The notes beneath the pieces are model-generated. The model saw only the letters and a program-made list of their open reading frames with translations. It did not search any database and had not been told where the DNA came from. The position numbers and the translations under genes were made by a program. From positions 62,001-126,000 of the forward strand of contig NC_134681.1 in the NCBI RefSeq assembly GCF_024713945.1: a stretch of 64,000 nt of DNA, written 5' to 3'. This stretch comes from Dermatophagoides farinae (taxonomy: Eukaryota > Arthropoda > Arachnida > Sarcoptiformes > Pyroglyphidae). Below are positions 1 through 64,000 of the stretch, one piece after another; positions within the stretch are counted from its first letter, which is position 1; each line of letters starts with the position of its first letter.

Positions 1-228
1 ATAAATAAATGGAAAAAAATATAAAGCTTTTCAGTTATTTTTTTTTACCCAAAATGGGTTTGAATTATAAACATATATATAATACAAATACATACAATAT
101 TTTGTCCGGTTTTGGCTTTTCATTTTCAATTTTTTTTTTCATCAACAAAAACAAAACATATTACCAAACTCATAATGATACCATCACATATAACGCCCTA
201 ATCTAGACGAAAGTGAATATGGAAAGGT

Positions 229-270
229 GGAGAGAGAGAGCGAGAGCGAAAGAGAGAGAGAGAGAGAGAA
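229..270. repeat. (GA)n microsatellite
   Basis: An imperfect run of GA dinucleotides with a few CGAGAGCGAA interruptions, directly visible. No function is implied; GA tracts can act as GAGA-type promoter elements in arthropods, but nothing here proves it. Confidence 0.85.
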
Positions 271-330
271 AGCTAAATGACAGGTAATTTTTTTAATGAA
301 TGAATTCGAAATAAAAAGAAACATGGAATA

Positions 331-338
331 TATAAAAA
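331..338 (+). promoter_or_regulatory. TATA-like box upstream of the SLC10 gene
   Basis: TATAAAAA followed by GCCG, 465 bp before the start codon at 803. The same TATAAAAA followed by G or A occurs at 4534 upstream of nucleobindin at a similar distance (about 470 bp). It is a plausible core promoter, but in AT-rich DNA such an octamer also arises by chance. Confidence 0.25.
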
Positions 339-802
339 GCCGATAATTTTTTTTTTATTTCCACGAATTTACTTTCAATCATTTAATATACCAAACGACA
401 ATATATATATGCGAATTATGATTGAATTTTTCACACTATGTACATTGTATCAATTTGTGTGTGTGTGTGTTCGTGTCTATGGTGAATTTGAATTTGAATG
501 ATGATGATAATAACAACAACGATGATTCCATCTGTAAATGAATGTTTCATTTTAAAATTAAAAATTTCAATTCAATTTTTTTTACATTTAAATTGACCAA
601 TTTTTTTCTCCTGTTTTTCAGAATCGAAAATTTTTCAACAACAATAAGTTTCTTTAATTTTTTTTCCAATTATTGATTCATTTTTCCATTATACGTTCAT
701 CATTTTTTTTTTTAAAGAATCCTGAACTTTAAATTTTTCCTTGAACACATCTATTGTTATTTGATTGATAAATTAAACTCACAAAATTTTTTATAAAAAA
801 AT

Positions 803-3655
803 ATGATAATTCCTATGAAAAGCAACGATAGCCAATGTGCTATCATTCGACGATATGAATCGACGCAATTGGCTATGATTCTAGTTTTTTGTATTTTACT
901 ATCGATTTCAACAACGGATGCTGAAACTGTACAAAAGAAAAAAATTGAACGCGCCGAATCATTGATACCAAATCCAAATAGAATTACAAACAATGACAAT
1001 AATTTGAAACAGAATCTATCTATATCGCCGACTCCGTTGAAATCAATTCATGATAATATTGTTATTTCGGTTGATGATGATGATGATGATGACGATAATA
1101 ATGTTGGTAAACATGATCATCATCTTGATAATCATTCACGATCATTACTTTCATCTGAAACAATTGTTGAAAATATTCTTTCTGATGGTAGTGAATTGAT
1201 CGATACATCAACCAATACAACAGCCGAAGCAATTGTAAAAGCAACACCAATATTAAAATTAATACACGATTATCTATTGGTTATATTGCTTATTTCAGTA
1301 ATGTTTTCAATGGGTTGTGGTGTTACCATTATTGAGGTATTTATATGTTTAATATATGAAAAAAATAATCGAAATTGAAAATTATCATAAAAGGTATGGA
1401 ATCATTTACGAAGACCAACAGCCGTTTTAGTTTGTATTGCTGCACAATTTTTTCTTGTACCATTTATTGGTTATTTAATAATGACATTATTGGAATTGGA
1501 AGTATTACATTCTACTGGCCTATTGATATTAGCCTGTTGTCCAGGTAGGTTTTTGTTCTTTTTTTCAGAATTTTTAAGGTTTTTTTTTGCACACAAACAC
1601 ACACACACACACACACACCATAAAGAGATATATGATGTCAATATACAATTATCATTTATATCCACGTGATAAAAAAAAATACAAAAGTCAATGACGTTTT
1701 TATGAATAATAATATTGATATATAACTAACTAAAATAATTTTTCATGGTTCAGGGTTCACACCTCTTTCACTTTTTTTTTGTTTGTATTTGATCCTAAAA
1801 AAACCTTGGATTAATGTCCATGTATTAGTGAATGTTTTTTTTTGCCTTCAAATAAACCGATACTATACGACAATGACGATGATAATGAAAACTATCAATA
1901 CGGTAATTGATATTTATAATTCATCATCATCATCATCATTAATTTTATTATCACTATGGTAATTGATGAATTTTTTTTTCTATTCATAATTATCATCTAC
2001 CACAAAACACACACACACACACACATCATAATGTCGTCACATTATGAATTTATTATCATTGATTGAGTTGACTTGTGATACAACTATTACAATTGTTGTT
2101 GTTGTTGTTAATGGATGATGAACAATGGTCACTATCATATTGATTGATTGATTGGATTGAAATGAAAATTGATGGATTTTGGATGAATTTTTTTTTAAGT
2201 TGAAAAAATACAATTATTATAAGCATATGTATTATTTTGTTTATAATTATTAGACAAACTTTGAAACTTTGAAGTTCAGTTACGCTTGTTTGCTTTTATG
2301 AACCTTGATTTTTTTTTCGTTCATGTTTTTGTTTTCACTGTCATATCTTTTTCCCGACAAAATGTACATGATGTTCATATCCGTTCTGTTGGATTTGCAA
2401 CAAAAAAAAATTCGGTTATAATCATTCAGATTTGATCAAATGATGATGATTTCATAATAATTATAATGATGTAACAATTCAATGAACAAAAAAAATGATA
2501 ATGATGATGATGATATTGCAACAAGTGTATGAAATTCATTTCAATTTTTTATTAAATGAAAAAAAAATCCAAATTAACATTTCATAACCGTGATCTCTCT
2601 GTGTATTTTCCCGATGTAATTCATTTCCATAATAATAATTTATTCAATCTGGTTTTTTTTTATTTGTTTGTTTGTTTTCTTTCTAATTACAGGTGGTGTT
2701 ACATCAAACATTTTCACCTTTATAGCTGATGGTGATCTTCCATTAAGGTATGAAATGATGATCATAATTAAATTGAAAAATTAAATTTTCTTTCTTTTGT
2801 TTCCGGAATACAGTATTACAATGACATCAGTTGCAACGATTGCAGCATTATTATTAATGCCATTAAATGTATGGCTTTATGGACGTAATCTTGAAACAAA
2901 TAATTTAGTTATACCATATATGGAAATGTCCATTACATTAATATTGGTCACAATACCGGTCATATTGGGAATGATACTTAATTGGCGTCTACCTAAATAT
3001 ACACCTTATATAACTAAAATTGGTGTATTTGCCGGTTTCGGTATTATTTGTTTCTGTCAATCATTAGAAGTGATTATATTTCCGGACATATTTTTTGGTG
3101 TACCATATCGTCTTTATACGGCTGTCATATTGTTACCTGCATTTAGTTTTATGGCCGGATATGTATTTGCTAGAGTATTTCGTTTGAATAATAAAATTTG
3201 TCGTACAATTGGTATAGAAATTGGTATCAAAAATGTTGGCTCAGCATTGACAATCATTTCATTATCATTTACATTACAGGTTTGTTTTTGTTTATTTTTT
3301 TTTCTTCATTACAAAATGACTGATTGATTAATTTTCCGGTTTTTTTTCACTCATTCATTCTCACTGTCTTACTCTCGAAAAGCAATTGAAAAAAGCCTGG
3401 GTATTTCCATTTCTATATGCATTTTCATCATTTATGGTCATATTTGCCGTTACATTTGGATATAAAATGGCTAAACGTTTGGCTACAAATCAATTACATA
3501 AAGGATTCCATACGGTGGATACAATTGAAAAATGTTCAATCAAAGATGAAAATGCTAATCGTATTATAAATGTGGATGAAATGAACATTGCTAAAGAACG
3601 ATTATTATTGAATGAACAAAATGTAAGACAATTTCAATTGATGAGCAACAATTGA
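803..3655 (+). CDS. SLC10-family (bile acid:sodium symporter type) transporter, five exons
   Basis: My splice model is 803-1336, 1394-1544, 2693-2747, 2814-3279 and 3383-3655, with GT/AG at each junction and 1479 nt in total, giving 492 residues. The product has a signal-peptide-like hydrophobic segment (about residues 24-38) and an Asp/Asn-rich, probably extracellular region to about residue 150. A multi-span membrane domain follows. Family hallmarks are visible: MFSMGC at the first core helix, LRRPTAV and AAQF, CCPGG followed by TSN, LSITMTS, and CRTIGIEIGIKN in the last exon. The long N-terminal ectodomain resembles the SLC10A3/A5 branch more than the short bile-acid carriers. Most sodium-site residues known from bacterial ASBT seem kept (the Ser-Asn pair, the Ser and Thr of LSITMTS, the Gln of AAQF, Glu382). 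The Gln that normally follows the Glu by four positions is Lys386. Substrate unknown. Intron 2 is 1148 bp; the others are 57-103 bp. Confidence 0.88.
1591..1618. repeat. (CA)n microsatellite in SLC10 intron 2
   Basis: A run of about ten CA units with one AAAC interruption inside the large second intron. The rest of that intron (1545-2692) is AT-rich with (ATG)n, (CA)n and (GTT)n tracts, and I see nothing conserved in it. Confidence 0.85.
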
Positions 3656-3867
3656 AAATTGATTTTTTTTTAAAGAAAAGAAAATTTTATTCATGTGGGA
3701 ACAACGAAAAAATTTTAAATTTTAAATTTTAAATTTTTTTTGCACAATGAAACATGATAAAACCACCATTCTGATATTAACGATTTACACTTTTAAAATT
3801 TTTTTTTCTCTCATTTATTTTATTCAATTCTTTCACATTCCACTATAATTTGATCATAATGAAAATG

Positions 3868-3873
3868 AATAAA
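3868..3873 (+). other. Candidate poly(A) signal of the SLC10 gene
   Basis: AATAAA 213 bp after the stop codon. It is the first canonical hexamer I see downstream of the gene. Confidence 0.4.
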
Positions 3874-4533
3874 AACAAAAAAAAATTGTCACAATCACTC
3901 ACAAAACAAAACAGAAAATTTTTTCACATTATTTCCACACATTGGAATATATAAGGAAATTTTCCAACACAACAACATTGTAGCCCAGGGAAACTTTACG
4001 CAATTTCTACAATATATTGGGTATATCTTTCTGTATGTTAACTCAATGATGGATTCATCATCATGATGATGATCAAAATAAAGTCAGTGAAAAAAAAATC
4101 CAGTCAACCTGTGGTTATTTTATTATTATTATTATATTATATATATGTGTCAAACAGATGATGAAAAAATATAGAGAATCCAGTTTCTCTTGAAAATCAT
4201 CAAAATACTATACAAAAAATAAGCTCTACTTACTTACAAACCTAAATAATAATAATATATTTTTTTTCTGTTTTTGGTTCGAATTATTGATTTTCATCAA
4301 TCGAAATTCATCATCATTCCAATAATCATACACACTTTGATTCTAGTCAATTTCTTTTGGGTAACGAAAAGAGATTTTTCTTTTCTATTGATTTCATCAG
4401 GTAATTTAAATTTATTTCATACATAATTATTATCATTTCCAATGGCCTATTATATATATTTTTTTTGGGGTTTTAAATGTTATACATTCACATAGTGAGA
4501 GAGAAAAAAAAGAGAGAAAACTGTCGTTCACAT

Positions 4534-4541
4534 TATAAAAA
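4534..4541 (+). promoter_or_regulatory. TATA-like box upstream of nucleobindin
   Basis: TATAAAAA followed by CAAGG, about 470 bp before the nucleobindin start codon. Spacing to the ATG is almost the same as for the SLC10 gene, which mildly supports use as a promoter with a 5' UTR of about 0.4 kb. Chance occurrence is possible. Confidence 0.25.
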
Positions 4542-5009
4542 CAAGGATATCCACTTGTTGTTTATAATTTTTCTTTCATTTTTTCACTATTAAATCAAAC
4601 GTCATCATTTGAAACAAGTTTTTTTTCTCTCTCTTTTTCTCTCATTCGAATCCTCTAAATATAACAACTGCATGATGATGATTTACTCAGATGCCGCTAG
4701 GCTTTTTTCACTCTTTCATTTTTTTTTTTTTTTGAAACGATTATATTATTACACGTGTCATTACCACATTCAATGTTATTTATTTATTTATTCGTTTGTT
4801 TGTTTGTTTTTTGTGTTTCATTGATTTCTGTGATTCGAATGATAAATTCATCATTTTATTAATTGATCGTTTTTTATTTTTTTTTTCCAATAAATATATA
4901 GTTTTTTTTTGTTTCCACTATCATTATCCATCTATTATATCGAAATTGAACAAAAAAATTTCAACACAATAAAACAAAATCAACGATAATAATAATAATA
5001 AATTGAAAA

Positions 5010-7237
5010 ATGTTATTGGATACACGACAATATTCGTTATGTTTAACGATATTTGTGGTGATCATATTGTCCATTATTAGCGGATTGGATTCTGCACCAC
5101 GTCCACCGATACATCATTCACAAATACCTGGTGCAAGTGAAAATGAAATCGAAGAAAATGTTAATGAAATTCATGATGATGATAAAGTGGATAAAGAAAT
5201 TGATGATTTGGTTTGTACCTATATTTGATGAATATGAATTTAACTTTTGTTTTAATGATCAAAATTTTATTATTTCAGGGACTAGAATATGGTCGTTATC
5301 TTCAAGAGGTTGTCAAAGCTTTGGATGATGATCCAGTTTTTTCAAAAAAATTAGGCAATGTTACACATGAACAGATTATGGTATATATAGTGATATAATT
5401 CTGTCAAAAGAATTCAATTGTACATTATTTAAATTAATTATTTGTTTTGTTTGCTCGTGTGGAATATAGAATGGCCATGTTGCACGTATCATTGATCAAG
5501 TTGCACCGGATGTTCGTAATCGTCTTGATGAATTAAAACGTATAGAATTGGATCGATTAAGAAAATTGGCAATGAAAGAACATCGTCTTGAGGAAGAGAT
5601 GGCCGCTGCACAAAAATCTCACGGTGATGGTGCGTATAATGATGATATTGATGTGGAAAGCGGCCGACGTTGGCGTACCACTACTAACAAACGAAAAACT
5701 CAAATACCAAACAAATTACTTGGTCTGTACCATTGTCTGATCGACAAATAACCAATTATTTTTGTTATATTGTCGTTTCCGTTGATTTCATTTCCTTTTT
5801 CAAAACTAAAATTGAAATCTTTCAAAAAAAAAATCTATTATGATTAGTTTAGTATAGCTGTAGTGTGGTTATTATGAGAATGAAACTTGAATATTTTTTT
5901 TCATCACATAGTAATTCAATTTTTTTTGTTTGAATTTTTTAGATGACGGAAATGCCGCCCATCTGGATCATTCGAATCCTCATACATTCGAAGCTGAAGA
6001 TCTTCAGAAATTAATTTTACAAGCTACCAAAGATCTGGATGAATTGGATAAAAAACGGCGACGAGATTTTAAACAATATGAAATGGAAAAAGAACTTCAT
6101 TATCGTGAATCATTACAGAATTTAACATCCGAACAGAAAGTCGAAGCGGAAAAAAAACATGAAGAAATTAAAAAGAAACATTTTGAACATCCAAAAGTTC
6201 ATCATCCGGGTAGTAAACAACAATTGGAAGAAGTATGGAAAGAACAGGATCATATGCCTGAACAGGAATTTGATCCAAAAATTTTCTTCCAAATGCATGA
6301 TATCAATGGTGATGGATTTTTAGACCAAGAAGAAGTGGAATCAATATTGACAATTGAAGTTAAAAAATTATATAATGAAAATGATTCAACTTATGATCGT
6401 AATGAAATGATGGAAGAATATCACCGTATGCGTGAACATATTTATAGAGAATTTGATACTAATCGTGATGGTCTGATTTCAAAGAAAGAATTTCTTGATT
6501 ATAGTAAGCAAGCAGAATTTAATCGTGATGAAGGCTGGAAAGGTATTGAAGAAGCACCCGTTTATACTGAAGAAGAATTGAAACGTTATGAACAAGAACG
6601 ACGACAATTACAAGAACATTATGCTAAATATGGTGCTTATGGTTATCATCCACAACCTGGAATGGAATATCAATATCATCCTCAACAACAACAATATCAA
6701 CAAGGTCAACCAATATATTATCAGGTTCAAAATCCAAATCAACCACAACAGCATGGACAACCTCAACAACAGCAACAACATCAAGTTTATGTTGTAAATG
6801 CACCACCAGAACATGTCCAACAACCGGTACAATATCAACATGTACAATTACCACCACAAACCTATCAACATCAACAAATGCCACCACAGCAGCAGCAACA
6901 ACAACAACAACAGCATCCAAATCAAAATAATTTACCCTCACCAATTGGTCAACAATATCATCCAAATGTTCCAAATCAACCAATGATACCACAACAACAA
7001 CAACAACAACAGCCTAATTTAGGTCAACCAATGATCAATCATCCTGCTCAGCAGCAACAGATGCCAAATGTACAACAACAATATAATCCATCTCAACAGC
7101 AACAAATGCATCCAAATCAATATGGAGGTCAACCACAGAATCCACAATTCAATACACATTCCGTTCATCAACAACAACAACAACAACAACAGCATCAGCA
7201 ACAACAACAACAACATCCGCCATTGCATCCAAAATAA
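5010..7237 (+). CDS. NUCB: Nucleobindin (calnuc) EF-hand protein with long Gln-rich tail
   Basis: Exons 5010-5210, 5279-5380, 5470-5722 and 5943-7237 keep frame and give 616 residues. A signal peptide is clear (hydrophobic stretch about residues 10-25, cleavage near LDSA). LEYGRYLQEV and the following acidic and coiled-coil segments match the nucleobindin N-terminal half. Two canonical EF-hand loops are present: DINGDGFLDQEE at 305-316 and DTNRDGLISKKE at 357-368, both with Asp at position 1 and Glu at position 12. Nucleobindins are Golgi, ER or secreted calcium-binding proteins that also contact G-alpha subunits. From about residue 415 to the end the protein is Gln/Pro/His-rich with long CAA runs, instead of the leucine zipper of the vertebrate proteins. 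The introns are short (68-220 bp). Function comes from family knowledge; the tail is seen directly. Confidence 0.92.
6880..7220 (+). repeat. CAA/CAG trinucleotide tracts coding poly-Gln in the nucleobindin tail
   Basis: Several uninterrupted runs of Gln codons (mainly CAA with some CAG), for example around 6888-6915, 6991-7013 and 7170-7214. They are in frame with the nucleobindin CDS. Because they are microsatellites, their length is expected to vary between individuals. Confidence 0.8.
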
Positions 7238-7959
7238 TTCGAATATAATTGAATTATTGCTACGAATTTTATTTCATTTTTTTTTTTTGTATGTTCTGAT
7301 TTTCATTCAATAATAATAATAATAATAACAAAAATAAAACGGAATTCTATAAATAAAAGTTTTTTTTTCATCATGTGTGATTTCTATCAAGGCTGTTTTC
7401 AACATAATCAAGATTTTTTTTCCACTTGTTCTGTGTGCTTGGAGACTATATGATTATGATTTTTTTTTTATCTGAGAAGACGAAAACAAAAACCAAAACA
7501 AAACACATTCCCTATATATAACATATAACATTAAGATAAACATTTTGATCAACAATTAAAATGTGAGATTCAATTTTGTTTGCCTGTTTTTTTGTGTGTG
7601 TGTGTGTATGTGTATGTAAGTGAATATAGATAGATTAGTTAGTTAGATAGCTTAGAGAAAGAGAGATCAAGTTGTTATCAAGATAATATTGCGCGGCCAT
7701 TACAAATAGAGAATTATTCATTTGATTATTGAACAATGATTGAGTAATGTAAAACAAATTCATCAAATCAACACTGATCACACTACCCCAATGTTTTATA
7801 AATCAAAAAAAAAAAAATTTTTTTTTTCATAAATGTATGTGTTTGTTTAAATGTAAAAGTTGAATTAAATAAATTAGTGGGAATGTGTGTGTGTGTGTGT
7901 GATCACAATATTTATTTTTTTTTTTAAATAGGCATCAATATTTTGATATTTTTAATCGA
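7238..7959. other. Convergent intergenic region, nucleobindin versus glycosyltransferase
   Basis: The two genes end towards each other across 722 bp. AATAAA hexamers at 7333-7338 and 7352-7357 suit the nucleobindin transcript. TTTATT at 7911-7916 (AATAAA on the minus strand) suits the glycosyltransferase, 44 bp after its stop. A (GT)n tract lies at about 7885-7900. No coding sequence seen. Confidence 0.6.
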
Positions 7960-10026
7960 CTACGGTATTTTATGATTAAAACGAAATTGATTATAATGTT
8001 GAAAAACTTTATGACCAATTTTCGACCAATCGGCTAGATTTTTCTGTTTCCAACGTATAACTTGATCATCTAATGAATCGAATTGAAATAATTGTAGCCA
8101 ATATGGCTGTTTCAGATGACAACACCAACGAAAATGTCTCAACAAAAGTTGATTTTTATCAATATTTTTAAATGTGAATAAAATTTGCTTATCATCTATG
8201 GTCCATTTCGATCTAAGCATATATGAAAGCTGATCAACAAATGAATTACCAATAATATCATAATCATGACGAAATTTCCAAACATGATGTATGCCCATTA
8301 GATCAATTAGCCATGGTCGAAGAATGATCACTTTTGATCGTAGCTGATATGGCCATAGTGTTGCCTGAAAAAAGATTGAATTGGGAACCAACAATAAACT
8401 TTTCATCTCTTCTATCGTCATATTGGTTACATGATTATCTAACAATTGGGCCAATATTAGATTTTTGTGACCATTTTGATTTGTTTGATCATTATCATAA
8501 CATTGATCATCATTTTTGATTGATCCGAATGGATATTTTTGACGGGCTGCTGTAAATTCGTAATAATTTGAATGAGCCAGATTAAATTCATGGCAGTGCA
8601 ATACATTAGCAATATATAATGCTATGTATGATGTTTTTGATTCATACCAATATTTTCGAATCATTTGCATGATCGTCATGTTGGAATTTCTTTCCGATTC
8701 TCCATTAGACAATGAAACAAATTCATCAATATCAACATGTAATTGTATTGCATTCGGATATTGATTAAGACAATCATTAATGGTAACTAATTGACCACCA
8801 GAATGAATTTGTTTCCAAATGAATCTAGGTAATGGTATTGATTTCATTTGTACAATATTAGACATGGTTTCATTTAGATAGAATAATAAACGTTTGGCTT
8901 TACCAGTAAAATTACCATTAGCATAATGATAGAAAATGATTCGATCAAAACCTTGATTATGATAAAATTCAATGAATTCAAATAGATTAAGCACATTAAT
9001 CGATCCAAATAATGGACGAACACAAACGACTGATTGAATGGATTTGTTCGAATATTTTTGTCGGTTATGAATTGGAAGCCATTTTGATTGTTCCAAATTT
9101 TCTCGAATTCTTACGAAATCAAAACTAGATATGAATGATGAGGATGGAAAACATTTAATGACGGCAGCAGTATATAAATAATTATGATGTTCAGGAAGAC
9201 ATTGCAAATTGGCTTTTGATAAAATAACATTTCCATTTATTTGTAGCTGACAATACAACTGATTTTCATCATTTTGTTGAAGTTGATCATTATCATCATC
9301 TGGACAATAAATGCTTCGATTGACAATTGAAATAATTACCACTGAATATTTATCATTTTGTTCGAAACGCTCATAAGCTTGATATAAATATAATCGATCA
9401 GATAATCCATCTGTATGGATAGAAATTGACAAATTAATGATTTGTTTATTGGAATTATACTCACTTATTGGTAATGAATGGTCAGAATAATCGGGCAATT
9501 GAACATGTGTGTTTAATTCTGCTGTTTTGCTATCATCACCATCATCATCGCTGGTTGATTGTTCAGTTTTTTGGCAAACATCAAAATAACGGGCAATATA
9601 TGGTTGACATTTTGTGATCCAATTTTGTATAGCTACCGTACTATTATAGCTATCATTCTCAACATTGATGATTGACTTTTGTATTCGGTTATTATAGGTA
9701 ACTAACCGACCAGTTCGTAAGATAGGATTGGTATTAGACAATGATAAATTTGTATCAAAAACAAATGAATCGTTGTCATAACCATCGAAAGAAAATGGCG
9801 ATGTTCGATTATTATTATATGATGAATATTGAAAATAATAATAATTATTGCGGTGGTCTAAATCACTTGATGATTCTGTTGTTACGTCCAAAGGATTGGA
9901 ATATACCCAACAGTATAATAGCCATGATGTGAGCATTGATGTCAGGACAATAATAATCAAAATTCGTTTAGCATTTGACAATATACGGAAAATAATTGGT
10001 CGATACCATTGTCGGTGGTTGGTCAT
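7960..10026 (-). CDS. GT92-type (DUF23) glycosyltransferase, single exon, type II membrane protein
   Basis: 688 residues in one uninterrupted exon. A short cytosolic N-terminus is followed by one membrane anchor (about residues 21-42), as in Golgi glycosyltransferases. A low-complexity Ser/Asn/Asp stem comes next, then the catalytic half. VVCVRPLFG with FEFIEFYHNQGFDRIIFY matches the GT92/DUF23 core start. HVDIDEF at 430-436 supplies the DxD-like metal/nucleotide-sugar site, and the downstream VIILRP, GIHHVW and LLRHFRW motifs are typical of the family. GT92 enzymes of animals include beta-1,4-galactosyltransferases acting on core fucose of N-glycans in nematodes; the acceptor here cannot be told. 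The protein is longer than many members because of its N-terminal stem (about 300 residues before the core). The gene is divergent from the neighbour at 10843. Confidence 0.82.
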   Translation of the reverse strand: MTNHRQWYRPIIFRILSNAKRILIIIVLTSMLTSWLLYCWVYSNPLDVTTESSSDLDHRNNYYYFQYSSYNNNRTSPFSFDGYDNDSFVFDTNLSLSNTNPILRTGRLVTYNNRIQKSIINVENDSYNSTVAIQNWITKCQPYIARYFDVCQKTEQSTSDDDGDDSKTAELNTHVQLPDYSDHSLPISEYNSNKQIINLSISIHTDGLSDRLYLYQAYERFEQNDKYSVVIISIVNRSIYCPDDDNDQLQQNDENQLYCQLQINGNVILSKANLQCLPEHHNYLYTAAVIKCFPSSSFISSFDFVRIRENLEQSKWLPIHNRQKYSNKSIQSVVCVRPLFGSINVLNLFEFIEFYHNQGFDRIIFYHYANGNFTGKAKRLLFYLNETMSNIVQMKSIPLPRFIWKQIHSGGQLVTINDCLNQYPNAIQLHVDIDEFVSLSNGESERNSNMTIMQMIRKYWYESKTSYIALYIANVLHCHEFNLAHSNYYEFTAARQKYPFGSIKNDDQCYDNDQTNQNGHKNLILAQLLDNHVTNMTIEEMKSLLLVPNSIFFQATLWPYQLRSKVIILRPWLIDLMGIHHVWKFRHDYDIIGNSFVDQLSYMLRSKWTIDDKQILFTFKNIDKNQLLLRHFRWCCHLKQPYWLQLFQFDSLDDQVIRWKQKNLADWSKIGHKVFQHYNQFRFNHKIP

Positions 10027-10842
10027 AGTTTTTTTTATTTAATTTCTTGTTTGTTCCCTGATTCTGGAATTCAGAATGAAATAAATCACTTACTGAATCA
10101 TTCGTAACAGAAATGAGAAAAAAAAGGCCACTAAAAATGGGCGGCTTTTCATTCGAATATATCAAAATCACAATGAAGGTGGATATCACGATTCAAGCGG
10201 AAATTTTCATCTTAAACCTTTAGATCATTCAAATCGTGATAACGATCACAGAATTATGTAGGAAATAATTAGGACAAACAAAAAGGAAATTCTTATTAGA
10301 AATCGATCATCAGTTTGTTATTGCACAAAAAACAAAAAAAAACATTTCGGACTCGCCTGAAATGTTATTATTTATTTGTTGGCCCAATAATAAAATGCTT
10401 AATTATTCTATAGAGCCACTACTACTCCAACATTGTTATACCACACACATGCATGATCATGAACATTTTATACCGATTGTAAGCGGTTTTTTATTTATTT
10501 ATCGGGCTTTAACAATTCATCAATATATTGTGGGCCGAATTCAAATTAGTCGCCATCTTTTGGCCACGGTAGCAACCGAATTTTTAGTTCGGTTGATACA
10601 TTCGGTCTATCAAGATGACCTGTTGTTGTTGTTGTTTTGGCCACGGCCACTACGACAACTAAACAACCTCGAATTTGAGTGAGAATAAATGATGAATAAT
10701 AACAAGCAATTTCTTTTTATTCCAGGTATAGTGCCATTGTTGTTTGGTCACAATTGCCTAACAAGCCAAAAATTCCTTTTGATTTATTCAATTTATTCAT
10801 TACCATGATCATCGATGAAATTTCAGTATTATCATAATTACG
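10027..10842. other. Divergent intergenic region (likely bidirectional promoter)
   Basis: 816 bp lie between two start codons pointing apart (10026 minus and 10843 plus). The stretch 10530-10680 is less AT-rich than its surroundings. It contains an 8-bp inverted repeat, CAACCGAA / TTCGGTTG, around 10575-10597, next to two TGGCCACGG motifs. An ORF at 10362-10682 has no recognisable features and I do not call it a gene. Confidence 0.5.
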
Positions 10843-13042
10843 ATGAAAAGTGATGCAGAATTTCCATCTACAGCTATGAATAGTACGAATAATAATAAAA
10901 ACATATCAGCCATTGTTGGGGATCGATTTTCACGTGAATCACGATCATTATCTCATCATCATCATCATCATCATCGTCATCGTTCGATAATCAATGATCA
11001 ATCGATGGCCATAACTGGTGATGGCGATAATAGTGGAACACGTGCACCATTATTGGAAACAATTTCCATTCTTGCATCATCATCTTTTATATATTCAGAT
11101 CGATCATCCTCATCTTCATCATTACCATCGCCATCACAATCGCCAACACCACCATCAGAATTATCCGATCATAATGATGTTGATGGTATGATGATCAATG
11201 ATAATGAAATTCAATTTCTAACAAAAAACAACATTCAATCATCAGATATAGGTAAGTTTGAAAAAAAAATTTCCATCTTTTTTTCATTTATTCTAATTAA
11301 ATTTTCTCAATTCAGCCAAATTGAGCATTTCAGCTGCTAATCAGGATTCTGATTCGAATGACCAACTATTACAACAACGTTCATCACGAGTTCGTTTTAG
11401 TAATGAAGTTCAAGTTAACAAAGAGAAACAAGATAATAATGATCGAAATTATAATGCAATCAATTCAATTAATGATCCATTAATTAGCATATTTCAGTCT
11501 AATCATGATAAACCAACAGAGCAAACATGTTCATCATCATCGACATCAACATTGAATTCAAATCCATCAATTGATCAAACGATCTCAGTTTCAGATATCA
11601 TTCCAACGACCTCTTCATCATCATCGTATGCAAATGTATCGTCTGCACAATTTATTCAGACACGTACGAATAACCAACAGCATCAAATTCAGCAATGGAA
11701 CCCTTCCATCACTAGCGCTATGACAAGAAAAACAACACCATTACAAAGTACCGGTTTCAAATCTATTCTTAAGGATCCTTTATGCGCTAAACTCCGTTAT
11801 TCACTAAGTCAATCATCAAACATTCAGGCAAACAATGTCATTGGAATCGATGCCATTAATTGCGATGGAACAACAATTGACCGACCGATTATAACAGCTA
11901 GCCAAAAGAAATCTATAAATAATTCATCATCAGTCAACGAAAATAACCAATCATTATTGGAAAGTCAAATAGATCAATTATTTTATGGACCAATTGATTC
12001 CACTAATACTATGTCTAATCCGATGGATCAATCAACTAGAAATGATAATGTTGCTGAGAAATTTTCGAATAAAACAAATAAATCTATTAAAAATCATATT
12101 CGAACTGATAATAATGACATCAATCGAATGCCTTGTCTTACCTTCATACAAATGATTGAAGATAAATATCGTCAACAATCACAGCTGATAAAATCAAATC
12201 CAAATACATTTAATCATTCAAATACAATTCATAATAATGGTTCACAACAAGAATCTAAAACAAACAAATCTCGAGCGAAAACTTCTTGTAACAATAGCAA
12301 TCAATCAAGTAACAGTCGTTCGAATCGACAATCTTCAAATATTAATCGTCGGATACATCCATCTATTATGTCATCATCTAATGATTATCGTATTGAGCCA
12401 ACAATATTGATGCCGATAACCAGTATCGTACAACGAAATCATTGTTCATTAGATCAATGGATGGCTACATTAGCACAAGAATCCAAAAATAATAAACCTC
12501 CAATAATTTCCGATGATTCTAAAAGATTTAGCAAGAATGAATCAAAATCCTTGTCAAATGAATCGATTGAATCGATAAAAGCCGCTAATGCTAATGGCAA
12601 ATTTCGACAAGAAGAATTATACACATTACTTTCGGATCCGATTAAAGGACCATCAATCAATCGACTGATGGATCAATTGTCAAATTGGTCAGAAAGTTTT
12701 GAAAATGAACAAACAACAATTGATTCAATCATTGCAACAAATTCAACGCCGACTTCTACGACTATTGCAAATTCAAATGACAATTCTAGTATTTCAAACA
12801 ATAATTTTACAGCAAAAATATTGAATTCAAATAATTCACATACAATTGGTATTGATCAACCAATATCTTTTGAGCCATCATTGAATCGTTCAACATCACC
12901 ATCATCATCATGTTCTACAAGTACAACGGCCCGTTCAAGATCAACATTGGCTACAGTGGATAATCATATCTATGAAGAGATATTATATGAAGGTCTGCAT
13001 CATCATCAACAACAACAACAATATCAGCAAAATCATCTATAG
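10843..13042 (+). CDS. Low-complexity protein with RVxF and SILK PP1-docking-like motifs, two exons
   Basis: Exons 10843-11251 and 11316-13042 (64 bp intron, GT/AG) give 711 residues in frame. I do not recognise a family. The protein is Ser/Asn/Gln/Thr-rich and probably largely disordered, with no signal peptide or membrane segment. Visible features are an HHHHHHHRHR patch near residue 39, RVRF at 161-164 followed by SNEVQV, SILK at 286-289 in GFKSILKDPLC, and IYEEILYEG close to the C-terminus. RVxF and SILK are the two best-known docking motifs for protein phosphatase 1, and having both suggests a PP1-regulatory subunit. That is inference from short motifs; note the order is RVxF first, the reverse of inhibitor-2-type proteins. 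The conserved-looking islands at RVRF, GFKSILKDP and IYEEILYE stand out from a poorly constrained background. An AATAAA follows at 13084-13089. Confidence 0.7.
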
Positions 13043-13083
13043 ATGATAATTAAATTTCAAGAATTTTTATCAAATTAAATTTT

Positions 13084-13089
13084 AATAAA
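13084..13089 (+). other. Poly(A) signal of the gene at 10843-13042
   Basis: AATAAA 42 bp after the stop codon, followed by a T-rich stretch as expected for a cleavage/polyadenylation region. Confidence 0.55.
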
Positions 13090-13160
13090 TTTTTTTCTTT
13101 ATTTTTAAATTAAGCAATAATTAAAATGTGACTAGAATGTCAATGATGATTTCACTTGAT

Positions 13161-13166
13161 TTTATT
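13161..13166 (-). other. Poly(A) signal of the PRDM13-like gene
   Basis: TTTATT on the plus strand, i.e. AATAAA on the minus strand, 18 bp after the stop codon of the minus-strand gene. Together with 13084-13089 it places both transcript ends inside 141 bp. Confidence 0.5.
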
Positions 13167-13183
13167 ATCCATAATGAATTTTT

Positions 13184-13531
13184 TTAAATTCTATGATGAA
13201 TATGATGATGATGGCGAATTATTTGTGATAATTGATCTCTATTTTTTCCCGATTGTTGTTGTTGTTGTAATGTTGAATGTTGTGTATGTAGACGCATATG
13301 TTTATTTAGATTAGATGGATCGGAAAATGATCGACCACAATATCGACAGCTTAATGGTTTAACTCCTGTATGTGTACGGATATGAATTTTTAGACCATAT
13401 TTTCTTGTATAAACTTTACCACAATATGAACAGGTGTGTAATCTTCTTGATAGATTTACATTATTATTATTATTATTATTGGACATATCGGTTATCGTTG
13501 TCATCATCATTGTTGTTGTTGTCATTGCTGC

Positions 13532-13567
<36 letters not shown>

Positions 13568-14377
13568 CGTCGTCGTAGTCATCGTTATGGCTGTTGAAAT
13601 TGGTGACGTAATCGACATTGTTGAGCTTGCCATTGCATCGGTTGATTCATTCATTATAAACCGTTTACTGTTGTCTAATTTTAAATGTTTTCTTTCCATC
13701 CATTTATTCATTGTTTGTTGAAATGTTGTTGGAGAAATTTTTCGATTATAATTTACATTATTATTATTATTATTTTCAAATGTTGGTTTCTCTTTAACAC
13801 TTGGACATGTTAACATTAAATGAATTTTCAATGGATTTGGTTGTGAATATGAACGACCACATTGATGACATATATAACAATGATCATTAATAATGTTATT
13901 TGGTGATAAAAATGCTGGAATACCTAATTGCATGGATAGACCAATCCATGGCCAGAAACGTAATTGTTCACCAGGTTCAATTGATTTGACTACAATGAAA
14001 AATACGGGCAATTGATACTGATGATGATGGTGACTAGTCGAACAAGAAGAATAAGTAGTAGCCGGAAATGCAATCAAATTTTGTTCAAAACAATTAGATG
14101 CCAACTTTACATGATTTAACCAATCAGTTGCATTATCATTTTCAATTTCATTATTATTCAAATCGGAAATTATCAATGGTGAAAGATTACCATTTGTGGC
14201 TGAAATTTTAACATCATGACAAGTGTTTGAAACGGGCGTTTCCAGAATGGTCAACAATCTTGAAATATGTAAATGAAAAATAGCTGATCGACAATTTGGT
14301 GCGATCCAAGAACCAGCAATGACATTTACCATAATGTCATTAGTATGTCTATGGTCAATATTGCTGACATCCATCAT
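13184..14377 (-). CDS. Prdm13: PRDM13-like PR/SET and C2H2 zinc-finger transcription factor
   Basis: 397 residues in one exon. The order of parts matches vertebrate PRDM13. A PR/SET-like segment (about 20-165) contains DWLNHVKLASNCFEQNLIAF, then VFFIVVKSIEPGEQLRFW, then the linker LSMQLGIPAFLSP. A C2HC finger follows (Cys170, Cys173, His186, Cys191) with YSQPNPLKIH. After a Thr/Asn-rich spacer come two standard fingers: Cys316 to His336 with YTRKYGLKIHIRTH, and Cys344 to His364 with SDPSNLNKHMRLH. The last two are near-diagnostic for PRDM13, a neural specification factor that acts as a nuclear repressor. The N-terminal part of the PR domain is short or diverged, so an upstream exon could be missing from my model. 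Poly-Thr (ACN)n and poly-Asn tracts lie in the spacer. It lies 141 bp from the convergent neighbour. Confidence 0.78.
13512..13580 (-). repeat. Trinucleotide (ACN/GTT) tract inside the PRDM13-like spacer
   Basis: On the plus strand this is a run of GTT with GTC and GCT variants; on the coding strand it gives more than a dozen Thr codons in a row. It lies between the PR-proximal finger and the C-terminal finger pair. It is likely length-variable. Confidence 0.75.
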
Positions 14378-15570
14378 ATTATTTTGATGATATTATTGAT
14401 TCTTGATGATTCTACGACGTCTGCATCGTTTGACGATCAACATTCAATTGACAAACAACAACAACAAACGACAAGTGCTTCGACCATATGATAATGATGC
14501 GGACAAATAAAAACATACACACACATACAAACAAACTTATCGAACAATCGACACATGACACCAACCAGCTTGATCCAATTGGACCAGATGACACCATGAA
14601 CAGATTCACATCCTAAGCTGTGTGTGGTGGTATATTTTTTTTCTCTCTCTCTTTTTCTCTCATGGTTTGTCACATCTTGCCTTTTTATTTTTGATTGTAT
14701 TCAAACTATTCAATCCATCCAATCCATTGTTCCATAGTTTCATTGGTCCATTTGTTTCGGCACTTTCTCTTTGGCATACACACACAAACAAAATCTCTTT
14801 GGTTCGATGATAATGTCTCGCGCCTATTGATCTTTATTATTATATTCCAAAGCATTGTATTATCATAGTGGTGTTGTTGGTGATGGTGTTGGTGGTTAGC
14901 CCAAAGATGTTATGGCCAGTCAACCAGTATCATAAATAGCAGCAAAATGTCATGGTTATTATGGTAAACATTTTTTTTTTCTATCCAAAACGAAGAATCC
15001 GAATCAACATAGAAAATTCGTAAAAGTGACTACGAAAGAAAGAAAGAGAGAGAGGATCGGGAGAACAATTGTTAAAAGAATAATCTAAATTGCCAAAACG
15101 TTTCGAACGAATCATGATCCATAGACGAGAATGGAAAAAAAAGAGAGAAAATTGCAAGTGAATTGAAACCAACTGGCAAGTGCATAACTAATTCTTTTCA
15201 GAAAAGCTTATATTCTTCATACATACACTTTGCTCTTATTCATTCACACTTTGCCCACTTTTCAGTCTTCATCAAGCCCATTGAAGGCCTTTAATTCATA
15301 TAGAATTCTATAATGCACAAAAAAAGGTGACAAATAATTCAATGAATGGTGGATGAATTTTGAATAGAATCAACCCACCAACCATCATCACAACCAAATC
15401 AACCAATCGACAGCAATAATAAGTCAACAAGCCAACAAAGAAGAAAAAAATAAGTACTAATTTGTGGTATATCCATACATTGTAATACGTGTGATGTTTA
15501 ATGCTCTGGATATCTCGCTGTCATCATCATCATCATCATCACCACTATCGTATATCCAATACGCGATCTG

Positions 15571-15596
15571 TCACACACACACACACACACACACAC
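15571..15596. repeat. (CA)n microsatellite
   Basis: About thirteen CA units, directly visible, in the PRDM13/Futsch intergenic interval. Confidence 0.85.
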
Positions 15597-15864
15597 AAAT
15601 ATACAAATGTATTTAATACATAGATTCAAGTATTATACATAATGCGAAAAGCGAAGATAATTAGCAAAACGAGCGAGTTGATTTCAACACAATGATTAAA
15701 GTTGTTCATATTTTTCTTTTGATTTTGGATTTTGATCCAATATTCTAGCATCTGGCTGGTCGATTTTTTTTCACGGATATTTTTCTCCTTGTTTTTTCTT
15801 TTTGGTATTACAGCTGTTGTGCTATCTAGTTATCTAAACGAAATAGATCGAATAGATCAAACGA

Positions 15865-15895
15865 CCGATCGACCGATCGACCGACCAACCGAACG
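15865..15895. repeat. GATCGACC-type short tandem tract
   Basis: Several tandem copies of a four-base GACC/GATC motif that decay into ACCGAACGACAGACCG. It is a simple-sequence tract with no coding meaning. Confidence 0.7.
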
Positions 15896-18800
15896 ACAGA
15901 CCGCAAGGTACGCTTAGCTGTGGTTTTTTTTTCTTTGGCTACCATTATTATCAGGTACAACACGATCCAAAAGGCCAACAATATATTACATTGTCAACAT
16001 ACTTATCATATACAGCGGGTTTTGTTGATTATAGGCTGCGTTTGGTTTGTGTGTGTGTGTGTAATGTCAACATGTGTTACCGGCTCCACGGTTGATTAAT
16101 CCGATTAGATTTGCTTCGAATATACAATCATTATTATTAAAAAGCCTTATACATTCGAGATTCAATGATGATCATATTATGGTTTGCATATCGAATTATT
16201 TTTCATTCATTTGTTTCAAAGTTAATTCTTAGTTGATCGTATATTAATTCATGTTTGATTTGTAAGATTTGTTGTTGGGTCCTTCACCTCATTGCATTTT
16301 TATTTTCAATTTATTTATTCTATAGAGTATGAAGGGTATATATAATAAATTCAATTAATTCAATAATAAACAGTTTGAACCGGATTCAGACAAGGACAGA
16401 ATCATCAGATTTTTGATCTTTTTTTTGAGTTTTTTCTTTTAATGTTTATGTGTTTAATTTAAAAATCAAGTCACGATAATGAATATGATGATGATTATGA
16501 CGATGATGACGATGAATCCAATATCGCAATGACAAGTCTGTTTTTTTTTCTTCTTCTTCGATTGTTTGATATTACATTAATCAAATTCTAAAAAAAAATA
16601 AAGTTATTCGGTTTGATTTTGTTGTTGTTGTTGTTGTTGTAAACAATCACCTGGCTTAAAATGATTTGGCAATTCATATTGAGCCAATTATGAGTCCAAA
16701 ATGTTTTTATTTTCTTTTTTTTGTGATGAATCACGCCCAATAGCTGTTTTGTCATGATTTGTCAAATTATCTGTCAGGTTATATATATATGTCAATAATA
16801 TCCACTATATTTATATATATATCCATTCATTGATGAAACATAAATGTCAGAAAAATGAACAAGCAGGTGAACATTACAAATGAAAACAAAAAAAAAACAT
16901 ATACCCCCTTCCTTATACACATAACAACCGGACCATATCATAATTTAGATTGGATTATCATTACTATAATAATAACGATGATGATCATCATCATCATACC
17001 AAGGTGACATTGTCATTTCCGTGAAATGGAAAAAAAAACAAGTACAAGAACAAAAAAAAATGAATACCACTAACTAAAATAGAAAAAGTACCGTTACATT
17101 GGATACCGGACTCAATCAACAACGAAAACAACAACCCATCACCATTTCATTACACACACACACACACACACCTATAAACCATTAAACAGAATGACAAATA
17201 AATTGAACCTAAATACCGCATGTAAAAAAAACAATAAAAAAAATGATATAATAGAAATTCTGTTATATCAAACTCATACATACACAACTAACAAAAAAAA
17301 AATAAAAAAATAAAAAAAACCAAAATACCGAACAATTTCAAATTTTTATGAGCCAGACAAAAACAATCGGTTTGAAATGAAATGCCTGTAATTATTATTG
17401 TTCGACCCTCTAAAAAAAATAAAAATAAAAATAAATTCTTGTCAAATCATGAATGTTCATTGAAAATTATATCAACAACACACAGGCTAAACATTTGATT
17501 GTTTACCAAATTTCGACATCACTTTATTTATGGATGTGGTTGTGTGAGTTTGTAGTTTAATGTTTACATTTCAATGAATTTTCAATAATTGAATTCTTAA
17601 ATCAAAAAAAAAAAAAAACAAAAAACAATTGAATTTATTTCATCTGTCTGTTTATTTTTGTGTTAAATAATACTAATCTTTTTTTTTAATATCGACTATT
17701 ACCAATTTTCATTCACTCTATTGTTCTATCGATAACACTGTGTATTCTTCACATATTGTTTCAAGCATAATTTTTTCCAATTTATTCAAGGTAAATAAAA
17801 ACTTTTACAATTTTTTTTCATAAAATTATAGAAACTACTACTATCATTTAACAAACAAATTATGGCATAATGTTGATGATGATATTCTTGTCTCGAAAAA
17901 AAAGTCTAGACCGTAGGATTTTTTTTTTCAATGATGATGATGATAATGACGATGATAGTTTGGCTCACGGTCATCATTCATTTATGGGTAACATTTCGTT
18001 TATTTTTATTCATTAATTTGTTTCATATTATGAATTAATTATTCCGATTGCATACGGATACACAATTTACGTGTGTGTATAAGTGTGTGTGTGTGTGATT
18101 GTTTTCGATGGTCGATATATATTCGTTTATTCTATAGAACAAAAAAAAATGAAATGATTTCTAGACCTATGAAATAGTGAATAGAAAAGAAAATAGGACA
18201 TACAACTTATCACTTTCATAGAAATTAAATGATTGAAAGATTTCTTCATTCCCGTCCCTCCAAAAAAAAAGAAATCCTTGACACACGCAGGTGTTTCAGA
18301 AATTATTCATAACGCACACACACCCGTGAATATACAGAATAATATTGATCAATATTCTGATTTAGTTTTCATGTTTTCAACTATCAAAAACATTCAAAAA
18401 AAATTATATCCATTAATAAATGGGCAATAACGAATCTAGCCAATAAATTTGATCAGTATTTTGCATTTTTTTTATTACACCATGATTCATATATGACGCA
18501 ACAAGCTTCTTTTATATTATCAACTTTTTGATAATTGTCATTTATTAAAAAAGAAAATTCAATGTGAAAATCTCTTTTTATCCACTCGAATATATTTTGA
18601 TTAATCTAAAATCGATTAAAAACAAAAATCTATTGTATCACATATACCATAAAAACAATCTAGATTATTCTTCTGCTAGTTTATATATATATGATGACTT
18701 TTGTGCATTATATTTGTTCTACTATAATATACACATTTGCACATATACATTGTTGAATATTAGCTTTCCATAAATAGAATAGAAACATATATATATATAA

Positions 18801-21222
18801 ATCGAAATTTTAAGGCTAAACCGATATTGTGAAAACAAAATAAAACAAAAAAAACCACAACAACAATGATTGCAACGATAATAATGTACATTTTCATTTG
18901 ACAATAACAAGAGAATGATCATATATTCTAGCTATTAATTCTTTTCTTGTTAATTTTGTTTTCAAAAAATAACAACAACAATAATAATGAATTGGATCAC
19001 AAGAATTCTTGAAAAAAAACCAGAATCAAGATTTTTATTATTATTGTTTTGTTTGATTATCAATCTATCTATTCTCTTGATCTATAGTGTTTACTAGTTT
19101 TTCATAATAAAACGGATATATATCAGTATTGGCTATAATCATACCAAAAGATGGATCCTAGTCCTATAGATTTGAATGAAAAGTCATGCTCAATCGATAA
19201 GTCTAAATAAAAATAACATTTAACACACACTATTTTTATTATATATAGCTTATTTGAAGTGATAATATAAAAGGGAAAAAACTGCAATGCAGTAATGTTT
19301 TTTTTTTCTACAATTTTTACCCACTCGGGTCCGAGTATGTGTATATTATGTGTATATGGCAGAAGTAATTCATTACATTCTAATACCAGTGATGCCAGAT
19401 TTTTTTTTTCATTGTACATTTCTAGTACTGCAAAAACTTCTTGGCCGACCGGCATGGGCCGGTGTTTTTTGTTTTGTTTTGTTCGTTGTTGATCCATAAA
19501 CCGGATAAACATTTTGATGTATACAGAAGTTTTTTTTTTGATGATGCGCTGTGTGTTTGTGTGTGTGCTTGAATGTTTCTGGAACATGCTCTACAAAGCA
19601 CTGCGGTATTTGAAACCTCAAAAAAAAACTTGAAATAGAATACAGTGATCATACGATTATTATTGCTATCACTTTGTATATATATATATATGTTGATTTT
19701 CTTTGTTTACATGTTTACGTTATTTTTAAATGAATCTCTATGATAACATTAGAAAAAAATGATGATGATTTCCTGTATTGTCGCTATGATGATGATGTAG
19801 ATGTCCAAATGTAAAGTATACGTGTGTATTATTGCGACACTCTGAATTGACCGAAATGCAAAAAAGAAAAAAAATGTGAATATAACAGACGACGTAGTAT
19901 ACATAGATATAGACATTAGAATCTTTGAAATTCATATAACCAATGAGCAAAGACCGATAAAGAAACCAAAAAAAAATTCTTAAAAAAAGCTGATTTACCG
20001 ACCAACCGGTTATTCATTTTTTGGTAGTCTTCTCACAGTCCAAAAATTAGTCAATCATCATCATCATTATTATCATTTTTATGTGTTCGTGTGTGTGTGT
20101 GTGTTATTTTATAACAATTGATTTTGATTGGAAAAAGAAATTCATCGATAATTATGATCATGATGATAATCATCTTTTATTCTTGATTTCATTTGTACTG
20201 TGATTATTTTATGTGCCACAGAATCACAATGGTCATCAGTGGAATTGAATACTGACACATAATGATTGTGATAATTATTATTTGAATGAACAAAACAAGA
20301 AAAAAAAAGATGAAAATTCATTTTGGAAGAGAAAAAAAATTTTTTTTTCTTACAATAATTTCAAGAGAAAAACTATTTAAGAAAAAAAAATGTTCATCAG
20401 AATTTCCGTTGAATTCATTACCATCATATAGTTTTACTCATCTCACTTATTTTTTGCGTGTGTGTGTGTGTTTGTTGCCCCAATGTGTGATAACAAGTGA
20501 AGAATATTCTCATATTTTATTCTTAGAATATTTCATCATCATCGTCGTCATCGTCCTCATCATTTTTTCTTATAACTATTATAATCCACATCAATATATT
20601 AGTATATAGCGAATATTTTTATTAGTTAGAAAAAAATAAAATAAAAATAAAAATTTTTCAATAGTTCAGTAGTTCACTTATAACATAAATTCATCATTTG
20701 ATTTTTTTTTTTTTTTTTTGGTTTCTATTTCTGTTTTTTGTTTGGTGACAATTTATTGATCAATAACGATCACAATTCGGCACCCTAATTTTTCATTAAT
20801 TCCATTTTCATTCATTTTTTTTTGATCAATCATTTCATTGCTCTAATTAATACTAATCGATCGATATATGAACATATTTGACCTGTGATTTTGTTGTTTT
20901 TTTTTTATTATATTGACGTTTGTTATCTGTTTTTTTTTGATGCGAATTCAATGACCAAGTTGATAATGACTAATCAGAAAACGAATAATATTCAACGATT
21001 GTAAACTGTTCGAATTAGAAACAATACATTACAATTATCATCATCATCATCGTCATCATAAATTCAAAAATAATTTGATTTTGATTTTATTATTTTCAGT
21101 GTAATTTTTTTTTCTCATTTAGAATTCAAATAATTACGGAAAAAAAACAGAATTCAATTCTTTATGATAAAACAGTTCGTAGAATACTATTTAGTTATTA
21201 GATTTCAACAACAAAAATACAA

Positions 21223-24200
21223 ATGTCAAGACGAAGTTTTTCTCCGGCTACAGCCGATAATCGAATAATGGCTACTAATACAATTGGCCGTCGTTCTGGA
21301 TCATCATCACCATCACATTCTATTCATCATACAACATCAATAAATATGGCTACTAATCATTATCATTATCATCAACAACAACAACAACAACAATCACGAC
21401 AACAAGGAATACGAACAGCAACAACAACAACCCGAACACCATCACCTTCATCAAGACATTCACCAGCACCATCATCATCGACAACAACAACAACTACTAC
21501 ATTATCGGCTATTCAACAAACGCCATCATGTAATTTCCGTTATGTAGGATGCTATTTGCTTATAATTATTAGCGATGGTTGTGATCAATTACGGCAACAA
21601 TCATGGTTAAGACATCAAACATTATTATCATCATCTAATGATTTATCATCAATTCTTTTACAACAAAAATCCGAATTGGAAGAATTTAATCGTCGATGGA
21701 CAAGTGGTTTTGTTGCTAAAGTTATACAACAAATTCGTAAAGGTTAGTTTGTCCTTTAGAATAATGATGATTTGTTTTTGTTTTTTTTCATTCTTTCTTG
21801 TTGTCAGTAGTAATGATAGGATTATGGTTGAAAAAAAAATTTCCTGTATATATATGATAATTATGGTTATTGGGAAAAAGAGAGAGAGAGAAAAAAAAAC
21901 GATACATTAGTGATATACACACACAAACACATCGTAATTCAAGTTATGTAGGTGTTTATTTTCTACATCATCATCTTTGATGACAGTAGTAAATATAAAA
22001 ATACACATACATTTATTTTCCTGTTAATGAAATCGAATGTCTATTATAAACCATTAATGTGTCTATCATGTTGTACGATTGTATATAATATTTACAGGAT
22101 TGCAGTCAGAATTTTTTTTTTTTTTTTTTTTGGATTGTCGCATTGATCCAGTACGCATGAATTTTTACCAGTATGTATTGTGCCCCTTTTTTTCCCATTA
22201 AGCATTCGAAATCCCGGTCCATCGACCGACATATCAAAATATCAATGTAATGAATGGAAGAAAAAAAAAACAGGAAGCTATTAATACCATGAAGAAAAAG
22301 TGTGAAAAAAATCGATCGCACAAAGAATGAATCAATAATATTTGAAAATAGCAATTCGTATTCGTATTCGGAAATTTGATATTTTTATATTAAATGAAAC
22401 CAAGAAATCGATCAATTTCTTTTCTTCTTTCACTCCAAAAAAATCAATCAAAAATTCATAATTGTCAATTCCATTTATTTAAATAGGTTTAACTATTTGG
22501 CAATCAACTACCGGTGTCCGTGATGAAAATGAATTAAAAGAATTGCAATCATTTCTTGATAATTTGGATGATCAACAACTGAGAAACGAATCGAACGCAG
22601 ATGGCAACGGTAAAAATAATGATAAAAAAAAGATTATTATCTGGAAAATGTTTTAAATGACAACAAAAAAATTTTTTTTTTGTAATTTATTTTCAATCAA
22701 CTATATTAGGTCAAATATTATTACAATATGCTCAAAAATCATTAGCCGTAGAAGTATTATGCAATCCATCGCTATTAACATTAAGTCAATGTTTACAGAA
22801 TGTATTACGTTCACCAACTGGTCAGGTACAAATTATCTATGCTGGAGCAACATTCTCCGAAACAGGATCATGGTTATTGGCTGATGGTACATTTTCAGCA
22901 TATAATTTCTATGAATTAATTGAAGAAGTGGACACTAATTATAAACGATCGAATCAAAATGGATCGAATAAAATTTATCATGATATATCCAATGCTGACA
23001 ATGATAATGGTAATGATCCATGTAATGGACATCGATCAATTGCTGAACATCTTAGTTCACATGATGTGGTTGTTTATTTACATACCGAACCAGCTGGTGA
23101 ATGGGCTATATTACGTGATATATTTTCACGACATCATATCGACACACATTCGATGACAACATCGATAACTTCATCATTAATTCTCAATGATCTTCATCAT
23201 CGAGCTACAGCCACTACTAATACTAGATCGGCTACAACTTCAAGCAATCGATATAATTCGAAACGTCCATCTAGTATTGTTTCTACATCGAAATTAGTAC
23301 CGAATATAACCAGTGGCCAAATTGATAATGTTCGACGTTTTCTTTTTCATTTTGCATTGAATCCTGAACAACAGGATATGAGCCCATTAGATACGTTACC
23401 CGATAAAGGTGCCCAAAGTTTGCTCAACTATTTGGGTGATCGACTTGCTTGGCATTTTGAATGGCTAATGCAGCCGCAAGAACGTGGCGGTGCTGGTCTT
23501 GGAAATTCATTGGCTTCAGTAATTTGTACACAGGATCCAATCGATACAGTTGGATTTGTACGGCTTCAACAGCCGACCATGTATGTATTTCCTAGTGGAC
23601 AAGGCGATTGTGCTTTATTGTCATTGGACAGTGGTTTTACGATGCTTCTTGATGCTGGCTATATGCCAGCACCTCGAACAATATGGCCTTTTATTAAACA
23701 TTTGCAACGTCTTGATTCTATTGTGGTGAGTGTCAATGATTTATGATTGCTGATGAAATAAATTTTTAAAAATATTTAAATCATATTATACAGGTAACAC
23801 ATTTGGGAGAAGATAATTTTTTCGGTTTACTAAGTTTATTGACATTGAAATCAATTCGCCAACATTGTCATCCAAATGTTTCGTTTGGTCAATGTCCAAG
23901 AATTGGCTACCTCTTCTGTAATGATCATCTTTCAGGGCCACAATTAAGTCCAACATCATTATCATCGGAATCGTCGATTGATCAAACTAGCAGTGGTATA
24001 CGAAACGAACCGATCGTTCTGGATGATCATCGTATATCATTAAATGAACTCAATCGACAGCTCTTTCAAACACTAAATGATCTAAAAATTCATCCATTAG
24101 CTTGTATACGAAACATTGATTCATTGAATAAGGAAACCAAAAAAGAATCGGTTTCATCTAATCGTGATACTAAGTCAGTTCCACTTCCGCCTACACCAAT

Positions 24201-27200
24201 AACTTTGTATCATAAAGTAGGCGTAGGCACATTATATATGTATGTATTAAATCCAACGTTGGATCGAATTTTGGCCAATACGATTAGTAATATTGGTGGT
24301 GGTCGTACCACTGTTCGAAGTTCAAGTGGACGTTCAACACCAACAAAACAACAACAAGAATTAATGGAATCAGAACAGCAAAACATTCCAGAAGCTGATC
24401 AACAATCAATCTGTAGTCTATTAATTTGGCGACCACATAATCCAGCCAAACGTATTGTTCGTATTCTATTTCCTGGCAACTGTACTCAAGCTCAAATTCT
24501 TGAAGGTTTTCAATCATTAATGATTATATCGAAATTTGATCAAACTGTTTCTGAATCAACAACAAATGGATCAAGTCGTTTATCAAGACGTTTCATGCCA
24601 ACACGTAAACAGATGAATACATCGAATGCCATCCCAACATCATTATTAAACGAACGTCCGGAATGTAAATCAAATCTTACTGAACTACTTGAATTAGATA
24701 TGTTATTACATCAACGTACACCATGTACTGGTGAACAATTGGAACAAAATTTCAAAGTTCGTTATGAAAAAACTATACCTACAATTGTATCTACAAGTTC
24801 TTTACATCAATTTGGCCGATCATTATCGGTAGCACCAAATTTATTACGTTCACGTCAACAGAAAACTAGTGCAACTGGTCGTGCAACAACAACAACAACA
24901 AGCAAAACTAGACAAATGAATAGTAGACGTTCAGAAACACCAAGTAGATATAGCCGATTCCGATCAGTATCACCGCCGACGATTCATCAATCAAGAATAA
25001 TCAATACGGAATCGACAAATATTCGTCGTCAACAGCCAATTACAACGACAGCATTATCCAGAACAACTACCAGACAACACCAACAACCAACAATTGATCA
25101 TTCAATTGTAAATCGACAAACTATGACAACAGTTCAACGTCATACAAGTGGTCATCAAGTATCATCGACTCATCCGAATACACAAGAAAATCGTTTAATA
25201 GGTAAACCACCATTACAATCAGCACCGCCACGAACGAATCAAATTACATCGACAACGAAATTACAACCAGTTCCGCCCAAAACCAAACAAAAACCTAAAC
25301 GCATCACGACAACAATGGCTACAAGCGGTAACATAGATTATATGAATAATACAAATAGACAAATTGGATCTAGTTCGAATCGAATGATTGACCAAAAGAT
25401 TTCATCTGAAGAACCTGTACCAAGACCAGTTGTACGTCGAAAATTAATTGGAGACCAACAACAATCGATATCTCAACAACAAGTGAGCAATGAGACATTG
25501 GAAGAAAAGACTACAAAAGAGATGGAAAACGTTGAACGACCAATTCAATTACCGGCTTCATCCGAAGCATTGAGTGAAGAAACAAGTATCCGATCATCAA
25601 CGGATGAAGAAGTCCGTAAGATAACCAAACGAATGGAACAGCAACAAATGAAAACTGAAGCAGTTATGCGTGCAGCTGCTGTTGAACTAGCTAAAAATGA
25701 ACACCAACATCAACGAGATTTAATTTCAACTATGATTACTGATCAACAACAGGTTATACAAAAAACCAGTGTTGATTATGATGATGATGAAACTTCAGTA
25801 ACTGCAGCAACAACAACAAATGCTGGTCAAGAAATAATTGATTATGAAACTGATCATGATCAATTAGATAGTCTAACATCAAACGATGTTGATAATGAAC
25901 ATTTTATCGAACTTTTACAAGGTTCAACAATTAAAGATTCTCATTCAATGGAATTGATTGATCAGAAAGTGGTTGATAAAGGGCAAGAAATTGACTTACA
26001 ATCAGAAACATTGTCCAATAAAGTAGAACAAATTGTTGACAAATCAAATGAAATTGTTGAACAAGAAACAAAAATGACAATGGCTACAAAACAATCGAAA
26101 ATGATTGAAGATGAAAGTCAAGATTCAGAATCTTCTACAGAAAAAATTGAACAAGAAATTCAAACTGAAACAGATAAATCAACAGATCATGAACATTCAT
26201 TAGAATCAGAAATGAATAAATCTGATGTAAAACTTGAAGAAAAACATGAATCACAATTAAGAAAGGAAGAGAATGAAGAAGTCAAAGATCAGAATAATAA
26301 TGTGACGGAAGGTGAAATGGTGGAGGAAAAAATAATGGATGTGAATGTGATCAAAAAGAAACCTGTTGAACAAGTGCCTGAATCTGGAACGGAACCAAAG
26401 TGTACAGCTACTGAAACTGTGATAATCACAAAAACTGATGAAAAATTAACAAATTTTACTGACCAAGCTTTCAACGAAGAAAAACCTGGCCAGAAAGTTA
26501 TTGAACAAGAAATTATTGAAAAAGTTAGCGAAGCGAAATCTGATAAAGATGAAAAATTGAATATTCCAGATATAATTGAAGCAAAAAAAGAATCGAATTC
26601 AATAGATCAAAAAGCTGAAACATTAATTGATCAATTGGAATCAAAATCAACTTGTGATGAAGTTAATGATAAATCAAAAGTGCCTGAATTAACAAAATCA
26701 CAAATAGAAACAGTAATCGAAAGTAGTGAGCAACAAGTGAGTAAAGCGCCATCTGCCGAGCAAGCTGAGAAAGAATCAGAATCATCTGAAACGGCGGATA
26801 AAGAATCTTTGAAAGTTGAATCGACTGAAACGGAACCATTGAAAGCTGAAACAACAGAACTAGATTCATCTAAATTTGAATCAGCCGAAACTGAACCAGC
26901 GAAAGTTGATGTGGTGCAAACGAAAGAAGAACCACCAAAAGTTGAACCAGACATACCAGAACAAGCCGCAGTTAAGTCAACAGAAACAAAACAAACAAAA
27001 GATGAACCAGCGAAAATTGAATTAAAAGAAACAGAACCAATAAAAGCAGAAACAACGGAAATAGTGAAAACGAAAGCTGAAACAAACGAAAATGAAGAAG
27101 AAAAAAATGAAACGCTAAAAATCAAAACTAATGAAACGGTTTCAATAGAAAAAGAACCAGTCAAAGTCGAATCAGCCCAACTAGAGCTGATTAAAGCCGA

Positions 27201-30200
27201 AACAAATATAAAAAAACCAATCAAAGTTGATACTGTGAAAGTTGAAATTAATAAAACGGCTTTCATGGAAAAAGAACAAGCAACAGCTGAATTAACCGAA
27301 ACTGAACCAACAAAAGTCGAAACTAAAGAAGAGGTGCAAACGAAAGAAGAACCACCAAAAGTTGAACCAACCGAACCAGAAAAAGTAAAAGATGAACCAA
27401 CCGAAATTGAATCAATAAAAGAAGATTTTACAAAAATTAAACCAAGAGAATCGGAGTTAACAAAACCTGAAACAAGTGAAAATGAATCAAGAAAAGTTGA
27501 TACAACGAAAGAAGAAATTCATGAAGAGAAATTCAAGGATACAGAATCTGCAAAAGTTGAACCAACTGAACCAGAAAAAGTGAATGATGAACCAGCGAAA
27601 ATCGAAACCACTGAAATATTGCCAACAAAAGTAGAACCATCAAAAAATCAATCAATCGAAACGGAAAAGCCAATAGTTGAAAAAACAGAAATGGAAATAA
27701 CAAAAGTCGAACTAACAGAGACAACAGCTGTTGAACTGTCGAAAGCTGAAACAACCGAAAATGAACAATCAACAGTTAAACCAACAGACATAGAGACAAT
27801 AAAAGACAAATCAGCTGAAGTCATAAATAAAGAAATGGTGGCAACTATAGAATTGTCAAAAGTTGAACCAATCGAATCGGACCGAACAACAGTAGAATCT
27901 ACAGAAACAAAACAAGCACATGTTGAACCGACGGAAGTAGAAAATCTAGAAATCGAATTGACAAAACTTGAAACAACAACATTAGAGCAAGAAAAAATTG
28001 AATCAGCAAAAGTGGGAACTCCAGAATCGGTGTCAGCAGAAGAAAAACCACATAGAATTGAAACAGAAGCTTTGGTGACTGAACCAACAAAAGTCGAGAT
28101 TATTGAAACAGTTTCAACAAAGAAAGAATCACCAAAAACTGAATCAACAGAAACGAAACCAGATAAAAGTGAACAAGCAATTGCCGAAACTAATGAAAAA
28201 ATTTTAACAAATGAAGAATCACCTAAAGTTGAATCAATCAAACCAGAAAAAGCATTTGAACTAAAAGAAGAGAAAATTCCAGAAACTGAAACAGTAAAAG
28301 TAGTGCAAGAAGAAACAGAATCGATAAAAGTTGAAATTCAAGAAACAGAATCGACAAAATTTGAACAAGAGGTAACGAAAGCTGAAACAACAGAGAAAGA
28401 ATCCGAAAAAGATAAACCAGCAGAGGATGAAACTGATGAAACGATTTCAACAAATAAAGAATCAATCAAACCAGAGGAGACAGTTGAACCAGCAAAGGTA
28501 GATATTCAAGAAATTGAATCGAAGAAATTAGAATCAATCGAAAAAGAGTCAATGAAAGTTGAAATTCAAGAAACAGAAACGACAAAATTTGAACAAGAGG
28601 TAACGAAAGCTGAAACAACAGAGAAAGAATCTGAAAAAGATAAACCAGCTGAAGATGAACCAGTTGAACCAATCAAAAAGGAAGAAGCTAAAGTTGAACA
28701 AACAGAATCAGTTCCAATAAAAGTTAAAACCCAAAAAACGGAACCAGCAATAATTGAATCAACAGAAACGGAACCAGAAAAAAGTGAACAAGCAGAGATC
28801 GAAACTAATGTAATGGAGTCAACGCAAAAAGAAGAATCGAAAAAAGTTGAATCAATCAAACCAGAGGAGATAGTTGGACCAGCAAAGGCTGACATTCAAG
28901 AAATTGAATCAGCAAAGAAAGAATCAATCGAAAATGAGTCAATGAAAGTTGAAACTGTTGAAACAATCTCAATGAAAGAGGAATCTTCGAAAATTGAACC
29001 GAAAGAAACGGAACCAGAAAAAGGCGAACTAGCAAAAGTTGAACCTACTGAAACAAGAGTTGGATCAACAAACGAAGAATCTTCAAAAGTTGAACCAACA
29101 TCAACTGAACCCACAGAAGTCGAATCGACAAAAGGCAAAATACAAGAAACTGAACCAGCAATAATTGAATCAACAGAAACTGAACCAGCAAAACTAGAAC
29201 AAGCAGAACCAGTTCCAATAAAAGTTGAAACTCAAAAAACAGAACCAGCAGTAATTAAATCAACAGAAACGAAACCAGATAAAAGTGAACAAGCCAAGGT
29301 CGAAACTGATGTAATGGAGTCAACGAAGAAAGAAGAATCGCCAAAAGTTGAATCAATCAAACCAGAGGAGATAGTTGAACCAGCAAAGGCAGAAATTAAA
29401 GAAATTGAATCAATCGAAAAAGAATCAACAAAAAATGAAACAGCGAAAGTTGAAACTACTGAAACGCTGTCAACGCAACAAGAATCAAAAACAGTTGAAC
29501 AAATAGAACAAGCGAAAGTTGAACATGCAAAAACGGAACCGAACAGAGTCGAAACTCAAGAAACAAAATTGGCAAAAGTCGAACCAGAAAAAACAAAACC
29601 AATTGAAAATGAATCAACAAAAGCAGAATCTACGGTAATTGAACCAACAAAATCAGAGTTAACGGAAGCTCAATCAACGAAAAAGGAACCAGAAAAAGAT
29701 GAACCAGTAAAAGTCGAAACAGCTAAAACGGAATCAACAAAAGAAGAATCACAAAAAGTTGAATCAGTAAAACCAGAGCAGCCAGTCGAAATAACGAAAG
29801 ATAAAATTCAAGAAACAATGCAAACGAAAGAGGAACTCCCTAAAGTTGAACAAAATGAAACTGAATCAGTGAAAGATGAACCAGTGGAAGTTAAATCTAC
29901 AGAAACGGAACCAACGGAGGTTGAAACAAAAGAAATGGAACCAATCAAAAATGAAGCATCAGAAACAGAATTTACAAAAGTCGAAACAGCTGAAACGGAA
30001 TCAACAAAAGAAGAATCACAAAAAGTTGAATCAGTCAAACCAGAGCAGGCAGTCGAACTAACAAAAAATGAAATTCTAGAATCTGAAATAATAAAAGTTG
30101 AACAAAAAGAAACGGAATTGATGAAAGTTGGAATTCAAGAAACAGAACCGGTGATATTTGAACCAGCAACAGTTAAACAAAAAGAAATGGAACCAGAGAT

Positions 30201-33200
30201 AACGAAAGTTGAACCAATCAAAACGGAATCAGCAAAAGTTGAGCCGACCAAAATGGAAGAAGCAAAAGTTGAACCAACCGAAATGAAACCAGCAACAGAT
30301 CAATCACCAGAAGTAGAATGTACAAAAATTGAACCAACAGATTCAGAACTAATAAAAGTTGAAACAATGGAACCAGAAAAAATTCAAACTACTGAAATGG
30401 TATCAACTATAGAAGAATCGTCAACTGAAATGAAAATAACGAAAGATGAATCAACAATCGCAGAACCTACGAAAATAGTATCAACAGGATCAGAGTTAAC
30501 AAAAGTCGAATCAACAGAAAAAGAAAAAGAAAAAGATGAACCGGTAGAAGTTAAAACTCGAGAAATGGAACCAGAAAAAAATGAAACAACCGTAACAGAG
30601 CCAGTACAAGACGAACCAGCAAAAATTGATACAAAAGATAGTGAACCAACAAAAGTAAAACCAATGGAAACGGAACTCTCGCAAAATGAGCTTACCGAAA
30701 CAAAGCCAGTGAAATTAGAACCAATCAAACCAGAGACTGCAAAAGTTGAGCTTAACGAAACAATGCCGGCTGAAAAAGAACAACCAAAAGATGAAAATGA
30801 AGATACTAAAAAGATAAAGACTGAACCAGAAAAAGTTGAACCGATCGAAATCAAATTTAAAGAAAACGAAATTCAAGAAATGGACTCAATAAAAATCAAA
30901 TCAATAAAAACAGAATCATTAAATGATGAACAATCTATATCGAAACCAATTGAAGTTGAAACAGAGGAAATCAAACCAGATAAATTACAAGAACATCAAC
31001 CGACAATAGTAAAAAACGTAGAAACCGAACCATTGAATTTGGAATCATCAGAAATTCAACCTGAAAAAGCTGAGCCAATGATAGTTAAAACAACAGAAAA
31101 GGAACCAGAAAAAGATGCACTAACTGAAACAAAACAAGATAATGTTAAAAAAATAGAATCAAATCAAATAAAAGTAGAAAATCAAAAAACTGAACCATCA
31201 AAAGTTGAACGAAATGAAAGTGAATCAATGAAAGATGAACCAGCCAACGTTGAAAATAAAGAAATTGAAACGGTGAAATCTGATGCAACCGAAATGATGC
31301 CAGAAAAAGACGAATCAATAGAAACAGAATCTTCAAAAATTAAACGAAAAGAATCAGAGATAATAAAAGTTGATACAACGGAAAAGGAACCAGTAAAAGT
31401 CAAAACTACTGAAACGAAGTCAACAATAGAAGAACCTCCAAAAGTTGAAGCAACATCAGCTGAACCTACAGAACCGACAAAAGGCAAAATTCAAGAAACA
31501 GAACCAGCAAAACTTGAACAAACAGAATTAGTTCCAATAAAAGTTGAAAATCAAAAAACAGAACCAACAGTAATTGAATCAACAGAAACGAAATCAGATG
31601 AAAGTAAACAAGCCAAGGTCGAAACAGCTGAAACGGAATCAACAAAAGAAGAATCAATCAACAAAGTCGAAACTCAAGAAACAGAATTGGGAAAAGTCGA
31701 ACCAGAAAAAATAAAACCAACTGAAAATGAATCAACAGAATCAGAATCTACAATAATTGAGCCAACAGAATCAGAGTTAACGAAAACTCAAACAACGAAA
31801 AAGGATCCAGAAAAAGATGAACCAGTAAAAGTCGAAACAGCTGAAGCGGAGTCAACAAAAGAAGAATCACAAAAAGTTGAATCAGTAAAACCAGAGGAGA
31901 CAGTTGAACCAGCAAAGGCAGAAATTCAAGAAACAGTGCCAACGAAAGAAAAACTCCCTAAAGTTGAACAAAATGAAACAGAATCAGTGAAAGATGAACC
32001 AGAGGAAGTTAAATCCACAGAACCGGAACCAACGGCGGTTAAAACAAAAGAAATGGAATCGATAAAAAATGAAGCATCAGAAACAGAATTAACAAAAGTC
32101 GAAATTACAGAACCAGAGTTAACGAAAGCTGAACCAATTAAAACGGAAGAAGCAAAAGATGAACCAACGAAAGTTGAAGCTCCTGAAATCGAATCAGCAA
32201 AAGTTGAACATGCAGAAATGGAACCGAACCGATTTGAAACTCAAGAAACAAAATCATCAGAAGCAGTATCTACACAAATCATGCCAACCGAATCGGAGTT
32301 GACTAACGCTGAAACAACAGAAAAAGAACCAGAAAAAGATGAACCAGTAAAAGTTGGAACTAGTGAATCAATTTCAACGCAATCACCAAAAGTTGAATCA
32401 TTCAAACCAGAGAAGACGGTTGAACCAGCAGAAGCAAAAATTGAAGAAACTGTAACAACAAATATAGAATCAATCGGAAAAGAGTCAACAAAAGATGAAC
32501 CAGTAAAAGTTGGAACTACTGAGTCAATGTTAACGCAAGAAGAATCAAAAACAGTTGAACCAATAGAACCTGCTAAAGTTGAGCATGCAGAAACGGAACC
32601 GAACAAAGTCGAAATTCAAGAAACAGAATCGAAAAAATTTGAACCAGTAAAAGTGGAACCAGAAAAAACAAAGCCAATTGAAAATGAATCAATAGAAACA
32701 GAATCTACAATAATTGAACCAACAGAATCAGAGTTAACGGAAGCTCAAACAACAAATAAGGAACCAGTAAAAGTCGAAACAGCTGAAACGGAATCAACAA
32801 AAGAATCACAAAATGTTGAGCTAATAGAACCAACAAAAGTTGAACAGGTAGAAATGAAACCGAACCGCTTCGAAATTGAAGAAACAGAACAATCAAAAAA
32901 TGAATCAGCAAAAGCAGTATCTACACAAATCATACCAACCGAATCAGAGTTGACTAACGTTGAAACAACAAAAAAGGTATCAGAAAAAGATGAACCAGTA
33001 AAAGTAGAAACTTCTGAAACGATTTCAACAAAAGAAGAATCACCAAAAAGTGAATCGATAGAATCAGAGAAAACAGTTGAACCAACAAAAGTTGAACATG
33101 TAGAAACGGAACTTGTAACAACAAAGAAAGAACCTGAAAAAGATAAACCAACAATAGTCCAAACTCAAGAAATTGAACCATCAAAAGTTAAATCAAATCA

Positions 33201-36200
33201 AACGGAATCAGCGAAAGTTGAACCAATCAAAATGGAAGAAGCAAAAGTTGAATCAACAGAAACGGAGCCGACAAAGGTTGAAACGAAAGAAATGGAACCA
33301 ACTAAAAATGAAGCATCAGAAGCAAAAATCGAATCTACAGAAGCAGAATTAACGAAGGCTGAACCAATCAAAACGGAACCAGCAAAAGTAGAGCCAATTG
33401 AATTGATACCAGCAGAATTCGAACAAATTGCAGTAAAATTGGCAAACACCACCGAGATAGATTTAATCGAAACAGAATCAGCAAAAGTCGAATTAATTGA
33501 ATCAATTCGAGTAGAAGATGAACCGACCAAAATTGAGTCGTCGGAAATATTGCTCAAAACTGAATCTTCTACATTGAAACCAGCTGAAATTCTTGATGAA
33601 AAAGAAAACATTGTCCAAATTTTAGATGATCAAGTGCCTGGACAAACCGTAAATGATAATACAGATGAATTTTCAGCTAATGAAATTCATGTAATGAAAA
33701 CACATTCACCAGTTTTATTATCCGAGCCGACACATATCAAAACTGGTTATCACAGTGATAAAATTAGTGATAAATCTGATATGATTGAGCATATCACTCA
33801 AATTGACAATAGTGAGAAGAATGACGATAATTTGTCAGAAACCATTGATAATGAACATGCTGTGATCAATCATATAGATGATGAAATTGAACATATAAAT
33901 GTGATAAGAGATGAAAATGAAGAAAAAACACTGAAAAAGCCAACAATAAATCAATCTTTTTTACATCCGGGTGCCAAATCCACAGAAGATGAAATCGATA
34001 ATGATATCAACGAGAACATCGCTACGGCACAATTTGCATCAACCGGACTACTCACTGTAAATAAATCATTTTTACATCCTAATCCTATGGATAGTCTTGA
34101 AAATCATGAGTTATTATTAAAATCTTCGGAACAGATTGATACAAAAGAAATGAAACAAATTCCAGAAAATGAACCGATGAAAGTCAAACCATCCGAATTG
34201 AATTCAACAAAAGTTGAACCATCCAAAACAGAACCAGAAAAAATTATGCCAATAGAAACTGAGAAAGTTGAACCAGAAAAAATTAAATCGGCAGAACTGG
34301 AACCAGAAAAGGGCGAACTAGCAAAAGTTAAAACAACTGAAACAAGAGATGAATCAACAAACGAAAAAACTTCAAAAGTTGAACCAACATCAACTGAACC
34401 CACAGAAGTCGAACCGACAAAAAGCAAAATTCAAGAAACAGAACCAACTATAATTGAATCAACTAAAACTGGAAATGCAAATGTTGTACAAACAGAATCA
34501 GTTCCAATAAAAGTTGAAACCCAAGAAACGGAACCATCAATAATTGAATCAACAGAAACAAAACCAGATAAAAGTGAACAAGCCAAGGTCGACACTAATG
34601 TAATGGAGTCAACGAAGAAAGAGGAATCGCCAAAAGTTGAATCAATCAAACCAGAGGAGATAGTTGAACCAGCAAAGGCAGAAATTCAAGAAATTGAATC
34701 AACGAAGATAGAATCAATCGAAAAAGAGTCAATGAAAGTTGAAATTCAAGAAACAGAATCGACAAAATTTGAACAAGAGGTAACGAAAGCTGAAACAACA
34801 GAGAAAGAATCTGAAAAAGATAAACCAGCTGAAGATGAACCAGTTGAACCAATCAAAAAGGAAGAAGCTAAAGTTGAACATACAGAATCAGTTCCAATAA
34901 AAGTTGAAACCCATAAAACGGAACCAGCAATAATTGAATCAACAGAAACGGAACCAGAAAAAAGTGAACAAGCAGAAGTCGAAACTAATGTAATGGAGTC
35001 AACGAAAAAAGAATTACCAAAAGTTGAATCAATCAAACCAGAGGCGATAGTTGAACCAGCAGAAGCAGAAATTCAAGAAATTGAATCAGCAAAGATAGAA
35101 TCAATCAAAAATGAGTCAATGAAAGTTGAAACTGTTGAAACAATCTCAATGAAAGAGGAATCTTCGAAAATTGAATCAATCAAACCAGAGAAGACAGTTG
35201 AACCAATAGAACCAGCAAAAATTGATCATGCAGAAACGGAACCGAACAAAGTCGAAACTCAAAAAATAGAATCGGAAAAATTTGAACCAGCAAAAGCCGA
35301 ACCAGAAAAAACAAAGCCAAGTGAAAATGAACCATCAGAAGCAGAATCTACAATTATTGAGCAAACAGAATCAGAGTTAACGAAAGCTCAAACAACGAAA
35401 AAGGAACCTGAAAAAGATGAACCATTAAAAGTCGAAACAGCTGAAACTATTTCAACGGAATTAGATGTTGAATCAACCTCTCCAGCAACAGTAACATTAG
35501 CAAAAGTAGAAATTCAAGAAACTCAATCAGCAAAGAAAGAATCAATAGAAAAAGAATCAGCAAAAGATGAAACAGAAAAGGTTGAAATTACTGAAACACT
35601 GTTAACACAAGAAGAACCTACAATAGTTAAACTAACATCAACTGAACCTACAGAAGTCGAGCCGACAAAAAGCAAAATTCAAGAAACAGAACCAGCAAAA
35701 GTTGAATCAACCGAAACTAAATCAGATAAAAGTGAACAAGCAATGGTTGAAACTAATGAAACGATTTTAACAAATGAAGAATCAACAAAAGATGAATCAA
35801 CCAAACCAGAACTGGTGGAACCAGAAAAAATTGAACCAACGAAGATAGAATCAATCGAAAAAGAGTCAACAAAAGTTAAAACTACTGAAACAATGCCAAC
35901 AAAAGAGGAATCTTCGAAAATTGATCCGAATGAAACGGAGCCAACTGTAGTTGATACAACAAAAACAGACCCAATTGAAAACAAATTAGCGAAAAACATA
36001 ACTCAAGAAACTGAAATAGCAAAAGTAGAACAAACAGAATCTGGTCCAACTAAAGTCGAAACTCAAGAGACGGAACCAGAAAAGATTGAACCCGCTGGGC
36101 AAGAACCTGCAAAAATTGTATCAACAAAACCAGAAACATCGAAAGTTGAACCAATCGAAACCGAACCGAAAATAGAATCAATTGAAAAAGAGTTAACAAA

Positions 36201-39200
36201 AGAAGAACCAAAAGAATCCGAAAGAATAAAAGACGATTCAGCAAAAGTTGCACCAACAGAAACTGTAGAAGCAAAAGATGAATCAATAGAAGCAGAATCT
36301 ACGAAAATCGAATCAACAGAATCAGAAGACAAATCAGCCAATGTTGAATTAACAGCAACAGAATCAACAAAAGTGGAAATAACAGAAATAGATTCAGTCC
36401 AAAACGAACCAGCAAAAGGTAAAAATCAAGAAACAAATATTGAAATAACTGAAATGGGATCAGAAAAAGCCGAATCAATCGAGCCGAAACCAGAAAAAGT
36501 TGAACAGAAGAAAGATGAAACATCATTAAACGAGCCAGAAATAAATGAACCAACAAAAGTCGAACGAATAGAATCCGAGCAAGCAACAGTTGGACTAACA
36601 GAAACAGAACCGGTAATAGTTGAATCGCTTGAAATTCAAGAATTAAAACCATTTAACACTGAAACAACAAAAGCAGTTTTGGTAGAAGCGAAGTCAGTGA
36701 TAAACAAAATTCCAGAGATGGAAATTGAACCAAGTCAAACGAAACAAGCAAAAATGGATTTAACCAAGACTGTGACAGTGGAAAACGGAACTCCAAAAAC
36801 TGAACCAGTGAACGTTGAAACAACCGAAACTGAAGCAGCTAAAGTTGAATACATTGAAACGGTTTCAACAGAGGAAGATTCAACGAAAATTGAATCAATA
36901 AAACCAGAGACAGTTAAACAAGCTATAGTTGAAACACAAGAAACCGGAAAAGCGAATATTGAATCAATCGAAAAAGAGCCAGCAAAAGTTGGAACAAACG
37001 AAAATGAAGAAGAAAAAGATGAAACGCTAAAAATCGAAACTAATAAAACGGTTTCGATAGAAAAAGAACCAGGCGAAGCCGAATCAGCCCATCTAGAGCC
37101 GATAAAAGCCGAAACAAATATAAAAGAACCAATCAAAGTTGATACTGCGAAAGTTGAAAGTAATGAAACGGCTTTAATGCAAAAAGAACAAGCAACAGGT
37201 GAATCAACCGAAACTGAACCAGCAAAAGTTGAAACTAAAGAAGCAGTGCAAACAAAAGAAGAACCACCAAAAGTTGAACCAGACATACCAGAACAAGCCG
37301 CAGTTAAGTCAACAGAAACGAAACAAGCAAAAAATGAACCAGCGAAAATTGAATTAAAAGAAACAGAACCAATAAAAGCAAAAACAGCGGAACTAGAGCC
37401 AGCAAAAGCTGTAACAAATGAAAATGAAGAAGAAAAAGATGAAACGCTAAAAATCGAAACTAATGAAATGGTTTCGATAGAGAAAGAACGAGGCAAAATC
37501 GAATCAGCCCATCTAGAGCCGATAAAAGCCGAAACAAATATAAAAGAACCAATCAAAGTTGATACTGCGAAAGTTGAAAGTAATGAAACGGCTTTTATGG
37601 AAAAAGAACAAGCAACAGTTGAATCAAAAGAAACAAAACAAGCAAAAGATGAACCAGCGAAAATTGAATCAAAAGAAACAGAATCAACAAAAGCTGAAAC
37701 AAACAAAAATGAAGAAGAAAAAAATGAAACGCTGAAAATCGAAACTAATGAAACGATTTTCAAATCGACAGAAGCGGAATCCATAAAATCTGAACCAAAA
37801 GCAAATGAACCAGAAAAACATATACCAATCGAAAAATCAAAAATCGAAAATCAAGGAATTCAACCAATAGAAATAGAGCAAGTGATAGTTGAAGCTGCTG
37901 AAATTAAATCCACAGAGACAGAAGAACCACCAAAAATTGAAATTCGAGATATGGAAACAACAAAAGAGGAAACTAAAGAAATGATGCCAACGAAAGAAGA
38001 ACATTCGAAAGTTGAAATAAGTGAAATAGATCTAGCAAAAGTTGTGATTCACAAAACAGTGCTAGAAACAGTGCTAGAGAATGAACCACCAAAAGTTGAA
38101 CCAATCGAAACTCAAGAAACAGAATCTGTGAATTTTGAACCAACCGCGACAAAATCAGAAAAAGTCGAACAGACAAAAACTGAAAAAACCGAAAAAGAAC
38201 CGTCAACATTTGAACCACCAGAAAATGAATCAGCGAAAGTCAAAACTCAACATGCTGAATTGGCAAAAGATGAAGTCCAAATTAAAGAAACTGGTCCAAC
38301 AAAAGAAGAGCTATCAAAAGTTGAAGAACCAAGTGAAACGAATCAAACAAAAGTTTTAATTCAAGAAACAATGCAAGAGAAAAGCATGCCAAAAGATAAA
38401 ACAATCGATTCAGATCCAGCAACAATTGAATCAATAGAAACGAAACAAGCAAACGTTCAAAACACGGAACAAGAACCAACAAAAGTTGAAATTACTAAAA
38501 CAGAATCAATAACAGTTAAATCAAGTAAATCGATGAAAGCTGAAACAGCAGAATCAGTGTTACCAAAAGTTGAAGCAACAGATAAACTTCCAGAAAAAGA
38601 TGAATCAGAAAAATTCGAGACAGTTGAATCAGTGCCAGCAACAGTTGGGTCAACAGAAACGAAACCTGTAAAAGTCGACGAGATGAAAATCGAAATTAAT
38701 GAAATTGAACCGGTAAAAATTGTATCAACAGAAACAGAGACAGATGAAAAGAAACCAACGAAAGGCGAAGCTCAAGAAACTGAACCAGCGAAAGTCGAAA
38801 CTAAAGAAATTGAACAAACAAAAGTTGAATCATCAGAAAAAAAATCATCGAAAGTTGATCCGAAAGAAATGGAAACAGAAAAAATCGAACGAAAAGAAAC
38901 GGAGCAAGAATCATTCAATGTTGATTCCGCAATAGTATTAGCTCAAATTGATGAAAAAATAACGTCAAAAAAAGAAGAAATAACAGTTTGGACTGAAACG
39001 AATACCAATGGAAAAGAATTAATTTCACAATCAGTCTCCAATGAAATAATTGGAACGAAATCAACTGCTGAACATGCACCAGATGCTTTAGAAATTTTAA
39101 CAGAAACTCAATTGTCTAATATTCCACAAGACAAAAATGTAACCACAAAATCTGATAATGTTGCTGAAGCAATCACCAAATCTTCTGATGTAATTGATGA

Positions 39201-41825
39201 TACAGCACTTACAATGAATCAGCAACAAAATAATGCACAAAAGAATGTTTTGGCTGAAGATGAATTAGAGACTAATGTCACGACAGGATCGAAATCTGGC
39301 ATCGAAACAATGATACCAATTCAGAAAATTGATACCAGCCAATCGGAACAAGAAACATTGGATTCAATTGAAGATGCCGTACCAATAACGATGACAGAAA
39401 CTGATAAAGCAGCCAATACAATACAATGGATATTACAGCAAGCACAATTAGTTACCGATGATGATAATATTCCGATGTCCGAAGGTGAACAAGTTATTGT
39501 TATAGAAAGTGATCCAATTCAAACAACTTCATTCATTTCTGGTTCAATGTCAATGCTATCCGAATCGAAAGAATTGTTTGAACAAATGCAATCCACAATG
39601 GGTGTTGCCGATATTAGCAAAATTTCGACCGATGTTCATACACAAGCCCGTGAACTACTAGATAGTACAGTAAAACCTGCCATACAACAAAAAATGGACC
39701 AAATTCTGACCCAAACATCTGCACAATCAATAGATAAACAAGGAGAGGCAAAAACTAACCAAACTTCTAAGGTAATTGAAAACCTTCAACAGCAATGTCA
39801 TAATGTTCTTGGACAAACGTATCAGCTTCTAGAAGATATGGATCAAAAAATATCACAAGTAACCGATCGCCATCAACAATCATTAGCGGCAGCTAATTCC
39901 GATATTTTGATTCATCCAACAACAACATCTCTAGCTGGTATGTAATTAATATAATTTCGTTTCGTTTAGTAATGAATTTTGTTGTTTTTTTTTGTTCCAA
40001 TTAGCTGATACAACTACAAGTTTTGCTGATTCAATTTCGATATCAAGTATTGATAAAGAATCGATTGGTATGCCACAATTAGAGAAAAATTATACAGAAT
40101 TTTCTGATTCAAAAAACTTTGGAAAAACAATGGAATCGAAAATGAAAATGACCGATGTTCCATCTGCTGCTGTTGCTGAAAAAGTTTCATCATTAGATAC
40201 ATTAAATGATCAATGGAATGTATTTGAAAAACATTCCGATGATATCAATACCGGGGAAAGTAATCGAATGGAACGTACACAAATGGTTATCAATCGATTT
40301 GATTCAAAATCTTTGACTGATACATCAGATGAGACAAAACAATCAACAATAAAACAAGAATGGACAACAACAACTACTTTGCCAAAAATTTATGAATCAC
40401 ATATACGTGTGAATCTTGGTCAAACTGATAGTAATAATAATCAGATTGATGATGAAGAAATTGAACGAAAAGAAATGGAAAAATTTTCAAAAATCTCCAT
40501 AGTACCATTGCAAACACCAGCTACAAGTTCAACAATAACTACAACATCAATGGTCAATATTGATTCGTCAATGCCTGGTTTAATTGATCATGTTCCAGGT
40601 AAGATTATTGTTAATAATTATAAAGAATCATGAAAATTTTATATTTTTTTTAATTACAGAATTACAAACACGAATAATTGAAACAAGCGAAATGTTTGTA
40701 CAACATAATGATGACGATTCAATTGATTCTCGAATAAAAACATACGAAACAAGTGGACCGAATTTAGTGATGGAAACAATTATGACTCCAAATGTGATCA
40801 GTTCTATTGATAGTACAACAAATACAATGACAAGCAGTGATATAAATGAAAAATTACCGCCTACCACTACTGAAATTAATCAAAAAATAATAACCAAACG
40901 AGAATTGAAAGAACAAATTAGACCAATGAAATTTGAAACAATCGAAAATGTAATGTTAACAGAACCATATGAACAAAGTCCACCACCTGAATTACTTTCA
41001 ACAAGACAAATACAAATGATGACAGAACCAATGAGTGATGATATAAATATTACCGAAACAATTATGGAAGCTACAACAACATCAACATCAGCAGCTGCGG
41101 ACACTACTCATACAAGTAGTAGTAATAATGATAATAATCGTGTAATTGTCACTGAACAACAATTACCCGAAGTTGTATACACAATGACCAAAACGACAAC
41201 TAAAAAACGTTTCGATGTTGATCGAGATTGGGATCCACCAATGGCATTACCAACACCGCAGCCACCATCACCAATTAGTTCATCATCACAATATTATCAA
41301 AGCAGTAGTAGTCGAACTACGAATATAGGACGGAATCGATCTTCTACAGAACGTTCAACATCCACCGCCAGTAATAAATCAACAAATACAACGGTGAATC
41401 CAGTTTATGTTGAATTAGCCTATGTACCTGGTCATGGAAAACGTGGCTATTGTGATGAGGATTTTTTCCGTAAAATTCGTGCACGTTATTATGTATTTTC
41501 CGGTGTAACACCTTCACGACAAGTTCTTGATGCATTACTTAATGGTGTAAAAACATGGCTAAAAATTGATGATCAAAATCGTTCTGAAACAAAAGTAACA
41601 ATTGTACCAACATATGAATCGGAAGCAATGGCACGTTGGTATGCCGATCATAAAGAACAATTAGATTCACTTGGAATCGAAATTGTTTCAGCAGCTAATC
41701 GTTGTTGGCTATCATTAGATCAAATTGATCTACAATCAAACAACAATACAACAAATCAATCACAACAAGCATCGAATAATCTATCATCGGATGATATTTG
41801 TTTTGCATATAAAATTGAATTTTAA
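21223..41825 (+). CDS. futsch: Giant MAP1/Futsch-like microtubule-associated protein, six exons
   Basis: Exons 21223-21742, 22487-22609, 22710-23725, 23794-39937, 40005-40598 and 40660-41825 all join in frame (19563 nt, about 6520 residues). After a Ser/Gln-rich leader, the N-terminal third carries the MAP1 heavy-chain signature: GSWLLADGTFSAYNFYELI, then FPSGQGDCALLSLDSGFTMLLDAG and LDSIVVTHLGEDNFFGL, a degenerate metallo-beta-lactamase-like fold. A basic Ser/Arg-rich segment follows, then from about residue 1540 to 5600 an acidic repeat of KVEPxETEP-type decapeptides, interrupted at about 3820-4000. The last 140 residues (NPVYVELAYVPGHGKRGYCD to CFAYKIEF) are the MAP1 light-chain domain. 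MAP1/Futsch binds axonal microtubules and is needed for axon and synapse growth in flies. The repeat exon is one 16.1 kb block. Introns are 67-100 bp, except 744 bp for the first. An upstream non-coding exon is likely but not seen. Confidence 0.93.
26750..38930 (+). repeat. Coding repeat array of the Futsch-like protein
   Basis: About 12 kb of GAA/AAA-rich codons encode a degenerate ten-residue unit of the form TKVEPxETEP, with variants such as AKVEPTETES. Besides the short unit, segments of 100-300 bp recur almost unchanged at distant places (for example near 28559 and 34739, and near 26929 and 37250). This shows growth by repeated internal duplication. The minus strand stays open in places only because Glu and Lys codons reverse-complement to Phe, Leu and Ser codons. 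Confidence 0.85.
33600..34140 (+). other. Non-repetitive island within the Futsch-like repeat array
   Basis: About 180 residues without the KVEP unit split the array into two halves. The island contains two copies of a short motif, INQSFLHPG and VNKSFLHPN, roughly 40 residues apart. It looks more constrained than the flanking repeat. Confidence 0.65.
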
Positions 41826-42156
41826 CATTTTTCTTTTTCCCTTTTTCAGTTTTAATTAGATGATGAATGAATTTTGTCTTGAAATTATTTTTCACATTTT
41901 AGTGATATCATAAACACACACACATACACACACACACCTTGATCAATAGATTGATAATTTTTGCTGTTGTTGTTGTTGTTGTTGTCGTCGTCTTAAAAAC
42001 AATTAATTAACCCAATATTTAAAGATTTGAGATTTGAGATTATTAAAATTTAATTATTAAAAGATAAAATGAAATCGTATTGTTTTTTTTGTCATTTTAT
42101 TGTTTTAAACGGAAAACAAAAATCTTGTTTAAATCTTGTTTCTGCTCGCATTCAAA
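41826..42156. other. Convergent gap between Futsch-like and histidine ammonia-lyase genes
   Basis: 331 bp with (CA)n at 41912-41937 and a GTT tract near 41966-41985. TTTATT at 42096-42101 (AATAAA on minus) lies 56 bp beyond the lyase stop and can end that transcript. I see no canonical AATAAA for the plus-strand gene here, only ATTAAA-like variants. Confidence 0.5.
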
Positions 42157-44484
42157 TCAATTTGGTTTACTAAGATTTTTCAACTTTTCCATTTGATCAA
42201 AATGTAATTGTTTTTCAAGACTGGATGCTTTTCCCAATACAGTGGCCGTCGGTGATGGTGGACGAACATCGAATTTTTTTCGTTCATTATATTCATCAAT
42301 AAATGGTTTGACAACACGCCATATTGTTTTCTCTTGTAATAGATCTGTAACAGCATTAATATCTGTATTCATAATACGATCATTTTCCCATGGCCTAAAA
42401 TAAAAATAAATTTTAATGGAAAAATTCAATTTGATGCTGTCATCATCATTATCATTATCATTAACATTAACATACTTGACTTCTCGACGAACAGTATGAT
42501 AAACAGCTTCTAATGGTCTTGTTGTTCGTAAAGGACGCAAAAATTCTATTGCTTGACATGCAGCCAACAATTCAATGGCTATAATTCGTTGAACATTTTC
42601 GATTACTTGTAAAACTTTTCTGGCTGAAAATCCACCCATAGATACATGATCTTCTTGACCGGCTGATGTTGATAATGAATCAACTGATGCAGGATGACAA
42701 AGTACTTTGTTCTCCGAAACTATTTGAAAAAAAATTTAAATTAAAAATTTTGATTATCAATCAATATTTTCAACACATTGAGTATTACCAAGAGCTGCAG
42801 CTGTACAATGAGCGATCATGAAACCAGAATTAAGACCACCATTTTTAACAAGAAATGCTGGCAAACCAGATTGTGCTGGATTTACTAGGCGTTCGATTCG
42901 TCTTTCGCTCATACTGCCCAATTCATGTACAGCAATGGCTAAGTAATCCAAAGCTTTAGCTGGATATTCTCCATGAAAATTGCCCGAAGAAATAATTTCT
43001 GAACGTTCTACGAACACCAAAGGATTATCGGTTGCCGAATTCATTTCAGTTGTAATAATGTTCCGTACAAAATCAATTGTATCATGAACAACGCCATGTA
43101 CCTGTGGACAACATCTTAATGTGTATGCATCCTGAACTCTGTTACAAAATCGATGTGATTCGGCAATCTGTGAAGGAAAAATAGACGAATTCAATATTGC
43201 ACGAATTCGTTTCGCAACTGCAGCTTGTCCAGGATGTGGACGAATTTTTTGAATATCCGGATCAAATGCACGTGTTGTACCTTTTAAAACTTCCAATGTC
43301 ATACCGGCAACAATGTCAGCTTGTTGAATTAGGTATGATGATTGTTCCACAGCTTCAGCACCTAATGATGTTATCAATTGTGTACCATTGATCAATGCTA
43401 ACGCTTCTTTTGGTTTCAAGTTCAATGGTTTTAGATTATGCGATTCAAGTACATATTTTGCATCGGACCATCCACTTTCAGGTGACCACATTTTTCCTTC
43501 ACCAATCAGACCAAGAGCTAAATGTGCTAATGGTGCTAAATCTCCAGAAGCGCCAACAGTACCTTTTTCTGGTACCCATGATAAACATGATGCATTAAAT
43601 GCATCGATCAACTGTTGAAGTGTTTCTAATGATATTCCTGAATAACCTTTGGCCAGAATATTGATACGTAATGCTAATAACATTCTTGTACGAAATGGTG
43701 ATAATGGATTACCAACACCAGCCGAATGGCTACGGATTAGATTATATTGTAAATCGATTAGATTTTCACCACTAATCAAAGTGGTTGCAAATTTTCCAAA
43801 ACCAGTGTTTACACCATAAACAACTTTATTTTCTCTTAATATTCGTTCTAACATGTCACGACATGCTTTGATTTTTTGTTGTGATTCTGTTGCAAGCTAA
43901 TTTTATTTTTCAATACAATGTTCGAATGTATGGATTAAATATAAAAATAATCAAATCAATTTTAATAATAATTACCTTGATTTTATAATGACCACGGCCA
44001 AGATTGAGTAGATCATCTGTAGACAATTGATTACCATTCAAATTAATATATTCAAATGTTTTTGGTGTTACTTGAATTTCTGAACTAGCCTTTTCCGGTA
44101 TATAATGAACTTCTAGATTTCCGGTAACCATAGTTTTTTTGTCACTTTCAAGTACTATAAAAGGGGACATATTATAAAAAAGATGTAATTAAAGAATTAT
44201 TAAATTGAAAATAATTTAAAATTTATATACATACCAATACTGACAAAATCATTGTCATCTAAAACATCGGCAACAAAATCTTCTGGATCTAATATGGAAC
44301 CACCTTTGGCTTTACGTATTTCATCAACAATTTCAATTGAATCATTTGAAATGGATGAATGGGATTGTCGTAATTTTGTATATTTATTCAATGCTTCTAC
44401 ACCTAGCCATTTTATTGTTTGTTCAAACGGTTTCGGAACCGGTACCGTAAACCAATCACCTTTAACACGGACAGATATTTTCAT
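42157..44484 (-). CDS. HAL: Histidine ammonia-lyase (histidase), five exons
   Basis: Minus-strand exons 44484-44235, 44154-43976, 43896-42789, 42719-42476 and 42394-42157 join in frame (2019 nt, 672 residues; human HAL is about 657). Histidase turns L-histidine into trans-urocanate and ammonia, the first step of histidine breakdown, in the cytosol. The MIO prosthetic group forms from Ala259-Ser260-Gly261 in [21 protein letters not shown], which is intact. Other family blocks are [84 protein letters not shown], the [21 protein letters not shown] stretch and [16 protein letters not shown]. The N-terminal extension ([18 protein letters not shown]) is the one seen in animal enzymes. Introns are 69-81 bp. 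A TATA-like box lies at 44611-44620. Confidence 0.95.
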
Positions 44485-44610
44485 GATTCAAACGCACACA
44501 CACAAACAAACCAGTGTATAGAATTTATTTTACAGAAAAATTGTAATTTCAAATGAATTTTGGATGATTATGTTGATTATGGAAAAATCTTTTTCCACTA
44601 ATGAATCCAA

Positions 44611-44620
44611 TATTTATATA
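44611..44620 (-). promoter_or_regulatory. HAL: TATA-like box of the histidine ammonia-lyase gene
   Basis: TATATAAATA on the minus strand, 127 bp before the start codon, the spacing expected for a core promoter with a short leader. Sequence context is less AT-monotonous than elsewhere, which helps a little. Confidence 0.35.
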
Positions 44621-46418
44621 TGCTAGCCAGCAATCGATGTGGCAACCAAACAAAAAAACAAGTTAATCAATTCATATTCCATAACGTCTTAATCATTATC
44701 ATTATATTTGATGTAAAAATAATGATAAACTGAATGATCAATAAAATATAAAGGACAGAAAAGCCATGATCATTAAATGAATGTCATGATATTCAAACGT
44801 TTATCTGATATATATGATATTTTAAACGTTTATCTTGTTCACTATCCCTCTTGCACATTTGAATTTCTAAGATTTTCATTTTAGAAATTAAATATAGAAA
44901 AACTACTTAACGAATGGAAATTGTTTACTGTAAAATCCATTGAAATTATCAACATCATCATCATAATCGTCATCGTCATCATCATCGGTTCATCTTGATT
45001 AAAAATTCAGCAACATCATCAACAACAACAGCAACAACCAATACCAATACAATGTTATATATCTTTTATCATAGAAAAAAAAAGTTTAACAAAATACGAT
45101 GGAATGGAATATAAAATATATATATACAACCTCATGAATTTGATGATGATGATGATGATGGTGATATGTATAAATCGAATCGAATTGAAATGAATTGAAA
45201 ATAATAATTTAAAATGAACGTGAAATGTGGAAATTGAAATTTTTGTTTTTTTAAGAGAAAAAAATTTTTTTTATTTCTTAAAATTCAACAACGAACGAAA
45301 GAAAAAAAAATGTAAAGAATGTTCAAATTTAAGTACTGAAATTTGATAAAAATCAGATTTTTATCTGAAATAATGAAAAGAAAATGCGTTGAAATTATCA
45401 CCAATACCATTACTGTTGCTGTTGTCGTTTTAGTTTTTTTTTGGTTTGTCCATGAATGTGAACATGTGTGATTTCGAAATGAAAAATTAAGTGGAAATGT
45501 TTTTTTTTGTGTGTGTGTGTGTGTTCGGTAACATCTTCATTGAATTTTTCAATGATATATGACTGGCAATAGATAGAAAAAAAAATTATTCGAATCATGA
45601 ATCATGATTGTAACAAAGAATTATTAACAGAATATCACTAGAAATCAAAAAAAAAAATTCATAAAATATGAGATTTTTTTTCCGGAATCAATCGAACAAA
45701 AAAAGTTTTACACAAACACACACCAAAAAAAAAAATGCTCAACACAAGTTTTCTATTCGGATTTTGTTCACCATATCACCAATCCTTTTACCATTATTAT
45801 CATCATATAAATTCCAGTTTTTTTTCGAGTGTTTACAAATTTATAAATCAAGCTTTTTGTTTACGAATTTTGAATTTGAAATTGAAAACTTTTTTTTCTG
45901 GAAATGAAAAAAATTATGAAGAAAAAGAAAATTCAGGAAAAGCAAAGTTTGAATTTTTTTTCTTTCTTTTTTTCTTTTTGTTTGTTAATAATTTCACATT
46001 TTGTTGTTTTTTTTCTGCATTTTATATATTCATACATATTCACATCTTATTTATATAATGTATCCGAAGACATTGGCAAACAAAATCTATCTGTTGCAAT
46101 ATTTGGTCATCAGATGGCATTATGGTAGAATATTTAATCATAAAATCTAAGCTGATTGAGCAGCAGAAACAAAGAGGCTATATTTTCAAAACACCAGAAC
46201 ACACACATACACACACACAAAAGTTATTGGATTTTGTATGTATATGCTATGTGTTCATATTTTTTTTTTCGTTTGAATCTTGAAAAAATCTGGTATATAC
46301 CTATTTGTTTGGTAATCGTGATCGATGACAGTCATTATTATCATCAACAACAATAATAATAATAATAATAATAATAAGCAGTAACATCATTAGGAATATT
46401 TTAGAACAACCAGGAATA
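44621..46418. other. Divergent intergenic region, HAL versus COMMD6-like
   Basis: AT-rich with (ATG)n, (AAC)n and (CA)n tracts, and long poly-A and poly-T runs. ORFs such as 45735-46058 are Phe-rich translations of poly-T and not credible. Sequence at 46060-46195 is more complex and may be the leader of the gene starting at 46419. Confidence 0.5.
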
Positions 46419-46700
46419 ATGTTGGATCATCAGAAAAAGCAACAACAACAACAACAAGAACCAACACAGAAGCAGCTAAAACAATCATCGACGATGATGA
46501 TGATGAACAAGCTTAAATCATATAATCTTCGTTTTGAAGCTTTCATCACATCGAATGATGCAAATAAACGTAATCCTCAGGCATGTTTTAAATTAATCCT
46601 TTTGATGGAAAATGGTCAACGTTATGAACTATATATGTCTTTGGCAATGTTGGATCAATTCGTATCGGTTTTATCCAATACATTACATCATCAAACATGA
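46419..46700 (+). CDS. Probable COMM-domain-only protein, COMMD6-like
   Basis: A 93-residue single-exon ORF in an otherwise gene-poor region. The first 30 residues are a Gln/Met low-complexity leader. Residues about 32-90 read as one COMM domain: YNLRFEAFITSNDANK, then ACFKLILLMENGQRYEL, then MSLAMLDQFVSVLSNTL. That is the two-strand, Gly-turn, strand, helix pattern of the family. Human COMMD6 is of similar size (85 residues) and consists almost only of this domain. COMMD proteins form the ten-subunit Commander complex that supports endosomal cargo recycling. The conserved Trp at the domain start is Leu here. An AATAAA follows at 46881-46886. Assignment rests on pattern and size, with no search; an unrelated small protein is possible. 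Confidence 0.5.
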   Translation: MLDHQKKQQQQQQEPTQKQLKQSSTMMMMNKLKSYNLRFEAFITSNDANKRNPQACFKLILLMENGQRYELYMSLAMLDQFVSVLSNTLHHQT

Positions 46701-49700
46701 TGATGATGATGATTATTATTATTATTATTATTATTAACATTATCATCATAATCGTCATTCTATTGATCTGGAATAGAAAAAAAAATGATTTCATTGTGTA
46801 ATAATAATTAAATTGTAGCTGTTTTCAAATCATATTGTCCATTGAAGAATTTTTTACATTTTCTTTTTCTTTTTTAATTGAATAAATAATTTTGCTATAT
46901 ATTCAATAAGATTTCAAATTTTGTTTTTTTTTCATTTTTATAGCATTGTCTCTGAAGATCGAATCGCAAGAACAATAAACACAACAAACAGAAAAAATTA
47001 ATCAAAGAAAGATTCATTTTAATTGAAAATGTAAATTGTTGTATTTTAGTTGTATTTGTATCCAAATCCAAATATAATACAATACAATACAATAACAATT
47101 GAATAGCATCCATCATCGATCATCATTCATTTTGATACCTTATTATCGATTTATTTTCAATATTTATTTTTTTTCCTTTTTTCCATCACCACCATTATCA
47201 TCATCATTTTCTTCTATGACTTCTTATGGATTTAGATTTCATTTTCATTTCACCATCGTCATCATCATCATCATCATCATTATTATTATTCGTTTTTTTT
47301 CTCCTTTCTATTCCTCTCGCAATAGAAAATCGTTAATATATTATTGAAAGCTTTGTGCTTAAAGGCCACCACCACCACCAATATAATCATTACTCATTGA
47401 AAATATGGTTGTTGTTGTTGTTGTTGTTATATACATTGTATATAATAATAATATATACGAATAATTTATGGATAACGATCGTTGAAATACATGGAGCACA
47501 TTTTTTTTTCTACTATTACCCCATTTTCAATTTTTTTTTGTATCTTCTAACAAAGAATGAAGCAAGAAAGAAAGAAAAAAAATATTGAAAAGAATTTTCG
47601 CCATTGTTCTTGGATGCTAAATCTTCTGATCTTTGGTCCTCTTTTTTTCTGGTGTAATGGCCCCAAATAATAATCTAGACCCGCACACACACACACACAC
47701 ACACACACAAACATCCCAGAAAAGAAATGAGTATTAAAGCCTATGTGTGTGTGTGTGTGAAATTAATAATATTTCATTGTCATATCAATATATGACGATA
47801 ACAAGAATCGGACCCAAATATAACCTCAGAATAAGCGATCATTTTCATTATTTATTTTTTTTTTGAATTGAATCATACGAAAAAAAATCCCAATGGTTCA
47901 ATATAAATTCCAAAAAAAAACGCCGAATTTTTTTTTCCATCAACGAACAACATAGAAAACAACGATCTTCGTCATCGATATCAACATCAATAATGATAAT
48001 AAGAAGCATAGCATAAGATCTCTATTTCGTTGTCATCATACAATGTAAAAATAAAAGAAAAAAAATGGACAGGGAAACCAAATAAGCCAAACATGTACAG
48101 ACACATACAGGTAATGTGTGTGTGTGTGTGTGCGTGTGTGTGTACATGAATATTGTTCTCATACACGGATGTATTTCATCTTTGGACATTCTCAAAAAAA
48201 AAAAAAAAATGGAAAAAAAAACCTCACTTGAAAACATATCTTATTCTTTTTTCCATAATTCCTTATATTATTTGCAATCGATGCCAATATATCTTAGATC
48301 TTAGTAAGTGAAATAAACTTTGTTTTAGAAGAAAAAAAATATGATTTCCATTATATTTTGCTATATAAGATATGTTTTTTTAAGAATTATTATTATCATC
48401 ATTGTTCAATATCATTGAGAAATCAACCAATATATGATATGATATGATCAAGTACCGTTTTGTTTTCAATGTTTTTTTTCTGATTCTGTGGTCATCGATT
48501 TTTTTTTCTTTCTATTTCATATGAATTGTTCAATTGGATGATGAATAAATAGGTAAATAGAATATATTAGATGAGAGGAAAAAACAACCAACACACACAC
48601 ACACACACACACAATACTTGAAAAACCAACGATCATTATTATTGGAACAAGATTCAAGAAAGAAAACTACATTGTATTTGTTCGATTCATACAATTCTTT
48701 TTTTTTCTTTTCATCATCATCATCATGGTTTTTTTTGTGTCCTCTGGTCATTCTTACATTGACATTTTTTTTCTTTGTCCTCTCTGTACACACACACACA
48801 CACATACACATGTTTAGACATGATAAGAGTCATCGTTTGATCATTGACCGAAAGGATATGGAATGCAATAAGTGTTATCATTCATTCGAATAATTCGATC
48901 ACTGGTGTATCAAGTATCATAATGAAAATTCAACCAAATAAAAAAAAACAGCGAGAGAGAGAGAGAAACACTTGAAAAATAAACGAACCTGAATAAAGAT
49001 TCTCGATTCTTCTGAAATCCTCATCTTTTCTTTATTAATTAATCAATCAATCAATCAATCAATGTATACTTAAACACACCCACCAATTTCGTTCATGAAC
49101 CAAGAGCGAAAAAAAATGTAAGCAAAAAATTCATGTTTTTGTCATATTAGATAACCAACAACAACAACAACGACAACACCTCTAAAATATTGATATCTTA
49201 TTTGATATAAAATCAAAGTAAAACATGTTGCCATTATTAGTACAAAACAAAATGAAAGCAACAAAAAAAACAAAATTATTTCCATTATTAATAATAGCGA
49301 TCATCATCATCATCATAATTATTAATTATTCTAATCATATCATTAGAGGCGGATCAACAATCTCTCTGGGAACAAATTTTTCGTAATTGTTGTTGTCGTT
49401 GCATGTTTCATTTCATTTTTTTTGCATGAGTTATTATTATTATTAATATATATTTCTACCATATCATATTATGATCAAGAATGGCAAAAAAAATCAAGCA
49501 AAATTCAAATGTTATTCAACCTTAAAATGATAAAATGATGATTGTTGATTTTGGTCATTCGTAACTACAACTAAAGAATAAATGTCAATAATGCCTTAAT
49601 ATTTTTTTTTTGTTGTTCATATTATTTATGTGTTTGTATGTTGTATGTATGTGGTGTCAAAATTAATTGAGTCATGAACAACAACAACAAAATGTCAGAA

Positions 49701-51957
49701 ATGTTGACTTATATAATTGTCTTCACACACACACACACACACATAAACATACATATTTTATTGTTTATTTTTATGACGCTTAAATAATATAGAATCAGAA
49801 TATTCTTTTTATATATATATATAGAGTAATATTTTCATTTTTTCTTCTTTCGATTCTTGGTACACTATAATAATGTTTGTGAGTGTAGGATTTCTTCAAT
49901 CATATCATACCATAATATTTAATATATAATTCAGAATAAACATCATGTAATTATCATCATCATCAATTTATGAGAATAAATAATAATTACAGCAAAACGT
50001 ATTGATTATAAAAAGAATCATTATCATCACCATCATCATCATATATTTAGCATTTCAAAAACTGTATTTTTCATTATTTATGAGCAAAAAAAAAAAATTT
50101 GATTTGAATCGAAAAATTAGTAAACAACCATTTTGTGCTAAATGCATGTGTATGTATTGATTAACTTAGGTTGATCAATTTTTTTTTCTTCTGGTTTTTA
50201 TTATTTTTCGTTAAACTTAACGATTTAATATGTATACCGTTATATACGTCAATGTTTATTGCATATGAAATATAAATCACCTTTCATACACACATACGCA
50301 CACACACACAGACATAACTAATCAATATCGTTGAATTTTTTTTTTCTCCTGTCCTTGTCGTTGTTGTGGAGCATATATTACCAATTTCATTGCTTTATTC
50401 ATAACGAAAAAAATTTTTGATAAGATGGATAAATTTGATTGATCGATCGATTCATATGTATGTGTGTATACGTGTGATCGATTGTAATTAGAATTCAATT
50501 AGAATATTCATAGAATCCTTTTCCGTGATATCGTAACAGCAGTAGCAAAAGTATTAAGAAAAAAAAATTCACCGATCAACATTTCAATTGAATTGATTGA
50601 ATACGAGTGATATTAGAGAGTGAAAGAAATCTACAAATCATCATCATTAACTAAACTTTGGTCCTTTTAGTGGCTTGTGTGTGTGTGTGTGTGTGTTTTT
50701 GTATATGTAAGTGATGATGATGATGATGAATAATAAGACTCTAAATGGACCAAGAGTTTTTTTTGTGATTCACTTTTGTTGCCATAAATGAAAATCGAAA
50801 AAACTTTTACAATGAACTTCACTATACAACATAATGTGTCACAAATATAATACTCACGCAAAACTTTTTTTTTTCCTACAGTGTTTGTGTGTGTGTGTGT
50901 GTGTGCGGCTAGATCTTGAACTATTCAATAGGCAATTTTATAATGATGATGATAATCGATTCTTGAATCACATTGTGATCAACTTTGTATGTGTGTGTGT
51001 GTGTGTGTGTTTTGGATATAACACTGTTAATTTCTACTAACTGTCAGAAAACCCGATTGAAAAGAAATTGGATTCTATTTAGATGGAATATCACCCGCAC
51101 ACACAAACACACACACACACACATACTTCATCAGAATCTAGCTTAAATGTTCATTCATGGACATTGTTGACCTTTTTTTTCATCTATTTGTCAATGGTCA
51201 TTTTTTTCCTTTGGAATTGGATTCAATTTTTTTATAACATCAGAATAAAGGAAAAAAATTGATTCATAGTAACCAGTGGTAAAAGATACAAAATCAAGTT
51301 GAACTATCGAATTAAATTGCAATAAAAAAAATGAATCAATTGAAAACAGTAGAAAATTGTAAATTTCATGAAAAAAACCATGTTTACATTTGAAAACTAA
51401 ATGAATGGACACCAAAACCAAACCAACAGCAACAAAAAAAAAAAGAAAAAGAAAATAAAATTGGTGGCGATTTTGATTTTCTTTTCAGTCATTATTTGAA
51501 AGATAAATAATGTACCAAATCATTATAGCAAAAAAAAAAAATCTAATCACTAAAGACCTAAATGAATACTAGCCAGTGCAAAAATGACATACAATATTTT
51601 CAGTTGCTCTTTTTTTTCCTACCAGAATCGAATGAATGAATCTCTTTTTTTCTCTCTCTCTCTTTTTTCAAATGTTCATTTATTCAATTCTGTTTCTTCT
51701 TTTTTTTCTTTTTTTTTGGAAACTGTCATCATGATAAATCCATGAATAACCAAAATCGTGACTCTTGGGATTTTTACGGATTTTCTTTCTACTACTATTT
51801 TTCACATCTTATTGTTCAATGGGCCGGTATCTTTCATTCTTGCTTTTTCTCTCTCTCTCTTTCTCTCTTTACATCTTCAGGCTTTATTACCAAGATTTCT
51901 TGGTTAGTCTATAGATGCATTTTCATTTTGATGCAATCATTTTGAACAGGATTGTCC

Positions 51958-51991
<34 letters not shown>

Positions 51992-52277
51992 ATATGGTCT
52001 CCAATAATTACTTGGATTTTTTTTCAAAAAAAAAAGTTTCAACACGAATATAGTGATAATAAAATTGTTGATGTTGTTGTTGTTGTTGTCGTCGTCATTT
52101 TCATTGTATAGAATTTTGATGTCCATTCACACACACACAATGGTCGATAATGTTAAAATCACTGTCAAATTTATTATGAATTGCAATCTAAAAAAAAAAA
52201 ATTCTTACATTCAACTATATGGATTCTTTTCAAGTAAGCTTAATTCAATAGTAGTTTTATTATTGAGATCCAAGAGC

Positions 52278-52309
<32 letters not shown>

Positions 52310-52505
52310 AAAATATTTAAAAATGAAAAAAAAATTGTGATAAAAATGTCAACAAACAATTGACCAAAGCTAAACAACAATCATATTCATATTTTTAGAT
52401 AGATATGTGTGTGTGTGTAAGAATAAAAAAAAACACTTGATAATGGTTAAGAATTGATCAATATAAATAAATATATTACATATACAAGTGGAAATGAAAT
52501 ATCTA
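46701..52505. other. Gene-poor, microsatellite-rich interval, part 1
   Basis: I find no credible coding exon. A probable poly(A) signal of the COMMD6-like gene is at 46881-46886. Repeats include (ATT)n near 46713-46735, (CATC)n and (CAT)n at about 47258-47285, (CA)n at 47684-47709, (GT)n with (CA)n at 48115-48142 and 48592-48612, (GT)n at 50679-50697, 50882-50905 and 50990-51010, and (AAC)n at 52275-52309. Short ORFs are translations of these tracts. Confidence 0.55.
52275..52309. repeat. (AAC)n microsatellite
   Basis: About eleven AAC/CAA units in a row, directly visible, in non-coding DNA. Confidence 0.85.
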
Positions 52506-52704
52506 CAGTAATACCCCGCTTAACGCGGGGGTTACGTTCCAAAAATTCTGAGCGTTAAGCGAAACAGCGCTAAGCGGGACTATCTTTACATAATGCATTT
52601 TTACCCTTCATATACAATGTAACAATGTAATGCAATGTAGGGTAATTATACAGCGTTATATCGAATCAGCGCTAAACGGGGCAGCGTTAAGCGGGGTATG
52701 AGTG
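52506..52704. mobile_element. 199 bp MITE with pogo/Tigger-like termini
   Basis: The element starts CAGTAATACCCCGCTTAACG and its right end, read on the minus strand, is CACTCATACCCCGCTTAACG. So the ends are inverted repeats that differ in two of the first 20 positions. TA flanks both sides (52504-52505 and 52705-52706), the target duplication of Tc1/mariner/pogo elements. Inside are further copies of the GCGTTAAGCG / AGCGCTAAGCGG motif (52551-52577 and 52660-52690) and no ORF. It is GC-richer than its surroundings. CAGT ends and the TA duplication suit the pogo/Tigger group; exact family not determined. Confidence 0.75.
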
Positions 52705-54250
52705 TATATATCTGTATATATGTTTCATACATACACACACACACACACACAGAAAAAAAACCGAATAAAAATTCAAACGATAAAACATATATATATATAG
52801 TATAATAACTGTCAATAGATTTATTCTTATTGCATCATTATTATCATCATCATCATCATCATTGACATCAATTTTTGGTATTTATATACGTTATTATAGT
52901 TGAATGAACGTATTTTCAATGTAATGTCCATATGTGTATGTGTGTAGAATATTTAATATTCTTCTGGTTGTTGTTGTTGTTGTTGTTGTTTTTTTGTCAT
53001 CAAATATATAAACAAAAAAATTGATCAAAGATTGAACGATGGTACTTGAATTCAATGTGAAAAAGAAATCGTCTATGTCCATATAATGAGAATGATGATG
53101 ATGGTACACACAATCACCATATTTTCTTTTTCTCACAAAATAAAACAAAACAAAACAAAAAAAAATGCTTGTATAGTAAATGAATGAGAAATTTTATACA
53201 AACAGAAAAAAAACAACAACAACAACAACAACAAACTACATGATGTCGGTATCGGATTGCAGTGGCATCATCTCAACAAAATATCCATCAGATTTTTACT
53301 GCTAAAAAAAAAACAAAACAAAAATCAGCAATAGAATCCATCAGGCCATATTTAAAATATATGTACATCGATCGACAATTCAAATAGCTAGACTAGCCAT
53401 TTACAAAACATAGTGTTTGTGTATGTGTGTGTGTGTGTGTGTGGATCCAAATTATGGCCTCAAACAATAGCGAAATGATGAGAAAAAGAGAGAAAAGCAT
53501 CAAATTTGTGTGAAACTAAATTAATTAAGTGCTAGTACTATATTATTGTTGTTGCTGTTGTTGAAGAAAATTATAAAGAACAAAAAATGATGGAAAATTT
53601 GGATTCCATGTTTCCGCCGTCGTATGTTCATTTTTGTTTTTCCGCATGTGAATTAGTGTGATTTTTTTGGTGACAAAAAAAAATCTTTTTTTTTGTATTG
53701 AATAATAAAATAAACGACAACGACTAAGCTCAAATATCATCATTGTCATTTGGGGTTTCGATTTTTTTTTTCATTTCATCGTCTATCGTCTAAAATAATG
53801 GTAACAGAGAGAAAGCTTCATGTTGCTGTCATTCATAGTCGGTACATGTTTGTTTGTTTCGATAAAAAAAAATCAAAATGGAGAAGAACAGAAAAAAAAT
53901 TCAACAAAGTTATTTCAATTGTTTTATTGAATACAAAAAATTAACATCACTTGACATATATGGTACATGAATACCTGAAAATTGGTGTTACTGCATTCTG
54001 TATGCATTGTGGTGAATGAATATATTGCCAATTTATTTATCAATCACGATTAAACAAATTAGTTAGAGAAGAAAACAGTATGGCCACAACACTAACCATT
54101 ATATCCAAATCGATTATTGTTCATTATTTTCACTATCCACTTTTTCCATAACGAATAAACCAATTGTTTCATATTTATATATATTCGTTTGGTTCAATTC
54201 TAATTTCTATTCTATATATATAAGAAAATAAATGTTATAACAAATTTTTC

Positions 54251-54253
<3 letters not shown>

Positions 54254-54283
<30 letters not shown>
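54254..54283. repeat. (CT)n microsatellite
   Basis: About fifteen CT units in a row, directly visible. Confidence 0.88.
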
Positions 54284-54286
<3 letters not shown>

Positions 54287-54648
54287 CAATTGTTGCCGGG
54301 AATCATCATCATTGCATTTATATTTGTAGTATTATATACCACCACCAGTATATATGTAAAATATACATCAAAAAATTATATATTTTTTTTTGGTTGAACT
54401 TGCGTATATCATTCTCACAATATGTGCGTGTGTTTGTGTGTACATGTTTACTATTTGAAGTGAATCAAATGAATCAATTCTTGTAACAAGCGCGCAAAAG
54501 ATTCTGTTTTCTGTTTTTTTTTTTTTTTGTTATGGACCCAATTGATATGAGAAAGAAGAAAAAAAAAATAAAAATAAAACCAAAACACGCACATACCATG
54601 CCATTCGTTCATTCATTCAGTCATGTGGGATCCATTGAAATTGGGAGG

Positions 54649-54656
54649 TATAAAAA
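54649..54656 (+). promoter_or_regulatory. Isolated TATA-like box in front of a palindrome
   Basis: TATAAAAA in a GGAGG...GCCCGCG context, unusually GC-rich for this window, with a 36 bp palindrome 14 bp further on. No downstream gene is evident, so a non-coding transcript or chance are both open. Confidence 0.2.
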
Positions 54657-54669
54657 GCCCGCGTTTGTT

Positions 54670-54705
54670 TTTGTGTCTGTGTGTTTTAAAACACACAAAC
54701 ACAAA
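54670..54705. repeat. 36 bp near-perfect palindrome with no loop
   Basis: Two 18 bp arms meet at TTTT/AAAA with one mismatch (54677 against 54698). The inner GTGTGTTTTAAAACACAC is perfect. It forms where a GT-rich tract meets a CA-rich tract. Confidence 0.8.
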
Positions 54706-55896
54706 CACACACACACACTCGCGAAATTGGTCTCCATTGATTTCATTTAGTTTTTATTCTTTTTTCTTCATTCAACAATAAATACATTTTATTATTTCTT
54801 CCATTCTATCTATCTATCTATTTTTTTTTTGCCATTCAATTTTTAACCATCATTTTGGGTGACAATTGTATCAAAAAAAAAAAATTCTTTCTTTTTCAAT
54901 CAATATAACTTGGTGTGTGTGTGTGTGTGTAGATTTCAATGTGTTGATTCACTTTTTTTTCATTTCTTTTGATTCTCAATAACAACAACAACAACAACAA
55001 CAACAACGAAAACAACAACAACAAAAACAACGAGAAAAAAACCGATATATTGATCATCATAATAATCATTGCAGATAAATTGATCAATTGACATTTGTTT
55101 ATAATAATAATTAATGGTTATTATAAATGAAAGACAAACAAAAAAACAAAGAAAAAAATAACGAACAATTAAACGTGTGCGTGTGCAAGTGTGAAAATAG
55201 ATTTTCAATCATCATATATGATACGGACGAAACCAAAACAAAACAAAACAAAACGAAAAAAAAAATTATTCATATCTACACTGTGTTCAATATTTATCCA
55301 CTATTACAATTAACTGAAATTTTTTTTCTTTTATCTGAATGATCAAAAATCAAAACAAAAAAATTTTTCACAATATGGATTTATCAATCAATCAATCAAT
55401 CAATTAATCGATAAAGAACACATTTATATATGATGATAAAGATATAATAACAACAATAGCAATAGCTACATCGAAAGAATTGTAAAGCCAAAATGCAAAA
55501 AAAATTTTTTTTTATATAAATATAAAAATTTGGGACAAAAATTCTGATTACGACCGCTACGAAATTATATCATAAACTACGACTAAAAAAAAAATAAAAA
55601 ATAAACGACAACATAGATTTGTGCATACAAGTACGAAAGATACACACACACCCACACCCACACACACACACAAACCAACGCAAAAAAAAACCGAACCAAG
55701 AAAAAAAATGAAAATGGAAATATTCAACGCCGAAAATCGATCGAAAACATAATGTAAGTAAAGAAAATTCTGTGAAAAAAAAAAATTTTTTTCCAATAAA
55801 AAAAATGAAAATGAAAAGAACAGTAATGATATGAACAAAAGCAGAGAGCAAGAGAGAGAGAGAGAGAGAAAATCGAAATGAACATATGGAATATAA

Positions 55897-55930
55897 TGAG
55901 TGAATGAATGAATGAATGAATGAATGAATG
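55897..55930. repeat. (GAAT)n tetranucleotide microsatellite
   Basis: About eight tandem copies of the tetranucleotide, directly visible. Confidence 0.85.
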
Positions 55931-58900
55931 GTGAAAAGTAAAAGTAAAAATTTTTTTTTATTTTGACATTTCCAACCCCCACCACCACCACCACCACCAC
56001 TCTTAAACCATGACAAAATAAGGAGAAAAAAATTTTCAAAATTATAATTTTTTTTGGGAGTTGTAAAGATTTTTTTTTTGCCAGAAAAATTATTTTCGTT
56101 CATCATTATTATTCAATCATCGTTTGTTTTTCTGATTTTTAATCATGATAAAAACCGAATTTCGCTCCCCCCATATCTCTCTCTCTCTCTCTCTCTCTGG
56201 TGGGTATTTAATCCTGAAAAATTTTTAACTATATTGTAGTGTTAAATATGGCGAAAAAAAATTTTGAATTAATTTTTTACCCTTTGATTTTCCATACAAC
56301 AAAAAAAAATTTGTCACATATCATCTGAAAAAAATATCCGGCAATGACGTGACAATATTACAAATTATTAAAGTATAATATATTGAATTCTGGATTTATA
56401 GATTGCCAAATTGAAATTGGCTACCAATGTATATTGGATCAGTTATTTGATCATATCATCATTATATTTATTTGTTTATAAATTGATAAATCAATCATTA
56501 TTCAGATCAAGATTTGGTGAATTTTTTCTAATCAAATTATGATGATTATTAGTTTTTTTTTGTTTTCATTTTTTTTTCACTCGAAATCTTGTTTATCATC
56601 AATAATTATGATGATGATGATGATGATTATGTCATAATAATTCAATCAACCGAACATTTTTTTTTTCTTGAGACAACAGATTGGATCAAATAAATTAATA
56701 TTTATGTGTATGTGTATATATGAACAAAGTCGGTGTTTATGGCTAAATAATTCCATAATAAGCAAATGGTTTGATTTTTCTTCATTAATTTTCGATTAAA
56801 ACTTCTTGAAAACAAAGTGAAAAGGAATTCTATCCATATTTTTTTTTCGAGACGATATTATTGGCCAAAAAATTATTCACGATAAACAACAACCAAGGCC
56901 AAAACCTCAAAAAAAAAAAATCACCAGATTGATTATCAACTGTGGTTTGGGTGTTGATGATTTTTTCTACGTATGCTAATTATCTAAATGATAATGATGA
57001 TGATGATGGTAATGAGAACAGATTTTTTTGTAAATTCCATATTTTATATACGTTTTGTTTTAATGCGTGTGTGTGTCAATAATTCAGAATTTTTCGTTAG
57101 AAGTGAAAATACAATTTTGTCATACGGAAAGAAAACAAAAACAAAAACAAAATTGTTTGCAAATCTCAGAAGAAAATGAAAAATACAAACAAACAAAATT
57201 ACTGATCATCATAAGAAAAAAAAACTGGAACAGGAAAGTAAAAAAAAAAAAATCTGAGAATCCCAATGGAATTCAGTATATTTGGACCAATGTGTTCACT
57301 TTGTGTTTGTGTGTGTGTGTGTTCATTACGTTTTTTTCTCTTTCTCTTTTTCTACCTCTCTTTCTTAAATTATTATTGAATTAACCGTTGTTATTGTTGA
57401 TAATGTTCATCGTTTTTTTTTCTTTTCTCGCACTGTCACCATCACCACCACCACCGCCACCACCACCACTACTGTTATATGTTTTGTTCTTGTTTGGTGA
57501 TGATATTCTGGACCATGGATGTAACATTTTATGTTTTTTGTTTTTGTTTTTTTTTCTTTTTTTTTCTTGGATTGTATTATTGTATTCATGAGTTTTATTT
57601 TATCTTTCTACTTACTTCCATTCATTTATATTCGGCTTTTTTTTTTGCTACAAAGTCATTCATCAATGTGTATGTTATTTGAATGGTTAGATAATGGAAC
57701 CAATTAACTTGTTTTGTTTATTTCTCATTCTCTCTATCTTTCTACTTTTTCTTGTTTTTATTTCAATTTTTTTTATCCATTTTCTCATTATTATTATTAT
57801 TATTATTGGATATAAGAAGTTATTTTGTTATTTGTATGCGTAGTGAAAAAATGTGAAAAAAATAAACATTTAAGTTATATTCTGTTTTGATTTCGACAAT
57901 AATATACTTACTTACGACATATATAAATGATGATGATCGCCCACACACACACACTCACATGATAGTTGATCACGGTGGTCGTCGTAGTCGTCGATTTACA
58001 ATAAAGAAATTATAAGTAGCTACTATAAAGAAAAGAAAGGAAAACAGTAATAAATCGTTGTCATTTTGAAAATAATTCTATTGGTATATCTGAATCTGTT
58101 GTCGATATTGTTGTATTTTTAATTTGATATTTTAGATATAAAAAAAATAAAGAGAAAACTAAAATCAGTAAAATAGCAATCATCACCATAATAATCGAAA
58201 CTATATTTATAATGTCCAAATCTCACTTAGAATGAATGTTGAAAAAATATATATATAACGGGAATATTTTGCCATTTATATATCGTATTCAATGATAATA
58301 ATTTCATCCATTAGCTTACAATGCGAATGATGATGATGATGAAACGATCAAAAATGAAGACCGGAATATAAAAAGCTCCCTTTGGAATGAATAACAAAAA
58401 AAAGAGAAGAAAAAAATTCTATAAGAATGGTTCCATTAGTTACAAGTTTTTTTTTACGTTCATAATCATAATAATAATAACAACAACAACAACAACAACA
58501 ACAACAATACATATATATTATGACATACAGTTAACAATGAATGGTAAATATATTTTATGAACAATTGGCCATATTTTTTTTCGTCATTGGCCACACACAC
58601 ACACACACACACACACACATTCACACTACCTACCCATCCACGCACATACACACACACACACACACAAACAATCAAACCATCAGAATTTTTGCTTGATTCT
58701 TACTGAGATTTAGCAATTCCAATGGCTTCATTCTTCTTGGATCGTGTGTATACATGTTTTTTTTTTATTTTCATTTTTGTTCACCATTGTGTTTAGTGTA
58801 TGTGTGGTGTCCAATTGACCTAAAATTATTAGTTAGCTATTTAGATCATTCGATGATGCGTATGGATCAATGTATATGTTGTATGTATGGATAATAAGAT

Positions 58901-59059
58901 GTGTTCTTCTTTATGTTTGTGTACATAATAAACACAAACACACACAGACACACACACACATTTTTTTTGCTGTTGATTTGGTTTATATATTTGACCATCA
59001 CTATATATATATATATGTCATATATAATACTGAAGTACTATATAAAGTTGCGACTATGG

Positions 59060-59790
59060 ACAGGCTTGTTGAGGTCAAAACGGAAGTCTGCAATACTTCC
59101 ACCGATATGTTTGGCAACAACCACACTCACAACACGGTTTAATAAAAATGAAAAGTTTATTTAATAACCTAACAAACGATAATAAGCAAAAATGTACAAG
59201 AAATATAAATGGAAACTTGATGATGATAATAATTGGATAAATGATTGATTTTGGTAATATGATGATCGGCCTAACAACAGATAGATTGATACCCAAAACA
59301 CGTGGTTTTGGTCGATGATGAAACAGTCGTCCAGGAAAGCTTCTAGAGACCGTGATCTGTGTTGGCTATTGGTGGCTGTCGATATTGACTGCTGAGTTTG
59401 CCTGATTTCAAACTTCAAACCAATATGATGATAGTGATGATCATAATCGTTGATCGTTAATATGATATGATTGTTAATGTTATTGTGGCCAAAATGTCCA
59501 GCTATTTATATTGATTGATGGCCAATGGTCCGTGCTTTATCCCGCCAAAATGGTTGCTGTGGTTGTTATCCGCCCACTGCTCTTAACCTGCGTGATCAGC
59601 TTTTGATTTGTCAACTTTGCAGGACCATGCGCTGTGACCAACCTGAGTTGCCATGCTTGTTGCTAGGTCCAGGCAGAAAGGTCAGCATGGTTACCACGTG
59701 GTGACATTATCTGGGCTCATGGACAATTTGAGCAATGATAATTTAGAGGTTTATACTTCCTCTTATTTGATACATAACATACACACGGTA
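59060..59790. other. Less AT-rich unclassified segment left of the foldback element
   Basis: From about 59060 the sequence loses poly-T runs and microsatellites and becomes clearly GC-richer, most of all in 59510-59720. It reads like part of an older interspersed element. Possible hints of an LTR are TGTTGAGG at 59067-59074 (CCTCAACA on minus) and an ATTAAATAAA on the minus strand near 59157-59166. I could not find a second terminus, a target duplication or a primer-binding site, and no ORF looks like a known protein. Left unclassified. Confidence 0.35.
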
Positions 59791-60140
59791 CCAGTAAGTA
59801 ATTGGGCACTTTCGAAAAAAGCATTACGGCCTATGGGAGAGAGGGTTTTTTCAAAGCTTCTAAAACCATGTTTTTTGTCGGAATCAAGCGAAAATATTTT
59901 ACCAGTGCATAGTGAAAGAGTTGCTCTTTGAACAGTCTGAGTTTCAACTTCCGGCTACCATTTTCGAGAGTAGATGTGGGGTGTCAAAGTTTATGTAGGG
60001 GAAATTTTCGCCCTCTCGACTGTACTGCCATCTTGCAGATTAATAAATCCCTGAGATTAGCAAAAATGTATAGACACCAATTTTCGAATGTCGTGCAATC
60101 ATACTTGGTTTATTTTGTGCCATTTTTTGTTGTAAAGTAA
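59791..60140 (+). repeat. Left arm, outer non-repetitive inverted-repeat segment
   Basis: Inverted partner of 63650-64000. Identity is complete over the 252 bp that can be compared outside the 64 bp indel; inside it I see one substitution (60130 G against the partner). An ORF at 59928-60140 appears in both arms only because the arms are copies. Confidence 0.75.
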
Positions 60141-61115
60141 GAATTCAAAATTCAAAATCGAGAAAATGACCAATATCCAACCTAACACGACCAGATCAGA
60201 ATGGAGAAAATGGCCAATATCCAACCTAACACGACCAGATCAGAATCGAGAAAATGGCAAATTTCAAAACTAACACGACCAGATCAGAATCGAGAAAATG
60301 GCAAATTCCAACCTAACACGACCAGATCAGAATGGAGAAAATGGCCAATATCCAACCTAACACGACCAGTTCAGAATCGAGAAAATGACCAATATCCAAC
60401 CTAACACGACCAGTTCAGAATTCAAAATTCAAAATCGAGAAAATGGCAAATTTCAAAACTAACACGACCAGATCAGAATCGAGAAAATGGCCAATTTCAA
60501 AACTAACACGACCAGTTCAGAATTCAAAATTCAAAATCGAGAAAAGACCAAATCCAACCTAACACGACCAGATCAGAATGGAGAAAATGGCCAATATCCA
60601 ACCTAACACGACCAGTTCAGAATCGAGAAAATGACCAATATCCAACCTAACACGACCAGTTCAGAATTCAAAATTCAAAATCGAGAAAATGGCAAATTTC
60701 AAAACTAACACGACCAGATCAGAATCGAGAAAATGGCCAATTTCAAAACTAACACGACCAGTTCAGAATTCAAAATTCAAAATCGAGAAAAGACCAAATC
60801 CAACCTAACACGACCAGATCAGAATGGAGAAAATGGCCAATATCCAACCTAACACGACCAGTTCAGAATCGAGAAAATGACCAATATCCAACCTAACACG
60901 ACCAGTTCAGAATTCAAAATTCAAAATCGAGAAAATGGCAAATTTCAAAACTAACACGACCAGATCAGAATCGAGAAAATGGCCAATTTCAAAACTAACA
61001 CGACCAGTTCAGAATTCAAAATTCAAAATCGAGAAAAGACCAAATCCAACCTAACACGACCAGATCAGAATCGAGAAAATGGCAAATTTCAAAACTAAAA
61101 CGACCAGTTCAGAAT
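60141..61115 (+). repeat. Left arm, inner satellite with 246 bp higher-order period
   Basis: Tandem units of roughly 40-60 bp share the core AACACGACCAG, then (A/T)TCAGAAT, then CGAGAAAATGGC or GGAGAAAATGGCC, then an AA(T)TTCAAAACT or ATATCCAACCT tail. Some units carry an extra TTCAAAATTCAAAA insert. The order of unit variants repeats as a block of 246 bp: the block start TTCAGAATTCAAAATTC occurs at 60414, 60660 and 60906. Confidence 0.88.
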
Positions 61116-61250
61116 TGGTTGGCGATGCTTTATTGATTACTTTTCCAATGATTGTAGTGGTTTCTATTTGCTCATCGCTGTCTACAGTGATATTATGGTT
61201 TTCTTTTGTTACTTCATCTTGATCGTTTAGGACTGCTGCTGGACATTTGT
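61116..61250 (-). other. Unique 135 bp segment embedded in the left arm
   Basis: It interrupts the satellite; the units on its right (61251-61302) are in the opposite orientation to those on its left. On the minus strand it is open throughout and reads like protein linker sequence (CPAAVLNDQDEVTKENHN, then DEQIETTTIIGKVINKAS), unlike the satellite around it. It could be captured host DNA. Source gene not recognised. Confidence 0.4.
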
Positions 61251-61525
61251 CATTTTCTCGATTTTGAATTTTGAATTCTGAACTGGTCAGAATCGAGAAA
61301 ATGATTTTGAATTTGATTTTAATGATCGACAATCATTAGAATCATCAATACAAAATTATTATCAATTTATAATTTTAAAATCAAGATACCAGAAAAGAAA
61401 AAAGAAGAGATTTAAAAAAATAAATAAGAATAAAAAAAAAATCTCTCTAGTATGTAATGATGATGATAAATAGAAAAATTAATCTTCCAACTGTCGATTC
61501 CATGAATTGATAACGATTAGATCCT

Positions 61526-61560
61526 CCAGTGCTGACGATTCCGGTAATTTGGACCACATC
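61526..61560. repeat. Tc1-like inverted-repeat terminus next to the transposase stop
   Basis: CAGTGCTGACGATTCCGG and then TAATTTGGACCAC resemble the ends of many Tc1-like elements (CAGTGCTG start and an ATTTGGAC core). It lies about 100 bp beyond the transposase stop codon, the usual distance. I found no matching inverted copy upstream of the transposase start (62712-62957). Confidence 0.45.
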
Positions 61561-61634
61561 ATCTGAAACCAACGGAAACAACGATTTTTTTGAATTCAAA
61601 TTTTCAAATTTTCATGATTTATATTTAACTAACC

Positions 61635-62711
61635 TCAGTACCTCGTTGATCCGCCACGTGCCTTCTTCAAAGCTCGAAATCGGCTTGGCACGCTATCAAT
61701 CAGCCGATCTATCAAACTCTGCGGCAATTCAGCCCATAACTTCACCAGGAGCTCGAATAAACCAGCAGAAGTCGACGGATGAAGCTTCGTTTGCTTCAAT
61801 CGGCGCTTCAACGAGTACCATAGGTGCTCGATCGGATTCATATCCGGACTCTGAGCGACCCATTCCAGTTTTTTTATATTGGATTTTTTGATAAAATCCT
61901 GTGATCGCTTCGACATATGGCATGGTGCCCCATCTTCCTGGAAAAGGTAGTTCCTTTTCGTTACTTTATTTCTTCTATTACGGAAGATGGGGAATAGCGT
62001 CGTTTCCAATGTATTAATATATTCTTCGCTATTCATGCTATTGGAGCAGAGTCTCAGCTCTGATCTCCCACCATGCCTATTTTCAAGGAATAATGATGAT
62101 TATTATTATTATTAAATCAGGTCGAAAAAATCTTACCATATAGCCCCCCAAACCATCACGCTGAAACCGTTGTGTTTCACAGTGGCTTGTAGCCTCTTGG
62201 TTTGGTAGGCTTGATTTTTCTTACGGTAAACGTAAGTTCGATAAGCGTCATTGAATTGCGAAAACCGGCACTCATCGGAGAAAATCACTTTTCTCCAATA
62301 GTCCGTGGGCATCTTAACCATCTTATTTGCCCATAGCCGTCGTTTGTTTTTGTTTTTTTTCGATAGCAGTGGCTTTCTTCGGGCAATTCTGGCCCCATAT
62401 TCCAACATCGGAATGTATTTCCGAACGGTGTTTGCGGAAACATCCATGTGGCTCGCCAATTCTTCGCTTACTGTGGCTGGAGTTCTTTCGATTTGACGAC
62501 CTAGTCGTCTCAGTGTCCGTTCTGACGGTCCAGGACGACCTGGTGGCTTGATCGCGTTTATTTGGTTATTTTGATGGTATGTTTTAATGATATGATGAAC
62601 GTTTGATTTGCTGGTGTTAATTTTTTTTGCTATGTTTCGATTGCTTAACCCGTCTTTATAATATTGTAGGACAATTCTGCGCAAAACTGTTTTTTCAATT
62701 TGTTTATTCAT
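61635..62711 (-). CDS. Tc1-like DD34E transposase, intact, with one 60 bp intron
   Basis: Exons 62711-62137 and 62076-61635 join to 1017 nt, 338 residues, the normal size for Tc1 transposases (about 340). The intron (62136-62077) has GT/AG ends and restores the family reading VMVWGAIWHGG across the junction. The N-terminal helix-turn-helix pair (SNRNIAKKINTSKSNVHHII) is followed by the GRPG hook at 58-61 (PPGRPGPSERT) and a second HTH. The catalytic triad is Asp146 (IFSDECRF), Asp240 (FQEDGAPCHM) and Glu275 (NPIEHLW), with 34 residues between the last two. The C-terminus KARGGSTRY is typical. No stop or frameshift, so the enzyme may be functional. It would bind the element's ends and cut and paste it into TA sites. 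It sits near the centre of the inverted arms. Confidence 0.92.
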
Positions 62712-62957
62712 GATTTTTTAATATCAAAATTGCAATGGATCAATCAATGAATAAACGATAGTAAATAATAATGATGATAATGGTAATGGATGAATAAATT
62801 AATCAAAGAAAAAGTTTTTAAAATGTTTAATCACGCTTAACAATATCAACACGACAACTAACATTCGATGGCTAAACCATCAAATTTTTCAAATAGAATG
62901 TTGAAAACAAATTTACCATTCAATTCGAAAATAGAATTACTAACCGAATTTCGAACA
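62712..62957. other. Spacer between transposase start and right-arm satellite
   Basis: AT-rich DNA with ATG/GAT-type simple sequence, presumably holding the transposase promoter. I see no Tc1-like terminus here that could pair with the one at 61526-61560. Confidence 0.5.
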
Positions 62958-63649
62958 GGTCGCGTTAGTTTTTCGATTGTGAATTTTGAATTCTAAACTG
63001 ATCGTGTTAGTTTGGACTTGTTATTTTCTGGATTTTGAATTTTGAATTGATTGTGTTAGGTTGGATATTGGTCATTTTCTCGATTCTGATCTGGTCGTGT
63101 TAGTTTTGAAATTTGCCATTTTCTCGATTCTGATCTGGTCGTGTTAGGTTGGATTTGGTGTTTTCTCGATTTTGAATTTTGAATTCTGAACTGGTCGTGT
63201 TAGTTTTGAAATTGGCCATTTTCTCGATTCTGATCTGGTCGTGTTAGTTTTGAAATTTGCCATTTTCTCGATTCTGATCTGGTCGTGTTAGTTTTGAAAT
63301 TTGCCATTTTCTCGATTCTGATCTGGTCGTGTTAGGTTGGATTTGATCTTTTCTCGATTTTGAATTTTGAATTCTGAACTGGTAGTGTTAGGTTGGATAT
63401 TGGTCATTTTCTCGATTCTGAACTGGTCGTGTTAGGTTGGATATTGGCCATTTTCTCCATTCTGATCTGGTCGTGTTAGGTTGGAATTTGCCATTTTCTC
63501 GATTCTGATCTGGTCGTGTTAGTTTTGAAATTTGCCATTTTCTCGATTCTGATCTGGTCGTGTTAGGTTGGATTTGATCTTTTCTCCATTCTGATCTGGT
63601 CGTGTTAGGTTGGATATTGGTCATTTTCTCGATTTTGAATTTTGAATTC
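62958..63649 (-). repeat. Right arm, inner satellite (inverted relative to left arm)
   Basis: The same units as at 60141-61115 but read on the minus strand (plus strand shows CTGATCTGGTCGTGTTAG and CCATTTTCTCGATT). The innermost copies (62958-63060) are the most diverged. The array is about 690 bp against about 975 bp in the left arm, so copy number differs between arms. Confidence 0.87.
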
Positions 63650-64000
63650 TTACTTTACAATAAAAAATGGCACAAAATAAACCATATTTTTTATTTATGT
63701 CTTAAAACAAGATTTAAAACAAATGCAAAATTGTCAAAATTGATGTTAAGTATGATTGCACGACATTCGAAAATTGGTGTCTATACATTTTTGCTAATCT
63801 CAGGGATTTATTAATCTGCAAGATGGCAGTACAGTCGAGAGGGCGAAAATTTCCCCTACATAAACTTTGACACCCCACATCTACTCTCGAAAATGGTAGC
63901 CGGAAGTTGAAACTCAGACTGTTCAAAGAGCAACTCTTTCACTATGCACTGGTAAAATATTTTCGCTTGATTCCGACAAAAAACATGGTTTTAGAAGCTT
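63650..64000 (-). repeat. Right arm, outer segment, cut by the window end
   Basis: Inverted copy of the left outer arm. It holds 64 extra bases (63685-63748) that the left arm lacks, located between ACCA and AGTATGATTGCA. The terminus lies outside the window. Confidence 0.8.

What the first reader, a model, noticed from the sequence alone, without database searches (positions are those of the whole stretch)
59791..64000. Autonomous-looking Foldback-type element driven by a Tc1 (DD34E) transposase
Long inverted arms (at least about 1 kb each) made of an outer segment with 252 identical bases plus an inner tandem satellite surround an intact Tc1-like transposase. Foldback-like architecture is well known for FB and Galileo (P superfamily) and a few others. 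A coding Tc1/mariner copy inside such arms is unusual, and it might be a distinct group in this lineage. Perfect identity of the outer arms points to recent movement or ongoing arm-to-arm conversion. The structure should form a strong cruciform or hairpin.
Basis: partly seen in the sequence, partly recalled or inferred. Interest (0 to 1): 0.85.

Follow-up and report, generated by a model that had tools for sequence, protein, structure and literature searches.

The report
Jumping genes sharing one folding satellite
A complete 4.3-kb jumping gene in a mite-like genome carries long mirror-image arms built partly from a repeated 44-letter unit, and the same repeat with interchangeable middle pieces also sits inside unrelated jumping-gene families, which suggests that they trade parts through it.

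Summary
Window 59782 to 64072 (72 bp past the window end) is one 4,291-bp element with 325-bp identical outer arms, inverted 44-bp satellite arrays, TA on both sides, and an intact 338-aa Tc1-type DD34E transposase with one 60-bp intron. A second full-length copy and three transposase-free copies lie at other sites, all with TA on both sides, so it is not an assembly artefact.

The larger result: the inverted satellite is not private to this element. Inside hAT-type ends (four end families), 8 of 9 tested loci carry it with perfect 8-bp target duplications. One non-satellite core ('A') was found at 21 loci: 5 with Tc1 arms, 10 with hAT-1 ends, 3 with hAT-2 ends, 3 unassigned. Arm and core histories conflict: two Tc1 copies with 99.4% identical arms have 95.3% identical cores, while one Tc1-borne and one hAT-borne core are 98.3% identical. 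The satellite starts at different unit phases in different families, against a fixed-end inserted module.

Best reading: a Tc1 foldback transposon in a shared pool where inverted satellites let unrelated transposons exchange cores. Nested insertion is a serious rival, at least for the first transfer.

The parts
59780..59781 (+). TA target dinucleotide, left side; the right TA lies at 64073-64074, outside the window
59782..60106 (+). left outer arm (terminal inverted repeat), 325 bp identical to the right one
60151..61115 (+). left inner arm: 44-bp satellite array, partly a 246-bp higher-order repeat
61116..61248 (-). core D piece, open reading stretch, also found at five other satellite loci and in E2
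61249..61288 (-). single satellite unit in inverted orientation beside core D
61635..62711 (-). Tc1-type DD34E transposase gene: exon 1 62711-62137, intron 62136-62077, exon 2 62076-61635 (with stop), 338 aa
62983..63639 (-). right inner arm: 44-bp satellite array, inverted relative to the left
63748..64000 (-). right outer arm; continues to 64072 (C5:126072) beyond the window

Best explanation
The feature is a complete, probably autonomous Tc1-type (DD34E) foldback transposon. Its transposase presumably cuts at the CACACGGTACCAG termini and inserts at TA (TA flanks shown; the reaction is inferred from knowledge of the family). Its inner arms are inverted arrays of a 44-bp satellite that several hAT-type transposon families also carry. 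Shown: the same satellite and the same non-satellite cores occur in Tc1-ended and in hAT-ended elements, and arm and core histories disagree. Inferred: the inverted arrays act as a homology adapter. When a foldback is broken or excised, repair copies from another foldback that shares only the satellite, so cores are replaced and arms homogenised, while each element keeps the ends that its own superfamily's transposase recognises. The window element itself looks like such a mosaic: a core D piece with one inverted satellite unit sits beside the transposase.
For: Element, TA flanks, copies. Transposase intact, related to Sleeping Beauty, dN/dS 0.05-0.08 against L035, L048, L055 and L038 (4 of 9 loci compared). 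Same satellite in hAT-type ends, perfect 8-bp duplications at 8 of 9 loci tested. Letter-identical monomers in Tc1-borne (E3-E5) and hAT-borne arrays, one with hAT-3 and one with hAT-4. Core A at 5 Tc1-, 10 hAT-1- and 3 hAT-2-ended loci of 21. Arm/core conflict: E3-E5 2/335 against 11/234 (p 0.0025), E5-L037 29/331 against 3/234 (p 7e-5), L037 (Tc1) to L050 (hAT-2) core 4/230. hAT-2 ends 99-100% alike hold core A or core B. Satellite phase at the junction differs between families. L039 joins a hAT-domain reading frame, core B, core A, satellite and Tc1 arm.
Against: No exchange was seen in progress, no donor and recipient pair was dated, and the Fisher tests treat sites as independent. E3-L037 is not significant (27/331 against 9/234, p 0.053). 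Nested insertions occur here too: a Tc1-terminus-like piece at one junction of L053, decayed Tc1 arm pieces in L054 and L058, a hAT-end-like stretch inside the L037 array, and a second hAT-like terminus inside the right end of L050 and L065. Within hAT-1 core A was the same in 4 of 4 loci read, as if fixed in one ancestor that then spread. The hAT label rests on termini and 8-bp duplications, not on a matching transposase.
Confidence: 0.55

Rival explanations
1. Nested insertion and hitch-hiking: Tc1 foldbacks inserted into hAT elements at TA sites, lost their outer arms by deletion, and were then spread by hAT transposases; no exchange through the satellite is needed.
For: A Tc1-terminus-like stretch (ACAGTACCAGTAAATAA) directly precedes the satellite at one junction of hAT-3 locus L053; decayed Tc1 arm pieces lie beside the satellite in L054 and L058; hAT-1 spread with its module, 11 of 13 full-length left ends bordering satellite matches by coordinates.
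Against: No Tc1 arm is seen at the hAT-1, hAT-2 and hAT-4 junctions read. It does not explain why near-identical hAT-2 ends hold core A or core B, nor the arm/core conflict among Tc1 copies.
Confidence: 0.3
2. Independent mobile module: the opposed satellite block with its core is a transposable unit of its own that inserts into other transposons.
For: The block recurs in many contexts.
Against: A unit with fixed termini should give the same junction each time; the satellite phase at the junctions is 11 or 17 in Tc1, 7 and 24 in hAT-1, 24 and 22 in hAT-2, 40 and 35 in hAT-3, 14 and 8 in hAT-4, 16 and 11 in L062 (E3 right gave 0, a local-alignment start inside the array).
Confidence: 0.05
3. 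Ordinary Tc1 foldback; the shared satellite was captured separately by each transposon family from a genomic satellite array.
For: Capture of a pre-existing tandem repeat by a Tc1/mariner MITE has been proposed for Xenopus miDNA4 (PMC12628747, section 6 part 1 read).
Against: Non-satellite cores A, B and C are shared between end families, and the opposed arrangement recurs; capture of a direct-repeat array gives neither.
Confidence: 0.05
4. Assembly artefact.
For: Long identical arms can be mis-assembled.
Against: Five copies at separate sites, with different flanks and lengths, all have TA on both sides.
Confidence: 0.02

Closest known systems
Sleeping Beauty and other Tc1-type DD34E transposases
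   Same: Catalytic part matches PDB 5cr4 (SB100X) over residues 109-338, E 7.8e-40, the only PDB match; DD34E spacing; Pfam DDE_3 and HTH_Tnp_Tc3_2; TA flanks.
   Different: Much longer, satellite-bearing arms; an inner direct repeat of the terminus was not detected within the 325-bp arm (351 of 500 shuffles reached the observed score).
Galileo (P superfamily foldback, Drosophila)
   Same: Long arms with internal tandem repeats; chimeric copies, some with a core from another subfamily; sequence exchange among copies proposed (passages of PMC3573991).
   Different: Exchange there is among subfamilies of one family; here satellite and cores are shared between Tc1-type and hAT-type elements.
Tetris (Drosophila virilis) and Tm1 (root-knot nematodes)
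   Same: Foldback arms containing tandem repeats (passages of PMC4079207; of PMC3169594).
   Different: Both are placed in or near Mutator by their authors (8-10-bp and 9-bp duplications), not in Tc1/mariner.
Tc4 (C. elegans) and Mcmar (Meloidogyne)
   Same: Tc4 is titled a fold-back element (title in a reference list); Mcmar is described as a Tc1/mariner-like element with 355-bp arms of direct repeats and palindromes (passage). That Tc4 is related to Tc1/mariner is recalled.
   Different: No satellite shared with another superfamily is mentioned in the passages I saw.
miDNA4 (Xenopus Tc1/mariner MITE with satellite)
   Same: Tc1/mariner element holding a tandem repeat (PMC12628747, section 6 part 1 read).
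   Different: As described there, a MITE with an internal satellite, not inverted arms, and no hAT partner is mentioned.

Membership tests
Tc1/mariner, DD34E Tc1 group | DDE transposase with 34 residues between the second D and E, HTH domains | tested here: met
Tc1/mariner, DD34E Tc1 group | TA target duplication | tested here: met
   5 of 5 copies with both termini
Tc1/mariner, DD34E Tc1 group | Transposition by this transposase at these ends | not testable with these tools
   no bench data; dN/dS suggests past function
Sleeping Beauty-like IR/DR arrangement | Inner direct repeat of the terminal binding site within the inverted repeat | tested here: not met
   351 of 500 shuffles reached the observed score; a weakly conserved repeat could be missed
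Foldback-type architecture | Long inverted arms with internal tandem repeats around a middle domain | tested here: met
Foldback-type architecture | Same arm-core-arm order at several sites | tested here: met
   E1-E5; L037 with a decayed right arm
hAT (the other carriers of the satellite) | 8-bp target duplication | tested here: met
   perfect at 8 of 9 loci; L065 fails
hAT (the other carriers of the satellite) | Short termini beginning with CAG, as recalled for hAT | tested here: met
   four end families; the match to published hAT consensus is from recall
hAT (the other carriers of the satellite) | hAT transposase that moves these ends | tested here: inconclusive
   five PF05699 matches in the genome, one in L039 beside a satellite locus; none tied to these ends

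The most novel reading that the evidence does not exclude
An inverted satellite works as a shared recombination adapter between DNA transposons of unrelated superfamilies (Tc1 and hAT). Ends and cores mix in a common pool, so that a transposase gene or gene fragment can change the kind of transposon that carries it.
Probability: 0.5. Interest if true: 0.78.

Novelty: new variant of a known kind. Interest (0 to 1): 0.62.

Why it matters
Transposon superfamilies are usually treated as separate lineages defined by transposase and ends. Here elements with two kinds of ends and target duplications share the same folding arms and the same inner pieces. If exchange through the satellite is the cause, foldback arms are a route by which parts pass between unrelated transposons, which would bear on why foldback structure turns up in several superfamilies. 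This genome offers many copies with interchangeable cores on which to test it.

Tried and rejected
Assembly artefact: rejected, the structure recurs at five sites with TA on both sides. Empty site for the window copy: none found; the left flank 59006-59781 is a repeat cut to different lengths at other loci (L043-L045) that end at the same point, so they are no true empty sites. Sleeping Beauty-type inner direct repeat: not above shuffles. Host source of core D: 6 of 6 match rows are satellite loci. Arms around related transposase fragments L048, L049, L055, L056, L057, L061: no match to the E1 arm apart from an 18-bp one in L061, and no convincing TA-flanked inverted repeat, in the 3-4.5 kb read around each. 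Fixed-end mobile module: disfavoured by junction phases. The first core A alignment misplaced a deletion in E5 and L037; its counts were discarded and redone pairwise. Species: not identified; a Der p 2/Der f 2-like protein says mite-like, no more. Literature: searches listed no title that I recognise as reporting one inverted satellite with shared cores in both Tc1 and hAT elements; I read passages or one section of five papers only, and subscription papers are mostly not held.
Full report
WHAT IS THERE. The window is C5:62001-126000 of a 62.4-Mb assembly in 22 contigs. A protein of that genome matches the mite allergens Der p 2 and Der f 2 best among solved structures, so the host is mite-like; the species was not identified. 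The element (E1) runs from window 59782 to C5:126072 (window 64072), 4,291 bp, with TA on both sides. The outer 325 bp of both arms are identical. Inside lie inverted arrays of a 44-bp satellite (20 units left, 13 right by a key word), then the middle domain. The right arm has about 66 bp between outer arm and satellite that the left arm lacks.

THE GENE. On the minus strand, exon 1 (62711-62137) and exon 2 (62076-61635) flank a 60-bp GTAAGA...AAATAG intron and give 338 aa with D146, D240, E275 and 34 residues between the last two. Pfam DDE_3 and HTH_Tnp_Tc3_2 pass their cut-offs; the Sleeping Beauty SB100X catalytic domain is the one PDB match. Against nine other loci, dN/dS is 0.08 for L035 (dS 0.10), 0.05, 0.06 and 0.08 for L048, L055 and L038 (dS above 1.6, so rough), 0.13, 0.32, 0.36 and 0.42 for L056, L057, L049 and L032, and not computable for L061. 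Low values point to a lineage selected for function; higher ones come from loci with stops (L056, L057, L049) or few changes (L032, which is E2). The E2 match is split between frames.

COPIES. Paired arms at other sites are E2 (C5:4208180-4212130, 3,951 bp, with transposase) and E3, E4, E5 (1,940, 1,492 and 1,716 bp, without it). With E1, 5 of 5 have TA on both sides. L037 has both arms, the right one decayed; L035 and L038 have one arm and a piece of transposase; L039 and L040 have one arm. So the transposase lies beside these arms at four loci.

ARM CONVERSION. The arms of E1, of E3 and of E5 are identical within each copy over the outer 325 bp; E5 has a base in both arms that none of the other arms aligned has; a 1-bp deletion is in E1 left, E1 right and E2 left but not E2 right. 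Against this, E4 has one base in the right arm only, and the arms of L037 differ at 28 of 277 sites. Shared private changes in two arms are what arm-to-arm conversion would give; the sample is small.

THE SATELLITE IS SHARED. A search with the right array gave 121 matches, 40 of 78 candidates scored, which I group into about 36 loci, many as opposed pairs. Satellite loci fetched beyond the Tc1 set end in CAG-type termini at ten loci: hAT-1 (CAGTGATTCTCAACC; L052, L059, L060, L064), hAT-2 (CAGGGGTCGGCAACC; L050, L065, L066, and one end of L051), hAT-3 (CAGGGCCGAGCCGTG; L053) and hAT-4 (CAGTGTTTCCCAACC; L067). Four more (L054, L058, L062, L063) have other or unresolved ends. Of nine CAG-ended loci tested, eight have perfect 8-bp duplications and L065 does not; L051 was not tested. 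The names hAT-1 to hAT-4 are mine. Monomers from Tc1-ended and hAT-ended arrays are 0.83-0.87 identical on average (150 random pairs per comparison) against 0.49 for shuffled ones, and two monomers are letter-identical between Tc1-borne and hAT-borne arrays. By coordinates, 11 of 13 full-length hAT-1 left ends and 7 of 8 full-length hAT-2 left ends border satellite matches.

CORES ARE SHARED TOO. Between opposed arrays lie cores A, B, C or D. Core A was found at 21 loci (24 rows): by coordinates 5 have a Tc1 arm (E3, E5, L037, L039, L040), 10 have hAT-1 ends, 3 have hAT-2 ends, and 3 are unassigned, one of these with a partial hAT-2 end. Core B lies in hAT-2 (L051, L066) and hAT-3 (L053) elements and in L039 (matched by eye). 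Core C lies in L051 and hAT-4 locus L067. Core D lies in E1, E2 and five further loci, of which L062 and L063 were read. Core D is open over the whole 49-aa query in four loci, over residues 4-49 in one, and in a form with a short deletion in E1; no source gene was found. Other cores hold short open stretches of unknown meaning.

HISTORIES DISAGREE. E3 and E5 arms differ at 2 of 335 sites, their cores at 11 of 234 (Fisher p 0.0025). E5 and L037 arms differ at 29 of 331, their cores at 3 of 234 (p 7e-5). E3 and L037 do not differ significantly in this respect (27 of 331 against 9 of 234, p 0.053). The L037 (Tc1) and L050 (hAT-2) cores differ at 4 of 230. These tests treat sites as independent, and 10 of 21 core A loci were compared. 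hAT-2 left ends that are 99-100% alike hold core A in some loci and core B in others. L039 holds a reading frame with a hAT dimerisation domain, core B, core A, satellite and a Tc1 arm in one stretch. Twelve loci hold a hAT-1 right-end piece together with a hAT-2 left-end piece; in the two read (L054, L058) there are also satellite, a bit of core D and a decayed Tc1 arm piece.

MECHANISM. The satellite begins at different points of its unit in different families, so the block has no fixed termini of its own. I therefore prefer exchange by repair: breaks in or beside inverted arrays are mended from another foldback that shares only the satellite. Nested insertion is real in places (L053, L054, L058, and hAT-like pieces inside L037, L050 and L065) and may be how the satellite first reached hAT ends. 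Shown: anatomy, TA and 8-bp duplications, shared satellite and cores, disagreement of histories. Inferred: exchange, its repair mechanism, and that each element is moved by its own superfamily's enzyme. The separate 8-bp duplications say that hAT-ended copies moved; hAT dimerisation domains exist at five places in the genome, none tied to these ends.

WHAT IS KNOWN. Foldback arms with tandem repeats are known from Galileo, Tetris and Tm1, and long arms in a Tc1/mariner-like element from Mcmar (passages only); Tc4 is titled a fold-back element (reference list). Chimeric copies with foreign cores are described within Galileo (passages). Capture of a tandem repeat by a Tc1/mariner MITE is proposed in Xenopus (part of one section read). 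Searches listed no title that I recognise as reporting one inverted satellite with shared cores in both Tc1 and hAT elements. I did not open most of the listed papers.

VERDICT. The finding is real, mainly well interpreted, and part of something broader. A Tc1 foldback alone would be a modest variant; the pool shared across superfamilies raises the interest.

Noticed in passing
L035 (C8:3202001-3210000), about 3342-3834 and 5825-6071: A half copy of the element is flanked by duplicated host DNA (170 bp at 90% and 96 bp at 98% identity), as if left by aberrant gap repair.
   Followed up: partly
window 59006-59781: Repeat beside the left end, cut to different lengths at other loci (776, 203 and 63 bp) and ending at the same point, like a 5'-truncated non-LTR element.
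   Followed up: partly
L054 (C1:1098501-1100500), L058 and ten further loci: Twelve loci hold a hAT-1 right-end piece and a hAT-2 left-end piece; the two read also hold satellite, a bit of core D and a decayed Tc1 arm. Their outer ends were not found.
   Followed up: partly
L041 about 1856-4127 and L042 about 2683-5083: Other inverted-repeat elements with roughly 415-500-bp arms, in L042 starting in a GGTCGAACACAAAA tandem motif; each holds a Tc1-arm-like piece.
   Followed up: no
L039 (C3:6739001-6748000), 2232-3140: Reading frame with a hAT dimerisation domain about 600 bp from satellite and cores B and A.
   Followed up: partly
window 23770-39945: Open reading frame of 5,391 aa with many degenerate short repeats rich in T, E, K, P and V.
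   Followed up: no
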